From Ruegeria sp. HKCCD7303 (GTDB taxonomy: Bacteria > Pseudomonadota > Alphaproteobacteria > Rhodobacterales > Rhodobacteraceae), in assembly GCF_013111185.1 (NCBI RefSeq), contig NZ_WVRE01000001.1, positions 124,001 through 188,000 on the forward strand: a stretch of DNA of 64,000 nt, written 5' to 3'. Below are positions 1 through 64,000 of the stretch, piece after piece. The first letter of the stretch is position 1. The number at the start of each line of letters is the position of its first letter. The notes beneath the pieces were generated by a model that was not told the DNA's origin, ran no database searches, and saw only the letters and a program-made list of their open reading frames with translations. A program made the position numbers and the translations under genes.

Positions 1-479
1 TTCAACATCCACCAAGGTATATGCTCGGTTAACGCGATTTGGGCAAAGGAACCCAATGGCGCAAAAGTGTCTTTTGCTTTTGAAGGGATCACAGTTAGCA
101 GATTGAGTAAGCCTAGTTGGTGACTGTGGCGGTACGCCACCATGGGTAAACTTATGTTCGGATCATTGAGGCTCAGAATTCAGACTCGGTCATTCTACAA
201 ATCGTTTCGAGCCATCAGGCAATCTTTTGTCGTCAAAGTTGTGTGTTCAAGTCACCTAGCCTGAGCCCCAGAATCTCCTCCAATCCAGTGTTTAGTCCGC
301 TCAACTGAGGGATGGGCAAATAAAGACCAGATGCACCCAGAAAAAGATCACCCAAATGATCAAGGAACAGGAGATTGCACGCCATCTGCGACAGCCAAAG
401 TATAACGGATGCCCGAAGGTGTTCCAGTCTGCAGGCGCTATCGCAGCCCACATTGTTTGTTGGCCAAGTGTCCTGAAAC
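1..479. other. No confident gene; possible tail of an upstream gene
   Basis: I see no gene I can defend here. A frame is open on the plus strand from base 1 to a TGA at 121-123 and could be the last 40 codons of a gene entering from the left, but its protein is not recognisable. A short hairpin (GTGGCG, three-base loop, CGCCAC) lies at 126-140. The minus-strand frame at 233-556 overlaps the end of the real gene at 480 and has unconvincing composition. Confidence 0.4.
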
Positions 480-1313
480 TTAGAAAGTAGCTTTTGCCTG
501 CATGGCTTTGGCCCCGTCGAAGCGTCGAGCCCATAGGTGCATCGTGTTGTCTTCACGCGTTCCTTCGATATGGAACGGAGTCATCCCCGCCAGAGGAGCA
601 GTTCCACGGAATTCAAAGATTCTTGGTGTCGCTCCCATGGTACGTTGCGCAAGATCAACCAGTAGCGTTGCCGTAAGCGGCCCATGAAAGACCAACCCGT
701 CATACCCCTCGACTGAGCGCGCATAGTCTACGTCATAATGGACCCGGTGTCCGTTGAAGGTCAGGGCCGAATAGCGAAAAAGCATAACTTGCGACGGCGA
801 TATGATTTCAGAGACTTCGGCATTGATCGGAGCAGGAATAGGCAAGGATTTTTGAGCATTGGGATGCGGGTCTTCCCGATAAACGATGTCGTGTTCTTCA
901 GTTATGGCCAGCGTTCCGTCGTTCAAAAAAAGCTCGTGTAGAACCGTCACAAAACACAGTTGCCCGCTGCGACCGATCTTTTCGGTTATCTTTTTTATCG
1001 TAGAGCGTTTCTTAGCCTGGGAGCCCAGTGGGACAGCTGCCTTGAACTTGAACCGTCCGCCAGCCCACATTCGGCGAGGTAGAGCGACCGGAGGCAGAAA
1101 ACCACCTTTCTTTGGGTGACCATCACGACCCAGTTCGCCCAGCGGTTTTGCTTCGAGAAAGTAAAGCCAATGCCACAAAGGTGGAAGTGCGTCGCCGCAT
1201 TGCAATGTCGGTTCGCGGCCAATTGTGGCCTGCATAAACCGGGCAGGTTCGGTGCGCAAAGTGTCCGTACGCGTTTCTGAGCGTCCGATCCAAGAGTCGA
1301 CGTCGTGCGGCAT
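480..1313 (-). CDS. MaoC/HTD2-type acyl-CoA hydratase (mesaconyl-C4-CoA hydratase-like)
   Basis: This 277-residue protein resembles the FAS1-like dehydratase/HTD2 hydratases that add water to unsaturated C4-C5 acyl-CoAs such as mesaconyl-C4-CoA or itaconyl-CoA. The N-terminus reads DSWIGRSETRTD, typical of the family. The C-terminal half holds a hot-dog core with the segment RYSALTFNGHRVHYD followed by VFHGPL, where the active-site His is expected. I chose the ATG at 1313 because GAAGAAGGA lies about 10 bases upstream; a GTG at 1340 would add nine residues. It lies downstream of the GlxA regulator gene on the same strand with a 166-base gap, so it may be a separate unit or the end of the leftward cluster. 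The substrate is not visible. Confidence 0.72.
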   Translation of the reverse strand: MPHDVDSWIGRSETRTDTLRTEPARFMQATIGREPTLQCGDALPPLWHWLYFLEAKPLGELGRDGHPKKGGFLPPVALPRRMWAGGRFKFKAAVPLGSQAKKRSTIKKITEKIGRSGQLCFVTVLHELFLNDGTLAITEEHDIVYREDPHPNAQKSLPIPAPINAEVSEIISPSQVMLFRYSALTFNGHRVHYDVDYARSVEGYDGLVFHGPLTATLLVDLAQRTMGATPRIFEFRGTAPLAGMTPFHIEGTREDNTMHLWARRFDGAKAMQAKATF

Positions 1314-1479
1314 CAATACGGATCCTTCTTCGTTGGTCACGCGAATGCAGGGTGCAACGCCGCGCCATACTGATCGATTGAGGGGGCGGATGACAACGCT
1401 TGCCCTCTTTAACGTCCAGCCAACGGATCAGCATATCGGGTTTCGCGTTGGTTTCGCTTCCTTGAGCTGTCATCTCAGG

Positions 1480-2514
1480 TCAGCTGTACGCCAGTGCTAT
1501 CGACCGGTCGGCGGTTGGGCGCTCACCAAAGCGCGCTTTGTAGGCTTTTGAGAAATTGACGATACTGGCAAACCCAGTTGCGACGGCAACATCAATGATG
1601 GACAAATCCGTTCCATGCAGCAACACGCGCGCACGGTCCAGACGCAGATTGCGATAGTGTCGTGACGGGCTGGTCTTCAAGTGTTTGTTGAACAACCGTT
1701 CGATCTGCCGCCTCGAGATTTTTTCTTCTCGAATCAATTCATCAACCGGGATCGGATCCTGAAGTGAGTCTTCCATTTTCTTGAGAATGCTCAGAAAAGC
1801 GGGGTTTCGGGATCCAGCCATTTTTGACATTGTCTGGCGTTGCGATCGGTTGCTGTGATTGTCAAAGTTATGGAGGCAATGGTCCGCCACTTTCTGGGCA
1901 GTGCCACTGTCGAAGTCCGATTCAATGATGGAAAGCGTCAAGTCCAGGCTGGCAGTGCCCCCGGCGCTTGACGCCAAACTGTCATCAGCCACAACACGCA
2001 CCAACAAGCAGTCAAGTTTTGGAAACATCTCTTCAAAAACCGGCGCCAGAGACCAGTGGAGCGTCAGTTGCGCTTCGGTTGCCAACCCGGCGCGCGCCAA
2101 GGTAAATGCACCGGTTCCGATCGCCGCGACCCGACCGCCAAATCTGGAATGTCTGCGCAACCATTGCAGAGTTTCAGGGAGAGCGTCGAGATAGCCGGAG
2201 TACCCCGAGCACACGATCACGTAGTCTGCATGCCGCGTCATAGAAAGGCCGGTCTCTGTCGGGATTTCGATCCCGTTCGAGCACATTACGTTGCTGCCTG
2301 TTTCGGTCATGACCGACCAGGTGTATTCTGTTTCACCTGTCACTAAATTGGCCGCCCGCAGAGGTTCGATTGCCGCCGCGAAATCCAACATGTTGGTGCC
2401 TGGAAGCAGCAGAAAGTAAAAGTGGCGCTTTTGGGCAATGATTTCTGAATGCCCGACAGCGCTTGGGTTTTCACCCCCCCGGCAACGGGTGATGGGTTTG
2501 GACTCAATATACAT
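1480..2514 (-). CDS. GlxA-family transcriptional regulator (DJ-1/PfpI + AraC HTH)
   Basis: A 344-residue regulator with two parts. Residues about 30-200 form a DJ-1/PfpI-like (GATase1-like) sensor domain, starting at HFYFLLLPGTNMLDFAAAIEPLR. Residues about 235-335 form an AraC-type double helix-turn-helix, with RRQIERLFNKHLKTSPSRHY and the typical AVATGFASIVNFSKAYKARFG. Known GlxA-family members such as GbdR and CdhR control glycine betaine and carnitine catabolism, which matches the flavoprotein and Rieske oxygenase genes in this cluster. It lies 18 bases from the ferredoxin reductase gene, transcribed the same way, so it is probably the last or next-to-last gene of that operon. Its ligand is unknown. 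Confidence 0.85.
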   Translation of the reverse strand: MYIESKPITRCRGGENPSAVGHSEIIAQKRHFYFLLLPGTNMLDFAAAIEPLRAANLVTGETEYTWSVMTETGSNVMCSNGIEIPTETGLSMTRHADYVIVCSGYSGYLDALPETLQWLRRHSRFGGRVAAIGTGAFTLARAGLATEAQLTLHWSLAPVFEEMFPKLDCLLVRVVADDSLASSAGGTASLDLTLSIIESDFDSGTAQKVADHCLHNFDNHSNRSQRQTMSKMAGSRNPAFLSILKKMEDSLQDPIPVDELIREEKISRRQIERLFNKHLKTSPSRHYRNLRLDRARVLLHGTDLSIIDVAVATGFASIVNFSKAYKARFGERPTADRSIALAYS

Positions 2515-2532
2515 ACGCTGCCTTGCCTTTCC

Positions 2533-3747
2533 TCAGACCTTTAGAATGGATTTGAGATCAGTACCCCTGTCTGCAACCATCTCGGGATGCGGGGACTTGC
2601 CGGATTCGATCAGCCGTTTTGCAACCATGTAGGCGCGCGGGTCGTTCATTGCGTCGGTCGCAATGAGTTTCCCTTCACAATAGTACCATACCGAGTACGA
2701 CCCATCGTCACCTTCGCGTGAGACGACCTGATCATAGCCGGCATTCAATCCGGCGATTTGAAGCTTGACGTGATACTGATCCGACCAGAACCAGGGCTTC
2801 GCCTTATAGGGTTTGGTGGCACCCATGATGTTTTCGGCTACCGTTTCGGCCTGATCAATGGCATTGCCAACGCTCTCCAATCGGATCTGGGCGTTCCCAT
2901 GGGGAAACGTCGCACAATCCCCCGCAGCCCAGATACAAGGATGCGAGGTGCGGCCCAACGCATCGGTTTTGATGCCGTTTTCGACGGTAACTCCGGCTGT
3001 CTCGGCAAGTGCCGTGTTCGGGGTAATGCCAATCCCTAAAACAACAAAATCGGCAGGGACAACGTCCCCGTTGGCGAGTTCGGCACCGTCTGCGCGGCCC
3101 TCTCCCGTGACGCGTGCGATCTTGGTACCTTCAAGAATTCGGACGTTGTTGGCATCGTGCAGCTCGCGGAAATACTTGGCGGTTTCCGGTGACGCGACAC
3201 GCTGCAAAATGCGCGGTGCAGCTTCGATCAGAGTCACATCCAGATCCAGCTTTGCCGCAACGGCAGCGACTTCGAGGCCAATGTAGCCTCCGCCTATGAT
3301 GGCAACCTTTCGACCTTGCTTGAATTCCGGTGCGATTGCATCGATATCGGCAATCCCTCGGATCGTATAGGTGCCAGTCAGGCTTCCACCTATGCTCTCG
3401 GGCAAACGATTGGGGGTTGAGCCTGTCGCGAGGACTAGGTGTTCAAAGGCCAGTGTTTGATCGTCACAGACAAGTGTCTGATCGTCCACAGAAATGTCCG
3501 TCACCCGCTGATTCAGGTGCAAGTCAACCTGATGCTCATCAAAGAAACTCTCGGGCCTCAAGAACAAGCGGTCCCGAGGCAGCTTGCCCAACAGATACGC
3601 TTTGGATAGGGGCGGGCGCTGATAGGGTGGGTGCGCCTCCTCTCCGATCAGGGCGATTGGCTTGTCATAGCCAAGATTGCGCAGTTTGACTGCGGCGGAG
3701 CAACCCGCTTGCCCCGCCCCGACAATGATGACCCCATAGTTGGTCAT
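2533..3747 (-). CDS. FAD/NAD(P)H-dependent ferredoxin reductase
   Basis: A 404-residue two-dinucleotide-fold flavoprotein of the rubredoxin/putidaredoxin reductase type. The FAD-binding GxGxxG is in VIIVGAGQAGCSAA near residue 6, followed by the class signature PPYQRPPLSKAYL. The NAD(P)H-binding GxGxxG is in VAIIGGGYIGLEVAA at about residues 145-160. A second FAD motif is in CIWAAGDCATFPHG near residue 270. Such enzymes pass electrons from NAD(P)H to a small ferredoxin. No ferredoxin gene lies in this window. The Rieske oxygenase at 9908 has no GbcB-type reductase beside it, so this protein is a plausible first electron carrier for it, working with an unlinked ferredoxin. That link is inference. 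Confidence 0.85.
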   Translation of the reverse strand: MTNYGVIIVGAGQAGCSAAVKLRNLGYDKPIALIGEEAHPPYQRPPLSKAYLLGKLPRDRLFLRPESFFDEHQVDLHLNQRVTDISVDDQTLVCDDQTLAFEHLVLATGSTPNRLPESIGGSLTGTYTIRGIADIDAIAPEFKQGRKVAIIGGGYIGLEVAAVAAKLDLDVTLIEAAPRILQRVASPETAKYFRELHDANNVRILEGTKIARVTGEGRADGAELANGDVVPADFVVLGIGITPNTALAETAGVTVENGIKTDALGRTSHPCIWAAGDCATFPHGNAQIRLESVGNAIDQAETVAENIMGATKPYKAKPWFWSDQYHVKLQIAGLNAGYDQVVSREGDDGSYSVWYYCEGKLIATDAMNDPRAYMVAKRLIESGKSPHPEMVADRGTDLKSILKV

Positions 3748-3771
3748 TTCATTGACCTCGCAAAGTCACGC

Positions 3772-5133
3772 TCAAACACATTCGCGGTCCGCGATATCGA
3801 GGGCTCGATCCAGGATCTCCAGACCCGTCATCAGATCCTCTTCGCTGATGTTCAGCGGTGGGGTCAGGCGGACGACATTGGAATAGAAGGACAGGTACAG
3901 CCCTTCGTTCATCGCAAAGCTCATCATATCCGACATTGGCTTGGCATCCGGGCCCTTCGCTGCAAACGGCACCAATGGTTCGCGCGTGTCGCGGTTCTTG
4001 ACCAGTTCGATGCCGTTGAACATGCCCTTACCGCGAATATCCCCGATGCTGGGGTGCTTTTCTGCCATTTTGGCCAGCTCGGCCCGCATCTTTTCACCCA
4101 TGAGGGTTGCGTTTTCCAGAGCGCCTTCGTCCTGCATGGCGCGGATTGCAGCGATGCCTGAGGCGCAGGCCAGCGGATGCCCAGCGTAGGTCAGACCTCC
4201 TGGCATCGGGTAGTCGCGCAGCCAGTCATGCAGTTTGGTTGAGACCGACATGGTACCAAGTGGTACATAGCCCGAGTTGATGCCCTTGGCGCTGGTGATG
4301 ATGTCCGGCTGTACACCCCAGTGATCGACGGCGAACCATTTTCCGGTACGACCGAACCCGGCCATGACCTCATCTGCGATCAGCAGGATGCCGTATTTTT
4401 CACATGTTTCCTTGATCGATTGCAGATAACCATCCGGGGGAACGATGATGCCGTTGGTGCCCACGATCGGTTCCAGAATGACGGCCGCCACCGTGTTGGG
4501 ATTTTCGTACATCAGGATCTCTTCCAGATGCGGACCGCCCTGGGCCACCGGGCATTTCGCCGGATCGGTGTGGCCTGTCGGCAGGCGATACACGTAAGGG
4601 TCCAGCATCCTCACCACGCCCGGCATATCGGCGCGGGTCAGGTGGTGGCGTGGGTCGCCTGTCAGGGACAGTGTGCCCCCGGTTGCCCCATGATACGAGC
4701 GATAGCGCGCGATGATCTTGGTCCGGCCTGTATAGTGCCGCGCCAGACGGATCGCAGTCTCGTTCGCCGCCGAACCTCCGGTAGTGAAAAAGGTCGAGGT
4801 AATGTTTTCAGGCGTGATCTCGTTCATGATCGCCGCCATTTCCGAGCGCACATCCGAACCCATCGCCGGGCCGATATAACACAGCTTGTCCGCCTGATCC
4901 TTGATCGCCTGTACGATCTTGGGGTGCTGGTGACCCATATTGGCGTTCACCAATTGACTTTGAAAGTCCAGATAGCGTTTGCCGTTGCTGTCCCAGAACC
5001 AGCTGCCTTGCGCGCCGGTGATGACACGTGGGCGGCTGCCTTGCTTCGACCAGCTTTGCAGATAGTGATCTGCATGCATGTCCTTGACCCATTCAGGATC
5101 ATGTGAGGGGAAGGCGTTGCTGAAATCTTCCAT
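3772..5133 (-). CDS. Class III (omega) aminotransferase, taurine:pyruvate transaminase-like
   Basis: A 453-residue PLP enzyme of fold type I, class III. Visible landmarks are the GGSAANETAIRLAR cofactor region near residue 120, YRSYHGAT near 145-151, the catalytic Asp in LIADEVMAGFGRTG (about Asp254) and the Schiff-base Lys in TSAKGINSGY (about Lys283). Length is normal for the family. Taurine:pyruvate and related beta-alanine/gamma-aminobutyrate transaminases are its likely relatives, but class III substrates cannot be read from motifs. It sits 24 bases from the ferredoxin reductase and 30 bases from the enolase-family gene in one leftward operon, so its amine substrate is probably an intermediate of this cluster. 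Taurine use is possible: a sulfoacetaldehyde-dehydrogenase-like gene lies at 22647, although Xsc is absent here. Confidence 0.82.
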   Translation of the reverse strand: MEDFSNAFPSHDPEWVKDMHADHYLQSWSKQGSRPRVITGAQGSWFWDSNGKRYLDFQSQLVNANMGHQHPKIVQAIKDQADKLCYIGPAMGSDVRSEMAAIMNEITPENITSTFFTTGGSAANETAIRLARHYTGRTKIIARYRSYHGATGGTLSLTGDPRHHLTRADMPGVVRMLDPYVYRLPTGHTDPAKCPVAQGGPHLEEILMYENPNTVAAVILEPIVGTNGIIVPPDGYLQSIKETCEKYGILLIADEVMAGFGRTGKWFAVDHWGVQPDIITSAKGINSGYVPLGTMSVSTKLHDWLRDYPMPGGLTYAGHPLACASGIAAIRAMQDEGALENATLMGEKMRAELAKMAEKHPSIGDIRGKGMFNGIELVKNRDTREPLVPFAAKGPDAKPMSDMMSFAMNEGLYLSFYSNVVRLTPPLNISEEDLMTGLEILDRALDIADRECV

Positions 5134-5163
5134 AACAGGTCTCTCGGCGGGATGAGGTTTGGA

Positions 5164-6267
5164 TCAATCGATAATGGTGACGGGCTGGCCCAAAGCGTCG
5201 GCATCAGGTGTGACGCCCAGACCCGGCCCTTCTGGTGGTGTGATGCGGCCGTTCTCGCGTACAGGGCCATCGGGGGCCAGACGCGGGCCGACATAGTGGC
5301 TGAGGTCGCACGTGTTCATGATACCACGCGCAGGTGTGGACGCGGCCAGATGCAGCAACGCGGCGGTGGTGATGTCGCTGCCCCAGGTATCTTCGATACA
5401 CATCTGGGTGCCCAGCGTCAGGCACAAATCCCGGATTTGCCGCATGGCAGACAGGCCGCTCATCTTGGATAGTTTCAATGCCACGGCCTGCATGCATCCG
5501 GCCTGATGCGCGGCGAAGATCGAGGCGATGTCATGCGCGTTCTCGTCAATCTTCATCGGAAGGCCTGTGGTCCGCTGCACGTGGGCGCATTCTTTAAGCG
5601 TGGCACAGGGCTGTTCCAGCATGACATCCAGATGGGCCGCAGCACGACCAACCCGGATCGCGGTCAGCGCATCACTGCCGCAGTTCCAATCGCCATAAAC
5701 CAGCGGGCCCGGACCCACGGTTTCGCGCACCTTGGCCAGTCGCTCGACATCCGTTTGCCAGTCGCCATCAGCGCCCAGCTTGACCTGGAACTGGCGCATC
5801 CCTTTGTCATAAGCTTCTTGTGCCATGCGGGCCATCTCGTCCGGGGCCACACATGTGATCGAGTGATAAAGCGGCATGTCCTTGACCTGCCGACCTCCCA
5901 GCAGGCGATGCACCGGCAGATCGGCGGCTTGGCCGGTCAGGTCCCACAGCGCCGTATCGAGCGCGGATTTTGCGTAACCATGGCCGTGAAGATACCTGTT
6001 GGCCTGCTCCATGACGGTTTCCGGCCCCACCGGGTCCGCACCAATGAGCACCGGAGCCAATTCGGCAATGGCCGGGATCACGCCCTTGGCATAGGCGGGC
6101 AGGTAGTGCGGGATCGGACAGACTTCGCCCCAGCCGGACAAGCCCGTATCCGTGTCCAACCGCAAAACCACCGAAATGGTCGTGTCACAGGTTTTCCCAT
6201 CTGCCATGTAATATGTTTCATGGCTGGTCAGCGGGACTTCCCAGGCAGCAATGCGGGTGATCTTCAC
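5164..6267 (-). CDS. Enolase-superfamily racemase/dehydratase (hydroxyproline-betaine epimerase or cis-3-hydroxyproline dehydratase type)
   Basis: A 367-residue mandelate racemase/muconate lactonizing family enzyme. The start is a GTG at 6267, preceded by GAAAGGAAA; the frame runs on upstream but would collide with the next gene. Metal ligands are readable as Asp in VYGDWNCG, Glu in MLEQP and Asp/Glu in KIDENAHD. Two candidate acid/base lysines lie in FQVKLG and ALKLSKMSGLS, placed as in the hydroxyproline betaine 2-epimerase HpbD. Two lysines fit 1,1-proton transfer, but cis-3-hydroxy-L-proline dehydratase shares this layout. The neighbours (a demethylating flavoprotein and a Rieske oxygenase) favour a betaine role, and the hydroxyproline genes at 42500-46802 make either option reasonable. 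Exact substrate unresolved. Confidence 0.75.
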   Translation of the reverse strand: MKITRIAAWEVPLTSHETYYMADGKTCDTTISVVLRLDTDTGLSGWGEVCPIPHYLPAYAKGVIPAIAELAPVLIGADPVGPETVMEQANRYLHGHGYAKSALDTALWDLTGQAADLPVHRLLGGRQVKDMPLYHSITCVAPDEMARMAQEAYDKGMRQFQVKLGADGDWQTDVERLAKVRETVGPGPLVYGDWNCGSDALTAIRVGRAAAHLDVMLEQPCATLKECAHVQRTTGLPMKIDENAHDIASIFAAHQAGCMQAVALKLSKMSGLSAMRQIRDLCLTLGTQMCIEDTWGSDITTAALLHLAASTPARGIMNTCDLSHYVGPRLAPDGPVRENGRITPPEGPGLGVTPDADALGQPVTIID

Positions 6268-6404
6268 GTCAGGTTTCCTTTCATTAACCCGTTGCGCAAA
6301 TGGCAGGTTTTTCGGTCTTTCTATTGGGGTCGCAGGATGCTTCAGGGCGTTACTACGATGTTGCCAAACGGTCAGTGTCCTGATCTGAGTTGTCGGTATT
6401 GGGT

Positions 6405-6430
6405 GGCGGGCACCTGATCTTATGCCCGCC
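6405..6430. repeat. Intercistronic hairpin
   Basis: GGCGGGCA at 6405-6412 pairs perfectly with TGCCCGCC at 6423-6430 across a 10-base loop. It lies just after the TAA of the leftward flavoprotein gene and about 140 bases before the enolase-family gene. There is no T-run on the leftward transcript, so an mRNA-stabilising or partly terminating role is likelier than full termination. Confidence 0.6.
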
Positions 6431-6439
6431 GGTTTTGTT

Positions 6440-8917
6440 TTAAGCTGGAACCGCAACGGGTGCGTCGGTGCGAGGCAGCTTGCTCTGTGGGTCGTAGGCA
6501 GGCTCGCCCAGTATGCGACCCTTACGGGGTTCACCTGCGACGATCACTTCGATCTCCTGACCCGGCACGTTGGCGTGCGGCTTGACATAGGCAAAGGCCA
6601 GAATCTTGCCGACCGTGTGGCCGTAAGCAACAGATGCTGTCGCGCCAACAATCTCGCCGTTTAACTTGATCGCCTCGCCACCATGTCCGTCTTCGATCCC
6701 GTCTGGTTCGATTTCCAGATAGGCGCAGACCCAGGGCATTTCGCCTTTCTCGGTCTGCTCGGCGCTTACGCGTGTGGCTTCGACACCCAGATACTCCTTG
6801 TCCAGCTTGAAGAAGCGACCCACATTGGCCTCGGGCAGCGTGACTTCGTTGGTCAACTCGCCCGCACCAGGGAAGGCTTTTTCCATCCGCATCGCGTTCA
6901 TGGCGAAAGAACCGTAATTGACGATGCCATGCGGCTCGCCTGCGGCCCACAGGGCCGTGTAGACATCCACGCAGGCCTCATCCGGCATGTGGAATTCCCA
7001 ACCCAGCTCACCGGCATAGGACATGCGGAACGCCCATACCTTGTGACCGGCTACAGTGATTTCCTGTGCCGACAACCAGCGGAAACCGGCATTGGACAGG
7101 TCCGCATCGGTGCACTGTGCCAGAACCTCGCGCGATTTCGGACCGTTCAGCGACAGGGCCGACCAGCCAGCGGACAGTGGCGTGATGGTCACATTCTCAT
7201 CGGCACGGTTGTGGTTCAGGTGGTCCAGCAGGCGCTGCTCGAAGAAGGCCGCGCAGACCAGATAGAAGCGGTCATCCGCCATCCGCACCAGAGTGGTTTC
7301 CAACTCAATCCGGCCCCGGCGGTTTAGCATATGGGTCAGCGTGATCGAGCCGGTCTTCTGCGGCATCTTGTTGGCGGTCAGACGGTCCAACAACGCATAG
7401 GCGTCCGGTCCCGAAACCTCGACCTTGGTGAAAGCGGTCACATCCATGATGCCGACGTTTTCGCGGACGGCTTTGACCTCGGCACCGACCACATCATGCA
7501 CCACGTTGCGGCGGAAGCTGTAGTGATCGTGCTGCTCGACACCTTCGGTTGCAAACCAACGGGGACGTTCGAAACCATAGACTTCTTCGTAGACCGCGCC
7601 TTTGTCCTTGAGGATTTCATACAGCGGCGACGGCTTGATCGGGCGGCCTTCCAGACGGTTGAAGTGCGGGAAGGGGATCTCATGGCGCAATTTGTAATCT
7701 TCGTGCGCTTTGATGACCTGCCAGTCTTTCTTTGCATAGGCGCCAAAGCGGCGCGGGTCGTAGTCACGCATCGAGATGTCAGCGGCCCCATGAACCATCC
7801 ACTTGGCCAGTTCACGGGTCAGGCCAGGGCCCCAACCGATACCGATCTGTGTACCACAGCAGCACCAGTAATTCTTGACGCCCGGAGCGGGGCCAACCAT
7901 CGGGTTGCCATCCGGCGGATGGCTGATCGCGCCATGCACTTCGCGGGTGATGCCGAGTTCAGCAAAGATCGGCATCCGTTCCAGCGAGTTTTCCAGCCAG
8001 GGCATCACGCGGTCATAATCGGCCTCGAACAGCCAGTTCTCGTATTCCCATGGGCATTCGTCATGCCAGACCGAGTTCGAGTTTTCTTTTTCGTAAATCC
8101 CGATCAGGCCCTTTTTCTGCTCCATCCGGATGTAGCCTGAGACCTGTTTGTCGTCGCGGATCACCGGCAGTTCGGTGTCCAGATCCTGAAACTCAGGTAC
8201 GTTCTCGGTTACGAAATAGTGGTGCGTCATCGAGGTCATCGGCAGTTGCAGGCCCGACCATTCGCCCATCTGACGGGCGTAAGTGCCGCCAGCATTGACC
8301 ACATGCTCGCAGATAATCGTGCCCTTCTCGGTCTCGACCACCCAATCACCTGCATCGTTTTGGGTGATGTTGGTGGCGCGGCAGTGACGGAAGATTTTCA
8401 CGCCTTTCTGACGGGCACCTGTGGCCATGGCCATGGTCACGTTCGACGGGTCAACGTGGCCGTCATCCGGAGTGTAAAGCGCGCCCAGAACGCCTTCTAG
8501 GTTATAGAACGGGTGCTTCGCGGCAATAAAGTCCGGGCCCACCAGTTCAATGTTGAAGCCGAGCGAACGACCCACCGACAGGGTGTGGCGCAGCCAATCC
8601 ATTTCGTCTTCGGTGTAGGCTAGACGGAAGGAACCGCAGCCGTGCCACGTTACGGCTTGCCCCGTCTCTTCCTCGAGCGTCTTTGAATACAGGCCGATGT
8701 TATAGTCGACCATGCGGCCTAAACCATAAGAACTGGTGGAATGGGTGATTTGACCTGCGGCGTGCCAAGTCGACCCGCTTGTCAGTTCAGCTTTTTCCAG
8801 CAGGACGGTCTCAGCCCCCCAGCCTTCATGACCTAGGTGGTACGCTAGGCCGCATCCCATAACGCCGCCACCAACAATGACGACCTTGGCGCGTTCGGGC
8901 AGTTCTTTTGTGGACAT
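6440..8917 (-). CDS. FAD-dependent dimethylglycine/sarcosine dehydrogenase-like protein with GcvT domain
   Basis: An 825-residue two-part enzyme. Residues 1 to about 390 are a DAO-type FAD domain with VVIVGGGVMGCG at residues 12-23. They also hold the STWHAAGQ motif, whose His (about residue 52) covalently carries FAD in dimethylglycine dehydrogenase. Residues about 430-820 are FAO_M and GcvT-like folate domains, with LTANKMPQKTGSITLTHMLN and SYAGELGWEFHMP. Family members oxidatively remove N-methyl groups and pass the carbon to tetrahydrofolate. It probably acts on an N-methylated amino acid made from a betaine by the oxygenase at 9908. It is the first gene of the leftward operon; the divergent RpiR gene starts 107 bases away. 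Length is typical. Confidence 0.85.
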   Translation of the reverse strand: MSTKELPERAKVVIVGGGVMGCGLAYHLGHEGWGAETVLLEKAELTSGSTWHAAGQITHSTSSYGLGRMVDYNIGLYSKTLEEETGQAVTWHGCGSFRLAYTEDEMDWLRHTLSVGRSLGFNIELVGPDFIAAKHPFYNLEGVLGALYTPDDGHVDPSNVTMAMATGARQKGVKIFRHCRATNITQNDAGDWVVETEKGTIICEHVVNAGGTYARQMGEWSGLQLPMTSMTHHYFVTENVPEFQDLDTELPVIRDDKQVSGYIRMEQKKGLIGIYEKENSNSVWHDECPWEYENWLFEADYDRVMPWLENSLERMPIFAELGITREVHGAISHPPDGNPMVGPAPGVKNYWCCCGTQIGIGWGPGLTRELAKWMVHGAADISMRDYDPRRFGAYAKKDWQVIKAHEDYKLRHEIPFPHFNRLEGRPIKPSPLYEILKDKGAVYEEVYGFERPRWFATEGVEQHDHYSFRRNVVHDVVGAEVKAVRENVGIMDVTAFTKVEVSGPDAYALLDRLTANKMPQKTGSITLTHMLNRRGRIELETTLVRMADDRFYLVCAAFFEQRLLDHLNHNRADENVTITPLSAGWSALSLNGPKSREVLAQCTDADLSNAGFRWLSAQEITVAGHKVWAFRMSYAGELGWEFHMPDEACVDVYTALWAAGEPHGIVNYGSFAMNAMRMEKAFPGAGELTNEVTLPEANVGRFFKLDKEYLGVEATRVSAEQTEKGEMPWVCAYLEIEPDGIEDGHGGEAIKLNGEIVGATASVAYGHTVGKILAFAYVKPHANVPGQEIEVIVAGEPRKGRILGEPAYDPQSKLPRTDAPVAVPA

Positions 8918-8965
8918 CGCAAGAATTCCTGTTCGAGAGTCGCAGATTTCTATGGACTTCCTATT

Positions 8966-9010
8966 GCCACATATGTACCAGTGTCAATGTCTAACGGCAC
9001 AAATGTACAT
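8966..9010. promoter_or_regulatory. Direct-repeat operator candidate in the divergent promoter
   Basis: Two near-identical 13-base sites, CCACATATGTACC (8967-8979) and GCACAAATGTACA (8997-9009), lie exactly 30 bases apart between the divergent flavoprotein and RpiR genes. A spacing of about three helical turns puts both on one DNA face. ATGTACAT at the second site is itself a palindrome. They are candidate binding sites for the RpiR regulator encoded next to them; binding is inferred. Confidence 0.5.
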
Positions 9011-9023
9011 ACCGAGACTTGCA

Positions 9024-9911
9024 ATGAATGGTACAGATGTTTCAACCGGGGTTCTGGGACGCCTGTCAGAGGAATTGACACTTTTGACACCCGAAGCTCA
9101 GAAAGCCGCGCGATATGTTTTGGAAAACCCACGGGAAGTTGGTGTTTCCACCGTGCGTGAGATAGCCGAGGCTGCCAGAGTAAAACCAAACACGGTTGTG
9201 CGAATGGCCAGGCAAATCGGTTTTGAAGGATATGGAGACTTTCGCGAGCCATTTCGTGATGAGATTCGTCGAAGTGACGTTTCTTTCCCGGACCGGGCGC
9301 GTTGGCTGCAGGGAATCAGGCGCACTGGTGACCTTGGAGAGCTCTATGCCGACCTGTTGGATTCCGCCATTCGGAACATAGAAGAAACCTTTGCAGAAAT
9401 TGATGCCGAACAGCTCCAATCCGCAGCAGAAGTTATTTGGTCGGCACGTTCCGTCTATACCCTCGGCGTTGGAATAAACAACTCGAGTGCGTCAAACTTC
9501 ACATATCTGGCCCGCACGGGGATGACAGACTTTCATGCGATCCCCCGGCCTGGATCAACGGCTATTGATGACCTGGCTTGGGCAGATGAGAAGGATGTGC
9601 TGATTGCCATCACGTGTCATCCCTATCGTACTGAAGTCGTCGAGGCAGTGGACATCGCGCGAAAGCAAGGTGTCACTGTCATTGGAATATCAGACTCGCC
9701 CGCCAGCCCGATAATTTTGTCGGCACAGCATAGTTTCATTGTCTCGGTAGACACCCCTCAATTCTATCCTTCTTCCCTGTCTATCATTGCACTTTTAGAA
9801 ACACTGCTCAGCTTTGTTGTTGCTGTGTCGAGTGATGAAATCGTCGAGCGGGTCGAAGAGTTTCACATACGCCGTCATCAGCTTGGCCTTTACCAGGAGG
9901 AACACACATGA
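9024..9911 (+). CDS. MurR/RpiR-family transcriptional regulator
   Basis: A 295-residue regulator with an N-terminal HTH_6 domain (LTPEAQKAARYVLENP, then STVREIAEAARVKPNTVVRMARQIGFEGYG) and a C-terminal SIS domain, about residues 120-260, with the WSARSVYTLGVGINN strand and DVLIAITCHPYRTE. SIS domains usually sense phosphosugars, but RpiR proteins also control amine and hydroxyproline catabolism. I chose the ATG at 9024, just ahead of the HTH; an ATG at 9003 is possible, and the frame runs open back to 8877 inside the divergent gene. The stop overlaps the start of the Rieske oxygenase gene by four bases (ATGA), so regulator and enzyme are translationally coupled. Confidence 0.83.
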   Translation: MNGTDVSTGVLGRLSEELTLLTPEAQKAARYVLENPREVGVSTVREIAEAARVKPNTVVRMARQIGFEGYGDFREPFRDEIRRSDVSFPDRARWLQGIRRTGDLGELYADLLDSAIRNIEETFAEIDAEQLQSAAEVIWSARSVYTLGVGINNSSASNFTYLARTGMTDFHAIPRPGSTAIDDLAWADEKDVLIAITCHPYRTEVVEAVDIARKQGVTVIGISDSPASPIILSAQHSFIVSVDTPQFYPSSLSIIALLETLLSFVVAVSSDEIVERVEEFHIRRHQLGLYQEEHT

Positions 9912-10996
9912 ACGCCCCGCTGACCCATTCGCTGGACGCCAGATTCTACACCGCCCCGGAAGTCTTTGAAAATGAGATGAATGGTCTTCTGATGCGGACC
10001 TGGCAATTTGCGGGTCACGCCAACGACATCCCCAATGTCGGCGATTATTTCGCGTTTGAGATTGCCGGTCAGAACCTGTTTGCTATCCGTGGGCGCGACA
10101 ACGTCATTCGTACATTCTATAATGTCTGCCAGCACCGGGCTCATGAAATGGTTACCGGCACCGGCAATACCCGCGTAGTGGTGTGCCCCTACCACCAGTG
10201 GTCTTATGAATTGACCGGCGGATTGCGCGCAGGCCCTAACGTAAAGAACGTTCCCGGCTTTCAGCGCGAAAAAATCTGCCTGACCGAGGTTCGCACCGAA
10301 GATTTTTTGGGCTTCCTCTTCGTCAACCTCGACAAAGATGCCGCGCCAATGGACGAATGGTATCCGGGCGTGCGGGAAGAGATTGCGGAATACGTGCCTG
10401 GTATAAACGAACTGGCACCGCTGGAATGGGTCGAGATTCCGGAAAACTGCAACTGGAAAGTTTCGATCGAAAACTACTCCGAATGCTACCACTGCCCCTC
10501 TAACCACCCCACTTTTGCAGAAGGCGTTGTAAAGCCTGAAACTTACGACATTCAACCCGACGTGGGCGGCGGTTACGTGTTGCGTCACACCACTGAATGT
10601 CAGGCGTTGGAAAAGATGACCTATCCGATCGACATGTCAGTTCCGCATGCAGGCGACTATCAGTCGTGGTTCCTGTGGCCGATGTTCTCGTTCCAGTGCT
10701 ATCCGGGTAACGTGCTGAACACCTATCACTGGCGTGCCAATACTGTGGACACCTGCACCGTATGGCGCGGCTGGTACACCGAAGGCGGTCATGAAAGCGA
10801 TGTTATCCGGGGGCTCGCGGTACAAGACCGCCAAACAACGGTCGAAGAAGACATCCGCCTTGTCGAATCCGTTCACCGCGGGTTGAAATCCAAAGGGTAC
10901 GTTCCCGGCCCGCTGGTTCTGGACCCCGCCTGCGGCGTCATGAGTGAACATTCCATCGCCAAGCTTCAGCAATGGATGCGTGAGGCGGTGGAATAA
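9908..10996 (+). CDS. Rieske [2Fe-2S] mononuclear-iron oxygenase, betaine/carnitine-type
   Basis: A 362-residue ring-hydroxylating-type oxygenase alpha subunit. The Rieske cluster ligands are Cys74/His76 and Cys93/His96 (CQHRAH and CPYHQW). The catalytic domain has Glu192, His195 and His200 in NYSECYHCPSNH, with a later Asp ligand candidate near residue 315. The E-x2-H-x4-H spacing equals that recalled for the bridging Glu and iron ligands of carnitine oxygenase CntA. It also resembles glycine betaine (GbcA) and proline betaine oxygenases, which hydroxylate an N-methyl group and release formaldehyde. The start overlaps the RpiR stop, with AGGAGG upstream. No reductase is adjacent. The substrate is probably a quaternary amine; which one is not resolved. 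Confidence 0.85.
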   Translation: MNAPLTHSLDARFYTAPEVFENEMNGLLMRTWQFAGHANDIPNVGDYFAFEIAGQNLFAIRGRDNVIRTFYNVCQHRAHEMVTGTGNTRVVVCPYHQWSYELTGGLRAGPNVKNVPGFQREKICLTEVRTEDFLGFLFVNLDKDAAPMDEWYPGVREEIAEYVPGINELAPLEWVEIPENCNWKVSIENYSECYHCPSNHPTFAEGVVKPETYDIQPDVGGGYVLRHTTECQALEKMTYPIDMSVPHAGDYQSWFLWPMFSFQCYPGNVLNTYHWRANTVDTCTVWRGWYTEGGHESDVIRGLAVQDRQTTVEEDIRLVESVHRGLKSKGYVPGPLVLDPACGVMSEHSIAKLQQWMREAVE

Positions 10997-11024
10997 AGCC
11001 CAGCACAGTTAAACAACTTATTTG

Positions 11025-11047
11025 TCGGAGGGTGTTTTGCCCTCCGA
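11025..11047. repeat. Hairpin between Rieske oxygenase and aldehyde dehydrogenase genes
   Basis: TCGGAGGG (11025-11032) and CCCTCCGA (11040-11047) form a perfect eight-base stem with a seven-base loop. No T-run follows. The stem buries a strong Shine-Dalgarno-like GGAGGG, and a frame with a TTG start at 11022 runs through it, so it may discourage initiation there or tune expression of the downstream gene. Confidence 0.6.
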
Positions 11048-11066
11048 AGCTTTGGAGATGCGCGAA

Positions 11067-12521
11067 ATGCACGACGTGAAGCCCTATTGGCTGAATTACG
11101 TGGACGGCACCTGGATCGATGGTGGTGCAGGTCGGATCGATGTTTTCAACCCAGGAACAGGCGAAAAACTAACCGAACAGGCGCTGGCCGATGCCGGGGA
11201 TGTGGATCGCGCTGTAATGGCGGCCCGCCGCGTGCATCTTTCAGGTGCGCTCAGCGATCTGCGCCCCGTGGAACGTGGCCGCATGGTACAGGCTATGGGC
11301 CGGTACCTGCTGGACAACATTGACGAGGTTGCTCGGGTTCTGACCCTTGAACAGGGCAAGCCGCTCTGGGAAGCACGCGTTGAGATTGAAGGTGCGGCAC
11401 GGTATTTCGAATATTATGGAAATCAGGCTGAAACGGTCGAGGGGCGGTCCATCCCGCTTGGCGCCAGCTACTTCGATTTCACCACGTATGAGCCATTTGG
11501 GGTATCCGCTCAAATCATTCCATGGAACTACCCGGTTGAAATGACCGCGCGTTCCCTTTCGGCCGCGCTGGCGACTGGCAACACCGTAGTGATCAAGACG
11601 CCTGAATTGACACCTTTGACCAATGCCTGGTTCGCCCACGCGGCCGAAGCTGTTGGCTTGCCTAAAGGCGCCGTAAACATCCTGTGCGGTTTGGGTTACG
11701 AGGCTGGTGCGGCGCTGTCGGCGCATCCGCATGTCAATCAAATCGTCTTCACAGGCTCTGTACCGACTGGTATCGCAATCGCCAGCGCAGCCGCGCGCAA
11801 TGTGGTTCCCTGTGTATTGGAGCTTGGCGGAAAATCCGCAGCCATCGTGCATGATGACGCTGATCTGGACGCCTTTGAAAGCGATGTGCGCTGGGGGATC
11901 TACTTCAACGCGGGTCAGGTGTGTTCAGCCATGAGCCGCGTGATCGTACACGAAAGTCGCCATGACGAGCTGGTCGAACGCATTTCGAATGTCGCACGCA
12001 ACCTTTCCGTCGGTCCGGGTATCGAACGTGGTGAATTTGGCCCGAATATGGGTCCGATGGTCAGCGAGGCACAGCGTGATCGTGCGGCTGGTATGGTGTC
12101 TGATGCGATCGCGGCGGGGGCCACGGTAGCCACCGGCGGTCGTAAAATGAATATCCCCGGCGCATTTCTGGAACCAACCCTTCTGACCAACGTCACACCT
12201 GAGATGAACATCGCGAATGAAGAAGCTTTTGCACCGGTCCTTTCGGTTCTGAAATTCCGTAGTGATGCCCAGGCTATCGAGATTTCAAACGGAACACCCT
12301 ATGGGCTGGTCGGCGGTGTTTTCACACGCGATATCGACCGGGCAACGCAGGCCGCACGGCAGATCCGTGCTGGTCAGGTCTTTGTCAACGAATGGTATGC
12401 AGGCGGCGTGGAAACGCCATTCGGCGGCTACGGAAAATCCGGGTACGGGCGCGAAAAAGGACGTGAAGCGCTTTGGAATTATGTCCAGACCAAAAACGTG
12501 GCCATCCGGTTGCGGAGTTGA
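11067..12521 (+). CDS. NAD(P)-dependent aldehyde dehydrogenase (betaine-aldehyde-dehydrogenase-like)
   Basis: A 484-residue aldehyde dehydrogenase. Landmarks are the PWNYP motif (IIPWNYPVEMT), the Glu in LELGGKSAAIV, the nucleophilic Cys in FNAGQVCSAMSR and the C-terminal PFGGYGKSGYGREKG. I chose the ATG at 11067, which has GGAG nine bases upstream. An ATG at 11058 sits directly against that GGAG, and a TTG at 11022 lies in a hairpin. It follows the Rieske gene by 70 bases on the same strand. Possible substrates are an aldehyde derived from the betaine, or 2-oxoglutarate semialdehyde, whose dehydrogenase is missing from the hydroxyproline operon at 42500. Confidence 0.85.
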   Translation: MHDVKPYWLNYVDGTWIDGGAGRIDVFNPGTGEKLTEQALADAGDVDRAVMAARRVHLSGALSDLRPVERGRMVQAMGRYLLDNIDEVARVLTLEQGKPLWEARVEIEGAARYFEYYGNQAETVEGRSIPLGASYFDFTTYEPFGVSAQIIPWNYPVEMTARSLSAALATGNTVVIKTPELTPLTNAWFAHAAEAVGLPKGAVNILCGLGYEAGAALSAHPHVNQIVFTGSVPTGIAIASAAARNVVPCVLELGGKSAAIVHDDADLDAFESDVRWGIYFNAGQVCSAMSRVIVHESRHDELVERISNVARNLSVGPGIERGEFGPNMGPMVSEAQRDRAAGMVSDAIAAGATVATGGRKMNIPGAFLEPTLLTNVTPEMNIANEEAFAPVLSVLKFRSDAQAIEISNGTPYGLVGGVFTRDIDRATQAARQIRAGQVFVNEWYAGGVETPFGGYGKSGYGREKGREALWNYVQTKNVAIRLRS

Positions 12522-12781
12522 TCAGCGGAAAAAACCATCGACGATGAGGAGCAAACCAAGTGCCGATTAAGCCATGCGTGACCGAACTCACAAAAAAGTC
12601 GGGTTCTGTCGTGGCTTCACAAAGGACATAACTAATACCACCAAGCGGCTGGTCGGCGCATTTGTTACCTGAACTTTCCGATTTGCGAAGATAACAATGT
12701 CTCAACGACGCTGTCGGAATAACAAAACTCAATCGGGTCGGTCAAACTGGAGGACCGCCCTTTTCATCAAAGGAGAATAAC
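12522..12781. other. Intergenic spacer with a possible 23-codon leader
   Basis: A 260-base gap inside an otherwise tight operon. A GTG at 12559 with GAGGAG upstream opens a 23-codon frame ending in TAA; it is too short and unlike known proteins to call a gene. AAAGGAGAATAAC just before 12782 is the ribosome site of the next gene. Confidence 0.35.
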
Positions 12782-13162
12782 ATGGACGACAACCTATTCG
12801 AACACGGCTTGAAACAGCGCAAATCGACGCTGGGCGCCGAGTATGTCGAAAAGAACCTGGCAGCCGCCGACGACTTTACTCGCCCGTTTCAGGAGGCCAT
12901 GACCGCTTGGTGCTGGGGCTTTGGCTGGGGTGACGACACAATCGATCACAAGACACGTTCAATGCTGAACCTCACTATGATTGGCGCTCTGGGCAAGATG
13001 CATGAATGGGAAATTCACTGCAATGGCGCTTTGAACAACGGCGTAACCAAAGAAGAAATCCGCTCGATCATTCACGTAATCGGCATATATTGCGGCGTTC
13101 CGCAATCGTTGGAATGTTTTCGGGTTGCACGTAAAGTGCTGGAAGAACGCGGTATGCTATAA
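12782..13162 (+). CDS. Carboxymuconolactone decarboxylase (CMD)/AhpD-like protein
   Basis: A 126-residue all-helical protein of the CMD family. The core matches the family pattern: TRSMLNLTMIGALGKMHEWEIHCNGALNNGVTKEEI, then IIHVIGIYCGVPQSLECFR. The CxxC redox pair of AhpD is not present in the usual place; Cys and His occur singly (EIHCNGAL, IYCGVP). That points to the decarboxylase-like side of the family rather than peroxidase support, but the reaction cannot be assigned. AAAGGAG lies upstream of the ATG. It is the last gene of the rightward Rieske operon. Confidence 0.78.
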   Translation: MDDNLFEHGLKQRKSTLGAEYVEKNLAAADDFTRPFQEAMTAWCWGFGWGDDTIDHKTRSMLNLTMIGALGKMHEWEIHCNGALNNGVTKEEIRSIIHVIGIYCGVPQSLECFRVARKVLEERGML

Positions 13163-13276
13163 TCCGCGCAATTGGGCGAAATCAGCAGGAATCCTTGGAA
13201 CATAGGTTCAACGGTTTGCGGATATAAATCGTTGCGCAAATTGTTGAAACGACGCGAGCACTTGCTTGAATTGATG
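13163..13276. other. Spacer with no recognised feature
   Basis: Nothing recognisable follows the CMD gene before the transposase remnant. The wider 13163-13572 stretch has no intact gene. Confidence 0.4.
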
Positions 13277-13531
13277 CTAGCGGATCATATTAGTCCGTTC
13301 AATTCCGGCCAGAGCGGATGCCGCGGAATCAGAAGGCTTGAAACCCAAGATCGGCCTAATCTGGCGTTTGATGAACCGGTGGCTTTGTAAAACGACAACT
13401 TGAGGTATTTCCACCCTGTCGACTTGGCTGGTGCCAGGCAACCAACGCTTTTCAGCATCAGCAACAATTCCGCATCGCAACCAAGCGGCCGAGGATTCTC
13501 TCGGCCAACTTGATTTATGAGTGCGGCTCAC
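13277..13531 (-). pseudogene. IS6-family transposase remnant (C-terminal part)
   Basis: The minus-strand frame ends with HRFIKRQIRPILGFK and then SAASALAGIERTNMIR. This matches the C-terminal end of IS6-family DDE transposases, where a catalytic Glu-Asp-His (EQDHRFIKR) is followed by RPMLGFKSF and LAGIE-xxHMIRK. Here EQDH has become LQSH, the sequence before it is scrambled, and the rest of the transposase (HTH and the first Asp) is missing. It is a dead fragment. With the truncated neighbours at 13573 and 15644 it marks a former insertion or rearrangement site. Confidence 0.6.
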
Positions 13532-13572
13532 GATTCAACACGAGGGTTTTGTTTGCAGCTTATTTTCGACCT

Positions 13573-14829
13573 CTACACGCTTGAGGCCTCGGCCTCTGAA
13601 CCGAGTTTGCCAGGTCGAACCACTTTACCTGGGTTCATTATGTTATTGGGGTCCATCGCCTCTTTAAGTGTCGACATGAGCGCACGCTTAACAGGGTCCC
13701 CATAAGCTTCGTTGAGTTGAATTTTGTCCTGCCCCAACCCGTATTCTGCGCTAAATGAGCCATCCATTTTTGCGACAAGGTCATAAATCCGAGGAGATAT
13801 CTCAGTCTGGAGCATTTCAAGAAATGCTGCATTGTCTGCACCTTCTGGCGCCAAGAGATTAAAGTGTATGTTTCCGTCTCCAACATGTCCGTAGATGGAG
13901 AGACGAGCACCTTGCCCATACTGGTTTACCAATGCTGACCCAAGTTCAATGAAGCGCCCGACATGCGAGACTCTTACAGACACATCGTGTTTGACAGAGC
14001 TACCATTGAGCACCTCGCCCTCAGGTATATGTTTTCTGAGATTCCAAAAATCTTTGCGCTGCTGTTCGCTGGACGCAATTGCCCCGTCAAGGATCAAACC
14101 TTGTTCCATCCCTGCTTCGAAAAACGCTTCCATTGCGGGATCAAGGGACAAAATAGTTGAGGATGTCGCAGCTTCGATCAGTACATAGTGCTCCGCTGGC
14201 TCCTCTGTCGGACGCCGTAGTTCCGGCACTTTGTTCAGCAGAAGTTGCAGAGACGAGTTCGATATGTACTCGAAGGACGTGACGGCCTCACCTGTGGCAC
14301 TTTGGGCCATCGCCAGCAAGGGCATCAGATCCCCGATGTCGCGTACAGCCAAAAATGCGGTCGCTTGTGACAAGGGTGCACGAAGCAAACGCAGGGATGC
14401 CGCGGTGATTATTCCCAGTGAACCCTCAGCCCCAATCAACATGTGATGTAGCGCGTACCCACGATTGTCTTTGCGTAGTGGCGACAGGTTGTTCAGGATC
14501 TCACCATTAGGAAGAACGGCTTCCAACCCGAGGACCAGATCTCTTGTAATACCATAGCGTACAGCTGAAACACCGCCAGCGTTCGTCGAGATATTTCCAC
14601 CGATTTGGCAGGACTCTTGCGATCCGAGTGAAAGCGGAAAGAATGAGTTTTCAGAGGCCGCCGCCGATTGTATTTCCGAAAGCAGACATCCTGCTTCGAC
14701 TGTCATCGAGAGGTTATTGGCATCAACCTCGCGAATTGCGTTCATCCTTTGCATACTGATGATCAACTGATCGCCTTGTGCACTAGGCGTCGCGCCTCCG
14801 CAGTAGCTTGTGTTGCCCCCTAACCGAGA
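13573..14829 (-). pseudogene. 5'-truncated FAD-linked oxidase (GlcD/D-2-hydroxyacid dehydrogenase-like)
   Basis: The protein from the first internal ATG (14766) is 397 residues and matches the FAD-linked oxidase family: GGNISTNAGGVSAVRYG, GSLGIITAASLRLL, and the C-terminal YGHVGDGNIHFN. The homology extends upstream of that ATG: in frame, codons up to about 14829 encode GGNTSYCGGATPSAQGDQ, the FAD-pyrophosphate loop that normally sits about 70 residues from the N-terminus. Further upstream the frame is open only to a stop at 14908-14910, with no good start, and the remaining N-terminal fold is absent. The HAD gene begins divergently at 14901. I read this as a gene that lost its 5' end. Intact relatives oxidise D-lactate, glycolate or 2-hydroxyglutarate. 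Confidence 0.75.
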
Positions 14830-14900
14830 GCGAAGTAGACCTTTGGTTGACCGGCTTCGCGCGACTCTGGATGCAGTATCGGATATGGAAGGATAAACCG

Positions 14901-15623
14901 ATGAAACTTAGCGATTACAAAGCCCTGACATTCGATGTGTATGGAACGCTTCTCGATTGGGAAGGCGGCATGATCGACGGTTTGAAAACACTTACTGATC
15001 GTGTGAGCCGTAACCTGACGCGCGACGAAATCCTTGAGGCTCATGCATTCTACGAGAGCACTTCGCAGCGCTATTCACCCGCGAAGAAGTATCACGAATT
15101 GCTGCCAACCGTTTATCGCCGTTTGGCCGAGGAGTGGGGCGTTGAGGTAACTTGGGAGCAGTGCGTTGCGTATGGCGAACATGCGCGTCACTGGAAAGCG
15201 TTTGACGACACTGTCGAAGCGCTGCAATATCTCAAAAAGCACTACAAACTGGTTGTTCTGACCAACACGGACAATACGACCTTTGCCGCAGCAAACACCC
15301 GCCTTGGCGTGCATTTTGACGGTGTTTATACAGCAGAGGATGTAGGGAGCTACAAACCTTTTGATCGGAACTTTGACTACATGATCGAAATGCTGGCTCG
15401 TCAGGGCATTCAAAAGCATGAAATTCTGCATACCGCAGAAAGCATGTTCCATGATCACGCCCCCGCAAACAAATTTGGGTTGGCGAATTGCTGGATCTAT
15501 CGTCGGCATGACAAGAAAGGCTTTGGCGCAACCATGCACCCCGGTGAAATGCCAAAGTACGACTTCCAGTTCAACAGCATGATCGACATGGCCAAGGCCC
15601 ATCAAGCAGAATTGGCTGAGTAG
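14901..15623 (+). CDS. HAD-superfamily haloacid dehalogenase type II-like hydrolase
   Basis: A 240-residue HAD hydrolase. Motif I is [10 protein letters not shown] (nucleophile Asp12), motif II is VVLTNTDN and the Lys/motif III region is [16 protein letters not shown]. The DVYGT form and length fit L-2-haloacid dehalogenase type II proteins, which convert chloro- or fluoroacetate to glycolate, though many relatives are phosphatases. The ATG at 14901 has GGAAGGA upstream; longer starts run into the neighbouring pseudogene. It is the only apparently intact gene in the 13277-15784 scar. A glycolate product would be oxidised to glyoxylate, the input of the bhc pathway at 47623-53070, but this is only a suggestion. 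Confidence 0.78.
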
Positions 15624-15643
15624 AACGCTCAGGAGACGACATC

Positions 15644-15784
15644 ATGAGAGGCAATGCAAAGCTTGACCGGATCGATATAAACATTCTGTCTACGCTGCAG
15701 GAGCAAGGCAATATAACCAACGTTGTCCTCGCCGATGCAGTTGGCCTGTCACCCAGCCCATGCCTTCCCCTGCAAACTCTTTGA
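15644..15784 (+). pseudogene. Truncated AsnC/Lrp-family regulator
   Basis: A 46-codon frame encodes only the DNA-binding start of an AsnC/Lrp protein: [17 protein letters not shown] followed by [13 protein letters not shown]. In intact members this continues as QRVKRLE and then a 100-residue RAM ligand domain; here the frame ends four codons later at a TGA and nothing downstream resembles a RAM domain. GGAGACGACATC precedes the ATG. It lies 20 bases after the HAD gene and looks like the cut end of its former partner. Confidence 0.75.
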
Positions 15785-16152
15785 AGTTTAGCTCGTCATT
15801 GTTTTTTCTCGGCAAAAATAGTGGCCCAACTCTAGGAAGCAAAGACAGTCAGGCGACATTGAGGCCCGCGTTGCGGCGTGATCCGTGCTTTTGAAAAATG
15901 TGCACTGAACCGCGTGATTTCTTCCAGCTTTCTGTGGCCATCTTCTCGAAATCCGACGGAAAGCATCTCGCTCTCTGGCAGAGCAGTTCAGCGGTATTAT
16001 CTTAACGATACGCAAAGGCTTACGTTGCCCGGTCTCACACAGAACAGAATACGACTGCCTGCTTCACAAAGCGAGAAGCGCATCAAGGGATCGCTACGCT
16101 TCGATATTCCAGAGCTGAAAACAAACCTGAGTGCGTCGACAAAACACTTCTG
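15785..16152. other. No gene seen; probable rearrangement scar
   Basis: 368 bases with only weak overlapping frames on both strands and no recognisable domain. It lies between the AsnC fragment and the 3' end of a leftward LysR gene. Confidence 0.4.
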
Positions 16153-17070
16153 TCAGCCGTGAGACGAACGCAGAACATCCAAAAACAAGTTCAAACGACG
16201 ACCTTTTGATGCGCTCTTCCGTACAATCGCAGCCATGGTCGAAGAAAACTCGGCTTCAGGGCAATTGATCTGTTTGAGGTGCCCCTCTTTAACCAATGTG
16301 CGGGCTTTATGCGTCGGAACGAATCCCAAGTAGCGGCCGGATAGAATCAAAAGCATCAAAGACTCTTCGTTTTGTACAAATGCGGATTTCCTGAGCATCA
16401 ACTTTTGGTGAACAGCCATGTTGGGTGAGTTGAAGCTAAGTCCGACATAATTGTACCGCCGAAGTTTACTTAGAGGGACGTCGTCAGACGCAGACTGAAA
16501 CAAATCGTGGTCCCGACCGCAGAACAACCGCATTCTTTCGACATAAAGTTCTGAGTAAGACAGCATCGGTGACTGTCGGTGCAAGGGTACGATACCGAGG
16601 TTGAAGCGCCCATTAATCACGCCTTCTTCGATAATGTTCGGCGGTTCCATGGATATGTCCAGTGTCACGCCGGGCGCTTTGTCGATGAATCGTTTGATCG
16701 CTTCATCGAGGTTGGATTCCTCATTTGAAGTGGAATGATCAAATAGTGCTATCCTTAATTTACCGGTCAATTCCGACCGAACATCTCCTAATCCGTTCTG
16801 AAATTTGTCTATGGCCAAGAACAACTCGTTCGACGCTTCAAGCACATGTTTGCCGTCCGATGTCAGAGAAAAGCCTGCCGCGCCGCGGTGGCAAAGTTTT
16901 GTGCCCAGCCGCGTTTCAAGATCGGCAATATGCTTGCTGATTGTTGATCGGCTGATGTTGAGTTCAAATTCTGCGGCTGTAAAGCCACCACACGAAACGA
17001 CCGTACGGAATACCTGAAGGAGCCTTATATCGACGTCAGAGATGTTGGTGATTGCTTTTTTCTGTGGCAT
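16153..17070 (-). CDS. LysR-family transcriptional regulator
   Basis: A 305-residue LysR regulator. Residues about 14-72 hold the winged HTH (VDIRLLQVFRTVVSCGGFTAAEFELNIS, then STISKHIADLETRLGTKLC). A periplasmic-binding-like effector domain starts near residue 100 (GKLRIALFDHST). It is divergent from the TRAP transporter genes with a 148-base shared promoter region, so it probably controls them in response to the transported acid or a metabolite of it. The long N-terminal segment before the HTH (MPQKKAITNISD) is unremarkable. Confidence 0.88.
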   Translation of the reverse strand: MPQKKAITNISDVDIRLLQVFRTVVSCGGFTAAEFELNISRSTISKHIADLETRLGTKLCHRGAAGFSLTSDGKHVLEASNELFLAIDKFQNGLGDVRSELTGKLRIALFDHSTSNEESNLDEAIKRFIDKAPGVTLDISMEPPNIIEEGVINGRFNLGIVPLHRQSPMLSYSELYVERMRLFCGRDHDLFQSASDDVPLSKLRRYNYVGLSFNSPNMAVHQKLMLRKSAFVQNEESLMLLILSGRYLGFVPTHKARTLVKEGHLKQINCPEAEFSSTMAAIVRKSASKGRRLNLFLDVLRSSHG

Positions 17071-17218
17071 TTTTTACGTGTATTTTTCTGCACCTTTACT
17101 TCGACTACTTTATATTAATTGCACAACCCAAACAACCTAGTGTTCGTGCGAAGTGGGTCTGGTGGGCAATTGTTCATGTCGGAACACTTTCCAAAACCAA
17201 CGAACAGGAGGAGGTTTT

Positions 17219-18235
17219 ATGACTCTGCTCAAAAGTATCAAAACATTTGCGGCGGCTGCGTCGCTCGGCGCATTGGCATTGGCCGCACCGGCAAGCGCCA
17301 AGAACTTTAAGATTGCTGTCGGTGACAGCGGCGGTTCCAGCCAGGAAGCAACAGGCCTTGCATTCAAGGAGAAACTTGAAGAACTGTCAGGCGGCAAGCA
17401 CACCGCGACACTGTTCCTGAATGGTCAGCTCGGCTCAGAGCAGGACACCGTCAACGAAGCAGCAATCGGCACGTTGGACATGTCGCTGCTGGCGATCAAC
17501 AACGTCACTCCGTTCTCGCCGACGGTTGGCGTATTCACGCTGCCTTACGTGATTCTCAGCCTGGAAGACGCGGAAACGCTGACCCAAGGTCCGATTGGCC
17601 AGGAACTGACCGAGAACACCATCAACGACGCTGGCGTTCGCATCATCGCATGGACCTACACAGGCTTCCGCGTTCTGACGAACTCGAAGAAACCTGTGAA
17701 GTCGGTTGCTGACCTTGAAGGTCTGGTCATCCGCGTTCCCAAGAACGAGATCATGATCGACACCTACAAGGCGTGGGGCATCAGCCCGACTCCGATGGCA
17801 TGGTCGGAAACCTTCGCAGGTCTGCAGACCAAAGTTGTTGACGGTCAGGACAACCCCTACACCACCATCAACGCGATGAAGTTCTACGAAGTTCAGGACT
17901 ATGTAACTGAAATCCGTTACATCTTCTCGATCGAGCCGCTGATCGTGTCCGAGCAGGTCTTCCAAGGTCTGTCCGCCGAAGATCAAGAGATTGTTCTGGA
18001 AGCAGGCAAAGCCGCGACTCAGGCTTCCGCACAGTTCCTGCGCGACAAGGAAGCTGAAATCAAAGAGCTGCTGGTCGAAAAAGGCATGGAAATCCACGTC
18101 CCTGAAAACGACGAGGCCGAGTTCATCGAGCTGGCAACCACAGCTGTTTGGCCGAAGTTCTATGAAAGCATCGGCGGCGTTGAAAAGCTGAACGCCGTTC
18201 TGGCTGCAATCGGTCGCGACCCGGTTTCCGAATAA
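17219..18235 (+). CDS. dctP: TRAP transporter substrate-binding protein (DctP family)
   Basis: A 338-residue periplasmic binding protein. It has a signal peptide (positive start, hydrophobic core, cleavage after PASA near residue 27) and the DctP core, including GTLDMSLLAINNV, GFRVLTNSKKPVKSVADLEGL and the ligand-contact region RVPKNEIMIDTYKAWG. The WSETFAGLQTKVVDGQDNP segment is standard. The ATG at 17219 follows a strong AGGAGGAGG. The substrate is a carboxylate by family rule (the conserved Arg binds it) but cannot be named. The genes for the two membrane subunits and a universal stress protein follow, as in the ectoine TeaABCD system. Confidence 0.9.
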   Translation: MTLLKSIKTFAAAASLGALALAAPASAKNFKIAVGDSGGSSQEATGLAFKEKLEELSGGKHTATLFLNGQLGSEQDTVNEAAIGTLDMSLLAINNVTPFSPTVGVFTLPYVILSLEDAETLTQGPIGQELTENTINDAGVRIIAWTYTGFRVLTNSKKPVKSVADLEGLVIRVPKNEIMIDTYKAWGISPTPMAWSETFAGLQTKVVDGQDNPYTTINAMKFYEVQDYVTEIRYIFSIEPLIVSEQVFQGLSAEDQEIVLEAGKAATQASAQFLRDKEAEIKELLVEKGMEIHVPENDEAEFIELATTAVWPKFYESIGGVEKLNAVLAAIGRDPVSE

Positions 18236-18249
18236 ATAAAACAAAAACA

Positions 18250-18274
18250 AGAGAGCGCCCGAGTGGCGCTCTCT
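18250..18274. repeat. Intercistronic hairpin after dctP
   Basis: A 10-base perfect stem (AGAGAGCGCC, five-base loop, GGCGCTCTCT) sits between dctP and dctQ with no T-run. Such elements commonly stabilise the binding-protein mRNA and reduce read-through, giving more binding protein than permease. Confidence 0.65.
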
Positions 18275-18293
18275 CACTTCTAGGGAGGGGCAT

Positions 18294-18836
18294 ATGAAAA
18301 CCTTTTTAGGGATACTCAACAACATAGAAAGCTACCTTTGCCGCTTTCTGCTTGCGACGTTTGTCTGCTTGTTGTTCCTACAGGTTGTCGTCCGAACAGT
18401 GTTCAATTTCTCGTTTTCCTGGGTGGAAGAACTGTCTATCTACATGTTCGTCTGGTTCGTGTTTTTCGGTGCGAGCTATGCGGCCAAGATGGGCGCCCAC
18501 AACCGGGTGACGTTTCAGTTCAAATTCCTGCCGGACCGTGCGATCAAATATATCGAAGCGTTCGCCGATCTGTTCTGGATCTGCTTCAACCTGTATTTCG
18601 TCTATCTGGCGCTGGACTTCATCTTCAACCGGATGAACAAGTTTCAGTCGTCACAGACGCTAGGGTTTCACCTTAGTTGGGTTTACATCGTTCTGCCCAT
18701 CGCGTTTGCCCTGATGACCGTTCGCATCATTCAGGTGAACTACAAAAAAATCATTCTCGGCGAAGATCTAAAAGATCCGGACAAGGTTGATCTGGACGAG
18801 GTCCGCGCTGAGCTCGGTGAAGAAGGGGGCAAGTAA
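18294..18836 (+). CDS. dctQ: TRAP transporter small permease (DctQ family)
   Basis: A 180-residue membrane protein with four predicted helices: about 17-37 (FLLATFVCLLFLQVVV), 48-65 (SIYMFVWFVFFGASYA), 90-112 and 128-148. The SFSWVEELSIYMFVW motif is the classic DctQ signature. Its C-terminal tail is charged and cytoplasmic. TAGGGAGGGG precedes the ATG. The stop overlaps the dctM start by one base (TAATG), so the two permease subunits are co-translated. Confidence 0.9.
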   Translation: MKTFLGILNNIESYLCRFLLATFVCLLFLQVVVRTVFNFSFSWVEELSIYMFVWFVFFGASYAAKMGAHNRVTFQFKFLPDRAIKYIEAFADLFWICFNLYFVYLALDFIFNRMNKFQSSQTLGFHLSWVYIVLPIAFALMTVRIIQVNYKKIILGEDLKDPDKVDLDEVRAELGEEGGK

Positions 18837-20176
18837 TGGGCACCGAAATCATCTATATCCTGTTCGGCGGGTTTCTTCTGCTGCTGTTCATCGGCGCGCC
18901 GATTACAGTTGCGTTGGGCGTTTCTACGCTGGTTACCTTCCTTGTACTGGATGAAAACCCAATCAAGTTCGTGCAGATTGCCTTTACTTCGGTGGGCTCA
19001 TTTCCGCTGATGGCGCTACCCGCGTTCATTCTGGCTGGTGCATTGATGGAGGCGTCGGGCCTGTCCCGCAGGCTGATCAACGTAGCCGAAAGTTTTGCTG
19101 GCCCGTTCACTGGTGGCATGTCTGCCGCAGCGGTCTTTGCCTGTCTGTTCTTCGGTGCAATCTCGGGCTCAGGTCCTGCGACAACAGCGGCGGTGGGCAT
19201 GCTGATGATCCCTGCGATGATCCAGCGTAACTACAGCCGAGACTATGCGTCGGCTATCACGGCCTCATCCGGTGGTTTGGGCATCGTGATCCCGCCATCG
19301 ATTCCGCTGATCATCTTCGGCATCGCGGCCCTCGGCATGCCGCCCCCACCCGAGGCGGTGGCTGAACATGGCACTTTCCAAACCGTGTCGATCCCGAAAC
19401 TGTTTATCGCGGGCTTTCTCCCGGCTTTCCTGATTGCCGGTAGCCTACTGATCATGAACTATATTTTGGCCCGAAAGCACGGCTACAAAGGTACCACGGA
19501 AGGTTGGTCTGCCCGCCATATCTGGTGCGAATTGTATCGGGGTTTCTGGGCGCTTATGGCTCCGCTGGTCATTCTGGGCGGCATCTATTCGGGTTTCTTC
19601 ACTCCGACTGAAGCTGCGATCGTAGCCATCTTCTATACGCTGATCGTGGGTGCGTTCATTTATCGTGAACTGACCTGGGAAAAGCTTTTCACCTCGCTGG
19701 AGACGACAACCTGGCTGACCGGCCGCGTGCTGCTGATCATGTTCACGGCGACGGTGTTTGGCCGCTTGCTGGTTGAAAATCAGATCCCTGCCATCATTGC
19801 AGACGGGATGCTGTCGATCACCGACAACATCTACATCATCTGGACGTTGGTGATCCTGTTTCTGCTGTTCGTCGGCATGTTCATGGAGACATTGGCAACC
19901 ATTCTGATCCTGGTTCCGGTGATGCTACCAGTGGCCTACAGTATGGGGATCGATCCGATTCACTTTGGTGTAGTCATGGTCTGTACGCTGGGCATCGGTT
20001 TCCAGACGCCGCCTTTGGGTGAGAACCTGTTTATCGCGTCAGGTATTTCCAATATCTCGATCGAACGCATTTCAGTGGCGGCTCTACCGTTTGCCTTCAT
20101 CAACACTGTGGCGATCTTCATCATCGCGTTTGTGCCTGAAATAGCGTTGTGGCTCCCAAGGTTCTTTGGGTACTGA
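18836..20176 (+). CDS. dctM: TRAP transporter large permease (DctM family)
   Basis: A 446-residue integral membrane protein with about 12 hydrophobic segments. It carries DctM hallmarks: FLLLLFIGAPITVALG, GAISGSGPATTAAVG, SSGGLGIVIPPSIPLIIFG and GGIYSGFFTPTEAA. It forms the ion-coupled channel with DctQ and takes substrate from DctP. Length is close to family average (about 430). Confidence 0.92.
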   Translation: MGTEIIYILFGGFLLLLFIGAPITVALGVSTLVTFLVLDENPIKFVQIAFTSVGSFPLMALPAFILAGALMEASGLSRRLINVAESFAGPFTGGMSAAAVFACLFFGAISGSGPATTAAVGMLMIPAMIQRNYSRDYASAITASSGGLGIVIPPSIPLIIFGIAALGMPPPPEAVAEHGTFQTVSIPKLFIAGFLPAFLIAGSLLIMNYILARKHGYKGTTEGWSARHIWCELYRGFWALMAPLVILGGIYSGFFTPTEAAIVAIFYTLIVGAFIYRELTWEKLFTSLETTTWLTGRVLLIMFTATVFGRLLVENQIPAIIADGMLSITDNIYIIWTLVILFLLFVGMFMETLATILILVPVMLPVAYSMGIDPIHFGVVMVCTLGIGFQTPPLGENLFIASGISNISIERISVAALPFAFINTVAIFIIAFVPEIALWLPRFFGY

Positions 20177-20200
20177 TCCGCGAAACGGAGGAAGAAGACA

Positions 20201-20689
20201 ATGTTACCCAAAATACAGAACATTCTGGTTGCGACGGACCTTTCGGAAAACGCAGACAACGCGCTTCGGCACGCATTGAGCATTGCAATAGCACATGGGG
20301 CCAAAGCCCATGTGCTGCATGTTACCGAACCGTTGTCGCAGGATGCCATCGTCACCATGAGGATGTTCATCCAGGACGATAAGTCCCGCAAGCAGGCCAT
20401 CAAGGACCGGCATGCAGCGGTTAAATCGCTGCTCACGGACAATCAGCATGATTTCCTGAAGTCTCTGACCCCTGAAGATCAAGAGAACTACTCTGCCGTG
20501 ACTTCAGTGGAATTGATCGATGGGCATCCTGCGGAATCGATTCTGAAACGCGCCAGAGACCTGAATTGCGACTTGGTCGTGATGGGGTCGCACGAGCATG
20601 GCACGTCACATACATTCCTAGGCACTGTTGTGAAAAGGGTGTTGCGCAGATCCACTATTCCAGTCCTTGTGGTGCCGAGCCAACTATAG
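20201..20689 (+). CDS. Universal stress protein (UspA family), TRAP-associated
   Basis: A 162-residue UspA protein. It starts ILVATDLSENADNALRHAL and ends with the nucleotide-binding loop GSHEHGTSHTFLGTVVKRVLRRS, then PVLVV, matching the G-x2-G-x9-G-S/T pattern of ATP-binding members. It lies 24 bases after dctM with GGAGGAAG upstream. TeaD, the ATP-binding UspA next to the ectoine TRAP system, is the precedent for a stress protein tuning a TRAP transporter, so a regulatory role on transport is likely. Confidence 0.88.
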   Translation: MLPKIQNILVATDLSENADNALRHALSIAIAHGAKAHVLHVTEPLSQDAIVTMRMFIQDDKSRKQAIKDRHAAVKSLLTDNQHDFLKSLTPEDQENYSAVTSVELIDGHPAESILKRARDLNCDLVVMGSHEHGTSHTFLGTVVKRVLRRSTIPVLVVPSQL

Positions 20690-21153
20690 GGTGTTCTCCC
20701 CCGGTGGCACTTCGTTGAACGGGTCGTCCGTATGGTCTTACGTTAGGCCATTTCAGGATGATTCGAGACGAGGTGCCACACTTTTTCAATGCTTCACAAT
20801 GCGAGAAGTTTGGGGAAGTCCGGTGATCCGTGAGGAACCGGTAGAAACACATTGAAGCAATGCTTCAGGGGCGGAGCGTGACGGCAGAGACTGACCGTGA
20901 CAAGGCGGTCAGCCCCAATATTATCACTTACTACTTAAGTCCGTGTGACATCACTGCTGTTTGACTCGACCCTTAGACATGTACGGTGTTTTGATAGGTG
21001 TCTGATGTGACGAATGGATCTTGTGCTTTCGGCGTCAGGTTTCTCAATTTTGTCGTGCCGCGCAAGCTAGGCTTGCTTTGCTGTGGCGTTCCTTAAAAAA
21101 ACGGCTGTTGGGCATTCAATCGAACTGAAGGCAAGGGCAGTCACATCCCAAAG
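20690..21153. other. No gene seen between converging units
   Basis: 464 bases between the end of the TRAP operon and the 3' end of the leftward acyl-CoA ligase gene. Short frames on both strands have no recognisable content, and I found no clean stem followed by a T-run. Confidence 0.4.
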
Positions 21154-22650
21154 TCATGCCTCCTCGTCAACGATTTCGAGGATTCGGTTTCTCTGGATTT
21201 TCCCAGATGGCCCCTTTGGAAGGTCAGACAAGATGTGAACTGCGTCGGGTGACTTGAATCGGCCCAATCGGACTTCGCATAGTTGTAACAAACCCAGCGG
21301 TGTTAGCTGAGAACCTTCGCGAATTTTCACGGCTGCCTCGACAGTTTCCCCGTAGCTGTCACAGGGTCGGGCAAACGCTGCGGCCTCGACGACATCGGGA
21401 TGAGAATAGAGCGCTTCGTCTATCTCACGCGGCGCAATATTTTCACCACCTTTGATGATCAGTTCTTTCAGTCGACCAGTGACAAAAACATATCCGTCGT
21501 CATCCATCCGTGCGAGATCACCTGTTCTTAACCATCCGTCAGAACTGAACGTGCCTGCGGTTGCGTCGCAGTCGTTGAGGTATTCCAGCATCACATTTGG
21601 CCCGCGAATGACCAGTTCGCCCTCTATCCCACGCGGAACGGGCTGCATGTTCGCATCAAAAATGGCGGCCTCGTTTCCATAGGGGATACCTGGTGAACCA
21701 ATCTTACGCACACCGGGTGGCAAGGGGTTGGACAAAATTTGAGCAGCGGTTTCAGTCAATCCCATCGTTTCCACAATCGCGATTTCGAAACGGTCTTCAA
21801 AGGCCCGCTGTACATCTGGTGCCAAAGCCGAAGATGCGGAACGACCAAAACGCACGCGCTGACGAGTGCACGCATCCGGCTTAGTGTCTGAGTGCAACAA
21901 GTGAGAAATGATGGTAGGTACAACTGAAAACCAGGTCGCTTGAGACTTGCTCAGACTGTCCCAGAACCGACTGGCCGAAAACCGTTCGGACATGGCCAAC
22001 GAACCACCTGAAACAAGCGTTCCCATGACGGTCACACAGAGCCCGTTGATATGGTAGATCGGCAATACGCAAAATCCGCGATCGACCTCGGACAACTCAT
22101 GAGCGACCGCCGTCGTCCAGCCGCCTGCCAGTAGGCTGGAATGTGTGTGAACTACACCTTTGGGGCGCCCGGTGGTTCCTGACGTGTACATTAACAGCGC
22201 ATGGCTGTCGGGCGAAACGCTGTGAAGCTCGACTTTGGGATCGGCGGCATCTGTAACCTGCAACCGGGTAATTCTGTTGGGATCGGCTGTTCGTTCGAAC
22301 AATTCCGTTTGGCTGGAGTGCACAAAGCCATAGCGTGAGCCACTGTGCTCCAGTGCATAAGCGATGGCGCTGTCACCGGCGACAAGGTTAATCATCGTTG
22401 CGCGGAATCCTCCGTAGAGAACACCGAACAAGACCTCAAGCGCTTCGCGGCAATTGGGATAGAGGATCGCAATGCTCTCGCCTTTTGCCACACCCATTCC
22501 CGTTAGCATGACAGCAATACGTTGGGCCGTTTCGCGCAGTTCACTCCAGCTAAGATCAGGTGCCCCGTCCGGGAAAACAAAACCAGTTCCCCCCTGGCTT
22601 GCTCTTAGGTCCAACCAATCACGGACGGTTCCCTTGGGTGGTTCCATCAT
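21154..22650 (-). CDS. AMP-forming acyl-CoA ligase (SauT-like)
   Basis: A 498-residue adenylate-forming enzyme. Core motifs are the P-loop A3 MYTSGTTGRPKGVVHTH, the A5 region ETMGLTETAAQ, A7 GWLRTGDLARMDDDGYVFVTGR, and the A10 lysine PKGPSGKIQRNRIL. It makes an acyl-CoA from a free acid, ATP and CoA. It overlaps the acylating aldehyde dehydrogenase gene by four bases. A ligase joined to an acylating dehydrogenase is the SauT/SauS arrangement of sulfoacetate degradation (sulfoacetate to sulfoacetyl-CoA to sulfoacetaldehyde). The adjacent TctABC importer would bring in the acid. Other short acids remain possible. Confidence 0.8.
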   Translation of the reverse strand: MMEPPKGTVRDWLDLRASQGGTGFVFPDGAPDLSWSELRETAQRIAVMLTGMGVAKGESIAILYPNCREALEVLFGVLYGGFRATMINLVAGDSAIAYALEHSGSRYGFVHSSQTELFERTADPNRITRLQVTDAADPKVELHSVSPDSHALLMYTSGTTGRPKGVVHTHSSLLAGGWTTAVAHELSEVDRGFCVLPIYHINGLCVTVMGTLVSGGSLAMSERFSASRFWDSLSKSQATWFSVVPTIISHLLHSDTKPDACTRQRVRFGRSASSALAPDVQRAFEDRFEIAIVETMGLTETAAQILSNPLPPGVRKIGSPGIPYGNEAAIFDANMQPVPRGIEGELVIRGPNVMLEYLNDCDATAGTFSSDGWLRTGDLARMDDDGYVFVTGRLKELIIKGGENIAPREIDEALYSHPDVVEAAAFARPCDSYGETVEAAVKIREGSQLTPLGLLQLCEVRLGRFKSPDAVHILSDLPKGPSGKIQRNRILEIVDEEA

Positions 22651-24068
22651 TGGCCGACCTCCGACCAGTAGTCGCTGAAAATTTCCTCTAGTCCGGGCTC
22701 AAGCGGGGGTGTTTCTCGTACGATCTTAGTGGTCTGGACGAAATGTCTCCAGTGCAGGTTGGTGTCGATGGCATTGCCGCCCCAGCTGCCGCAACCCATT
22801 GAGAGTGAAAACGGCAAGCCATTTGAAAAACTGCCTCCAGTTGCGAAGGTATGCGCCTGATTCACAATGACCCGACAGGTGGGCAAGTCACGTCCCAATC
22901 CAACGGCGCGTATGTCGTGCTTGGTGTGAATGCCGACGGAATGCCCGGCCCCCTGATGTTCTAGAATACGTGTGGCAATAACCTTGGCCTCTTCAAAATC
23001 AGCCGCGCGGTACAGCGCCAAAACTCGGCTGAGTTTTTCGCCGGACAATGGATGATCGGGTCCTATGCCATCGGTTTCTACAGCCAAAAACTTGGTCCCT
23101 TCGGGCACTTTTCCTGCCATTCCCAAAGCTTCGAGCATTTTATCCGCATCTTGCGCTATGGCTGAACGGTTGAGATGACCATCGGGCCAAAGCCGGGCGA
23201 TGATGCCACTTGCTTCGGAATGAGGCACTAAGGCACCGCCTTCAGCGGCCATTGCGGCCACGAACGCGTCATAGATCGCATCCACCACGACCAGAGCATT
23301 TTCAGATGAGCAGGACGTCGCGTTGTCGAAACATTTCGAGGCCGTGATCTTGGCTGCAGCTGCTTGCAAGTCTGCACTTTCATCCACAATCACAGTCACA
23401 TTGCCAGCACCAACTGCGACAGCTGGCGTGCCACAGGACTGCGCGCGATGAACGTTGTTTTGACTACCGGTGCATATCACCCGATCAACAGATTCCATCA
23501 GTCGCTGGGTTTTGGCCTTTGAACCCGGAGCAGGAATCATTTGAACCAAGTTACGATCCAAGCCCAGCTTGTCGAATTCAGCGTGGATGTAACCAATCAG
23601 CATCTCGCAAGACGCCACGCCTTTAGGCGATGGCGCCACCACGATGGAGTTGCCGCCTTTAAGTGCGTTTATGATGTTGTTGGCGGGCGTCGCAGCAGGG
23701 TTGGTCGACGGCACGACTGCGCCTATTACGCCGATGGGACGAGCGATTTCGGTCATACCGGTCGCCGGATCGTCATTGATGACACCGTAGGTTTTCACCT
23801 TGGCTATATCTCGTAGCAGGCCCAATGTCTTGCGGTGGTTTTTTGTGATCTTGTCGGGCACATTGCCCAGACCGGTTGTTTCCACCGCGATCTCAGCAAG
23901 CGCCCGATTGCGGGTAGGTTCCATAATTGCCCAACCAGCCGCCAACGCTGCTTTGTCATAAAGAGCCTGACAGCCTTTTTTTTCGTAAACTGCCTGAGCC
24001 GTTCGTGCGCGCGTCACGATACGATCCACTTCAGCGATTTCTGGGTAAATCCCGTCCCGAGCGTTCAT
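22647..24068 (-). CDS. CoA-acylating aldehyde dehydrogenase (sulfoacetaldehyde dehydrogenase SauS-like)
   Basis: A 473-residue enzyme of the EutE/AdhE/SauS type. The catalytic Cys is about residue 253 in CFDNATSCSSENALVV, a form typical of acylating dehydrogenases. Nucleotide-binding segments are VVPSTNPAATPANN and VAVGAGNVTVIVD, and the C-terminus has ATGGSFSNGLPFSLSMGCGSWGGN. SauS reduces sulfoacetyl-CoA to sulfoacetaldehyde; propanal- and acetaldehyde-type relatives are alternatives. The start is the ATG at 24068 with GAGGA upstream; a TTG at 24080 is the longer choice. It is co-transcribed with the ligase and follows the tctC gene. No sulfoacetaldehyde acetyltransferase (Xsc) is in the window, so that step would have to be elsewhere. 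Confidence 0.72.
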   Translation of the reverse strand: MNARDGIYPEIAEVDRIVTRARTAQAVYEKKGCQALYDKAALAAGWAIMEPTRNRALAEIAVETTGLGNVPDKITKNHRKTLGLLRDIAKVKTYGVINDDPATGMTEIARPIGVIGAVVPSTNPAATPANNIINALKGGNSIVVAPSPKGVASCEMLIGYIHAEFDKLGLDRNLVQMIPAPGSKAKTQRLMESVDRVICTGSQNNVHRAQSCGTPAVAVGAGNVTVIVDESADLQAAAAKITASKCFDNATSCSSENALVVVDAIYDAFVAAMAAEGGALVPHSEASGIIARLWPDGHLNRSAIAQDADKMLEALGMAGKVPEGTKFLAVETDGIGPDHPLSGEKLSRVLALYRAADFEEAKVIATRILEHQGAGHSVGIHTKHDIRAVGLGRDLPTCRVIVNQAHTFATGGSFSNGLPFSLSMGCGSWGGNAIDTNLHWRHFVQTTKIVRETPPLEPGLEEIFSDYWSEVGQ

Positions 24069-24127
24069 CTTGGTCCTCAATTGTTTATTCGGGGCGGACC
24101 GGTTCCGCCCCGCAAATGTTGTTCAGA

Positions 24128-25087
24128 TCACAGACCAGCCAGCAATTCGTTCAGAGTTTGCTGGCGTTGCGCCCACATCTCTTTCACTTCATCGCGCGTC
24201 ATGATGTGCATCGGTGATCCACCGGCTTTCATCTTTTTGGTCACACGGTCGTTGGCGAACATTTCTGGGACCGTTGCTGCAAGTTTGTCGATGACGTCTT
24301 GCGGTGTCCCCTTGGGCACCATCACACCCCGGAAGTTGACCGATGAATTGTCGACGTCCAGCCCTTGCTCCATCATTGTCGGAATGTCCGGCAGGAATGA
24401 ACTGCGTTCAAGATCAGCGACACCAAGGATTTTGACGTTGCCCGCCTCTTGTGCCCTGAACGCATCCGACAGGTTGTTGATGCCTCCCATGACTTCACCT
24501 GCAATCACTGCTTTCATGGCTGCGGCCCCGCCGCCTTTGGTTGGGATGTAGGCCATCTTGGTTCCCGCAGCCTTATCAATCTGCAAGGCTGCGATGTGGT
24601 GGCCCACGAAAAGGCCTGCACCGGAAACAGTCAACTTGCCAGGGTTTTCCTTGGCATAGGCGACGACATCTTCCATCGAATTGAATTGACTGTCTGCCCC
24701 AACCACAAACACTGCCGGGTCGGCACCCCAGTTTGCGATGGGTTCGAAGCTGTCGGTTGAGTACTCAACACCGCCCTTGATCGACTGTGCGATAAAATGT
24801 GGTACGTTATAGGCCGCCAACGTATAGCCATCAGCCTCAGCTTGCGTCGCAAACCAGTTCCAGCCCACGCGTCCACCTGCGCCGGGCTTGTTGATGATGG
24901 CGATGGGCATCCCCAACGCGTCCTCGTTTCCGGACGTCATTGTGACAATCCGCGCCTGAAAATCTGTAGCGCCACCTGCGCCATAGCTAACCATCATCAT
25001 GATCGGTCGCTCGGGGAATTCCTCGGCCACCACCGGGCCCGTCAGGCTCATAAGAGCCAAGGCTATCCCTGCAATCATTCGTTTCAT
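24128..25087 (-). CDS. tctC: TTT transporter substrate-binding protein (TctC/Bug family)
   Basis: A 319-residue periplasmic protein with a signal peptide (MKRMIAGIALALMSLTGPVVAEE, cleavage after VVA). The Bug core includes FPERPIMMMVSYGAGGATD, INKPGAGGRVGWNW and GGGAAAMKAVIAGEV. Bug proteins bind small carboxylates through two ordered waters. The start is the second ATG (25087), eight bases after AGGAGG; the first (25093) is too close to the ribosome site. Its place between permease and sulfoacetate-type genes suggests the ligand is the acid used by the ligase at 21154. TTT systems for sulfonates are known from sulfolactate users. Confidence 0.88.
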   Translation of the reverse strand: MKRMIAGIALALMSLTGPVVAEEFPERPIMMMVSYGAGGATDFQARIVTMTSGNEDALGMPIAIINKPGAGGRVGWNWFATQAEADGYTLAAYNVPHFIAQSIKGGVEYSTDSFEPIANWGADPAVFVVGADSQFNSMEDVVAYAKENPGKLTVSGAGLFVGHHIAALQIDKAAGTKMAYIPTKGGGAAAMKAVIAGEVMGGINNLSDAFRAQEAGNVKILGVADLERSSFLPDIPTMMEQGLDVDNSSVNFRGVMVPKGTPQDVIDKLAATVPEMFANDRVTKKMKAGGSPMHIMTRDEVKEMWAQRQQTLNELLAGL

Positions 25088-25131
25088 TTGCATTTCCTCC
25101 TTGTTTTAGTCCACCCGCATCTCTCGTGCGG

Positions 25132-25587
25132 TCAGAACAGAATTTCCCTTGGTGTGTAGACGTTCAGAAGCATGGCAAAGAGGCCGTACATCACGGTCAC
25201 AAAGATCGCTGTGATGACGCCGCGTTTGACCCAGGTTTTGGCTTCGGAATGTGAGGCTGGATCGTAGATCGACAGTAGAGCAAAAAACGTGATTGCGGTC
25301 GCTGTGTAAAAGCCCAATGACTTGGCCGCCCAAAAGACGTAGATCAGCGTCACGATCAGCCCCGGCATCATGTTAATAAACATCGTCCGTGTCATGCCGT
25401 TTCCGACCTTGGACAGTCCCATGACTGCCTTACCAAAAGTCCAGCCAGCCAGAACCACAAAGACCGATGCGATAAGACGTGGAAACAAGAACGCTTCGGC
25501 GGGTTGCTGTGTATAGCTGACCCAGGTCACCCAAAGACCTACTGCAAAGACCACACCAGACCCAATTATATGCTGCGAACGGTTCAT
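25132..25587 (-). CDS. tctB: TTT transporter small permease (TctB family)
   Basis: A 151-residue membrane protein with four hydrophobic segments, as in TctB: IIGSGVVFAVGLWVTWVSY near the start, then FPRLIASVFVVLAGWTF, and two in the C-terminal half. The ATG at 25587 has GAGGAGG seven bases upstream and overlaps the tctA stop by four bases (ATGA). A longer upstream frame reads into tctA and was not used. Confidence 0.86.
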   Translation of the reverse strand: MNRSQHIIGSGVVFAVGLWVTWVSYTQQPAEAFLFPRLIASVFVVLAGWTFGKAVMGLSKVGNGMTRTMFINMMPGLIVTLIYVFWAAKSLGFYTATAITFFALLSIYDPASHSEAKTWVKRGVITAIFVTVMYGLFAMLLNVYTPREILF

Positions 25588-27095
25588 GCCTGCGCCTCCT
25601 CTTTGGTGGTGTAGCGACGATGGAGCAGTTCCATCCAAACCGAGTAAGCTACTGAAGCCAGCACCACCGCGATCAGCAGCAGGTTCAATCCACCGGTCAG
25701 GAAATACGAAGCTTTGCCCACCGTCGCGTCGGCGATCATCCCGCCTTGAATGAAGTTGGCCTCGGCGATGGGTCCCAGGATCAGACCCAGAACAAGAGGA
25801 GCGGCAGAAAAGCCAAAACGTTCCAAGAAAAACATGCTAATGCCAAGACAGGCCATGACATAGACATCACCCATTGAGCCCTGAACCGAATAGGCGCCGA
25901 AGACCGATAGCGCCAGAACGATGGCCGCCATGACCGATTGCGGTACCTGCGCGACACGTGCGGCCAGACCGGCAACATAGAGACCAAAAATGCACATTAG
26001 GACTTGTCCGATCAGCATCGAGTTGATGAAAGTCCACGCTACGTCCGGGTGATTGTCGAACAGGTCCGAGCCTGGAAAAATCCCGTGGATCAGCAACCCA
26101 CCCAGCAAAACCGCAGCGGTTGGACTGCCCGGGATCGACAAGGTCAGCAGCGGCACCAGAGACGGGCCGACCATCGCGTTATTGGCGGATTCCGCAGCGA
26201 TCACACCCTCGGAATGCCCTGTGCCAAACTTGTCTTTTTCAGCTGAAAACTTCTTTGTTTGATCATAGGCGACCAACCCAGCGATTTGTCCGCCAACACC
26301 GGGTATCAGGCCGATGATCGAACCGGTCAATGTGCCGATGCCAAGTGCACGGGTTCGGCTGGTCAGTTCTCGAATCGCGGCCAGGATCGAATGGCGCTGA
26401 ACCTCGATGACTTCGGCACCCTTGTTGTGGCGACCCTTCGCAAACATCGTCAATACCTGAGGGATCGCAAACAGGCCAATCAGCGCGGCAATGATATTGA
26501 TGCCTCCGCCCAAAGCGGGGTGAAAGATAAAGCGCTGTGCTCCCATGATGTCGTCAAATCCAATGGTAGCCAGCCACAACCCGATACAGCCTGACAGCAA
26601 ACCTTTGACCACCGAGGGGGAATCCAACGTCCCGATCACTGTCACACCCAAAATGGCCAGCCAGAACAGGTGCGAGGGGCCGAAGGCCAAGGCCCATTTT
26701 GCTAGAACCGGGGTCAAGAAGATCAACAGCAGAACACCAAAGACGCCGCCCACGGCCGAGGCGAGGAATGACAGCTGCAATGCCCGTGCTCCCTGACCTT
26801 GCTTGGCCATGGTGTGCCCGTCCAAAGTTGTCGCAATATTGGCTGGTGCACCAGGGATCTTGAGCAAAATTGCACTGACCGCACCACCTGCTACAGTTGA
26901 GGTGTAGGCAGCACCCAGGAGGATCAACCCCTGCGCCGCTTCAAGTTGGAAGGTGAACGGAATCAGCAATGCGACCGCCATTGTGGGTGACAAGCCGGGC
27001 GTCGCGCCCAGGATCAGCCCTCCGATCGTGCCGCCCAAAAGCAGCAAAAACGACAGCGGCGTGAACACTTCTCCGAAATAATATATGAACTCCAT
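25584..27095 (-). CDS. tctA: TTT transporter large permease (TctA family)
   Basis: A 503-residue membrane protein with about 11-12 helices. Family marks are GGTIGGLILGATPGLSPTMA near the start and the second copy GSIIGLIPGVGGQIAG near the middle, plus LSIPGSPTAAVLLGGL. It forms the channel with TctB and is first in a leftward operon tctA-tctB-tctC-sauS-sauT. The promoter lies in the 113 bases shared with the divergent LacI-family gene. Confidence 0.92.
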   Translation of the reverse strand: MEFIYYFGEVFTPLSFLLLLGGTIGGLILGATPGLSPTMAVALLIPFTFQLEAAQGLILLGAAYTSTVAGGAVSAILLKIPGAPANIATTLDGHTMAKQGQGARALQLSFLASAVGGVFGVLLLIFLTPVLAKWALAFGPSHLFWLAILGVTVIGTLDSPSVVKGLLSGCIGLWLATIGFDDIMGAQRFIFHPALGGGINIIAALIGLFAIPQVLTMFAKGRHNKGAEVIEVQRHSILAAIRELTSRTRALGIGTLTGSIIGLIPGVGGQIAGLVAYDQTKKFSAEKDKFGTGHSEGVIAAESANNAMVGPSLVPLLTLSIPGSPTAAVLLGGLLIHGIFPGSDLFDNHPDVAWTFINSMLIGQVLMCIFGLYVAGLAARVAQVPQSVMAAIVLALSVFGAYSVQGSMGDVYVMACLGISMFFLERFGFSAAPLVLGLILGPIAEANFIQGGMIADATVGKASYFLTGGLNLLLIAVVLASVAYSVWMELLHRRYTTKEEAQA

Positions 27096-27155
27096 TCAGG
27101 GCCTCCCAACCCGTTGGGCCAAACTTTACCTTTTGTTGACAAATCAGGTTAGGCG

Positions 27156-27183
27156 ATGAAAATAGTATTGCAAATGTTTTCAT
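27156..27183. promoter_or_regulatory. Inverted repeat in the tctA/LacI divergent promoter
   Basis: ATGAAAA at 27156-27162 and its exact reverse complement TTTTCAT at 27177-27183 flank a 14-base A/T-rich spacer, with a TTGACA-like element at 27136-27141. It is the best candidate operator for the LacI-family regulator starting at 27209. LacI operators are usually more compact, so confidence is modest. Confidence 0.4.
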
Positions 27184-27208
27184 AAATTCGACCAATCGGA
27201 AGAAGATA

Positions 27209-28240
27209 ATGGATAATTATCAAAAGGGTAAGGTGGATATAGTGGCGGTTGCAAAGGCTGCAAAAGTGTCACCGTCCACGGTGTCACGCACCTTCAATCA
27301 CCCGAATTTGGTCAGTCCCGCGACTCGGAAAAAGATCAACCGAGCAGTGCAGAAGCTGGGGTATATTCGAAACCGGGCGGCGCAGACGATGCATGGCAAA
27401 CGATCCGGTACAATCGGTCTTGTTGTCCCGACGATTAACCACGCCATTTTTGCCGAAGTCATTCAGGCCTTTTCGGAGACCATCGATAGAGCCGGGTTCA
27501 GCTTGCTATTGGCGTCCCATAGTTATGACCTCGATCGTGAATACGCGATGGTCCGCAAGTTTTTAGAGCATCGCGTGGACGGAGTAGCGCTGGTAGGATT
27601 GGAGCATTCCGACGCTACGACCCGGCTGATCGAGCAGCAGAAAACACCAGCGCTAGCCATATGGAACTACTCGGAGGACTGTCCGCTGCCCTGTGTTGGG
27701 GCTGACAATCGATTGGCAGGGCACCTTGCAGCCGAGCACCTATTGGCCTTGGGCCACCGTCACATTGGGTTGATCTTTCCGAAAACCACAGGCAACGATC
27801 GGGCTCAAAATCGGCTTTCTGCCGTCCGCGAAGCGCTTAACGAAAAAGGTATTTCCGTTCCCAGCGAACATGAGTCTGAAGCTCCCTACAGTGTTTCTCA
27901 GGCTAAGCAGGCCGCCATGTCTCTTTTAACTGAACATGCTCGCCCGACGGCGCTGCTTTGCGGAAATGACGTTATTGCGCAGGGTGGATTGTTTGCAGCC
28001 CAAAGTCTTGGCTTGAAGGTTCCCGACGACCTATCCATCATCGGCATAGGAGACTTCAAAGGATCTGCGGATGTTGAACCTGGGCTCACCACCATTCGCA
28101 TCCCAGCAGAAACCATTGGAAAACTCGCTGGTGAGAGGTTTACCGATTACATTACCTCAGATGATCCTGAGCCTTTTAGAATCTGCTGCGAATTAGAGCG
28201 CATCGTCAGAGGAACAACGGGTCCGGTTGCGGTCTTTTAG
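27209..28240 (+). CDS. LacI-family transcriptional regulator
   Basis: A 343-residue LacI regulator. The HTH and hinge are at residues about 8-65 (DIVAVAKAAKVSPSTVSRTFNHP), followed by a periplasmic-binding-like sensor domain from SGTIGLVVPTINHAIFAEV. The LAAEHLLALGHRHIGLIFP and LLCGNDVIAQGGLFAAQSLG segments are typical. Divergent from tctA by 113 bases, it probably represses the TctABC/SauST operon and responds to the imported acid or its CoA ester. Confidence 0.9.
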   Translation: MDNYQKGKVDIVAVAKAAKVSPSTVSRTFNHPNLVSPATRKKINRAVQKLGYIRNRAAQTMHGKRSGTIGLVVPTINHAIFAEVIQAFSETIDRAGFSLLLASHSYDLDREYAMVRKFLEHRVDGVALVGLEHSDATTRLIEQQKTPALAIWNYSEDCPLPCVGADNRLAGHLAAEHLLALGHRHIGLIFPKTTGNDRAQNRLSAVREALNEKGISVPSEHESEAPYSVSQAKQAAMSLLTEHARPTALLCGNDVIAQGGLFAAQSLGLKVPDDLSIIGIGDFKGSADVEPGLTTIRIPAETIGKLAGERFTDYITSDDPEPFRICCELERIVRGTTGPVAVF

Positions 28241-28590
28241 TCAACGCAAATACGTCATTTTCCTTGCGGAATAATCAGGGGTCGGACGTTATCCGAAACG
28301 CATGGGTCAATCGCTTTGGTGTGAAAATTGACTGGATTCCAAACGATTTGAGGGTTCGTTTGATATTATTGAACGAAGTCGTGTTGTGTATTCGGCAATG
28401 GTTGGTTTCCGGTAGGTTCTGGTTGTAAAACCAATATTTCCAACTCCCAGAGTGTCATCTGATAATGCGTGTTCTGCTCTCCTTCGTGGCAGAGCCATTA
28501 GCAAAACCAGTTTCCAACACTCACAAACCCGGCGCATGCCGCGGAGAATGGTGAATGTTCAGTACTCCCATGGCCTGGGCATACGGCATT
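28241..28590. other. No gene seen between converging units
   Basis: 350 bases between the 3' ends of the LacI gene (rightward) and the histidine kinase gene (leftward). A loose inverted repeat around 28471-28495 (GCTCTCC with GGCAGAGC) may act in termination, but it has a mismatch and no T-run. Confidence 0.35.
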
Positions 28591-29919
28591 TCAAGCGCGG
28601 ATCAGAACTCTGCAGGACAAACCACCAAGGCTTTCAGAAGCCCCCAATTCCAGATGTCCATCATAAGCGTTCAGCAAATCGACGGAAATCGCCAGGCCCA
28701 AACCGGTTCCGCCCACAGAAGTATCCAGCCGGCTACCGGAGCGAATGGCCTCTGGTCGGGCGTCTTCTGGAATTCCGGGTCCATCGTCCTCGACGCGAAT
28801 TTCGATGCCATTTTCGGTCCGCTGTGCAGAGATTTGAAAGGTTGTGCGACACCACTTGAGGGCATTGTCGAGAAGATTTCCGATCACTTCTTCAATGTCC
28901 TGGGGATCCATTCGTACACGAAGTCCAGCCTCGCACTCCGAAATGAGCGTTTTTCCCTCCCGCTCTGCCATGGATGAAAACAACCTGCACAAGCGTTCGA
29001 CCGAGTTTGAAAGATCTGTTCGGGAATGCGTCAACTCTCCGGTATTTGCTGCGCGCATGCGTGCAAGCGACCGGCTAAGCTGAGCGTCAATTCTGCTGAG
29101 TGCCTCTTCTGCGGGTTCGGTTTGTGCACCGCTTTGAGATAAGTCCGTCAGCTCGTTGCGCAGAATGGCCGTGGGTGTCTTGAGCGCATGCGCAAGATCC
29201 GCCGCCTGCCGTCGGGAACTGGAGACAATCTCTCGGTTTCTGTGCAGCAATTGATTCAGGTCTTCTACCAGCGGCGAAACCTCTTCCGGATAATCTTCGG
29301 GGGTCAGGTCGTCGCCCTCGTCCCAGCGATGGGCCACATCCGCGCGCAGCTTTCTGAGGGGGCCGACGATGGCCGACATCAGCAAAAGGGAACTGGCCAC
29401 TCCGATCAAGCCGACCAACCCAAAAACCGGAAGCAAGTTGCTTTGCGCATCTTTGCGTTCATTGATGAGTACCTGCCTGCTTTCGGCGACGGTTACGCCC
29501 CATTCTGTTCCGTCTTCGAATGTGATCTTCTGATAGACGCTGCGAACGCCCTCATTGTCCGGGCCCGTGGTATTCCAAACTGTTGCCTCGTCGCTGGTCT
29601 GTGAAGGCTCTGCAATCGTTTCGTCGAAAAGCGAGGCTGAGGTGAAAGCGGCTCCGTCGCCGTCTGTCACTTGCCAATATCTGCCAGAATACGGGGTGCT
29701 ATAAGCCGGGTCGAATATCAATTCGCGCAAAGATTCGGGGTCATCCGTAGTGGCGCTGAGACCAACGACAAGCTGGGTATGCCGGTCTCGCAACGCACCG
29801 TCAAACTGATCCAGAACGCGCGTGTTGATGTATGAGAAAACAACCAGGGTACCAACACCCACGGACAACGCGCCGGATGCAAGGCCACCTAGCAACGCAC
29901 GTTGACGAAGCGATAGCAT
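28591..29919 (-). CDS. Sensor histidine kinase of a PhoQ-like two-component system
   Basis: A 442-residue membrane kinase. Helix 1 is about residues 10-30 and helix 2 about 165-185, flanking a periplasmic sensor of about 130 residues, followed by a HAMP-like segment. The H-box is ADLAHALKTPTAI, the N-box GNLLDNALKW, and the G-boxes VEDDGPGIP and GGTGLGLAIS. It phosphorylates the response regulator encoded just upstream (one-base TGATG overlap). The sensed signal is unknown; in PhoQ-type kinases it is divalent cations or envelope stress. The neighbouring secreted PepSY-like and Gly-rich proteins suggest an envelope role. Confidence 0.9.
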   Translation of the reverse strand: MLSLRQRALLGGLASGALSVGVGTLVVFSYINTRVLDQFDGALRDRHTQLVVGLSATTDDPESLRELIFDPAYSTPYSGRYWQVTDGDGAAFTSASLFDETIAEPSQTSDEATVWNTTGPDNEGVRSVYQKITFEDGTEWGVTVAESRQVLINERKDAQSNLLPVFGLVGLIGVASSLLLMSAIVGPLRKLRADVAHRWDEGDDLTPEDYPEEVSPLVEDLNQLLHRNREIVSSSRRQAADLAHALKTPTAILRNELTDLSQSGAQTEPAEEALSRIDAQLSRSLARMRAANTGELTHSRTDLSNSVERLCRLFSSMAEREGKTLISECEAGLRVRMDPQDIEEVIGNLLDNALKWCRTTFQISAQRTENGIEIRVEDDGPGIPEDARPEAIRSGSRLDTSVGGTGLGLAISVDLLNAYDGHLELGASESLGGLSCRVLIRA

Positions 29920-30578
29920 CAGGCCGTATCAATCATGTAGCCACGCCCTCGGACAGTTGTGATCAGATCTGGCCTCAGTTTCTTGCGTAGGCGGGTGACG
30001 AACACTGCGATTGTGTTGGAATCCCTGTCCCCGTCATATTCGTAGATGTGTTCGGACAATTCGGTGCGCGACACCATACGACCGATGTTATGCGCCAGAT
30101 AGGTCAGAACCGCGATTTCCTGCGCGGTCAAATCGACAGGTATGCCCCCGATACTGACCCTGCCGTTCCGCGTATCCAGAGACACATCGCCCATTTCGAT
30201 CACCGGGTTCAACTGGCCACTTTGCCGCCGCAGGATTGCTCGAACCCGTGCGGCCAATTCCGGCATGTGAAAGGGCTTGGTCATGTAATCATCCGCGCCT
30301 GCGTCCAAGCCGTCGACGCGTTCGCTCCAGCCATCTCGGGCAGTCAGGATCAATACAGGAGTCGTAACGCCTGCGCTGCGCCATTCGCGGAGTACCGAGA
30401 TACCGTCACGCTCTGGCAGGCCAATATCCAGTATGATCATGTCGTAGGGTTCAGTCGCTCCCAGATGCAGGGCGTCGGAGCCATTATGGGCTACATCCAC
30501 AACGTGGCTTTCCGCCACTAATAGCTTTTTGATTTGCTCGCAAAGCTGAGGTTCATCTTCAGCAAGAAGGATTCGCAT
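29919..30578 (-). CDS. OmpR/PhoP-family response regulator
   Basis: A 219-residue regulator. The receiver domain has acidic residues at LLAEDEPQ, phospho-acceptor Asp51 in MIILDIGLPERDG, Thr in LILTARD and Lys in DDYMTKPFHMPEL. The C-terminal winged helix includes LTAQEIAVLTYLAHNIGRMVSR and TNTIAVFVTRLRKKL-type residues ending in TTVRGRGYMI. It lies between the kinase gene and the PepSY-like gene in one leftward operon and probably controls that operon and the divergent Gly-rich protein gene. Confidence 0.92.
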   Translation of the reverse strand: MRILLAEDEPQLCEQIKKLLVAESHVVDVAHNGSDALHLGATEPYDMIILDIGLPERDGISVLREWRSAGVTTPVLILTARDGWSERVDGLDAGADDYMTKPFHMPELAARVRAILRRQSGQLNPVIEMGDVSLDTRNGRVSIGGIPVDLTAQEIAVLTYLAHNIGRMVSRTELSEHIYEYDGDRDSNTIAVFVTRLRKKLRPDLITTVRGRGYMIDTA

Positions 30579-30615
30579 AACCAGAGACTACAGCCAATCT
30601 GATATCGAAATCACA

Positions 30616-31167
30616 CTATTTTCTGCCGCCGCCATTGCCGCCACCGTTGCCGCCGCCATTGCCGCCACCGTTGCCGCCGCCATTGCCGCCACCGTTGCCG
30701 CCGCCACCGTTGCCGCCGCCATTGCCGCCGCCACCGTTGCCGCCGCCATTGCCGCCACCGTTACCACGGTTTTCGCTGTTTCCACGGGTGGTCGAAGCGC
30801 TCTGGCTGCTTTTTGTTCTGGTCGAACTGGAGCGCGCGGCCTCGGAGATCTGTTGGCCAACACTCGAGCGGTTCGAGACCACCGTGCCGGTCCTGGCATT
30901 AACGATTACACTTACGATCTTTCCGCCCGGTTTCTTCACCAGAATGCGGTAGTATATGTCGCCTGATTTGAACGCTCGCGCGTCAACTGGCGTTCCGCCG
31001 AATGCACTTTCCACACCCTTGATGACACGCTTCAGTCGGATCGCGTTTCCTGACAACGTCGCCTTGCGCAACTCGGTCTGTTTGAGTTCGCGTGCGTCAG
31101 CCGCCGCTTTCCCGGCGGATAAAGCGGTTAGTAACGCCGCTACCAACATTATAGCTCTGGTCTGCAT
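30616..31167 (-). CDS. Secreted PepSY-like protein with C-terminal Asn-Gly-Gly-Gly repeats
   Basis: A 183-residue exported protein with a signal peptide (MQTRAIMLVAALLTALSAGKAAA). Residues about 25-100 form a PepSY-like unit (SGDIYYRILVKKPGGKIVSVIVNARTG pattern), a fold often found as an inhibitor or sensor partner of PhoPQ-type systems. Residues 101-132 are Ser/Arg rich, and residues 135-181 are almost pure NGGG repeats. It is first in the leftward operon with the response regulator and kinase. The repeat tail may bind a surface or self-associate; this is inference. It shares its unusual NGGG composition with the divergent protein at 31360. Confidence 0.72.
   Translation of the reverse strand: MQTRAIMLVAALLTALSAGKAAADARELKQTELRKATLSGNAIRLKRVIKGVESAFGGTPVDARAFKSGDIYYRILVKKPGGKIVSVIVNARTGTVVSNRSSVGQQISEAARSSSTRTKSSQSASTTRGNSENRGNGGGNGGGNGGGGNGGGNGGGGNGGGNGGGNGGGNGGGNGGGNGGGRK
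30625..30765. repeat. 12/15-base tandem repeat array coding NGGG units
   Basis: About 140 bases built from tandem GCCGCCATTGCC and GCCACCGTTGCC units (plus-strand reading), in frame within the PepSY-like gene. Unit lengths are multiples of three, so copy-number changes would alter tail length without breaking the frame. Confidence 0.8.
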
Positions 31168-31242
31168 CGGACTCTCAAACAGTTTCGAACCAGATTACAT
31201 GGGTGGACGTGAACCGATGATGAACAAGCAGTTAGCCCTGCG

Positions 31243-31259
31243 TTCAAGTGCATTCAAGT
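31243..31259. promoter_or_regulatory. Tandem direct repeat, response-regulator site candidate
   Basis: TTCAAGT occurs at 31243-31249 and again at 31253-31259, start to start exactly 10 bases, between the two divergent secreted-protein genes. OmpR/PhoP-type regulators bind such one-turn tandem half-sites, so this is a candidate site for the regulator at 29919. Confidence 0.45.
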
Positions 31260-31359
31260 CAAATGGCAAGAACGATCAGTGATTCGATTGCGGTTCGAGC
31301 TAATAGAATGCGGCGGCCAGCCTTGGTAAGCTGTTCGCACATGACTTGAGGAGATTGTC

Positions 31360-32433
31360 ATGAAAACCACCAGTCGCGGATTGCTTAAGGCTTCCACAGT
31401 TGCGATTGCCCTATTGGGCTCCACGGCCGTTGTTGCCACAGTTGCAGCTCCTGATTTTGCCTATGCCAAGGAAGGCAAAGGAAATGGCGGTGGTAACGGT
31501 GGCGGAAAAGGCAACGGGAATGGTGGTGGCAACGGCGGCGGCAATGGTAACGGCGCGAAAGGAGATAGCGGTGATCGCAGCGCGGCCGGAAACAGCAGCC
31601 GTGGGAACAAAGCCGATTCAAACCGTGGCAGCACCAGAGCCGGGAAATCTGGTAGTGGCAAATCAAAATCGCAATCTGCCCACTCCGGACAAAATAAGGG
31701 TGGCGGGTTTTCCCTGAAGGGCCTGTTCACTGGAAAAGGGACCAAACGCAAATCGGCGTCTTCGCCAAAACGTGTAACAACAAGCGGCACGCACAACACC
31801 AAGACGGCTCATCGGTCCACGAGTGTGGAAGAGTCCATACGCCCGGTCACCCGCCCCAAACGTTACCATGTCGAAGAAGAGCTTGAAGCTCATCCCTCTG
31901 AGCTGGGTGCACTGAATGCGGCCCATGCAAGCCCGACTGCGCTGGAAAATGCCGCTCCGAATTCCCGAGTCGGCAGAATTGCCGCCTATCGGGACACTGT
32001 ACTTGCCGGAGAGGCCTTGCGTGAGGATTTGGCCGAACAACTGGAGGAACTTGAAGATTTGGATCCGCCAGAGCGAACGTTGTCGGAAATCGAGAATGAT
32101 TTGGAGGCCGCTTTGGGTGAAGTTCAGGACAATCGCGATAGGGTTCAAGAGCTTGAGCAGGCGTTGGAAGATGCCGGTGGCATGGACCCAGACATAGAAG
32201 CAGACCTGGAAGAGGCGCAAGCGGACCTGGATACCTCAGTTGATGCGGCTAAAGATCTGAATGACGAAAAACAGGCTGCTATCGACTACAACGAGGCCGT
32301 CGAAGACCTGGGAGAACTGGCGGAGCGTGTTGAAGAGCAAGATTTGGCTGAGCGAGAAGCGCTTGAAGCTGCAGCCAACAAGCCTGTCACTGACGAGGTC
32401 GAAGAAAAAGTAAAATCGCTTCTGGGACTTTAA
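31360..32433 (+). CDS. Secreted Gly/Asn-rich protein with C-terminal coiled coil
   Basis: A 357-residue protein I cannot assign to a named family. It has a signal peptide (about residues 1-36, ending FAYA), a Gly/Asn-rich stretch (residues 39-66, repeats of GNGGG), and a basic low-complexity linker (67-150). A strongly acidic, heptad-like helical region follows (about 215-350) with repeated LEELEDLD/LEEAQADLD patterns typical of coiled coils. GAGGAG precedes the ATG. It is divergent from the PepSY-like gene, which has the same kind of GN repeat. A structural, matrix or ion-binding role is possible. A hairpin at 32479-32517 follows. Confidence 0.7.
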   Translation: MKTTSRGLLKASTVAIALLGSTAVVATVAAPDFAYAKEGKGNGGGNGGGKGNGNGGGNGGGNGNGAKGDSGDRSAAGNSSRGNKADSNRGSTRAGKSGSGKSKSQSAHSGQNKGGGFSLKGLFTGKGTKRKSASSPKRVTTSGTHNTKTAHRSTSVEESIRPVTRPKRYHVEEELEAHPSELGALNAAHASPTALENAAPNSRVGRIAAYRDTVLAGEALREDLAEQLEELEDLDPPERTLSEIENDLEAALGEVQDNRDRVQELEQALEDAGGMDPDIEADLEEAQADLDTSVDAAKDLNDEKQAAIDYNEAVEDLGELAERVEEQDLAEREALEAAANKPVTDEVEEKVKSLLGL

Positions 32434-32478
32434 TATTAGGCTTCACGCGCTATCGATCACTCGCGGACGTATTGAAGC

Positions 32479-32517
32479 TGGGCCAGCCGTATCACCGACG
32501 TGAACGCGGCTGGCCCA
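32479..32517 (+). terminator. Hairpin downstream of the Gly-rich protein gene
   Basis: An 11-base perfect stem (TGGGCCAGCCG and its complement) with a 17-base loop lies 46 bases after the stop. It is followed by AATTAAATT rather than a clean T-run, so termination may be partial. Confidence 0.5.
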
Positions 32518-32562
32518 AATTAAATTGATCTGCCGTTTCGATCATTGCGGCTTTCAAAAAAT

Positions 32563-32589
32563 AATCCCGCCCCAAAATGGGGCGGGATT
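32563..32589 (-). terminator. Strong Rho-independent terminator
   Basis: A 12-base perfect stem (AATCCCGCCCCA, three-base loop, complement). On the minus strand it is followed by ATTTTTTG, a good T-run; on the plus strand only ATTTCG follows. It therefore mainly ends leftward transcription, from the small gene at 32656-32844. Confidence 0.8.
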
Positions 32590-32655
32590 TCGATTACAAT
32601 TCTGATCTTTAGGACGAATATCGAGAATTGTTCGGGGGCGCCAGCTGACTTGCCT

Positions 32656-32844
32656 TCAGACGGCGCTATGAGCCTCGGATAGCCGCTTGTTTTTTATGAT
32701 TTCTGTTAGTGCATTTTCAATAGGAGGGAAGCGACCATTGCTCGGTTTCATCTTGGTTTGCAGACGTTCTTCAGCGTATTTGCCAGAAGTCTGCATCGCA
32801 GCTGTTGCGCCACAGTCTTCAGTCATAAAGGCAGGCTTATTCAT
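32656..32844 (-). CDS. Small hypothetical protein (62 residues)
   Basis: A 62-residue frame with no recognisable domain, signal peptide or membrane segment. Support for a real gene is contextual: AAGGGGAA lies just upstream of the ATG and a strong leftward terminator lies 67 bases past the stop. The protein is polar, with a Lys-rich C-terminal helix-like stretch (ALTEIIKNKRLSEA). The transcript could alternatively be a small RNA. Confidence 0.45.
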   Translation of the reverse strand: MNKPAFMTEDCGATAAMQTSGKYAEERLQTKMKPSNGRFPPIENALTEIIKNKRLSEAHSAV

Positions 32845-33292
32845 GCTGTTCCCCTTATTTCAACCAAACGAAACACACTTCGTTCGATCCAACATGGTCA
32901 CTATGCCTAATCTTGGTTGAACACACTGAGAATACATTGTTCATGTTCGGTTAACGTTGTTCGCGAAACAAGAACTATCAAACGTTGAGCCGTGCACGCT
33001 GATACCCTCAACGCACTCACAGAGCGTTTGTGCTGTATTGACCCTGCGTGAAAACTGGCGCTGAAATGCGCCGCGGCTAGAGAAGAAGTGACTTCTCTAT
33101 AAACCGTAACCCCTGGTTCTCAGACCGTCTCCACACCGGGTTGAGCTATCCAAACAACTGCGTCGCAAGGTGCTGCCTTTAGACTATCGGCGCGCAGGCG
33201 TTTAATTCGCGAATTGAACAGAACTTGAACAAAAAGACGCCGCTTTTAGGGCTGCTAGATCTGACCGAATGGCACAGTGGCATTGAAGCTAG
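32845..33292. other. No gene seen; one hairpin
   Basis: 448 bases without a defensible gene. An eight-base perfect hairpin (TAGAGAAG, six-base loop, CTTCTCTA) lies at 33078-33099 with no T-run. It may be a small RNA element or part of a terminator for the leftward LacI gene. Confidence 0.4.
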
Positions 33293-34306
33293 TCAGAGCA
33301 GGGACCGGGTGGAGTTCCTGACGATGAGGCGGGCATGCAGTTTTTCGGAATGAGGCGCTTGTTGCGTTGTGATCCATTGCGCCAATCCATCTGCAGCACG
33401 TTCACCCATCTGGGACACGGGCAGGTGCACGCTGGTCAAAGGTGGTACCGTGACAGCCGAGGTTGGTAGGTCGTCGATGCCAATCATCGAAACCTGCTCT
33501 GGAACTGAAATCTTGCTGGCTTGCAGGCCGAGCAATACCCCTAATGCCACAACATCGGAAAGGCATAAGATGGCGTCCGGCAGACGAGGTAAGCTGCAAA
33601 TGTGATCGGCAACGTTCGCCCCGCCCTGATGGCTGATCTGAGTTTCAAACGTTGTTAGCTTGCCGTCAAACACATAGGTCTTAAGGCCATCAAGGCGCGC
33701 TCTTGTTCGGTCGTTGTCGCGAACTGGCCCGTGAACTACAGCGATGTCTTTGTGCCCAAGTTCGGCCAGGTGATGCAATGCAAGTTGCGCTGCGGCCGCG
33801 TTGTCGTATCCGATCGTTGGCAGGGCGTTATCTGACTCATAGAAAGACGTGATGATGGTCGGAATCATAGTACGCTCGAGCAAGTCGTGCATAGCTGCGC
33901 AATGCGTAGCTCCGGTGACAATTAAGCCTTCCGCTCCGATATCGATCAGACTTTTTGCTTTCTCTGCCTCGGTGTCGGGATTCGAATCTGTTGTTGCCAC
34001 GACCAACGATAATTGGTGCTCCGACAGTTTTCGTTCAAGCGCCGCAAGAAACCGGGCAAAGATCGCATTGTCCAACGTGGGGATCAGAGCGCCGACAAAT
34101 CGGGTTCGGCCGGAATTGATTGCTCGGGCCGCGGCGCTGGGAACGAATTTCAGCGTGGCAATGGCAGCCTGAACTTTCTCTAATGTGTCCTTTTTAACCA
34201 AGCCTGGTTCATTCAAGACGCGAGACACAGTGGCAACAGACACGCCCGCAGCCTTTGCCACATCTCTGAGGTTTGCGCGTTTCTTAGGCTCCGAGGCTTT
34301 TTGCAT
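33293..34306 (-). CDS. LacI-family transcriptional regulator
   Basis: A 337-residue LacI regulator: HTH and hinge at about residues 12-65 (NLRDVAKAAGVSVATVSRVLNEPGLV), then the sensor domain (FVGALIPTLDNAIFARFLAAL, LAELGHKDIAVVHGP, DAILCLSDVVALGVLLGLQ). It is divergent from the DUF1989::GcvT gene and two palindromic operators lie between them, so it probably represses the betaine ABC operon and itself. The inducer is likely the imported amine or a product. Confidence 0.9.
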   Translation of the reverse strand: MQKASEPKKRANLRDVAKAAGVSVATVSRVLNEPGLVKKDTLEKVQAAIATLKFVPSAAARAINSGRTRFVGALIPTLDNAIFARFLAALERKLSEHQLSLVVATTDSNPDTEAEKAKSLIDIGAEGLIVTGATHCAAMHDLLERTMIPTIITSFYESDNALPTIGYDNAAAAQLALHHLAELGHKDIAVVHGPVRDNDRTRARLDGLKTYVFDGKLTTFETQISHQGGANVADHICSLPRLPDAILCLSDVVALGVLLGLQASKISVPEQVSMIGIDDLPTSAVTVPPLTSVHLPVSQMGERAADGLAQWITTQQAPHSEKLHARLIVRNSTRSLL

Positions 34307-34348
34307 TTCTGTTTTTTCGGTCCATTTTTCAGGTTCCTTAAGAAAGAG

Positions 34349-34392
34349 TTGACATATGTAACTAGTTTCATCAACCTCTGTAACTAGTTACA
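34349..34392. promoter_or_regulatory. Promoter with two palindromic LacI-type operators
   Basis: A perfect 14-base palindrome TGTAACTAGTTACA at 34379-34392 and a one-mismatch copy TGTAACTAGTTTCA at 34357-34370 lie 22 bases apart. A TTGACA element at 34349-34354 abuts the first. Even-length palindromes with this kind of core are typical LacI-family operators; the regulator gene is adjacent. Confidence 0.75.
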
Positions 34393-34413
34393 TTTCGGGA
34401 CTCCTTCGGCGAA

Positions 34414-36735
34414 ATGCAGGGATCAACTGTATTACATACGTTCAACAACGCAGGGCTCGACGGCCCGGGTCGCCTGTTTCCGGGTTTTCCAAAAGCCTCT
34501 GGTGCTTGCACATATACACTTGCCCCGCGCGAGGCTGTCCGCCTGATTGTGAAGCCAGGAGATTTGCTTTCGATAGAAGGGCTTGGGCCGTCACAGCCTT
34601 TGGACGTGGTGGCCCTCGCTGATGATGGGCAACCGATGTTGGCGGCGCTAAACCTGACAGAGAACGGGGCGGTCAACTGGGGTGCATTTGACAGCGCTCA
34701 ACTTGCAGGCTGGATCGCTGCTCGAGGCGGAGACGAGCGGGTTCCTTGTTGCCGGTTGGACAAGACGTCGGATTGCCTGATTCTACGAGCGGATCACGCG
34801 ATTACGCTTTGGGTGATTCACGTCTCCGACATCGACGAACTGATCCAGGGCAGGGCGACCGGAAGCATTACGGTTCTACATAAAGTTGCGAAAGTCCAAA
34901 CGCCGCAGTTGCCGCCTTTGTTGGGGGACACACGGGATGAATTCACTGTGCCGAGCGGCAGCGCGATTGCTTATGAGCTTCAGGCCGGGGAGTTTGTTCA
35001 GATCATTGATGTCGAAGGTCAGCAATGCTCTGATTTTATGGCGCTGCGAGCTGATGGGTTGGAATGTGGACACGAGTGGATGATCGACTCGACCGCGACC
35101 CGATCGATGGTGCGGCGGTCTTATCCGGGGCCGGGATTGCTGGACAAGTTTTTTGACCGTGAAATGCGTCCGTTGCTTAATGTGCTTCAAGACACGTGTG
35201 GGCGGCACGATACCTTCGGGTTGGCTTGCACCGCACGCGGCTATGAAGAGCGAGGCTTCCCCGGCCATCTCAATTGCTCGGACAACATGACAAATGCGCT
35301 GGCGCCATATGGGGTGGCGCGACGGGCGGCTTGGCCTGCGATCAATTTCTTTTGGAACACGTGGATTGATCCGGTCACACATCACATTCTGACCGAAGAA
35401 TCTTACTCGCGCTCAGGTGACTATGTTGCATTGCGGGCGCTTGAGGACTTGGTCTGTGTTTCGACGGCCTGCCCTGATGATATCGATCCGATCAATGGCT
35501 GGAACCCAACGGACGTGCACGTGCGTATATACCGCCCTGAAACACCGATCCGCCGAGCGGTTGCTTATCGCGAAAAGGAAGACGCCCCCATGTCGATCAG
35601 TCAGGAATCCGCCTTTCACGAGCGGCTATCCCCGCTGACACAGCATTTCGCCCCGGCGCGTGATCTGTGGGCACCCGTCAGTTACCCCGCTTATGGCAGC
35701 TTGGGTGAATATTGGGCCTGTCGTGAGGCCGTGACTGTGCAGGACATGAGCGGTCTGCGCAAATTCGACATTGTCGGCCCAGATGCCGAGGCTTTGATGC
35801 AATTGGCCACGACACGCAACGTGGCGAAACTGCCGGTCTGGCGCGGCTCTTACACGCTGATGTGTGACGAGAGCGGTTCGGTCATCGACGATGGCACCTT
35901 GTTCCGCCTCGCGCCTGAAATTTTCCGCTGGTGCTGTGGATCGGAGGAAAGCGGGCGCGCTTTGCAGGAACTGGCAGATTCACGCGGATTGCAAGTACGG
36001 GTTCATGCGCTGCGTGGTGCGATGCCGAACCTCGCCATTCAAGGCCCGAAATCCCGCGACCTGCTGCGCAAGATCGCCTTCACACAGCCGCATGTGCCAA
36101 GTCTGGATCATCTGAAATGGTTTGGTGTCACCATTGCGCGTCTGAATGACCGTGAGGGCGCGCCTTTCATGCTGTCGCGATCAGGTTATACCGGCGAATT
36201 GGGGTACGAGATTTTTTGTACCAAATCCGATGCGGTCGCGATTTGGGATGCGGTGATGGCCGCCGGCGAAGAATTCGGGATCACCCCGATGGGTTCTGCG
36301 GCGTTGGATATCATTCGGATCGAGGCGGGGCTGGCTGCTGCCAACGCAGAATTTGCACCGGGTGTAGATGCGTTCGAGGCAGGCTTGGGCTTTGCCGTCG
36401 ATCTGACCAAAACCGAATTCACCGGCAAGGCCGCACTGGAACGCAATGCCCGCGAACCACGCCGAGTGCTCAAGGGGCTGTTGATCGGCTGTGATGATGT
36501 GCCCGCCCACGGTGCACCCATCTATGCGGGCGAGCGACAAGTGGGCGTGGTCACCTCAGCGACACGTTCGCCGATGTTGGAACACGCGATCGCGATGGCA
36601 CGGCTTTCCGTTGAACACGCGGACAACGGCACTCAATTGGATGTTGGCCAGCTTGACGGGCGGATGAAACGACTGCGCGCCACTGTCTCGGACACACCTT
36701 TCTTAGACCCGCAACGAAAGCGGGCGCGCGCCTGA
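34414..36735 (+). CDS. DUF1989::GcvT-type aminomethyltransferase fusion protein
   Basis: A 773-residue two-part protein. Residues about 1-380 are DUF1989 (urea-carboxylase-associated) in character, perhaps two related halves: VKPGDLLSIEGLG near 47 and AGEFVQIIDVEGQQCSDFMAL near 191. Potential metal residues are in DTCGRHDTF, and the hallmark TACPDDIDPINGWNPTDVHV is near 351. Residues about 400-770 are a GcvT folate domain: YWACREAVTVQDMSGLRKFDI, then RSGYTGELGYEIF. GcvT proteins move a methyl carbon onto tetrahydrofolate, and DmdA is one example. First gene of the ABC operon, 35 bases before the binding protein. A folate-dependent demethylase for the imported methylated amine fits, but the role of DUF1989 is unknown. 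Confidence 0.8.
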   Translation: MQGSTVLHTFNNAGLDGPGRLFPGFPKASGACTYTLAPREAVRLIVKPGDLLSIEGLGPSQPLDVVALADDGQPMLAALNLTENGAVNWGAFDSAQLAGWIAARGGDERVPCCRLDKTSDCLILRADHAITLWVIHVSDIDELIQGRATGSITVLHKVAKVQTPQLPPLLGDTRDEFTVPSGSAIAYELQAGEFVQIIDVEGQQCSDFMALRADGLECGHEWMIDSTATRSMVRRSYPGPGLLDKFFDREMRPLLNVLQDTCGRHDTFGLACTARGYEERGFPGHLNCSDNMTNALAPYGVARRAAWPAINFFWNTWIDPVTHHILTEESYSRSGDYVALRALEDLVCVSTACPDDIDPINGWNPTDVHVRIYRPETPIRRAVAYREKEDAPMSISQESAFHERLSPLTQHFAPARDLWAPVSYPAYGSLGEYWACREAVTVQDMSGLRKFDIVGPDAEALMQLATTRNVAKLPVWRGSYTLMCDESGSVIDDGTLFRLAPEIFRWCCGSEESGRALQELADSRGLQVRVHALRGAMPNLAIQGPKSRDLLRKIAFTQPHVPSLDHLKWFGVTIARLNDREGAPFMLSRSGYTGELGYEIFCTKSDAVAIWDAVMAAGEEFGITPMGSAALDIIRIEAGLAAANAEFAPGVDAFEAGLGFAVDLTKTEFTGKAALERNAREPRRVLKGLLIGCDDVPAHGAPIYAGERQVGVVTSATRSPMLEHAIAMARLSVEHADNGTQLDVGQLDGRMKRLRATVSDTPFLDPQRKRARA

Positions 36736-36770
36736 CGGTGTAAGTAACTCACAGCAAAGGGAGAATAGAC

Positions 36771-37739
36771 ATGAAGAAACTGACATTTACCGCAACCTTG
36801 GCGCTGGCGCTGGGTGCAACAACTGCGATGGCGCAGGAAAAGGTCATGGTGGGTGAGCCCAGTTGGCCTGGCGCCAAAATCATGAGCCGGGTGATCGGGC
36901 AGGTGATCGAAACTCGTCTGGGAGGAGAGGCTGGCTATGCCCCCGGTGCCAACGCGGTGATCTTTGCGGCCATGGATGGCGGACGTGGCGATATCGACGT
37001 TCACCCGGATGTCTGGCTGCCGAACCAATCCTCATTCACGGACGAATACGTGGATCAAAAGGGCACTGTCGCACTGTCTTCGGGCAGCTATGAGGGTCGT
37101 GCCGGGATTTGCGTGCCGAATTACATGGTTGAGGATCACAACATCCGCTCAATCTACGATTTGGCCACACCCGCAGCGCAAGAACTGTTCGACTCGGATG
37201 GCGACGGTTTGGGCGAGGTTTGGGTTGGTGCTTCGGGATGGGCCTCGACCAACACCTTTAAAGTGCGGGTTCGGGATTACGGGATTGAGACTTTCCTAAC
37301 GCCGACCACCGAAGACGAAACTGTGTTCTATTCGCGACTGAAGGATCAGATTGACCAGAAGAAAGGTGCAGCCTTTTATTGTTATGCGCCGCACTACGTC
37401 CATGCGCTCTACGATGTGACCATCTTGGAAGAGCCAGAACATGACGCGGCCACCTATAAAATGGTGCAGCCCGATCAAGATGCCGACTGGTATAACAAAT
37501 CCCATGTCAGCACGGGCGAGCCGGTCAAAACCGTGACCGTGGCGCATTCAAAATCACTGGAAGAGCGCAACCCAGCAGCGGCATCTTTCCTTGCCAATAT
37601 CGACATGGATGCAGGGCAACTGAGCGCTCTGACCTATGAGGTCGTGGTCAAGGGTCGCGACACAGATGAGGTCGTGGCAGAATGGATCGCGGCAAACGGC
37701 GATACTGTCGACAGCTGGTTGGGACTGGCCACCAACTGA
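36771..37739 (+). CDS. Glycine-betaine/proline-type ABC transporter substrate-binding protein
   Basis: A 322-residue periplasmic OpuAC/ProX-like protein with a signal peptide (cleavage after TTAMA, about residue 21). The mature part starts EKVMVGEPSWPGAKIMSRVIGQ, and ligand-cage aromatic candidates are Trp in VGEPSWPG, DVWLPNQ and SGWASTN. Aromatic cages bind quaternary ammonium groups. It belongs to the operon with an ATPase and a ProW-type permease. GGGAGAA precedes the ATG. The substrate is probably a betaine; the DUF1989::GcvT neighbour suggests an N-methyl or S-methyl compound that is catabolised, not just accumulated. Confidence 0.85.
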   Translation: MKKLTFTATLALALGATTAMAQEKVMVGEPSWPGAKIMSRVIGQVIETRLGGEAGYAPGANAVIFAAMDGGRGDIDVHPDVWLPNQSSFTDEYVDQKGTVALSSGSYEGRAGICVPNYMVEDHNIRSIYDLATPAAQELFDSDGDGLGEVWVGASGWASTNTFKVRVRDYGIETFLTPTTEDETVFYSRLKDQIDQKKGAAFYCYAPHYVHALYDVTILEEPEHDAATYKMVQPDQDADWYNKSHVSTGEPVKTVTVAHSKSLEERNPAAASFLANIDMDAGQLSALTYEVVVKGRDTDEVVAEWIAANGDTVDSWLGLATN

Positions 37740-37746
37740 AGCCTGT

Positions 37747-37769
37747 GCGCCCCTGTTTTGCAGGGGCGC
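37747..37769. repeat. Intercistronic hairpin after the binding-protein gene
   Basis: GCGCCCCTG (37747-37755) pairs perfectly with CAGGGGCGC (37761-37769) across a five-base loop. As with the TRAP operon hairpin at 18250, it lies directly after the binding-protein gene and before the ATPase gene. Confidence 0.65.
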
Positions 37770-37801
37770 CATTCAACACAATCTACAGCGGTGAGGCCAA
37801 T

Positions 37802-38851
37802 ATGACAGCGCAAATCGCAATCGACGCAAAGGGCGTGTGGAAAGTGTTCGGCGCGCGCTCGCAGGAAGCTTTGAACGCCATTCACAGCGAGGGGCTGAGC
37901 AAGGCCGAGGTGCTGGAGCGCTTCAACTGTGTTGTTGGCGTGGCTGATGCCAGTTTCGAGATCGAACGGGGTGAGCTGTTCTGTGTCATGGGCCTGTCGG
38001 GTTCGGGCAAATCGACCCTTGTGCGTCACGTGAACCGTCTGCTGGAACCCACCGACGGCCATATCTATCTGGATGGCGAAGACGTGATGGGCTTGAATGA
38101 CGAGGGCCTGCGCGATCTGCGCAACCGGCGCGTCGCGATGGTGTTTCAGAACTTTGGCCTAATGCCTCACCGCACTGTCCGCGACAATGTGGCGATGCCG
38201 CTGGAAATCCGGGGCACCGGCAAGGCCCGTCGCTGGGAAGAGGCGGACCGGGTGCTCGAACTGGTCGAGTTGAACGGCTGGGAAGATAAATACGCGCACG
38301 AGCTTTCGGGCGGGATGCAGCAACGCGTGGGTCTGGCCCGCGCCATCGCTGCAGACCCGGAAATCCTGTTGATGGACGAACCGTTTTCGGCCCTTGACCC
38401 GCTGATCCGAAAGCAGTTGCAGGATCAGTTCATGGAGCTCAGCCATAAGCTCAACAAGACCACGATGTTCATCACTCATGACCTTGACGAAGCGATCCGC
38501 ATCGGACACCGCATCGCGATTATGAAGGACGGGCGCATCGTTCAGATCGGCACGCCAGAAGAGATTATCTTAAACCCAGCTGACGACTATGTAGCGGACT
38601 TTGTGGCGGGGATTTCCAAGCTCAACATGATCTTCGCCCATGCGGTGATGAAACCTGTGGACGAGTTCGAGGCGCATCACGGCGAAATTCCCAGCGACGC
38701 CAAAGAAGCGCATCCAGACATGGACCTTTCCGATCTGATGAACCTATGTGTCGACGGCCACGGCGTTGTGGCCGTAACGCAGGATGGCAAGACCGTGGGC
38801 GTAATCAACCGTGCGGGTCTGATCCGCGCGATTCAGGACAGTCAGGCATAA
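37802..38851 (+). CDS. Glycine-betaine/proline-type ABC transporter ATP-binding protein
   Basis: A 349-residue ABC ATPase of the ProV/OpuAA kind. Walker A is GLSGSGKST (about residues 64-72), the signature is ELSGGMQQRVGLARA and Walker B is ILLMDEPFSALDP. The long N-terminal segment before Walker A and the C-terminal CBS-like extension (VAVTQDGKTVGVINRAGL) are ProV features; CBS regions sense ionic strength in osmoregulated relatives. I chose the ATG at 37802 with GGTGAGG upstream. Confidence 0.9.
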   Translation: MTAQIAIDAKGVWKVFGARSQEALNAIHSEGLSKAEVLERFNCVVGVADASFEIERGELFCVMGLSGSGKSTLVRHVNRLLEPTDGHIYLDGEDVMGLNDEGLRDLRNRRVAMVFQNFGLMPHRTVRDNVAMPLEIRGTGKARRWEEADRVLELVELNGWEDKYAHELSGGMQQRVGLARAIAADPEILLMDEPFSALDPLIRKQLQDQFMELSHKLNKTTMFITHDLDEAIRIGHRIAIMKDGRIVQIGTPEEIILNPADDYVADFVAGISKLNMIFAHAVMKPVDEFEAHHGEIPSDAKEAHPDMDLSDLMNLCVDGHGVVAVTQDGKTVGVINRAGLIRAIQDSQA

Positions 38852-38861
38852 GGGGACCGAT

Positions 38862-40379
38862 ATGAAACATGTTGATGTGCAACAGATCCAACCGGAAACC
38901 GCCGACCGTCTGAACGCTCTGATCGGCGATTTTGTAGGGCAGGGGCAGTCCTATTACCAAAAGACATTTGCCTATATGATGCAGGCCCCCGGTTATCGTT
39001 TCACGCTGAACAAAGCGGCAGCGATTCTGGGTCCTATCTGGTTCGGGGCACGCGGCCTTTGGTCGTGGTTTCTGGGGTTCTTGGTGCTGGAAACGCTGGC
39101 ATTTATCCAGATCGGGCTTGGACTTTTTGGCGATCTCGGACGGGACTTCCGCGAGCGCGCGCAACAGATCGAGCAGACGCTGGAACTGCGCCGCCAGCAG
39201 ATTGCTGCGGCAGAACAATCCGGCTCGGCCTCGCTGGACTCCCTGAAACGGGCATCGGAATCTCTTGAAGGGGCTCTTGCGAATGCGCAGGAGGCGGCGC
39301 GCACGGCGAATTCGACCGGTATAACTTACTTGATTATCGGGATCGTCCTTCTGTTGGCCGTCAAGTTCCTTGCCGCGTCGTTAGCCAACTGGACATTGGA
39401 GGGGCAATTTGCACGATGGCGTTCTGATCCCAGCGTGGCGCATGGTTGGTCTGGTACACGTTTGATTGTTGCCACGGCACTGACCGCTGTGGTTGTGATT
39501 TTGTCTATGATCAAATTTGCCCAGCCGGACGCGTTGGCTGTGCTCAAGACCTTCCCGACCAATCGCGACTGGCGTTTGAACGTGGGCGACGGGGTGCAGG
39601 CGGTGTTCGAATGGACCAAAACCGCCGGGCGCGGCTTTTTCGATGGACTGACCTATGGGATGCGCACCCTGCTGGATTGGATCGAGGTTGTACTGGTTGA
39701 TACCCCCTGGCCGGTGGTCGCGCTGGTGATCATCATGCTGGCGTACCTGTCAGCCGGTCCCCGGGTCGCCATCTTTACCGGTGCCGCGCTTGCCTATCTG
39801 GGTCTGTTGGATTTTTGGGAAAAAGCGATGACCACGATTGCCCTGCTGGGCGCGGCGGCGCTGATCTCGATTACCCTGGGAATTCCATTGGGCATTTATT
39901 GCGCTCGTCGCCCACGTGCCTTTGCCATCGTTCGCCCCATTCTGGATTTCATGCAGTCGATGCCATCCTTCGTTTACTTGATCCCAGTTGTGGCCTTCAT
40001 CGGATCGGGCAAGCCCGCGGGCGTTGTTGCAACTATGATCTTCGGTAGCCCACCGGTTATTCGCTTTACAGTGCTGGGTCTTCAGCAGGTCCCAGAAACT
40101 GTTCGAGAAGCAGCGCTGGCGTTTGGCGCAACGCCTCGCTACCTGCTTTGGCGTGTGGATTTGCCGCTGGCCCACAAAACGATCATGGCTGGTGTTAACC
40201 AAACCATTCTGATGTCACTTGCCATGGTTGTGGTTGCTTCCCTGATCGGGGCAAAGGGCTTGGGCGAAGACGTATTGGAGGCCTTGCAATACGCGGCGGC
40301 GGGACAGGGTATTCTTGCTGGCCTTGCAATCTTGTTCTGTGCGCTGATCTTGGATCGCATTGTTGCGGGTAAACGGTAA
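38862..40379 (+). CDS. ProW-type ABC permease with long N-terminal extension
   Basis: A 505-residue permease, larger than the usual 280-350. The canonical BPD_transp_1 domain occupies about residues 320-500, with the ATPase-docking EAA loop EAALAFGATPRYLLWRVDLPLA. The N-terminal 310 residues are an extension: a soluble segment, a helix near FGARGLWSWFLGFLVLETLAF, a predicted coiled coil (QQIEQTLELRRQQIAAAEQ) and further helices. Similar long permeases occur in marine TMAO/betaine systems. It lies 10 bases after the ATPase gene and ends the operon. Confidence 0.85.
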   Translation: MKHVDVQQIQPETADRLNALIGDFVGQGQSYYQKTFAYMMQAPGYRFTLNKAAAILGPIWFGARGLWSWFLGFLVLETLAFIQIGLGLFGDLGRDFRERAQQIEQTLELRRQQIAAAEQSGSASLDSLKRASESLEGALANAQEAARTANSTGITYLIIGIVLLLAVKFLAASLANWTLEGQFARWRSDPSVAHGWSGTRLIVATALTAVVVILSMIKFAQPDALAVLKTFPTNRDWRLNVGDGVQAVFEWTKTAGRGFFDGLTYGMRTLLDWIEVVLVDTPWPVVALVIIMLAYLSAGPRVAIFTGAALAYLGLLDFWEKAMTTIALLGAAALISITLGIPLGIYCARRPRAFAIVRPILDFMQSMPSFVYLIPVVAFIGSGKPAGVVATMIFGSPPVIRFTVLGLQQVPETVREAALAFGATPRYLLWRVDLPLAHKTIMAGVNQTILMSLAMVVVASLIGAKGLGEDVLEALQYAAAGQGILAGLAILFCALILDRIVAGKR

Positions 40380-40707
40380 CGCTGAGCTTGAGGGCGGGCT
40401 TTGTGCAACCGGGCCGATGGGCGTTGTTGCTTAGGCATTCGGCTCGTTACAACCCGAGTAACGTGTCTAGGCGATCGAAACAGTTACATCGCCTGGACAC
40501 CAGCAGAAATGCGAAATGGGCCGAAAATGATCGGCTCGGCGATGCAACAACGGCTAATGAGCGAGTTGCACTAAGACCGCGTTGCCGCCAGCTTTTCTCA
40601 ATCGCTCTGGGGAATTCCGTCGGCAAAAGCGCCAGGAAGTCCGAAAGCTGAATGCGTCGGGGCGTACTATCCAGGGGTCGCCGAACAGCCAGCCATGCCA
40701 AGCGCCG
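40380..40707. other. No gene seen between converging units
   Basis: 328 bases between the end of the ABC operon and the 3' end of a leftward aminotransferase gene. Apart from the hairpin at 40463-40500 I see no feature. Confidence 0.4.
40463..40500. terminator. Long hairpin between converging operons
   Basis: GTGTCTAGGCGAT (40463-40475) pairs with ATCGCCTGGACAC (40488-40500), 13 base pairs with one G-T wobble and a 12-base loop. There is no T-run on either side, so it may block or stabilise both converging transcripts rather than act as a classical terminator. Confidence 0.45.
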
Positions 40708-41850
40708 TCAGTGCCCTGCATCTTTCGCCGTGCTGTGGCGCGCCAAAAAGCCTGAGAATTTTTCCAACCCAGCTTTGAGATCTTCTGTCGGATTGGAATA
40801 ACCAAGCCGCAGCCAGCCCTCCATATCCATCGCGCTGCCAGGTGTCAGCATCACGCCTTCTTCTTCTAAAAGCGTAACACACAAGTCGCGTGAAGACATC
40901 GGCAGGTCGTACTTGAGTAGCGCGGTGGTACCTGATTTTGGCGGTACCCAACTCAGCAATGGTTCGTTTGAGATCCAATTTTCTACGATACGCAGGTTCT
41001 CACGGGTGATCCGTCGGGCACGGGCCAGAATCTTGTCACGGTTCTCAAGCGCCATGGCCGCGAGCAATTCGTCAACCTTCCCAACCGAGATAGTGTTGTA
41101 GTCGCGATGGATCATCACGTCATGCAGCATCACTTTCGGTCCCGCGATCCAACCGACCCGCAACCCTGCCAACGAATACGCCTTGGACACACCCGCCGTG
41201 CTGATCCCTTTTTCATAAAGATCGGCTATGGCGGCCGTAAATCCATCACCCGTCTGATCGGTGCCGCGATACACCTCGTCACATAAGAGCCACGCATCGA
41301 CGCTGCGCGCTATTTCGACAATCTGTTCCAGCATGGTGCGGTCTATCAAAGCGCCGGTCGGGTTGTTCGGATTATTGATTGCAATCAACCGCGTGTCATG
41401 TCGAACCATAGCGCGGAGCTTGTCGAGATCGGGCAGAAACGCGTTTTCCGGTGTCAGGTGCAAGAGTTCGATATCAGCGCCGATGCTTTCGGGGATCGAG
41501 TAATGTTGCTGATAGGTTGGGATCACCGAAATCACATGATCGCCGCGCGAAACCAATGTTTGATGTACCAGTGAATTGGCCCCGATTGTTCCATGGGTCG
41601 TCAGGATATTGTCGCGGGTCTGATTTTCATACAGACTGCAGATAGCGTCACGCAAACGATGAGATCCTTCGATTGCGCCATATGTCATCTTTAGGGCCGA
41701 CAGATCATTCAGAATATGATTATGCTGGCCAGCCATCTCAAACAGCTCACCCAGTGTGATGGACTCCACACAGGTTTCTGCCAGGTTGAGATCGCACTTG
41801 GTTTCGAACTCATTCATCCACATCTCAACGCCGAAAGGCCTGATTTCCAT
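40708..41850 (-). CDS. Class I/II PLP-dependent aminotransferase
   Basis: A 380-residue fold-type I aminotransferase. The cofactor region has TTHGTIGANSLVHQTL near 90, NNPNNPTGALID (Asn and NPTG), LLCDEVYRGT (Asp) and the Schiff-base Lys in STAGVSKAYSLAGLRVGW. A C-terminal Arg for the carboxylate (EGWLRLGYS) is present. It resembles capreomycidine-synthase-like and aspartate-type members. The start is the ATG at 41850 with GAAGGAGAG upstream. It is alone on the minus strand between the ABC operon and the hydroxyproline operon; its substrate is unknown. Confidence 0.82.
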   Translation of the reverse strand: MEIRPFGVEMWMNEFETKCDLNLAETCVESITLGELFEMAGQHNHILNDLSALKMTYGAIEGSHRLRDAICSLYENQTRDNILTTHGTIGANSLVHQTLVSRGDHVISVIPTYQQHYSIPESIGADIELLHLTPENAFLPDLDKLRAMVRHDTRLIAINNPNNPTGALIDRTMLEQIVEIARSVDAWLLCDEVYRGTDQTGDGFTAAIADLYEKGISTAGVSKAYSLAGLRVGWIAGPKVMLHDVMIHRDYNTISVGKVDELLAAMALENRDKILARARRITRENLRIVENWISNEPLLSWVPPKSGTTALLKYDLPMSSRDLCVTLLEEEGVMLTPGSAMDMEGWLRLGYSNPTEDLKAGLEKFSGFLARHSTAKDAGH

Positions 41851-42499
41851 CGGTCTCTCCTTCAATGTCAATTCATCCGAAGCCGCGTTTTTGGATGGCG
41901 CGCTCCACAAAAGGTATCTTTGGGACCAATCCGACAAAGCCGAAAGAACACAGGCTTTTGCCAGGTGGATTGTCTTAGGTACCGGTTTGCGGTGTTGTCT
42001 CATTATTTGCCTGATGCTGTCCATGTCGCGTTACGGAGTTCACCGACAAAAAAAGCCTGTTGCCGATGGGCGGCATTTTTTCCAGTCCGTCGGAACTGAC
42101 TATTCGGGTGCACGGGGCGCTGGTTGCAGAACTTAATGGACAGCCATGGGCTTAATTACAATGACTGCTCCAAGCCTGTTCACGAAACGCAACGTGCTTA
42201 CCTGTGCTGAATTCCAGGATGTGGCTTCCTTCGGTCAAACAGAACTGGATTTTGGATACAAAATCCGATACGGCATCACTGTCAGATGATTCAGGAGGAC
42301 TGCGTTTGAAACCCTGCGGCTATAGTGACCCAAGACTTGTGCCACAAATTCCGAGCCTTCGGACATGTTCGAAAGGGGTCGCATTTTACATTTCGCTTGA
42401 GCCAATGAAACCTACGGGAAATGTCTCAGCCACCTGTAAACACCAAGCATACACGCGCAAAGCGCTCACACCCCTACAACCTTGAGGAACGTTATCTTC
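41851..42499. other. Divergent promoter region, no gene seen
   Basis: 649 bases between the leftward aminotransferase start and the rightward hydroxyproline operon. Frames on both strands read as noise. It must hold both promoters. TTGAGGAACG just before 42500 is the ribosome site of the next gene. Confidence 0.45.
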
Positions 42500-43459
42500 A
42501 TGTCTCAAAACATCTTCACTGGTACCATGCCCGCCCTAATGACCCCGTGCAAAACGGATCGAACGCCGGATTTCGATAGCCTCGTTAAAAAGGGTAAGGA
42601 AATGATTGCGGCAGGCATGTCTGCCGTGGTGTATTGCGGCTCAATGGGTGACTGGCCCTTGCTGTCTGATGCTGAACGGATGGAAGGCGTGGAACGTTTG
42701 GTCGATGCCGGTCTGCCGGTGGTTGTCGGCACAGGCGCGATCAACTCGAAATCCGCCGTGGCACTGGCAGCGCACGCGCAAAAGGTGGGCGCGGCGGGGC
42801 TTATGGTTATCCCCCGCGTACTGTCACGTGGGTCCTCTGTCGCGGCACAGCGCAATCATTTCAAGGCCATACTGTCCGCAGCACCCGACGTTCCGGCCAT
42901 CATTTACAACAGCCCGGTCTATGGATTTGCCACAAGGGCCGATCTGTTCTTTGCCCTGCGGGCCGAACATCCTAACCTAGTAGGGTTCAAGGAATTCGGT
43001 GGCAAGGATGACCTGCGCTATGCGGCAGAGCATATCACCTCGCAAGACGATCAGGTTACGCTGATGGTGGGTGTAGACACCGAAGTCTATCATGGCTTTG
43101 TAAATTGCGGGGCCACCGGCTCGATCACCGGGATTGGAACGGCGCTGCCGAAAGAGGCGCTGCTATTGGCCGCCTTGTGCCAGAAAGCAGCGGCCGGTCA
43201 TGCCGACGCCCGTCAGCGTGCGCGCGAGTTGGAAGAAGCCTTTGGTGTGTTGGCCAGCTTTGACGAGGGCACTGATCTGGTGCTGTATTACAAGCATCTG
43301 CTGGTTCTGAACGGGGAAGAGGAATACCGCCTGCATTTTGTTGAAACCGATGAATTGTCGGATGCGCAGCGCAATTATTGCGAACAGCAATACAACCTTT
43401 TCCGCACCTGGTTTGCCGACTGGTCAAGCCAGGGTGGGGTGATTGCTGAATGCATGTGA
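42500..43459 (+). CDS. DapA-family deaminase/aldolase, probable pyrroline-4-hydroxy-2-carboxylate deaminase
   Basis: A 319-residue DHDPS/NAL-superfamily TIM barrel. The Schiff-base Lys is about Lys164 in VGFKEFGGKDD and the catalytic Tyr about 137 in PAIIYNSPVYG. In the hydroxyproline pathway this family provides the enzyme that turns delta-1-pyrroline-4-hydroxy-2-carboxylate into 2-oxoglutarate semialdehyde. It overlaps the 4-hydroxyproline epimerase gene by 10 bases, which supports that role over lysine synthesis. The start is the ATG at 42500 with GAGGAA upstream; a TTG at 42482 is unlikely. Confidence 0.8.
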   Translation: MSQNIFTGTMPALMTPCKTDRTPDFDSLVKKGKEMIAAGMSAVVYCGSMGDWPLLSDAERMEGVERLVDAGLPVVVGTGAINSKSAVALAAHAQKVGAAGLMVIPRVLSRGSSVAAQRNHFKAILSAAPDVPAIIYNSPVYGFATRADLFFALRAEHPNLVGFKEFGGKDDLRYAAEHITSQDDQVTLMVGVDTEVYHGFVNCGATGSITGIGTALPKEALLLAALCQKAAAGHADARQRARELEEAFGVLASFDEGTDLVLYYKHLLVLNGEEEYRLHFVETDELSDAQRNYCEQQYNLFRTWFADWSSQGGVIAECM

Positions 43460-44382
43460 TCGACAGCCATACCGGTGGGATGCCCACACGGGTGATTTTG
43501 GATGGTGGCCCTGATCTGGGATCGGGGCCGCTGGCCGAGCGTGCCCGTCTGTTGGCCACCGAGCATGAGGCGTTCTATAAATCGGTTCTGCTGGAGCCAC
43601 GTGGACAACCCGGAATGGTGGGCGCGCTTCTGGTGCCCCCCGAAGACCCGAACTGTGAAACCGGTGTGATCTATTTCGATGCCGACGCGGTTTTAGGCAT
43701 GTGCGGACATGGCACCATCGGGCTGGGGGTGACGCTGGCGCATCTGGGTCGGATTGCGCCGGGCAAGCACAGGATCGAAACTCCGGCGGGTCTGATCTCG
43801 GTCGAACTGCTGGACGCCAATTCTGTACGCGTCACCAATATTGAAAGCCGCCGAGTTCGGGCGTCGGTTTCGATTGAAGTTGAAGGCCACGGGCAGGTGA
43901 CGGGTGATCTGGCTTATGGCGGAAACTGGTTCTTTATTGTCGACCCCAGCCCGATTGCGGTTGAGACCGGCAACATCCGCGCCCTGACGGATCTGACCAT
44001 TGCCATCCGCGAAGCCTGTATCGCGCAGGGTGTGACCGGCGAGAACGGAGAAGACGTGGATCACGTGATCTTGCAGGGCAAATCCCCATCGCAAGGTATT
44101 CACAGCCGCAACTTTGTGCTTTGCCCGGACGATGAATACGACCGGTCCCCATGCGGCACGGGCAGTTCGGCGCGTCTGGCCTGTTTGGCTGCCGATGGGG
44201 TGCTGGCTCCGGGGGAGGAGATCATACAGGAAAGTGTGATCGGCAGCCCCTACCGGCTGAGCTATCAACCCGGTCCTAACGGTGGAGTCATCCCAACCCT
44301 GACGGGGCAGGCCCATGTCATGGCTGAGGGTAAATTGATCTTCGCGCAGAACGATCCGTTCTGCGCTGGGATCTACCTGTGA
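43450..44382 (+). CDS. 4-hydroxyproline 2-epimerase (proline racemase family)
   Basis: A 310-residue proline racemase-fold enzyme. Both catalytic cysteines are present: Cys85 in LGMCGHGTIGLG and Cys235 in DRSPCGTGSSARLA. A Cys/Cys pair defines epimerases and racemases, and the HSRNFV and FVLCPDD context fits 4-hydroxyproline epimerase (trans-4-hydroxy-L-proline to cis-4-hydroxy-D-proline). Slightly shorter than usual (about 330). It is embedded in the operon with the deaminase and D-amino acid dehydrogenase, giving a full early pathway. Confidence 0.87.
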   Translation: MHVIDSHTGGMPTRVILDGGPDLGSGPLAERARLLATEHEAFYKSVLLEPRGQPGMVGALLVPPEDPNCETGVIYFDADAVLGMCGHGTIGLGVTLAHLGRIAPGKHRIETPAGLISVELLDANSVRVTNIESRRVRASVSIEVEGHGQVTGDLAYGGNWFFIVDPSPIAVETGNIRALTDLTIAIREACIAQGVTGENGEDVDHVILQGKSPSQGIHSRNFVLCPDDEYDRSPCGTGSSARLACLAADGVLAPGEEIIQESVIGSPYRLSYQPGPNGGVIPTLTGQAHVMAEGKLIFAQNDPFCAGIYL

Positions 44383-44448
44383 CATAAAAACCGGGGACCG
44401 GTGTAATTCGGCACCCGGACATGAAGCAAGATTTGAGAACATCTGGCC

Positions 44449-45699
44449 ATGCAGCAAGACACAAAAGCGGATATTGTTGTAATCGGCGCGGGTATCGTCG
44501 GAATCAGCGCTGCGCTGGAGCTGCAAAAGCGCGGCAAGCAGGTTCTGGTGCTGGACCGCGAAGGTATCGGGGCAGGGGCGTCGAAAGGCAATGCCGGGGC
44601 GTTTGCCTTTACAGATATCGTGCCGCTTGCCACGCCCGGGATCATGCGCAAAGCGCCGAAATGGCTGCTCGATCCTTTGGGTCCGCTGTCGGTGCCGCCC
44701 GCTTATGCATTGAATATCGCACCCTGGATGCTGAGGTTCTGGCGAGCCAGTTGTCGGGATCACTACGCCGCGTCGCTGTCGGCTCAAGCTACGCTGATGG
44801 ACTATTGCCGGGCGGCGCTGGAGCGTCAGATCAAAGACGTGGATGGCGAGGTGCTAATGCAGCGCGATGGTCAGTTGCAGCTGTTCGAAGGCGAAGCCGA
44901 GTTCCGTGCCAGCTTGCCCACTTGGGACTTGCGCCGGGACCATGGCATTCCCTTTGATCTGTTGGACAGTCCGGATGCAATTGCCGAGATTCAGCCCGGT
45001 CTTGATCATCGGTTTACCCATGCAGGTTTTACGCCCACCTGGATGAATACGGTCGATCCGGCCCTTTGGACCAGCCATCTGGCGGCGAAGTTCACCGCGA
45101 GAGGAGGTCGTGTTGAGATTGCAGGTGTCACTTCTCTGACGCCAACCGAAGCGGGGGTTCGCCTGACAACTGCCAGCGGTGAAGTTTCAGCCAATCAGGT
45201 GATCGTGGCGGCAGGGGCGTGGTCACATCAATTGGCCAAGACGCTAGGGGATCACATTCCTCTTGAGACAGAGCGCGGGTATAATACCACCCTGCCCAAA
45301 GGAGCCTTTGACCTGCGTACGCATCTAACGTTTGGCGGGCACGGATTTGTTGTGACACGGATAAACGACGGTGTGCGTGTCGGCGGTGCGGTCGAACTCG
45401 GAGGGTTGAAACTCGCCCCGAATTACAAACGCGCCGACACGTTGCTGGCCAAAGCCGGACGGTTCCTGCCCAAGCTCAACTTGGAAGGGGGCAAGCAATG
45501 GATGGGTTTTCGTCCGTCTCTGCCTGACAGCCTGCCGGTTATCGACCGCGCGGCGCGGGCACCGCAGGTCCTTTATGCTTTCGGCCATGGCCATCTGGGG
45601 CTTACTCAATCCGCAGGCACGGCTGAGCTGATTGTAGATCTGGCCATTGATGGGAAACCGTCGCTTGATGTGACGCCTTATGCATCCACACGGTTTTGA
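44449..45699 (+). CDS. FAD-dependent D-amino acid dehydrogenase (probable D-hydroxyproline dehydrogenase)
   Basis: A 416-residue DadA-type flavoprotein. FAD-binding GxGxxG is in DIVVIGAGIVGISAALEL (about residues 8-25). The C-terminal part has the second FAD-contact segment FGHGHLGLTQSAGTAELIVDLA. In operon context it should oxidise cis-4-hydroxy-D-proline to pyrroline-4-hydroxy-2-carboxylate, the deaminase substrate. It is a single polypeptide, unlike the heterotrimeric LhpBEF of some bacteria, so electrons probably go to quinones. It follows the epimerase by 66 bases. Confidence 0.83.
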   Translation: MQQDTKADIVVIGAGIVGISAALELQKRGKQVLVLDREGIGAGASKGNAGAFAFTDIVPLATPGIMRKAPKWLLDPLGPLSVPPAYALNIAPWMLRFWRASCRDHYAASLSAQATLMDYCRAALERQIKDVDGEVLMQRDGQLQLFEGEAEFRASLPTWDLRRDHGIPFDLLDSPDAIAEIQPGLDHRFTHAGFTPTWMNTVDPALWTSHLAAKFTARGGRVEIAGVTSLTPTEAGVRLTTASGEVSANQVIVAAGAWSHQLAKTLGDHIPLETERGYNTTLPKGAFDLRTHLTFGGHGFVVTRINDGVRVGGAVELGGLKLAPNYKRADTLLAKAGRFLPKLNLEGGKQWMGFRPSLPDSLPVIDRAARAPQVLYAFGHGHLGLTQSAGTAELIVDLAIDGKPSLDVTPYASTRF

Positions 45700-45776
45700 C
45701 CCGGAAGATGGGCGATTGCCGTCAATTCGAATTCGAGGCGCCGAACGCCTGTCGCATACCATGACTGAGGAACCAA

Positions 45777-46802
45777 ATGCGTAGCAGCAAAACGATACAT
45801 GTGATCTCGGCTCATGCTGAAGGCGAAGTGGGGGATGTGATTGTTGGGGGCGTCAGCCCGCCACCCGGCGACACGGTTTGGGCGCAACGCAGTTTCATTG
45901 CGCAGGACCAAACCCTGCGCAACTTTGTGCTGAACGAACCGCGGGGTGGTGTGTTCCGCCATGTCAATCTGCTGGTGCCCCCGAAACACCCCGAAGCTGA
46001 TGCTGCGTGGATCATCATGGAACCCGAAGACACGCCACCCATGTCCGGATCGAACTCGATCTGCGTTTCGACTGTGTTGCTGGATGGCGGGATCATTCCG
46101 ATGCAGGAACCCGAAACGCACATGGTGCTTGAGGCCCCGGGTGGATTGGTCCGGGTGCGGGCGGAATGCAGCAACGGCAAGGCGCAGCGCATTTTCGTGC
46201 AGAACCTGCCCAGTTTCGCCGACAAACTGTCGGTCCCGCTTGAGGTGCCGGGGATGGGCACGATCATCGTGGATACAGCCTATGGCGGCGACAGTTTCGC
46301 AGTTGTCGACGCAAAGGCGCTGGGATTTGAAATCGCTGAGCACGAAGCCCGCGATATCGCCCGGTTGGGCGTAAAGATCACCAATGCCGCAAATGAACAG
46401 CTTGGGTTTTCGCATCCCGAGAACCCGGATTGGGACCATATCTCGTTCTGCGCCTTTTGCGGCCCGCTCAGTGAAATCGAAACGGGCCTCTCCGGAAAGT
46501 CTGCGGTGGCGATCCAGCCGGGTAAGGTTGACCGCTCGCCCACGGGAACAGCGGTGTCGGCACGGATGGCGCTGATGGCGGCGAAAGGGCTGATGAAGCC
46601 TGGTCAGAGTTTCGAAGCGGTCTCGATCATCGGGTCGCGCTTCACCGGGCGGATCGTCGGCACGGCGCAGGTTGGGGATCGCGCGGCGATCATACCAGAG
46701 ATCAGCGGGCGCGGTTGGATCACTGGTATTCATCAGCACATGCTTGATCCCGACGACCCGTGGCCAGGCGGGTATCGTTTGTCGGATACCTGGGGTGTTT
46801 GA
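45777..46802 (+). CDS. Proline racemase-family trans-3-hydroxyproline dehydratase-like protein
   Basis: A 341-residue paralogue of the epimerase. Both catalytic cysteine positions are changed: the first is Ser90 ([11 protein letters not shown] in place of MCGHxT) and the second is Thr256 ([14 protein letters not shown]). Loss of the second Cys to Thr is the hallmark of trans-3-hydroxy-L-proline dehydratases, while most of those keep the first Cys; the Ser/Thr pair is less usual. It would give delta-1-pyrroline-2-carboxylate, needing a reductase that is not obviously in this operon. The start codon ATG at 45777 follows GAGGAA. Confidence 0.75.
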
Positions 46803-46930
46803 ATGCGCAATCTCCGATCCCGTATCCGTTCACGCGGATTCGTCCCGCCGATGCCAGTTCTTTGGTTCGGCTTGGAGAGGCTGCAAAAAATGGGTACCCC
46901 TATCTGAAATACTGCAGGGCAAAATCTGAA

Positions 46931-47611
46931 ATGGCAGGTAAACGCGCAATCACCAAGCAGAGCTTACCGGAGGTTATTGCAAATGACCTGCGTGAACGCA
47001 TCCTGAGCGGTGATCTCTCCGAGGGTGAAACGATCCGGCAAGAAGCTCTGGCCGAAGAATATGATGTTTCACGGATGCCGATCCGTGAAGCGCTTAAACG
47101 TCTGAATGCCGAAGGTCTGGTGCAATGGGCCAACAACCGAGGCGGTTCAGTCACCAAGCATTCCCTCAGTGAAATAGGCGAGATTTTCGATTTGCGCATC
47201 CTGATCGAAGTGGATCTGTTTCGCCGTGCCATTCCGAATATGACATCCGCTGATTTCGCGCGGTGCGATGAGATTTTGACCCAGATGGAAGCGTCTTATG
47301 ACGAAAACGACGTGGGTAAGTGGGGCATTTTGAATTACAAATACCATTCGGCGCTTTACGCCGCCTCGCAACGTAAACTGACCAATGAATTGTTGGACCG
47401 CATCAATCTTCAATCTGACCGTTATGTTCGTATGCATCTGAGTGTGATGAAACAGCGTGAACCGGCAAAGAAGGACCACCGCGACCTGCTGCAGTTGGCG
47501 CAAGAAGGCAAAACTGATGAAGCCTGCGATGTTTTGGTCCGCCACATACGGCGAACCAAAGAACAACTTTTGGACATGATCGCCTCGAAACGCGCGGCTG
47601 AAGAGGCGTAA
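46931..47611 (+). CDS. GntR-family transcriptional regulator (FadR/FCD subfamily)
   Basis: A 226-residue GntR regulator. The winged HTH spans residues about 10-75 (VIANDLRERILSGDLSEGETIRQEALAEEYDVSRMPIREALKRL shape) and the helical FCD effector domain fills the rest, with Asp/His metal positions in FHSAL-like KYHSALYAASQR. I chose the ATG at 46931; an upstream frame overlaps the preceding gene. As the last gene of the hydroxyproline operon it is its likely autoregulator. Its stop lies 11 bases from the convergent bhcD stop. Confidence 0.85.
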   Translation: MAGKRAITKQSLPEVIANDLRERILSGDLSEGETIRQEALAEEYDVSRMPIREALKRLNAEGLVQWANNRGGSVTKHSLSEIGEIFDLRILIEVDLFRRAIPNMTSADFARCDEILTQMEASYDENDVGKWGILNYKYHSALYAASQRKLTNELLDRINLQSDRYVRMHLSVMKQREPAKKDHRDLLQLAQEGKTDEACDVLVRHIRRTKEQLLDMIASKRAAEEA

Positions 47612-47622
47612 TCGGGCCTATT

Positions 47623-48612
47623 TCAAAGTACCACGCGTGTTACGTTTCCTGTCTCTTCCGCCATCCGAGCTGCGACATTGGCGACGGCGAGGTCTTGTAG
47701 TCCGACGCCAGTGCCATCGAAAAGGGTGACTTCGTTTTCGGAAGTTCTTCCGGGATGATCATTGTTGATGACCGCACCTATTGAGGTGATCCGGTCTTCG
47801 GCAAGAGTGCCGTCCTTAATAGCGTGCTGGGCCTCGCCGATGGTGATGGACTGTGCGACCTCGTCGGTGAAGACTGTGGCGGCTGCGACCAGCGCGGCGT
47901 CGACCTCTTGTTTGCCTTTGGTGTCGGTGCCCATGCAGGCTAGGTGGGTGCCGGGTTTGATCCAGTCTTTCATCAGCAGTGGCTCGAAGGCCGAGGTGAT
48001 GGTGATGATGACATCCGCCTGTGCACCCAGGTCCTCTGGGCTGACGGCCTCGAACTCCAGACCCAGCTCGGTTGCGACCGCGCCCAGGCGGGGCAGCATC
48101 TCGGGGTGTGGGTTCCAGGCGACGACTTTTTCAAAGTCGCGCTGCTCGGCGGCGGCGCGCAGCTGGAAGGTCGACTGGTGGCCTGCGCCGACCATGCCCA
48201 GCACCTTGGCATCCTTGCGCGCCAGATGGGCAATCGACACGGCCGAGGATGCAGCGGTGCGCACGGCGGTCAGGTAATTGCCGCCGACCAGTGCCAAGAG
48301 CCGCCCGGTATCGGGGTCGAACAGGAAGACGGTGGACTGGTGATTGGTCAAGCCCTTGTCCATGTTGCCGGGCCAGTAGCCGCCGGATTTGACACCCAGC
48401 ACTTGACCGGCTCGGTCAAAGCCGGATTTGAAGCCATAAAGCGCATCAGCATATCCGATTGCCTCACGAATGACGGGGAAGTTATAGGCGTCGCCACGCG
48501 CCATGGCGGCAAAGACGTCCTGAACCGCGTCGAAGGCCTCGCGGCGTCCGACCAGTTGCTGGCAGAGGTCTTCTCCAACGATCAGCAGGGGTTTGTCTGT
48601 CATATCTTTCAT
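47623..48612 (-). CDS. bhcD: Iminosuccinate reductase (beta-hydroxyaspartate cycle)
   Basis: A 329-residue ornithine cyclodeaminase/mu-crystallin-family protein. The NAD(P)-binding segment is KVLGMVGAGHQSTFQLRAAA near residue 125, and the active-site Lys/Arg region is FGFKSGF and LTAVRTAASSA. In the beta-hydroxyaspartate cycle BhcD reduces iminosuccinate to L-aspartate. The assignment rests on being last of a bhcABCD-ordered run, since the family also includes pyrroline-2-carboxylate reductases. The ATG at 48612 has AAGGAAAAGG upstream; the ATG at 48603 is also possible. The gap to bhcC is 80 bases. Confidence 0.87.
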   Translation of the reverse strand: MKDMTDKPLLIVGEDLCQQLVGRREAFDAVQDVFAAMARGDAYNFPVIREAIGYADALYGFKSGFDRAGQVLGVKSGGYWPGNMDKGLTNHQSTVFLFDPDTGRLLALVGGNYLTAVRTAASSAVSIAHLARKDAKVLGMVGAGHQSTFQLRAAAEQRDFEKVVAWNPHPEMLPRLGAVATELGLEFEAVSPEDLGAQADVIITITSAFEPLLMKDWIKPGTHLACMGTDTKGKQEVDAALVAAATVFTDEVAQSITIGEAQHAIKDGTLAEDRITSIGAVINNDHPGRTSENEVTLFDGTGVGLQDLAVANVAARMAEETGNVTRVVL

Positions 48613-48692
48613 GACCTTTTCCTTGAGCTTTGGGGTGCAGGTCCGGGCGGCAGGGGAAGGGATAACTGCCGCCCGGGACGCATGTGCGGCGG

Positions 48693-49856
48693 CTAGTAAG
48701 CCTTGCCGCGCGCGGAGACCGGCCAAAGCGCTTCAACTTTGCCGTTCCGAACACCCACATACCAATCATGCACATTGGCGGTCGGGTCACAGTGACCGGG
48801 CACCAGATGAAGCTTGTCATTGACCTTGAGAACACCGTCGGGGTCGGCGACCACGCCGTGCTCGTCCGAGCATTTGACATATTCCACATCCGTGCGCCCG
48901 AAGATCACCGGCAGGCCGCTGTCCACGGATTGGGCCTTGAGACCGGCATCCACGATGGCCTTGTCGGCCTTGGCATGGCTCATGACGCTGGTGAGTATGA
49001 AGAAGGCGTTCTCCCACTCTCCCCGGTCGATGCGGTTGCCGTTTTCATCCAGGATGCGGCCATAATCGGCATCCATGAAGGCGTAGGAGCCGCATTGCAG
49101 TTCGTTATACACGCCCGAAGTGCTCTCGAAGTAATAAGACCCGGTACCGCCGCCGCCGACGATGTCACAGTCCAGCCCTTCGGCGGCCAGCCCGCCCACG
49201 GCGTCTTTGACTTGCGCCACGGCGATGTCGATCTTGGCTTTGCGGTCCTCATACAGATCCATGTGCTGCATCGCGCCCTGATAGGCCTGGATGCCCGCAA
49301 ACTTCAGCCCCGGGGCCGCGTCGATGGCCTTGGCAATCGCGATCACTTCTGGCGTGGTGGTTACGCCGCATCGACCCGCGCCGCAGTCGATCTCGACCAG
49401 ACATTCGATCTGGGTGCCGTGGCGCTGCGCGGCCTCGGACAGATCGGCGACATTGTCGATATCGTCAACGCAGCAGATCGTGCGCGCGCCCAGCTTGGGC
49501 ATCCGCGCCAGACGGTCGATCTTGGCCGGGTCGCGCACCTGATTAGACACAAGCACATCCTTGATGCCGCCACGGGCAAAGACCTCGGCCTCCGAGACCT
49601 TTTGGCAGCAAATGCCACAAGCCCCGCCCAGCTCGACCTGCAGCTGCGCCACGTCGACAGATTTGTGCATCTTGCCATGCACCCGGTGACGCATGCCGTG
49701 GGCCTTGGCATAATCGCCCATCTTCTTGATGTTGCGCTCCAGCGCGTCCAGATCCAGCACCAGAGCCGGGGTTTGAATCTCGGATGCGTCCATGCCGATG
49801 GCGGCGGGGATGTCATAGCCAACCTCAAGCTGGTCGATATTCACAGGCATATTCAT
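48693..49856 (-). CDS. bhcC: Beta-hydroxyaspartate aldolase
   Basis: A 387-residue alanine-racemase-fold PLP enzyme of the D-threonine aldolase/DSD1 family. The PLP lysine lies in RVHGKMHKSVD (about Lys62). The C-terminal metal-binding His/Cys pair is in LHLVPGHCDPTANVHDW. The sequence closely matches what I recall of Paracoccus BhcC, including the motif GIQAYQGAMQHMD and GGTGSYYFES, and the length is identical. BhcC joins glyoxylate and glycine into (2R,3S)-beta-hydroxyaspartate. It is 12 bases from bhcB in a tight leftward operon. Confidence 0.93.
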   Translation of the reverse strand: MNMPVNIDQLEVGYDIPAAIGMDASEIQTPALVLDLDALERNIKKMGDYAKAHGMRHRVHGKMHKSVDVAQLQVELGGACGICCQKVSEAEVFARGGIKDVLVSNQVRDPAKIDRLARMPKLGARTICCVDDIDNVADLSEAAQRHGTQIECLVEIDCGAGRCGVTTTPEVIAIAKAIDAAPGLKFAGIQAYQGAMQHMDLYEDRKAKIDIAVAQVKDAVGGLAAEGLDCDIVGGGGTGSYYFESTSGVYNELQCGSYAFMDADYGRILDENGNRIDRGEWENAFFILTSVMSHAKADKAIVDAGLKAQSVDSGLPVIFGRTDVEYVKCSDEHGVVADPDGVLKVNDKLHLVPGHCDPTANVHDWYVGVRNGKVEALWPVSARGKAY

Positions 49857-49868
49857 CTCACTTCCTCC

Positions 49869-50843
49869 TCAGCCCTGGGTCCAGGGCAATTTGTCCAGAT
49901 CCACGTTGCCACCCGTGATGATCACGCCGACGCGTTGGCCTTTGAACACCTCGGGGTGTTTCAGGATCGTCGCCAGCGGAACGGCGCAGCTGGGCTCCAT
50001 CACGATGCGCAGGTATTTCCAGGTGATCTTCATCGCGGCGATGATCTCGTCTTCGCTGGCGGTGTGGATGTCGCGCACAAAGTTCGACACAAAGTGCCAG
50101 GTGTTTTCTTTTAGCGGCACTTTCAGCCCGTCGGCGATGGTGATCGGTGCGTCGTCGGCGATGATGTGACCAGCCTTGAAGCTGCGATAGGCGTCATCGG
50201 CCTGTTCCGGTTCCGAGGCATAGATCTGCACCTCGGGCGCCAGGTTCGACAGGGTCAGGCAGGTGCCCGAGATCATGCCACCGCCGCCGATGGGCGCAAC
50301 CACCGCGTCCAGCCCGTCGGTCTGTTCCAGCAGCTCCGCCGAACAGGTCGCCTGCCCCGCAATCACGCGCGGGTCGTTATACGGGTGCACGAACTCGCCG
50401 CCTGTGCGGGCCTGCACCTCGGCAAACACCACCTCGCGCGAGGTGGTCGAGGGCTCGCATTCGGTGATGATCCCGCCATAGCGGCGCACCGCGTCCTTCT
50501 TGGCCTGCGGTGCCGTGCGCGGCATCACCACGTTGCAGGGAATGCCCCGGCGGCCCGCCGCATAAGACAGGCTGAGCGCATGGTTGCCGGAAGAATGCGT
50601 GCAGACGCCGCGCTCGGCGGCCTCGTCATAAAGGCCAAAGACCGCATTGCAGGCCCCGCGCACTTTGAAAGCGCCCGCCTCCTGAAAGTTCTCGCACTTG
50701 AAGAACAGCTGCGCGCCGGTCAGATCGTCCAGATACTCCGACCGCAACACGGGGGTGCGGTTGATATGGGGTTTGATCCGCTCATGCGCCTCGCGCATAT
50801 CGGCGATGGTCAGGCAATCGGCTGTGGTCATTGCATCCAACAT
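49869..50843 (-). CDS. bhcB: Beta-hydroxyaspartate dehydratase
   Basis: A 324-residue fold-type II PLP enzyme of the serine/threonine dehydratase family. The Schiff-base Lys is about Lys60 in EAGAFKVRGACNA and the phosphate-binding loop is GGGGMISG (about 186-193). BhcB dehydrates beta-hydroxyaspartate to iminosuccinate. The start is the ATG at 50843 with AAGGAGG upstream; longer frames enter bhcA. It sits between bhcA (10-base gap) and bhcC. Confidence 0.92.
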   Translation of the reverse strand: MLDAMTTADCLTIADMREAHERIKPHINRTPVLRSEYLDDLTGAQLFFKCENFQEAGAFKVRGACNAVFGLYDEAAERGVCTHSSGNHALSLSYAAGRRGIPCNVVMPRTAPQAKKDAVRRYGGIITECEPSTTSREVVFAEVQARTGGEFVHPYNDPRVIAGQATCSAELLEQTDGLDAVVAPIGGGGMISGTCLTLSNLAPEVQIYASEPEQADDAYRSFKAGHIIADDAPITIADGLKVPLKENTWHFVSNFVRDIHTASEDEIIAAMKITWKYLRIVMEPSCAVPLATILKHPEVFKGQRVGVIITGGNVDLDKLPWTQG

Positions 50844-50853
50844 CAGAGCCTCC

Positions 50854-52044
50854 TTACGCAGCAGATTGCATGGGTGTGGCACGGCCCGCGCGGAAGTATT
50901 CCTGCGCTGCGGCCACACCGCGGCCCAGCTCGATCGGATAGTCCAGATCGGCCATGGCCATTTCGATCGTGGCCAGACCGGACAGAACCATCACGTCCGT
51001 CAGGCTGCCCAGATGGCCGATGCGGAAGGCCTTGCCGTTCATCTCGCCCAACCCGATGCCAAAGCTGACACCATATGCGTTGAAGGCGTGATCCGTCAGC
51101 GCATTGCTGTCGAACCCGTCGGGCACATAGATCGCGCTGACGGTGTCCGAGTAGAGATCCGGCGACTGCGCCACCAGCTCCAACCCCCAGGCCGAGGTGG
51201 CCTTGCGCACACCTTCGGCGAGACGGAAGTGGCGGGCATAGACATTGTCCAAGCCTTCCTCGAACAGCATTTTCAGGCTTTCGCGCATGCCATAGATCAG
51301 CTGCAGCGGCGGGGTATAGGGAAAGCCGCCCGACGCGTTGGCATTCATCATGTCGCGGAAGTCAAAGAAGGTGCTCGGCAGTTGTGCCGTCTCCATCGCC
51401 GCCAGCGCCTTGGGGCTGACACACAAGATCGCCATTCCGGTGGCCAGCATGAAGCCCTTCTGCGAGCCCGAGACCGCGATATCAACGCCCCAGTCGTCAA
51501 ACGCGAAGGGCATCGAGGCCAGCGAGCTGACGCAATCCACAAACAGCATCGCCGGATGAGTGCTGGCATCCATCGCCCTACGTACCGCTGCAATATCCGA
51601 ACGTACGCCAGTCGCCGTCTCATTATGGGTGACCAAAACCGCCTTGATCTCATGGGCCTTGTCGGCGGCCAGAGCCTCGGCGAACTTGTTCGCCGGAGCA
51701 CCGCTGCCCCATGGGCATTCGATGATCCGGACATCCAGCCCGTGACGCTGACACAGGTCGATCCAGCGATGGCTGAACATGCCATAGCGCGCCACCAGAA
51801 CCGCGTCGCCGGGGCTGAGGGTGTTGGTGATCGACGCCTCCCATCCCCCCGTCCCGCTGGCCGGGAAGGTAATGACCTGACCGCTTGTCGTACCAAATAC
51901 CCGCTTGGTGTGTTCCAACACAGGGGCAAACGTTTCAACAAAATTGGGCGCACGATGGTCTAGCGTCTGAACCTGCATCGCAAGACGCAGACGATCGGGG
52001 ATATTTGTGGGCCCCGGAATAAAAACTGGGTTTTGTTGAGACAT
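50854..52044 (-). CDS. bhcA: L-aspartate:glyoxylate aminotransferase
   Basis: A 396-residue class V (serine-pyruvate-type) aminotransferase. The Schiff-base Lys is Lys196 in VSGSQKGFMLATG, preceded by FVDCVSSLASMPF with the PLP-nitrogen Asp. BhcA makes glycine from glyoxylate using aspartate, closing the cycle that turns two glyoxylate into oxaloacetate. GAGGAGGGG precedes the ATG. A TTGGTAA/TTACCAA palindrome lies right upstream. First gene of the bhcABCD operon, divergent from bhcR. Confidence 0.92.
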   Translation of the reverse strand: MSQQNPVFIPGPTNIPDRLRLAMQVQTLDHRAPNFVETFAPVLEHTKRVFGTTSGQVITFPASGTGGWEASITNTLSPGDAVLVARYGMFSHRWIDLCQRHGLDVRIIECPWGSGAPANKFAEALAADKAHEIKAVLVTHNETATGVRSDIAAVRRAMDASTHPAMLFVDCVSSLASMPFAFDDWGVDIAVSGSQKGFMLATGMAILCVSPKALAAMETAQLPSTFFDFRDMMNANASGGFPYTPPLQLIYGMRESLKMLFEEGLDNVYARHFRLAEGVRKATSAWGLELVAQSPDLYSDTVSAIYVPDGFDSNALTDHAFNAYGVSFGIGLGEMNGKAFRIGHLGSLTDVMVLSGLATIEMAMADLDYPIELGRGVAAAQEYFRAGRATPMQSAA

Positions 52045-52060
52045 GGCTTGCCCCTCCTCT

Positions 52061-52081
52061 TTGGTAATATGATGTTACCAA
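52061..52081. promoter_or_regulatory. Palindrome next to the bhcA ribosome site
   Basis: TTGGTAA (52061-52067) and its exact complement TTACCAA (52075-52081) flank seven bases, starting 16 bases upstream of the bhcA ATG and overlapping the likely 5' leader. It is a candidate operator or leader stem for bhcA. Confidence 0.5.
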
Positions 52082-52096
52082 TGCTTGGGGTTTGCA

Positions 52097-52206
52097 ATTT
52101 TCTCGAAAATGTTTTTCACATAGCGAAAAAATTACCTAGCGCATTGAAACACATGGGTAAGATCGTTTTTCACTTTGGAGAGGAAATTTTTCAAATTTGA
52201 AAAATT
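52097..52206. promoter_or_regulatory. Three TTTTC...GAAAA palindromes, candidate BhcR operators
   Basis: Between bhcA and bhcR lie ATTTTC-TC-GAAAAT (52097-52110), TTTTTC-7-GAAAAA (52112-52130) and a perfect 22-base palindrome at 52185-52206 whose left half is AATTTTTCAAA. All share the TTTTC/GAAAA arms. IclR regulators bind such palindromes, and in Paracoccus BhcR binds the bhc promoter and is released by glyoxylate. The third lies 49 bases before the bhcR start. Confidence 0.6.
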
Positions 52207-52254
52207 CTGCAGCGAAGCCTAAAAGCGACCTGTGGACCACATAGGAAAATCCCC

Positions 52255-53070
52255 ATGGAGAATCACAAAAAGCCGCGCGGCAGGCCCAAGTCACTGTTCA
52301 AGGAAAGTTCAGCCGGAACACTGCAATCCCTCGACCGGGCTTTGGAGACATTGACGACCCTGGCGACGCTGGAACGCTGTACGCTGAGCGACCTCAGTCG
52401 CGAGACGGGCGTGCCAACGGCTACGACGCATCGCATACTGACGACGCTGTCCAACCGCGGCTATGTCAGTTTTGATGAGCAACGCCAGGAATGGATGATC
52501 GGGATCGAGGCGTATCGGACTGGTGCGTCTTATCTGAACCGCAACAGCGTGGTTGAGATTGGTCGACCGATCCTGCGCAGGCTTATGCGCGACTCGGGTG
52601 AGACGGCGAATATGGCAATGCCAGATGGAAGCCATGTGGTATTCGTCAATCAGATCGAAACCAGCAATCCGATCAGGGCCTTTTTCCCGCCCGGCGCGCG
52701 GACGCCGATGTACGCGTCGGGGACCGGAAAGGCATTGCTGGCCGAGCTTAGCCAGGATGCCTTGGGCAGGCTGACGTCGGACCTTACGTTTGAGCCTTAC
52801 ACAGATCGCACGCATAGATCGACGGCGTCTCTGTTTGAAGATCTTACACTGATCCGACAACGCGGTTGGTCCTTTGATGATGAGGAGCGTTACGAGGGAA
52901 TGTCCTGCACCGGAGCGGCAATTCAAAACCAATTTGGCGTTGCATGTGCGGGTATTTCCGTCTCTGGCCCCACTGCGCGGATCAACAAAGCGAACGCTGC
53001 TTACTTCGGCGAAATGGTCCTTGAGGCGGCGCACGAAATTACATTGGCAATCGGTGGTCAGCCGCGCTGA
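52255..53070 (+). CDS. bhcR: IclR-family regulator of the beta-hydroxyaspartate cycle
   Basis: A 271-residue IclR protein. The N-terminal winged HTH (residues about 25-85) includes LERCTLSDLSRETGVPTATTHRILTTLSNRGYVSFD. The C-terminal GAF-like effector domain includes PMYASGTGKALLAELS and the typical RQRGWSFDDEERYEGMSCTGAAI. It is divergent from bhcA as in known bhc clusters, and BhcR there responds to glyoxylate. AGGAAAA precedes the ATG. The N-terminal residues are rich in Lys/Arg. Confidence 0.9.
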   Translation: MENHKKPRGRPKSLFKESSAGTLQSLDRALETLTTLATLERCTLSDLSRETGVPTATTHRILTTLSNRGYVSFDEQRQEWMIGIEAYRTGASYLNRNSVVEIGRPILRRLMRDSGETANMAMPDGSHVVFVNQIETSNPIRAFFPPGARTPMYASGTGKALLAELSQDALGRLTSDLTFEPYTDRTHRSTASLFEDLTLIRQRGWSFDDEERYEGMSCTGAAIQNQFGVACAGISVSGPTARINKANAAYFGEMVLEAAHEITLAIGGQPR

Positions 53071-53194
53071 GCAGCCTCTGCCTTTGTGCGCTATGAACGT
53101 GACATTCGAAACAAATACTCAGGGACTTGCCCTGGGCAAAGACCATCATCTAAGCGATCAAGCGTTGATTAACTAGCGGTGTGCCGGTGCTCGC

Positions 53195-54103
53195 TCATGC
53201 CCAATTCAGTGCCAGATGCGCGCTGAACTGACGGACGGCAGAGGTATCGAAACGCGCATGCGGGATCACGCAAACATAGTCCTTTTTCATTTTCAAGGCA
53301 TGTTTCGACGGGATAACGAGTAGCCCCGATGCAAGGTCCGTTTTGGCCAGGACGGAAGGCACCAGCGCGATACCGGCCCCCCGCTTGGCTGTTGCGATGG
53401 CGAAGGTCAAATCGTTGATCGTCAAACCCGCATCAGAAAACGGCGTTGCATCAGACTCGACCTGGCGCCTCCAATCCGACCAAAGTGGCTCGCTTGCATA
53501 GTTTGAGCCCCATTTGTTGTGGATGAATTTGTTGTCCGGGACATTTGTCAGTGCTTCATCCATGTTGGGATATGCTTCACAGAACCAGGGGGCGCAGACC
53601 GGTATCGCAACATCTGAAAACAGGCGAGTTTCCCGGTAACCCGGATAAAGCGCCGAGCCATAGGTCAGACGTATGTCGATGGCTTCACGTTCAAAGTCGA
53701 TCGGGTCTTCCTGAACGCGAACATCCAGCGATATTCCGGTTTCTTCGGTAAACGTGATGGCTTTGGGCAGAAACCACAACTCAGCCAATGCCGGCAGCAC
53801 GCTGACAACCAACTGCCGGGTTGACGTATCGCTGCGTACGATCCGAGCGGCTTCAGACATTTCCTCAAAGGCACGAGCGAGCTTGGGGTACATCATTTCA
53901 CCCGCATCCGTCAGCGAAATCCGGTTGCCTTTGCGGACGAACAGTTTTTTGCCGAGATGATCCTCAAGGGTTTTGATCTGTAAACTGATCGCGGCCGAGC
54001 TGACGCTCAGTTCTTTCCCAGCCAATACGAAACTGCCACATCGGGCTGCGGCTTCAAAGGCGCGCAACGCGGTCAGAGGCGGAAGAGTGTGCCCATAGCC
54101 CAT
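53195..54103 (-). CDS. LysR-family transcriptional regulator (GcvA-like)
   Basis: A 302-residue LysR regulator: HTH at about residues 8-66 (PPLTALRAFEAAARCGSFVLAGKELSVSS, then AISLQIKTLEDHLGKKLFVRKG), effector domain from RQLVVSVLPALAELWF. The start is the ATG at 54103; a TTG at 54124 has the better ribosome site (AGGA) and would add seven residues. It is divergent from the oxygenase/DddP-like/B12 operon and is its probable regulator. A TTCA/TGAA inverted repeat lies in between. Confidence 0.88.
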   Translation of the reverse strand: MGYGHTLPPLTALRAFEAAARCGSFVLAGKELSVSSAAISLQIKTLEDHLGKKLFVRKGNRISLTDAGEMMYPKLARAFEEMSEAARIVRSDTSTRQLVVSVLPALAELWFLPKAITFTEETGISLDVRVQEDPIDFEREAIDIRLTYGSALYPGYRETRLFSDVAIPVCAPWFCEAYPNMDEALTNVPDNKFIHNKWGSNYASEPLWSDWRRQVESDATPFSDAGLTINDLTFAIATAKRGAGIALVPSVLAKTDLASGLLVIPSKHALKMKKDYVCVIPHARFDTSAVRQFSAHLALNWA

Positions 54104-54156
54104 AGTAAAACTTATGATACCCAATAATTTTCCTGGTTTCTTTTGTCATAAACTGA

Positions 54157-54169
54157 ACTTCAATGAAGT
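54157..54169. promoter_or_regulatory. Inverted repeat in the LysR/oxygenase promoter
   Basis: ACTTCA and TGAAGT flank one base at 54157-54169, just before the AAGGAGGA ribosome site of the oxygenase gene. It is a compact 13-base dyad of the T-N11-A kind bound by LysR proteins, close to the start and so suited to repression. Confidence 0.4.
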
Positions 54170-54184
54170 AAAGGAGGACGCGCC

Positions 54185-54976
54185 ATGAAGCACTTGCTGG
54201 ATCTTGAAAAATACCCTTTGCACAGACCTGACAGCCGGGAATACGAGAAACTGGTGAAAAAGTGTCGGGCAGACCTGGCATCTGACGGCATGTTCAACCT
54301 GCCAGGATTTTTTAAGCCTGGCATCGCACAGCAAGCTGCAGATGCGGCGAAACCCGCGTTGGACACAGTCTCATTCAGGCATGCGCGTAAACACAACGTC
54401 TACTTCAAAGATGATATGCCCGGCATCGACGATGCGCATCCGGCGATGGTCAAATCGCAGACTGTCAACCATACACTGTGCGCCGATCAGCTAGAGGGCA
54501 ACCCGGTGATCGATGTATACGAATGGCAACCCTTCGCCGACTTTCTGGCTGCAACAATGGGCAAAGAAAAGCTGTATCAGATGGATGACCCCATGGCGCG
54601 TGTGAACGTGCAGGCAACACGGGATGGCGAAGGGTTGAACTGGCATTTCGACCGCTCGGAATTCACGACGACGATCTTGTTGCAGGCCCCTGAGGTGGGC
54701 GGTGAGCTTGAGTATCGCAAAGACCTGCGCACGCCGGATGACCAAAACTATGAAGGTGTTGTCGCTGTTCTGGCCGGGAAGGACCCGGAAGTAAAACGGA
54801 TCATGCCGTTGCCCGGCGCGCTTAATGTGTTCCGTGGGGTGAATACACCGCACCGTGTTGTACCTGTTCAAGGCGACACCGAACGCGTGATCGCGATTTT
54901 CTCGTTTTATGAGACCCCTGGCGTTTATTTTTCCGCCGAAGAACAAATTGGTTTCTATGGGCGTTCCGTGTCATGA
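54185..54976 (+). CDS. HalD/BesD-like Fe(II)/2-oxoglutarate oxygenase with a hydroxylase-type HxD
   Basis: A 263-residue protein resembling the HalD/BesD amino-acid halogenase family. The iron site reads His154-Phe-Asp156 in LNWHFDRSEF, with distal His223 in NTPHRVVPV and a 2-oxoglutarate-binding Arg candidate at 234. Halogenases have Gly in place of the Asp, leaving room for chloride; here Asp is present, so hydroxylation is expected. Spacing from the first to the distal His (69) is near that of BesD. Substrate is likely a free amino acid or betaine. AAGGAGGA precedes the ATG, and the stop overlaps the M24 gene by four bases. Confidence 0.75.
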   Translation: MKHLLDLEKYPLHRPDSREYEKLVKKCRADLASDGMFNLPGFFKPGIAQQAADAAKPALDTVSFRHARKHNVYFKDDMPGIDDAHPAMVKSQTVNHTLCADQLEGNPVIDVYEWQPFADFLAATMGKEKLYQMDDPMARVNVQATRDGEGLNWHFDRSEFTTTILLQAPEVGGELEYRKDLRTPDDQNYEGVVAVLAGKDPEVKRIMPLPGALNVFRGVNTPHRVVPVQGDTERVIAIFSFYETPGVYFSAEEQIGFYGRSVS

Positions 54977-56232
54977 CTCAGGTGCGCCCTGCCTTCAAGG
55001 ATGAGCGCAAGCTAACCTACCTGAACCGCGACGGTGCGGATAAGCCGCTGATCAGCCCAGTCCCACAGGCCACTCTGGATGCGGCCCGTGCCTATCGATT
55101 GGCCCGATTGCGACAGAAGATGGCACAGCATGATGTGGCAGGTCTGTTGCTCTATGATCCGATTAATATCCGCTATGCGGTCGACAGCTCGAACATGCAG
55201 ATTTGGACGGGCCACAATCCGGTTCGTTATGCGATGATCCTGGCGGGCGGCCCAGCAATCCTGTGGGAGTTCAAGGGCTGTGAACACCTGAACAATGGTT
55301 TGCCCGGTATCGACGAAATTCGAACCGCCGTGTCATGGATGTTCATGACAAAGGGCGACAAAGCCCCTGTTGGCGTTGAAGGTTGGGCTGATGAAATAGC
55401 TGACGTAATCCGCCAACATGGTGGTGGCAATCGCCGCTTTGCTGCAGACAGGCTGGACGGCCCGGGACTTCACGCGCTTCAAAAGCGCGGTCTAACTTTC
55501 GTGGAAGGGGGTGAATTGACGGAGCGCGCGCGCTCGATCAAGTCCCCTGACGAAATCGAACTGATGCGTTGGACCATTCGCGTCTGCGAAGCTGGGATGG
55601 CACGTATCTACGAACATTCAGTTCCCGGCGTAACCGAACGCGAGCTATGGGCCCATCTTCATTTTGAGAATGCACGTTCGGGCGGAGATTGGCTTGAAAC
55701 CAAGCTTTTGACCTGCGGTCCTAATACAAACCCTTGGTACAAAGAATGTTCGGACCGGGTATGCCGATTGGGTGAAATGATATCGTTTGATACAGATATG
55801 ATTGGCCCGTACGGTTACTGCGCGGACCTCAGCCGCAGTTGGACCTGTGGTTATACCCCGATGACGGATACCCAGCGGCGGATCTATGCGACGGCTCTCG
55901 ATCAGATCTACCATAACCTGGATGTGTTGAAGCCGGGGATGACATTTGCCGAGTTTAACGAAAGAAGCTGGCGCATTCCTGAACGGCATGTTGACTATCG
56001 ATATTCGCTGGCGGCCCATGGCGTGGGCATGGCAGATGAATGGCCTGTCATCCCGTTGCATGTCGATTTCGATGAGACCGCCATGTCGGGAGTAATCGAG
56101 CCGGGAATGGTCGTCTGCGTCGAAAGTCTTGTTGGGGAGGAGGGCTCGGAAAGTGTCAAACTGGAAACTCAGGTGCTGGTAACCGAAACAGGGATTGAAC
56201 GGTTGGACAGTTTCCCTTGGGAGAGTATCTAG
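54973..56232 (+). CDS. DddP-like M24-family enzyme
   Basis: A 419-residue creatinase/prolidase-fold protein. All six metal ligands of the DMSP lyase DddP appear to be present: Asp273, Asp275, Asp285, His349, Glu384 and Glu398. From recall, DddP of Ruegeria lacuscaerulensis has 295, 297, 307, 371, 406 and 421, a constant offset of 22 (23 for the last). The recalled catalytic Asp377 and Tyr366 fall on Asp355 and Tyr344. Other shared segments are LLLYDPINIRYAVDSSNMQ and TCGPNTNPWYKECSDRV. DddP makes DMS and acrylate from DMSP, but related M24 proteins cleave other compounds. Translationally coupled to the oxygenase. Confidence 0.72.
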   Translation: MTQVRPAFKDERKLTYLNRDGADKPLISPVPQATLDAARAYRLARLRQKMAQHDVAGLLLYDPINIRYAVDSSNMQIWTGHNPVRYAMILAGGPAILWEFKGCEHLNNGLPGIDEIRTAVSWMFMTKGDKAPVGVEGWADEIADVIRQHGGGNRRFAADRLDGPGLHALQKRGLTFVEGGELTERARSIKSPDEIELMRWTIRVCEAGMARIYEHSVPGVTERELWAHLHFENARSGGDWLETKLLTCGPNTNPWYKECSDRVCRLGEMISFDTDMIGPYGYCADLSRSWTCGYTPMTDTQRRIYATALDQIYHNLDVLKPGMTFAEFNERSWRIPERHVDYRYSLAAHGVGMADEWPVIPLHVDFDETAMSGVIEPGMVVCVESLVGEEGSESVKLETQVLVTETGIERLDSFPWESI

Positions 56233-56303
56233 GTGCCTTCGTCACCGGAAATCGCTGGGGTTAATAGACTTGCCTGCTGCACTGAATTGGCCATTGTGGC
56301 GAA

Positions 56304-58100
56304 ATGGACGATCGAAACCTCAGAATTGACAGAGCGGCGCTTCTGCCAGAGCAGGACCTGATCAGCGGCCCAGAGCTGTTGAGCTGTGGTAAGAAAATGG
56401 TGTCGGACTGGCGTGTCGGCAGCAGTGCTTTCCAGGTCGCGACCGGGTACAAGAACGAGATTGAATACAAGAAGTCCATGATCCGGTCCGGGCAGGTTAT
56501 GCAGCATGCGCATCTTGGATTTCGGGACGTGTCCCACAGTATTGATGCCATCCGAAGGGTGTATGATACCTGCGCCCAGCGCGATGCACGGGTTGATCGC
56601 TTTGGTATGTGTCTGGATTGGTCGATGGGGTTTCCGAGACATCAAAGAACCGAAAACGTGCGTGGAACAGGTGTTATCCTAAAGGATGCGGACGCGTTTG
56701 CGCGTCTTACACAAGCCAGCCCCGCGGCGATGCATTTCGGTGATTTCATGCTGGGGTTTCCGGCAGCTTTGGAAAACACATGCGCTGCACTTGCGGCTGG
56801 GGCCACAACGATCGGCAATCTGGGGCAGTATTTCACGTTTCGTCTGCCGGGCTACCAAGACGATATAGAGACCACAAAAGCCACCGTTAAGGCGCTTGGC
56901 CTGATTGCCGCGCAACCTGTTCCTGTATTGGTGCACTCAAATCTGGATGACGGATACGCCGCAATATTCGAGGACCTGACCTCGGTCTTGGGTCAGGCTT
57001 TGCTTGAGAAGCACATTGTAACCGGGCTGATCGGCGCGCCTTATGCTGTTTGCTATGGCCATCACTTTACCGAACCCCTGACGCGTCTGGCATTTCAACG
57101 CGCCTTGGCGCAGATCAGCGATGGGGTTCCGGGGTCGCAGATCTATGGCGCAACGGTGCTTTACAAAGGATCGCGTGCCGAAAACTATGCAGGGCTGTCC
57201 TCGTATCTTTTGTCCGATATTGTGGCGCAGCGGTTGCGACCAAGCGGGCACGCGCTGAACCCGGTTCCAGTAAGCGAGAATGAGCGCATCCCCGACGTGA
57301 CCGAGATTTGCGACGCACAATGTCATTTGAGCAGGTTGACCGAGCTGGCAGAGGGGTATCTGCCCCTGTTTGACATGACTGAGATTGATCGGATCAGCGA
57401 TATGCTGCTACGCGAAGGTCAGCGTTTTGCAGATCGGGTTCTTGCTGGATTGTCAAAAGGTGGCATCAATACAGACGATCCCTTTGAGATGCTGCTGGCC
57501 CTGCGTCGCATCGGTGGGCGCGCTTTGGAGCAAGCCTTTGGCGGAGGTGAAGAAAGGCCAGATGCGCCGCGTCGCAGAACCCCCATTGTAAGCGCTACAA
57601 CATATCGCGAACTAGAAGAAGCCGCCGCGCGTTTCATGTCCTCTGAAGCCGGTCGGGCAGTGGCCCATTTGGCCAAGTCTTCTGCCCGTATTCTGACTGC
57701 AACCACAGATGTGCACGAGCATGGGAAGATGCTTTTGGATCTGGTGTTCGGCAAAGCAGGATTTGTTGTCATAGATGGTGGCGTTTCAAGCGACCCGGAT
57801 CACATTGTGGCCTTGGTCAAACAAAACGCGGCCGATGCCATTGCACTTAGCACGTATAATGGCGTGGCGTTGCGGTACTCAAAAACACTGTTGCAAAAGT
57901 TGGAAGAGGCCGGGTTGGATGTGCCGGTTCTGATCGGCGGTCGGTTGAACGAGATACCAGAAGGCACGAATACAAGCCTGCCTGTGGATGTGACCGATCA
58001 GCTGACCGAGATCGGGGTCATTGCCTGCACTAATCTGGAGGCTGCCGCTGAGGCGCTGGAGAATGTGCTTGCCCGCAGCATACCAGACCGTGGATTGTAA
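56304..58100 (+). CDS. Cobalamin-binding mutase-like protein (barrel plus B12 domain in one chain)
   Basis: A 598-residue protein. The C-terminal B12 domain has DVHEHG (469-474), matching the DxHxxG motif whose His replaces dimethylbenzimidazole, then GGVSSDP (492-498) and VLIGGRL (543-548). The N-terminal 430 residues look like the barrel of glutamate-mutase-type enzymes (MHFGDFMLGFPAALENTCAALAAGATTIGNLGQYF). Classical glutamate mutase splits these between two subunits. The reaction is unknown; a carbon-skeleton or amino-group shift on the product of the two upstream enzymes is possible. No good ribosome site is seen before the ATG; 71 bases separate it from the M24 gene. Confidence 0.7.
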   Translation: MDDRNLRIDRAALLPEQDLISGPELLSCGKKMVSDWRVGSSAFQVATGYKNEIEYKKSMIRSGQVMQHAHLGFRDVSHSIDAIRRVYDTCAQRDARVDRFGMCLDWSMGFPRHQRTENVRGTGVILKDADAFARLTQASPAAMHFGDFMLGFPAALENTCAALAAGATTIGNLGQYFTFRLPGYQDDIETTKATVKALGLIAAQPVPVLVHSNLDDGYAAIFEDLTSVLGQALLEKHIVTGLIGAPYAVCYGHHFTEPLTRLAFQRALAQISDGVPGSQIYGATVLYKGSRAENYAGLSSYLLSDIVAQRLRPSGHALNPVPVSENERIPDVTEICDAQCHLSRLTELAEGYLPLFDMTEIDRISDMLLREGQRFADRVLAGLSKGGINTDDPFEMLLALRRIGGRALEQAFGGGEERPDAPRRRTPIVSATTYRELEEAAARFMSSEAGRAVAHLAKSSARILTATTDVHEHGKMLLDLVFGKAGFVVIDGGVSSDPDHIVALVKQNAADAIALSTYNGVALRYSKTLLQKLEEAGLDVPVLIGGRLNEIPEGTNTSLPVDVTDQLTEIGVIACTNLEAAAEALENVLARSIPDRGL

Positions 58101-58236
58101 CTCTTTTCACGTAGCGCTGCTTTGGGCGAAATGTCCGTCAATAGCGAATCCGTCAATGTTTATCTGTTGTGCCTGTTTGCAAGAAGCCGACAATCCTTTA
58201 GCCTGAAAAAGCGTTCCGCAAGTGAGCTGAGGGGAC

Positions 58237-59343
58237 ATGGCTGACTATATCGTACACGCTTTGGCTGCCAGCCAGGTCTCGATCACTGGAGGTGAAAGCC
58301 TGAGCGGTATCACCCAGGGTGATGGGTCAAACCTTGTCGGTCAATTTATAACGATCGGCAATGGCCCGCTGACGGATCTAAACGTGTCAGACGCCGGATC
58401 GGACTCCGATTTTGACGACAATGACGGGAACCAGCGCTTAAACGGTGCTCAGAGCTTTGATGGTACGACCTATGCCGATGGGACGCGTATCGAGGCTGAA
58501 TACAGCATCACGCTGCGTGACAACAGCACCGGGCAAACCTATCAGGTTCTTGGTGTCAACATTAACAATTCCTCTCCTTCGTTTGGCACCACCGAAGGTG
58601 TGGCCTTTGTTGGTAGTTTCCCACCGCGCGGAGTGCCGCTTGAGGTTATCTCATCCGCAGAAGGGCCAGGGTCTTCGGGACAGCCGCCTGTCGATGAGAG
58701 CAGTCTGGTACCTTGTTTCACCGGGTCAACATTGATTTCAACGACGACCGGGCCAGAGCGGGTCGAACAGATTACACTGTCGGATCTGGTCCTTACACGT
58801 CAACATGGACCTCAACCTGTGCGATGGATTGGCAGACGGCGGGTCGCTGAATCAGAGCTTCATGCCAACCCAAAGCTATACCCGGTTCGAATTCTTGCCG
58901 GGTCTCTGGGAAACGGATTTCCGCAGAGGGATCTGTTGATATCGCGGCAGCATCGAATGCTTGTCCGCTCGTCCATTGCCGAACGCATGTTTGGCGTCCC
59001 AGAGGTTCTTGTCCCGGCTATCAAATTGACAAGCCTTCCTGGGGTTTACGTGGACAAGACTGTCCAGGAAGTCGAATACTTCCACCTGCTGTTTGACCGG
59101 CACGAGATCATCTTTGCTGAAGGCGCGCCGTCAGAGAGCCTGTTTACCGGGCCCGAAGCGCTCAAGGCGATTAGCGCTGAGGCGCGAGAAGAGATTTTCG
59201 TGCTGTTCCCAGAACTGAAACAAACGGATGTGTTGCCAGAGCCTGCCGGGTTCATCCCGACGGGCAAACAGCAACGGAAACTCATTGACCGTCATGTCAA
59301 GAACGAGAAACCCCTTGTGTCATTAGCTGACATCGCACTTTAG
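58237..59343 (+). CDS. Hint (Hedgehog/intein) domain-containing protein
   Basis: A 368-residue protein common in Rhodobacterales. Residues 1-155 form a beta-rich, Asp/Gly-rich N-terminal region. The Hint domain starts at Cys160 in VPCFTGSTLISTTTGPERVEQI and continues with VLTRQHGPQPVRWIGRRRV and LISRQHRMLVRSS. Cys at the start and a C-terminal His-containing block suggest possible self-processing, but there is no clear C-terminal Asn for splicing. Most relatives are secreted through C-terminal or unclear signals. GAGGGG precedes the ATG. Its stop lies 11 bases from the convergent LysR stop. Confidence 0.75.
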   Translation: MADYIVHALAASQVSITGGESLSGITQGDGSNLVGQFITIGNGPLTDLNVSDAGSDSDFDDNDGNQRLNGAQSFDGTTYADGTRIEAEYSITLRDNSTGQTYQVLGVNINNSSPSFGTTEGVAFVGSFPPRGVPLEVISSAEGPGSSGQPPVDESSLVPCFTGSTLISTTTGPERVEQITLSDLVLTRQHGPQPVRWIGRRRVAESELHANPKLYPVRILAGSLGNGFPQRDLLISRQHRMLVRSSIAERMFGVPEVLVPAIKLTSLPGVYVDKTVQEVEYFHLLFDRHEIIFAEGAPSESLFTGPEALKAISAEAREEIFVLFPELKQTDVLPEPAGFIPTGKQQRKLIDRHVKNEKPLVSLADIAL

Positions 59344-59354
59344 ACCTATTGCGG

Positions 59355-60281
59355 TCAGGTTATGTGAAACCCACAGTCAGGCAGGCTGCACCATTCCGAC
59401 AACAACTTGGCGATTTGTAAAATCGGATCACCATCTTCCATATCCTCTGACCTTAATACTGCGTGCCACGGCACGGAAATACCGTCCCGAGTAACCTGAG
59501 CGCCAACGATGCGGCCTTCTTTGAGCGCTGACTGAAGCGCCCAGTTCGAAAGCACACTGGTACCCAGATCCGAGGCAACCAACTCGACAATCGCTTCGGG
59601 CAATTCGACAGTTGCAGCCCATTTCGGGTAGCTGTCCGTCGGGCGGAACAACAGCGCGAATTCGCGGTCAGGCTCTGGGATCTTGGTATAGGTGATAAAT
59701 GGCTCACCCACGATATCAGACCCTTCCACATATGGGTGATCCGCCAGACGATGTGACGGTGGCATGATGTAAAGCAAAGGGTCGTCAAACAGTTTGATGC
59801 TGCTGAGCCCGGCTTGCGAGACCGTGCCAGAGGTAATCGCGATGTCCAGATGCCGGTTTAGTAGCCCGCTCAGCGGGTCGCTGCGCGCGCCAGCCATGAT
59901 TTGGATATCAATCCCGTCGGTGCGCGCCTTCATGAACTTGATGAACGAGGGCAGCCAGCGATAGTTGCTGTAGGCTTCAACCGACAGACGTACGACATGT
60001 TGTACGTTGGCATTCATGCGCCGCACGTCCTCTTCCGCGCGGCTCAGATCGGTCAGGATGCGCTCGGCCACGATTGCCATGTAGTCGGCAGCGGGCGTCC
60101 GGCGCAGTTTCTTGTGCATTCGGGTGAACAGAGGCACATCCAGTCTGCGCTCGGCCTCTCGCAGACGATGCGACAGGGCCGAAGGTGTCACGCCCAGCTT
60201 TTTGGCGGCATCAGTGATCCGGCCAGTTTCATTGATGGCTTGGATCAATTGCAGGTGGCGCAGATCGAGGAGAGGTTTCAT
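59355..60281 (-). CDS. LysR-family transcriptional regulator
   Basis: A 308-residue LysR regulator. HTH is at residues about 5-63 (LDLRHLQLIQAINETGRITDAAKKLGVTPSALSHRLREAERRLDVPLF pattern) and effector domain from VVRLSVEAYSNYRWL. It is divergent from the transaminase/aldehyde dehydrogenase/SelA-like operon and has a T-N11-A dyad 12 bases from its start, so autorepression and control of that operon are likely. Confidence 0.88.
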   Translation of the reverse strand: MKPLLDLRHLQLIQAINETGRITDAAKKLGVTPSALSHRLREAERRLDVPLFTRMHKKLRRTPAADYMAIVAERILTDLSRAEEDVRRMNANVQHVVRLSVEAYSNYRWLPSFIKFMKARTDGIDIQIMAGARSDPLSGLLNRHLDIAITSGTVSQAGLSSIKLFDDPLLYIMPPSHRLADHPYVEGSDIVGEPFITYTKIPEPDREFALLFRPTDSYPKWAATVELPEAIVELVASDLGTSVLSNWALQSALKEGRIVGAQVTRDGISVPWHAVLRSEDMEDGDPILQIAKLLSEWCSLPDCGFHIT

Positions 60282-60293
60282 GTGTTTTTAGCC

Positions 60294-60306
60294 TGAAAAA
60301 TATTCA
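60294..60306. promoter_or_regulatory. LysR-type T-N11-A operator candidate
   Basis: TGAA-AAATA-TTCA at 60294-60306 is a perfect 4-5-4 dyad, the classic LysR box, between the LysR gene start (60281) and the operon start (60388). Confidence 0.5.
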
Positions 60307-60387
60307 CAAAAACCAAAAAACTTCGAAATTGAAATTCAGTCAATAACAAGGTGAAGTCCCGGCAGGTTTTCTTTTGGAGCATACGCC

Positions 60388-61764
60388 ATGAACGTTGACG
60401 CCCGACGCGCGATTGAACAGGACAAGGCGCATCACGTCCATCCGCAGTCTAATTTGCGTCAGCATGCCGAGAATGGCCCGACCATGATCACCCATGGTAA
60501 GGGCGTCTTCATCTACGACAGCGAAGGGCATGAGATCATCGACGGGTTTTCCGGGCTGGGTTGCGTCTCGTTGGGTTACCATAACGAGCGCCTATCCAAC
60601 GCGGCCAAACGCCAGATGGATGTTCTGCCTTTTGCACCGACCTTCTACAACCGTTCGCACCCACGTGTTGCGGAATTGGGTGAGCGCCTGATTGGTATGG
60701 CTCCGGTCGACATGGACCGGGTAATGTTCCAGTGTTCCGGGTCCGAGGCGAACGATACTGCGATCAAGCTGCTGTGGTACGCCAACACCGCCAAAGGCGA
60801 GCCCAATCGCCGTAAGATCATTGGCCGCGTACGCGGTTACCATGGCAACACGATAGCCACCGTGTCCTTGTCGGGCCAACCGCATATGCATGCCAAATTT
60901 GGCCTGCCGCTGTCCGAATTCAAGCACACCGAATTGCCAAACTACTACCGCTTCCACATCGACGGTGAGAGCGAAGAAGAGTTCTCGGCCAGAATGGCGG
61001 CCAAGTTTCAAGAGCTGATTTTAGCGGAAGGCCCTGAAACCGTGGCGGCATTCTTTGCCGAACCGGCCATCTCAGGCGGTGGTGCACTGATGCCGCCCGA
61101 AGGCTATTGGCGAGAAATGCAGGCGGTTCTACGTAAATACGACATCAAGTTCCTGGCCGACGAGGTCGTTTGCGGCTTTGGTCGCACCGGCAATATGTGG
61201 GGCTCGCAGACCTGGGGGTTAGAGCCTGACATGATCTCGTGTGCCAAAGCGCTGTCGGCGGCGTTTTTCCCGATCTCGGCGCTGATGTTCAAGGATGAGA
61301 TTTACGCCGACATGATGAAGAACTCGGATGAGGTTGGCACGTTCGGTCACGGCTACACATATGCCGGACACCCGGTAGGTGCTGCCGTCGGGCTTGAGGC
61401 GTTGGATATATACGACGAGATGGATCTGGTCGGCCATGTCCGCAGGGTCTCGACCCGGTTCCTGGAAAAATGCCACGCTATGGCGGATCACCCGCTTGTG
61501 GCCGAGGTGCGGGGTGTTGGCCTGTTCTGCGGTTTCGAACTGATGAAGGATGCCAAAACCCGCGAACCTTTCGATCCCTCTTGGAAAGTGGGCGAACTTG
61601 TGCAGAACTTTGCCCATGATCGGGGTCTGTACTTGCGGGCGATTGGCGACCGGATGAGCTTTATGCCGCCGCTGATCATCAATGAGGATGAGATTGATGT
61701 TGCGACTGAACGGTTCAAGGGCGCGTTGGACGACGCGTGGGCCGTGGTCCGCACCAAGATCTGA
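60388..61764 (+). CDS. Class III (omega) aminotransferase
   Basis: A 458-residue PLP enzyme. Landmarks are QCSGSEANDTAIKL (about 115-128), GRVRGYHGNT, Asp258 in FLADEVVCGFGRTG and the Schiff-base Lys287 in DMISCAKALSAAFFP. The substrate would be a terminal or omega amine such as a beta- or gamma-amino acid or a polyamine. The aldehyde dehydrogenase gene follows by 109 bases, as expected if the transamination product is an aldehyde. A different paralogue from the transaminase at 3772 (clearly distinct sequence). Confidence 0.87.
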   Translation: MNVDARRAIEQDKAHHVHPQSNLRQHAENGPTMITHGKGVFIYDSEGHEIIDGFSGLGCVSLGYHNERLSNAAKRQMDVLPFAPTFYNRSHPRVAELGERLIGMAPVDMDRVMFQCSGSEANDTAIKLLWYANTAKGEPNRRKIIGRVRGYHGNTIATVSLSGQPHMHAKFGLPLSEFKHTELPNYYRFHIDGESEEEFSARMAAKFQELILAEGPETVAAFFAEPAISGGGALMPPEGYWREMQAVLRKYDIKFLADEVVCGFGRTGNMWGSQTWGLEPDMISCAKALSAAFFPISALMFKDEIYADMMKNSDEVGTFGHGYTYAGHPVGAAVGLEALDIYDEMDLVGHVRRVSTRFLEKCHAMADHPLVAEVRGVGLFCGFELMKDAKTREPFDPSWKVGELVQNFAHDRGLYLRAIGDRMSFMPPLIINEDEIDVATERFKGALDDAWAVVRTKI

Positions 61765-61873
61765 TTTGCTTTAGGGTCAGATCCAAGCTCTCACCCGGTC
61801 GCTGCGCCGCTGAACTCCCTCCAGGCGGCGCGACTTATTCTGAAATACCTCTAGCCTGCCAAGGAGAACAGGG

Positions 61874-63358
61874 ATGACGACACACCTGGAACCGAAACTG
61901 CCCGAAGCGGGTTTGGCCGGAAGCTATATCAACGGGGCATGGCACTGGCCCGAAGGGCGACTAGTGGTCGAAAATCCCTCGCGTCGCGCACCCATCTGCG
62001 AGGTTGGTCGCGGCACGTCAACCGAGGTCGACTTGGCCGTCGAAGCCGCCCGTGCCGCGCTCCCAGCGTGGCGCGTTTTGGCGGCAAGCGAGCGTGGCAA
62101 ACTGTTGACCGAACTCGGCCGTCGCCTGGAAGAAAATGTCGAAGAAGTCGCCCGCGTGCTGGCTGCTGAAAGCGGGAATGCGATCAAAACCCAGTCACGC
62201 GGAGAGGCATTGGGCGCGGCGGGCGTTCTGAAGTATTATGGTGGTGTGGCGGTTGAGCAAAAGGGCGAAACCCTGCCGCTCGGCCCGGGACTGCTGAGCT
62301 ATTCGACGCGCGAGCCACATGGGGTTGTGGGCTCGATCATCCCCTGGAATTCTCCATTGCAGCTTGGTGCGGTGAAGATTTCGATGGCGCTTGCCACCGG
62401 CAACTGCCTGGTGTTGAAACCTGCCGAAGATGCGCCCCTGGCAATCCTGAAACTGGCTGAACTTGCGGATGGCTTGTTTCCACCGGGTGTTTTTAATGTG
62501 GTCACTGGGTTGGGAGAGGAAGCTGGTGCAGCGCTTGCTTCGCATCCGGGTATCGACAAGGTGTCCTTTACCGGTTCAAGCGATGTGGGCAAGTTAATTG
62601 GCCATGCCACGGCTGATCGCATTGCAAAACTTACTCTGGAACTGGGCGGGAAATCCCCGACCATCGTCTTCCCTGACGCCATCGCCGATGGCCGTCTGGA
62701 CAGCACCGCGCAGCAGGTGGCAAACGCGATGCGGTTCATGCGGCAGGGCCAAAGTTGTACCGCCGGATCGCGCCTGTTTGTGCACAAGGATATCTGGGAT
62801 GAGTTGATGCCGAAGGTCGCCGAGAAATCGGCAGCTTTGAAAGTGGGTGATGCGCTGGATCCAGACGTGGATATGGGCGCGGTGGTTAACGCGGAACGCT
62901 ATGGTGAAATCCGCGCCTATGTGGCCGAAGCTGAGGCAGAAGGGGCCACCTTCCTGATCGGCGAAACGCCAGCGGAAGACCCGGCGGGTTTCTGCCCGAA
63001 CCCCACCATCGTCACCGGCGTTGATAACAATTGGCGCATCTCCCGTGAAGAGGTGTTCGGCCCGGTGATGGTCGCGATCCCCTTCGAGACCGAAGAGGAG
63101 GTGATCGCTATGGCCAATGACACTCACTATGGTCTTGCAGCCTTCCTGTTCACCCATGACGTCAGCCGCATAACGCGCCTGACGCGCGCTATCGATGCAG
63201 GCTGGATTCAGGTAAATCAGGGCGGCGGGCAAATCCCTGGGATGTCTTACGGGGGCACCAAGCAGTCGGGTATGGGCAGCGAATACTCGATTGAGGGAGC
63301 GCTAGAGGCATATACATACCGCAAATGCGTCACAATCAATATCGAGGGCGGCGCGTGA
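61874..63358 (+). CDS. NAD(P)-dependent aldehyde dehydrogenase
   Basis: A 494-residue aldehyde dehydrogenase: IIPWNSPLQLG, Glu257 in LELGGKSPTIVF, nucleophile about Cys295 in RQGQSCTAGSR, and C-terminal YGGTKQSGMGSEY. It probably oxidises the aldehyde from the transaminase encoded just before it. AAGGAGAAC precedes the ATG. Its stop overlaps the GTG start of the SelA-like gene by four bases. A succinate- or malonate-semialdehyde-like substrate is possible. Confidence 0.87.
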   Translation: MTTHLEPKLPEAGLAGSYINGAWHWPEGRLVVENPSRRAPICEVGRGTSTEVDLAVEAARAALPAWRVLAASERGKLLTELGRRLEENVEEVARVLAAESGNAIKTQSRGEALGAAGVLKYYGGVAVEQKGETLPLGPGLLSYSTREPHGVVGSIIPWNSPLQLGAVKISMALATGNCLVLKPAEDAPLAILKLAELADGLFPPGVFNVVTGLGEEAGAALASHPGIDKVSFTGSSDVGKLIGHATADRIAKLTLELGGKSPTIVFPDAIADGRLDSTAQQVANAMRFMRQGQSCTAGSRLFVHKDIWDELMPKVAEKSAALKVGDALDPDVDMGAVVNAERYGEIRAYVAEAEAEGATFLIGETPAEDPAGFCPNPTIVTGVDNNWRISREEVFGPVMVAIPFETEEEVIAMANDTHYGLAAFLFTHDVSRITRLTRAIDAGWIQVNQGGGQIPGMSYGGTKQSGMGSEYSIEGALEAYTYRKCVTINIEGGA

Positions 63359-64000
63359 GCACGGACCGGTTCGGCAATGCAATTGACCCGGGCGTGGGAT
63401 ATGCTCGGGGGGCGCTGCTGCGGGGCTCGGGGGATGAGGTGCGCAGGTTGGCGCAGGCCGGTCGCGTGGCCAGAGATTTCGTGGCCCGCGAAGGCATCGA
63501 CAAGATCGCTATCTGTACCGGTAACCTGCGGTTTTTTCCCGCCACACCGGACGATCTGAGCCTGCTGTGTGAGGAATGGATTGGTCCTGGCCTGTTCGGG
63601 GAAGAGCTGCGCAAGGCTGCTATCGCGCATCTGGGTGGACAGGGGCATGAGGCGGCGGCAGTGGTCAATCGCACTAGCGCGGGGATCGTGGCGACTGTGT
63701 TGGCGCATTCAGGCGGCAACCCGGTGCTTTCTTTGGTGGCCGCAGGCGACCGCAGCCATGCCTCGGTTCTGCGCGGGGCACGGCTGGCTGGCGTGCCGGT
63801 GCGAGAGGTTCATGATCTGGACGCAGTGCAAAAGGCTCTGGCAGAAGACAACCCGGCGCTATTCGTGATCACGCCTGTCACCTCGGAACTGTCGATGCTT
63901 GGCGATGATCTGATCCGCGACGCCGCTACGGCTGGGAACAAGGCGGGCTGTGTCACGTTCCTGGATGACGCCTATGGTGCGCGGTTCCGCCCGGTGCTGT
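63355..64000 (+). CDS. SelA-like PLP-dependent protein (cut by the window edge)
   Basis: An open frame of 215 codons with a GTG start overlapping the preceding stop, running off the right end of the window. The protein resembles the SelA/D-glucosaminate-6-phosphate ammonia-lyase-like fold-type I PLP group: GHEAAAVVNRTSAGIVATVLAHSGG-type opening, AGDRSHASVLRGARLAGVPVREV and VTFLDDAYGARFR with the cofactor Asp. The Lys that binds PLP would lie beyond the edge. Such proteins include racemases, lyases and synthases, so no substrate is named. Translational coupling ties it to the aldehyde dehydrogenase pathway. Confidence 0.65.
   Translation, partial: MSTDRFGNAIDPGVGYARGALLRGSGDEVRRLAQAGRVARDFVAREGIDKIAICTGNLRFFPATPDDLSLLCEEWIGPGLFGEELRKAAIAHLGGQGHEAAAVVNRTSAGIVATVLAHSGGNPVLSLVAAGDRSHASVLRGARLAGVPVREVHDLDAVQKALAEDNPALFVITPVTSELSMLGDDLIRDAATAGNKAGCVTFLDDAYGARFRPVL

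Follow-up and report, generated by a model that had tools for sequence, protein, structure and literature searches.

A LysR-linked HalD/BesD-type oxygenase and DddP-like M24 metalloenzyme form a conserved gene cassette in Ruegeria and relatives, with a possible role in betaine-type carboxylate catabolism

In Ruegeria sp. HKCCD7303, genes for a divergent LysR-type regulator, a HalD/BesD-type Fe(II)/2-oxoglutarate oxygenase (hereafter OXY) and a DddP-like M24-family metalloenzyme (hereafter M24) form a conserved cassette in which OXY and M24 are a true pair. The chances are about even (roughly 0.5) that this is a self-contained catabolic cassette for a methylated-onium carboxylate, most likely of the quaternary-ammonium betaine type; for this reading we infer the substrate class, the order of the steps and the elimination chemistry. 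All coordinates given here are positions in the window, the whole 64,000 nt stretch of DNA that was analysed. The regulator (53195-54124, minus strand; PF00126/PF03466) belongs to a GcvA-like group, its best NCBIfam model being GcvA at 222 bits, under the cut-off of 288. OXY (54185-54976, plus strand; 263 aa; PF23169) and M24 (54973-56232, plus strand; 419 aa; PF00557) overlap by four bases (ATGA), and a fused cobalamin-dependent mutase-like protein of 598 aa (hereafter the B12 protein; 56304-58100, plus strand; PF02310) is encoded behind them.

The original prediction pointed to the four-base overlap as coupling the first two genes and to the divergent LysR gene beside the operon, and both features recur outside the window. 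Of 22 loci with both OXY and M24, 17 keep the overlap and 21 carry a divergent LysR homologue (19 together with L151 and L152), a recurrence which argues that the arrangement is not due to chance. The OXY and M24 trees of these 22 loci mirror one another (r 0.72), a value reached by 0 of 2000 label shuffles. In the best 80 of 543 relatives, a set of related genomes (some on short contigs) that overlaps the other genome set and includes near-duplicates such as L238/L240, OXY lies upstream of M24 on the same strand and within 1.5 kb at 64 loci; M24 occurs without OXY at the other 16, and also at L160 and L161. Conversely, OXY is found without M24 or LysR at six loci of the genus (L112-L117) and at L163 and L164, and the cassette itself occupies varied genomic positions. 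Gene neighbourhoods were read with a purpose-written ORF script, which made some starts too long and missed some genes, and were repeated by tblastn where critical; counts from homologue clustering vary with the thresholds used (38-40% identity, 60% coverage). No description of such a cassette was found in the ranked listings and abstract openings of the open-licence literature.

The prediction of a HalD-like Fe/2OG oxygenase, a family whose known members use free amino acids such as lysine or ornithine, is borne out. OXY matches PF23169 (HalD) at 43.8 bits, above the gathering score of 26, and its AlphaFold model (pLDDT 92.7) has the BesD-type fold, with HalB (Z 21.1), BesD (20.6) and a BesD-homologous hydroxylase (7jsd; 20.5) as effectively tied matches; fold and family are thus shared with HalD/BesD proteins at Z 20-21, whereas identity to the top solved members is 12-20%. 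The iron-binding triad HxD...H (H154, D156 and H223) and R234 are kept in all 52 aligned full-length relatives. Halogenases of this family have HxG, without the iron-binding carboxylate. HalB reads HWG and OXY reads HFD, and since an Asp replaces the halogenase Gly, OXY is of the hydroxylase type.

How close is M24 to DddP, the DMSP lyase of the same family, which splits DMSP into DMS and acrylate? M24 scores 105 bits against PF00557 and aligns over residues 34-418 with the DddP chains 4b28/4rzy (327-336 bits), the solved structures that match it best. Aligned with 4rzy, it retains the six metal ligands (D273, D275, D285, H349, E384 and E398) and, as catalytic candidates, Y344 and D355, the equivalents of Tyr366 and Asp377, with residue roles as described in passages of PMC4108388. 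The 72 aligned relatives share all of these residues, except that D285 is present in 71 of them. M24 nevertheless reaches just 400.1 bits with the NCBIfam DddP model NF043017, for which the cut-off is 600, and by that test is DddP-like and not DddP; the “DddP-like” label of the original prediction holds for homology, ligands and catalytic candidates and stops short of equivalence. It also differs from DddP in being coupled to a 2-oxoglutarate oxygenase. A viral scan found no relative of M24.

This likeness is the main attraction of a sulfonium pathway, with M24 as a diverged DMSP lyase and OXY modifying a DMSP-like compound. Such a pathway is improbable: a separate DddP is encoded elsewhere in the genome (L175; 921.5 bits against NF043017), M24 is 200 bits under the cut-off that this other copy clears, and all 54 genomes of the genus have M24 relatives (at E 1e-60), which makes the cassette copy an extra. 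Moreover, no sulfonium-specific gene was recognised among the annotated neighbours, an annotation that is partial and covers about 70 proteins.

The B12 protein had been given the third step of the original prediction, in which hydroxylation of an amino-acid-like betaine by OXY and cleavage by M24 are followed by a B12-dependent rearrangement of the product. In this protein PF02310 covers residues 462-548 (44.9 bits, cut-off 32.1). The AlphaFold model (pLDDT 89.4) superposes on the glutamate mutase E chain with Z 28.3 and an rmsd of 3.4 over 370 residues, and on the sigma subunit with Z 15.6 over 128 residues; lysine 5,6-aminomutase is the next fold match (Z 26.3). The protein therefore has the complete mutase fold of glutamate mutase (methylaspartate mutase E + S; an adenosylcobalamin enzyme for the interconversion of glutamate and methylaspartate), a TIM-barrel and a cobalamin-binding domain, with a conserved cobalamin motif. 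However, the two parts are separate E and S subunits in glutamate mutase and are fused here in one chain, and identity to the E chain is about 11%. No second Pfam match was obtained at E 0.001, and thus none to the E-subunit family PF06368, which has no match anywhere in the genome; hhalign of the N-terminal part with two PF06368 glutamate mutase E proteins gave a probability of 0.3%, from shallow alignments.

The B12 gene follows M24 after a gap of 71 bases in the window, with no terminator-like site listed there, and after one of 86 bases in G333 (L103), a spacing that by itself suggests that it may share the OXY-M24 transcript in the window. Across the window, no cobalamin riboswitch was matched by Rfam at gathering scores. 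As for the wider distribution, the B12 gene accompanies the cassette at 2 of the 22 OXY-M24 loci (the window and one relative) and at none in the best 80 of 543 relatives. Full-length homologues occur in 11 of 295 family genomes, and three of the 11 have cassette-type M24 as well (P 0.02); leaving aside the focal genome gives 2 of 10 (P 0.10). Elsewhere the gene has other company: a ProC-like reductase is nearby at 8 of 20 loci, a sulfatase and FGE accompany it at L038 and L039, and further loci have other genes again. The B12 protein is thus probably a local neighbour and not a core part of the cassette, and a three-gene pathway, even confined to the lineage of the window, is unlikely. What persists in relatives from the predicted three-gene set is the order OXY-M24.

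The surroundings of the cassette in the window include a block of beta-hydroxyaspartate-cycle genes (47623-53070). This cycle is recognised from BhcA and BhcB equivalogs above cut-off, namely bhcA (50854-52044, minus strand; 721 bits, cut-off 650) and bhcB (49869-50918, minus strand; 572 bits, cut-off 550), and the block also holds a bhcR-like gene (52255-53070, plus strand; 329 bits, below the cut-off of 350) and, from position alone, the presumed bhcC/bhcD (48693-49856 and 47623-48726, minus strand). A functional link between cycle and cassette was considered and set aside: among the loci examined, the window and G333 alone have a bhcA homologue beside the cassette, and none of the loci in the best 80 of 543 relatives does. 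Beyond the B12 gene, a class-III aminotransferase and an aldehyde dehydrogenase (60388-63358, plus strand) begin a cluster that runs past the end of the window and continues with two dimethylglycine-dehydrogenase-like (DMGDH-like) genes and an MttB gene (L173). A homologous cluster is found near the G334 cassette (L176), on the cassette's opposite side.

Genes of these demethylating families also lie near the cassette in other genomes. In the best 80 of 543 relatives, MttB is found at 9 loci, DMGDH-like proteins at 9 and Rieske proteins at 7, and some of the genes sit inside the cassette operon, although several of the Rieske and DMGDH-like matches are just 26-37% identical. MttB genes are frequent here in general: the ten cassette-bearing genomes that were searched have 4-15 copies, and three others have 0, 5 and 5, so closeness of MttB to the cassette is weak evidence. 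The expected co-occurrence with betaine genes is therefore seen, in a minority of loci, and of the sulfonium or betaine-type amino acid first proposed as substrate it is the betaine that fits these neighbours, while the sulfonium draws on the similarity of M24 to DddP. Betaine demethylation clusters with MttB, DMGDH-like and GbcA-like Rieske enzymes thus adjoin OXY or M24 at some loci, and we know of none that includes a DddP-like M24 enzyme or a HalD-type oxygenase. Proline betaine was considered as substrate and set aside, as it rests on single loci (a proline racemase family gene at L105; Ldh and a Rieske gene at L033).

A second group of neighbours comprises a homologue of ammonia-lyases and the hut operon. 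In the best 80 of 543 relatives, a set that takes in L184 and L188, the source loci of the lyase and hut seeds, a HAL-family lyase without an MIO lies behind M24, in the same orientation, at eight loci, four of which are from Rhodospirillales or other Proteobacteria MAGs; at L146 and L147 it is in an operon with OXY and M24. The MIO triplet ASG is changed to AA or AS, with the glycine absent, in all seven unbroken lyases of this set (AS-D or AA-D vs ASG-D), and the same is seen at L170 and L171. The lyase, which Zongyanglinia and Pelagimonas are among the bacteria to carry, aligns with ergothionase 6s7j over nearly the full length (residues 12-476, 125 bits) and is well under the cut-offs of the HutH models for histidine ammonia-lyase. 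Ergothionase, the enzyme that frees trimethylamine from ergothioneine, has a likewise incomplete triplet. It lacks an MIO according to PMC13405746. Unlike either enzyme, the lyase of the relatives sits behind OXY-M24 or beside hutU. At E 1e-70 it is present in 5 of 295 family genomes, and four of these five belong to the 17 genomes that have cassette-type M24 (P 3.7e-5, a value that counts G009 and G086, where the lyase was first noticed); with these two removed the comparison is 2 of 3 vs 15 of 293 (P 0.007). The eight loci with the lyase behind M24 bear on this association too. The genome of the window has no lyase at this threshold. A hut operon abuts the cassette at 6 loci in the best 80 of 543 relatives, on two different sides, and five of the six are syntenic relatives. 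In G151 a lyase gene follows hutU immediately, and the hut operon concerned includes an ordinary HutH with ASG as well. Since the flanks examined in the best 80 of 543 relatives contain no lyase at 72 loci and no hut operon at 74, both may be add-ons and not part of the core route.

The adjoining hut operons would also suit a substrate that is not quaternary, be it derived from histidine or from another amino acid (N-methyl-histidine or some dipeptide, for instance), which M24 would hydrolyse in the manner of ectoine hydrolase, creatinase or prolidase; the first two of these are indeed among the relatives of M24. This is doubtful, for M24 scores 400 bits for DddP and just 41 bits for ectoine hydrolase, all aligned M24 relatives keep DddP's Tyr and Asp, and the MIO-less lyase and demethylase neighbours favour a quaternary amine.

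In the favoured catabolic route for a betaine-type carboxylate, OXY would oxidise the substrate, at carbon or at an N-methyl group, and M24, with its DddP-type di-metal site and Tyr/Asp pair, would then cleave the oxidised compound through an elimination like that of DddP. Some lineages may feed or extend this route with the ergothionase-like lyase, from which release of trimethylamine would be expected, with the urocanate (hut) pathway, or with the N-demethylating MttB, DMGDH-like and Rieske enzymes. A histidine betaine such as hercynine is perhaps the best fit to the lyase and hut evidence. More tentatively, and on balance unlikely, OXY and M24 could be an undescribed two-enzyme route for such a betaine (hercynine, or ergothioneine once its sulfur has been handled), in which OXY would activate the betaine and M24 would expel the amine, beside the MIO-less trimethylamine lyase and hut operon. 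The amine of hercynine is on the alpha carbon, whereas DddP releases a beta leaving group after loss of the alpha proton, so how M24 would act on such a betaine is not self-evident. If the histidine-betaine route is correct, marine bacteria would use DddP-type elimination to break down both quaternary amines and sulfonium compounds.

Much of the exchange between algae and bacteria in the sea runs through betaines and sulfonium compounds, and metagenomic counts of dddP serve as a proxy for DMS production. A conserved paralogue of DddP that is paired with a 2-oxoglutarate oxygenase, and sometimes accompanied by betaine demethylases or an ergothionase-like lyase, would imply that some DddP-like genes act otherwise. 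The fused B12 mutase-like protein represents a second uncharacterised family. With OXY-M24, the turnover of betaines or histidine betaines would gain a further pair of enzymes, for which there is a short list of candidate substrates.

The gene set noticed at 54185-58100 of the window is correct. In this Rhodobacteraceae-type genome (G000, 4.62 Mb; window on contig C1), ORF calling recovers a leftward LysR gene (53195-54124, minus strand) and rightward genes for a HalD/BesD-type Fe/2OG oxygenase (OXY, 54185-54976), a DddP-like M24 metalloenzyme (M24, 54973-56232) and a cobalamin mutase-like protein (B12 protein, 56304-58100). The sequence ATGA is common to the end of OXY and the start of M24, and the B12 gene follows M24 after 71 bases by the ORF call. 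By Pfam, OXY is a HalD-type oxygenase, M24 belongs to the M24 family and the B12 protein has a cobalamin-binding domain in its C-terminal part. A β-hydroxyaspartate cycle cluster (47623-53070; both BhcA and BhcB exceed the respective NCBIfam cut-offs) directly adjoins the LysR-OXY-M24 cassette; in another genome, G333 (locus L103), four ORFs lie between the two. The B12 gene is followed by one for a Hint-domain protein (PF13403; 58237-59343), and the next LysR gene comes after it.

The AlphaFold model of OXY (pLDDT 92.7) matches HalB, BesD, a BesD-homologous hydroxylase, HalA and HalD at Z 20-21, followed by structural matches at Z 16-18. Its iron site reads HFD...H instead of the HWG of HalB, so OXY is of the hydroxylase type, and H154, D156, H223 and R234 are kept in 52/52 aligned relatives. 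Similarity of M24 to DddP spans residues 34-418. A study of DddP names Asp295, Asp297, Asp307, His371, Glu406 and Glu421 as metal ligands and Tyr366 and Asp377 as catalytic candidates (PMC4108388). The aligned equivalents in M24 are D273, D275, D285, H349, E384 and E398, and Y344 and D355, respectively; these are kept in all 72 aligned relatives save for D285, which is Asn in one (8 of 80 loci lacked an M24 ORF in the length range and contributed nothing). With these residues kept, but with an NCBIfam DddP score of 400 against a cut-off of 600 and of 921 for the genome's other DddP copy (L175), DddP chemistry is plausible for M24, probably on a different substrate.

The coupling of OXY and M24 in the original prediction is borne out among relatives: the four-base overlap is kept in 17 of 22 loci holding both genes, and a divergent LysR gene is present at 21 (two added by tblastn), the sole exception being L148, where neither ORF neighborhoods nor tblastn revealed one. 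Loci without the overlap have either an inserted gene (a lyase in L146, a fatty-acid-desaturase-like gene in L150) or a wider gap (L147, L148, and L158). Cassette-type M24 (at least 72% identity) occurs in 10/54 genus genomes and OXY adjoins it in nine; the remaining genome, G341, yielded just 74 residues from the OXY C-terminus. At a threshold of E 1e-125, M24 is found in 17 of 295 genomes sampled across the family (roughly one for each genus); of its 18 loci there, 14 also hold OXY. The OXY and M24 trees correlate (r 0.72; as high in 0/2000 shuffles), with a contribution from shared descent. Distant OXY paralogs (~28-38% identical) are widespread across the genus: 53/54 genomes have some match at E 1e-20. 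Cassette-type OXY also stands without M24 and LysR at L112-L117 (no tblastn match to either), in two chromosomal neighborhoods that hold the complete cassette in other strains: L112-L114 and L116 share neighbors with cassette locus L111, and L115 and L117 with L107 and L110.

When an alignment of nine M24 proteins from cassettes was used to scan the genome collection, 543 relatives came up; the loci of the best 80 were taken and their neighbors sought by tblastn with seed proteins. Most of these loci are from Rhodobacteraceae and some from Hyphomicrobiales, Rhodospirillales and gammaproteobacterial MAGs; they overlap the genus and family loci, include some seeds' own loci and are not mutually independent. 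OXY is present at 64/80, always ahead of M24, in the same orientation and no more than 1.5 kb away, and LysR at 50/80. The B12 protein gene was found by tblastn at 0/80.

By structure comparison, the B12 protein is a fused two-part mutase-like protein, matching the glutamate mutase E chain (Z 28.3, residues 18-474), lysine 5,6-aminomutase (Z 26.3) and the sigma subunit of glutamate mutase (Z 15.6, residues 458-592). No Pfam family matched its N-terminal part at E 0.001. In its D-x-H-x-x-G, which we take to be the cobalamin motif, D469 and H471 are invariant and G474 nearly so. Full-length homologs occur in 11/295 family and 4/54 genus genomes, and eight plasmid records hold homologs with at least 80% coverage (annotated, in the four examined, as cobalamin-dependent or hypothetical protein). 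Behind OXY-M24 the gene recurs only in G333, and the B12-dependent rearrangement envisaged as a third step thus gains no support. Of 20 B12 loci, the seed's own counted, eight (L034, L036, L042, and L044-L048) have in their 10 kb flanks a gene for a ProC-like protein, resembling pyrroline-5-carboxylate reductase, and these loci possibly represent a separate amino-acid mutase pathway; the rhizobial ones also carry GntR and FAD oxidoreductase genes. Two further B12 loci (L038, 8266-12391; L039, 7667-10896) have genes for a sulfatase, a formylglycine-generating-enzyme homolog and a GntR regulator beside the homolog. The B12 protein is most sensibly regarded as a family of its own that came to stand downstream of the cassette in a single small lineage, with co-transcription and a lineage-specific role both possible.

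What, then, might the cassette act upon? At some loci it is accompanied by a histidine-ammonia-lyase homolog, placed between OXY and M24 in L146 (four-base overlap with OXY; frame broken into two ORFs) and after M24 in L147. This lyase resembles ergothionase 6s7j over residues 12-476 (125 bits) and histidine ammonia-lyase in two pieces (127 bits), and falls far under the HutH model cut-offs. In ammonia-lyases an A-S-G triplet forms the MIO group. The triplet lacks its glycine in 7/7 unbroken lyases from the best 80 loci and in L170 and L171, and L172 also has no ASG at this site. Ergothionase is described as lacking MIO (PMC13405746). The lyase is rare, occurring in 5/295 family genomes at E 1e-70, four of which are among the 17 with cassette M24 (P 3.7e-5), two of these being where it first came to notice; with those two omitted, 2/3 lyase genomes have cassette M24 against 15/293 (P 0.007), and in both (G141 and G270) the lyase lies away from the cassette. 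In G151, which has no cassette-type M24, a MIO-less lyase (L171, 9647-11128) lies directly behind hutU of a histidine utilization (hut) operon whose own HutH has a normal ASG, and is a candidate hercynine lyase. A DUF1415 gene lies near the lyase at L147 (6408-6962) and L170 (7598-8128), 81% identical between the two.

Among the best 80 loci, an ammonia-lyase homolog is found at eight, hutU at six, MttB and DMGDH-like genes at nine each and Rieske genes at seven. In L188-L191 and L193 a complete hut operon converges on the cassette, with hutU and M24 tail-to-tail, and in L209 a hut operon adjoins the LysR gene on the cassette's other side; as the former are syntenic relatives, these are two arrangements, not six. 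HutU of L148 and L171 are of the ordinary kind, exceeding the urocanate hydratase cut-off but not the thiourocanate one, which favors hercynine or histidine over ergothioneine as predicted substrate there. Demethylase-type neighbors occur in the orders M24-MttB-flavoprotein-SBP (L160 and L161), MttB-Ldh-OXY-Rieske-SBP (Mesorhizobium L033) and OXY-Rieske-M24 (L238, L240, and L252); L192 has M24 along with genes for an EamA transporter, a DMGDH-like protein and MttB, the MttB gene of L146 has two stops, and in L172 the lyase sits between MttB and Rieske genes with a DMGDH-like gene just upstream.

Further amino-acid catabolic genes lie at 5164-12521 and 45777-46802 of the window, encoding a cis-3-hydroxyproline-dehydratase-like protein (335 bits, cut-off 500), a GbcA-like Rieske protein (154 bits, cut-off 670), a DMGDH-like flavoprotein, an aldehyde dehydrogenase and a proline racemase family protein; none of the Rieske, DMGDH-like and aldehyde dehydrogenase products encoded at 6.4-12.5 kb reaches the NCBIfam cut-off of a named enzyme. 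Past the right edge (L173, 1326-12715) an aminotransferase/aldehyde dehydrogenase cluster continues to two DMGDH-like genes and MttB, and its counterpart in G334 (L176) lies ~9 kb from the cassette, on its other side. The cluster also encodes a D-glutamate-cyclase-like protein, a class-V aminotransferase, a 430-aa protein without Pfam match and UPF0261, and is possibly an N-methyl amino acid pathway.

Of the betaine-type route originally put forward, the betaine part is favored by the lyase, hut and demethylase neighbors and the B12-dependent step is not. The substrate, the order of the reactions and even the reaction type of M24 we infer; predicted from its neighbors, histidine betaine (hercynine) is the most specific lead for the substrate of the cassette.
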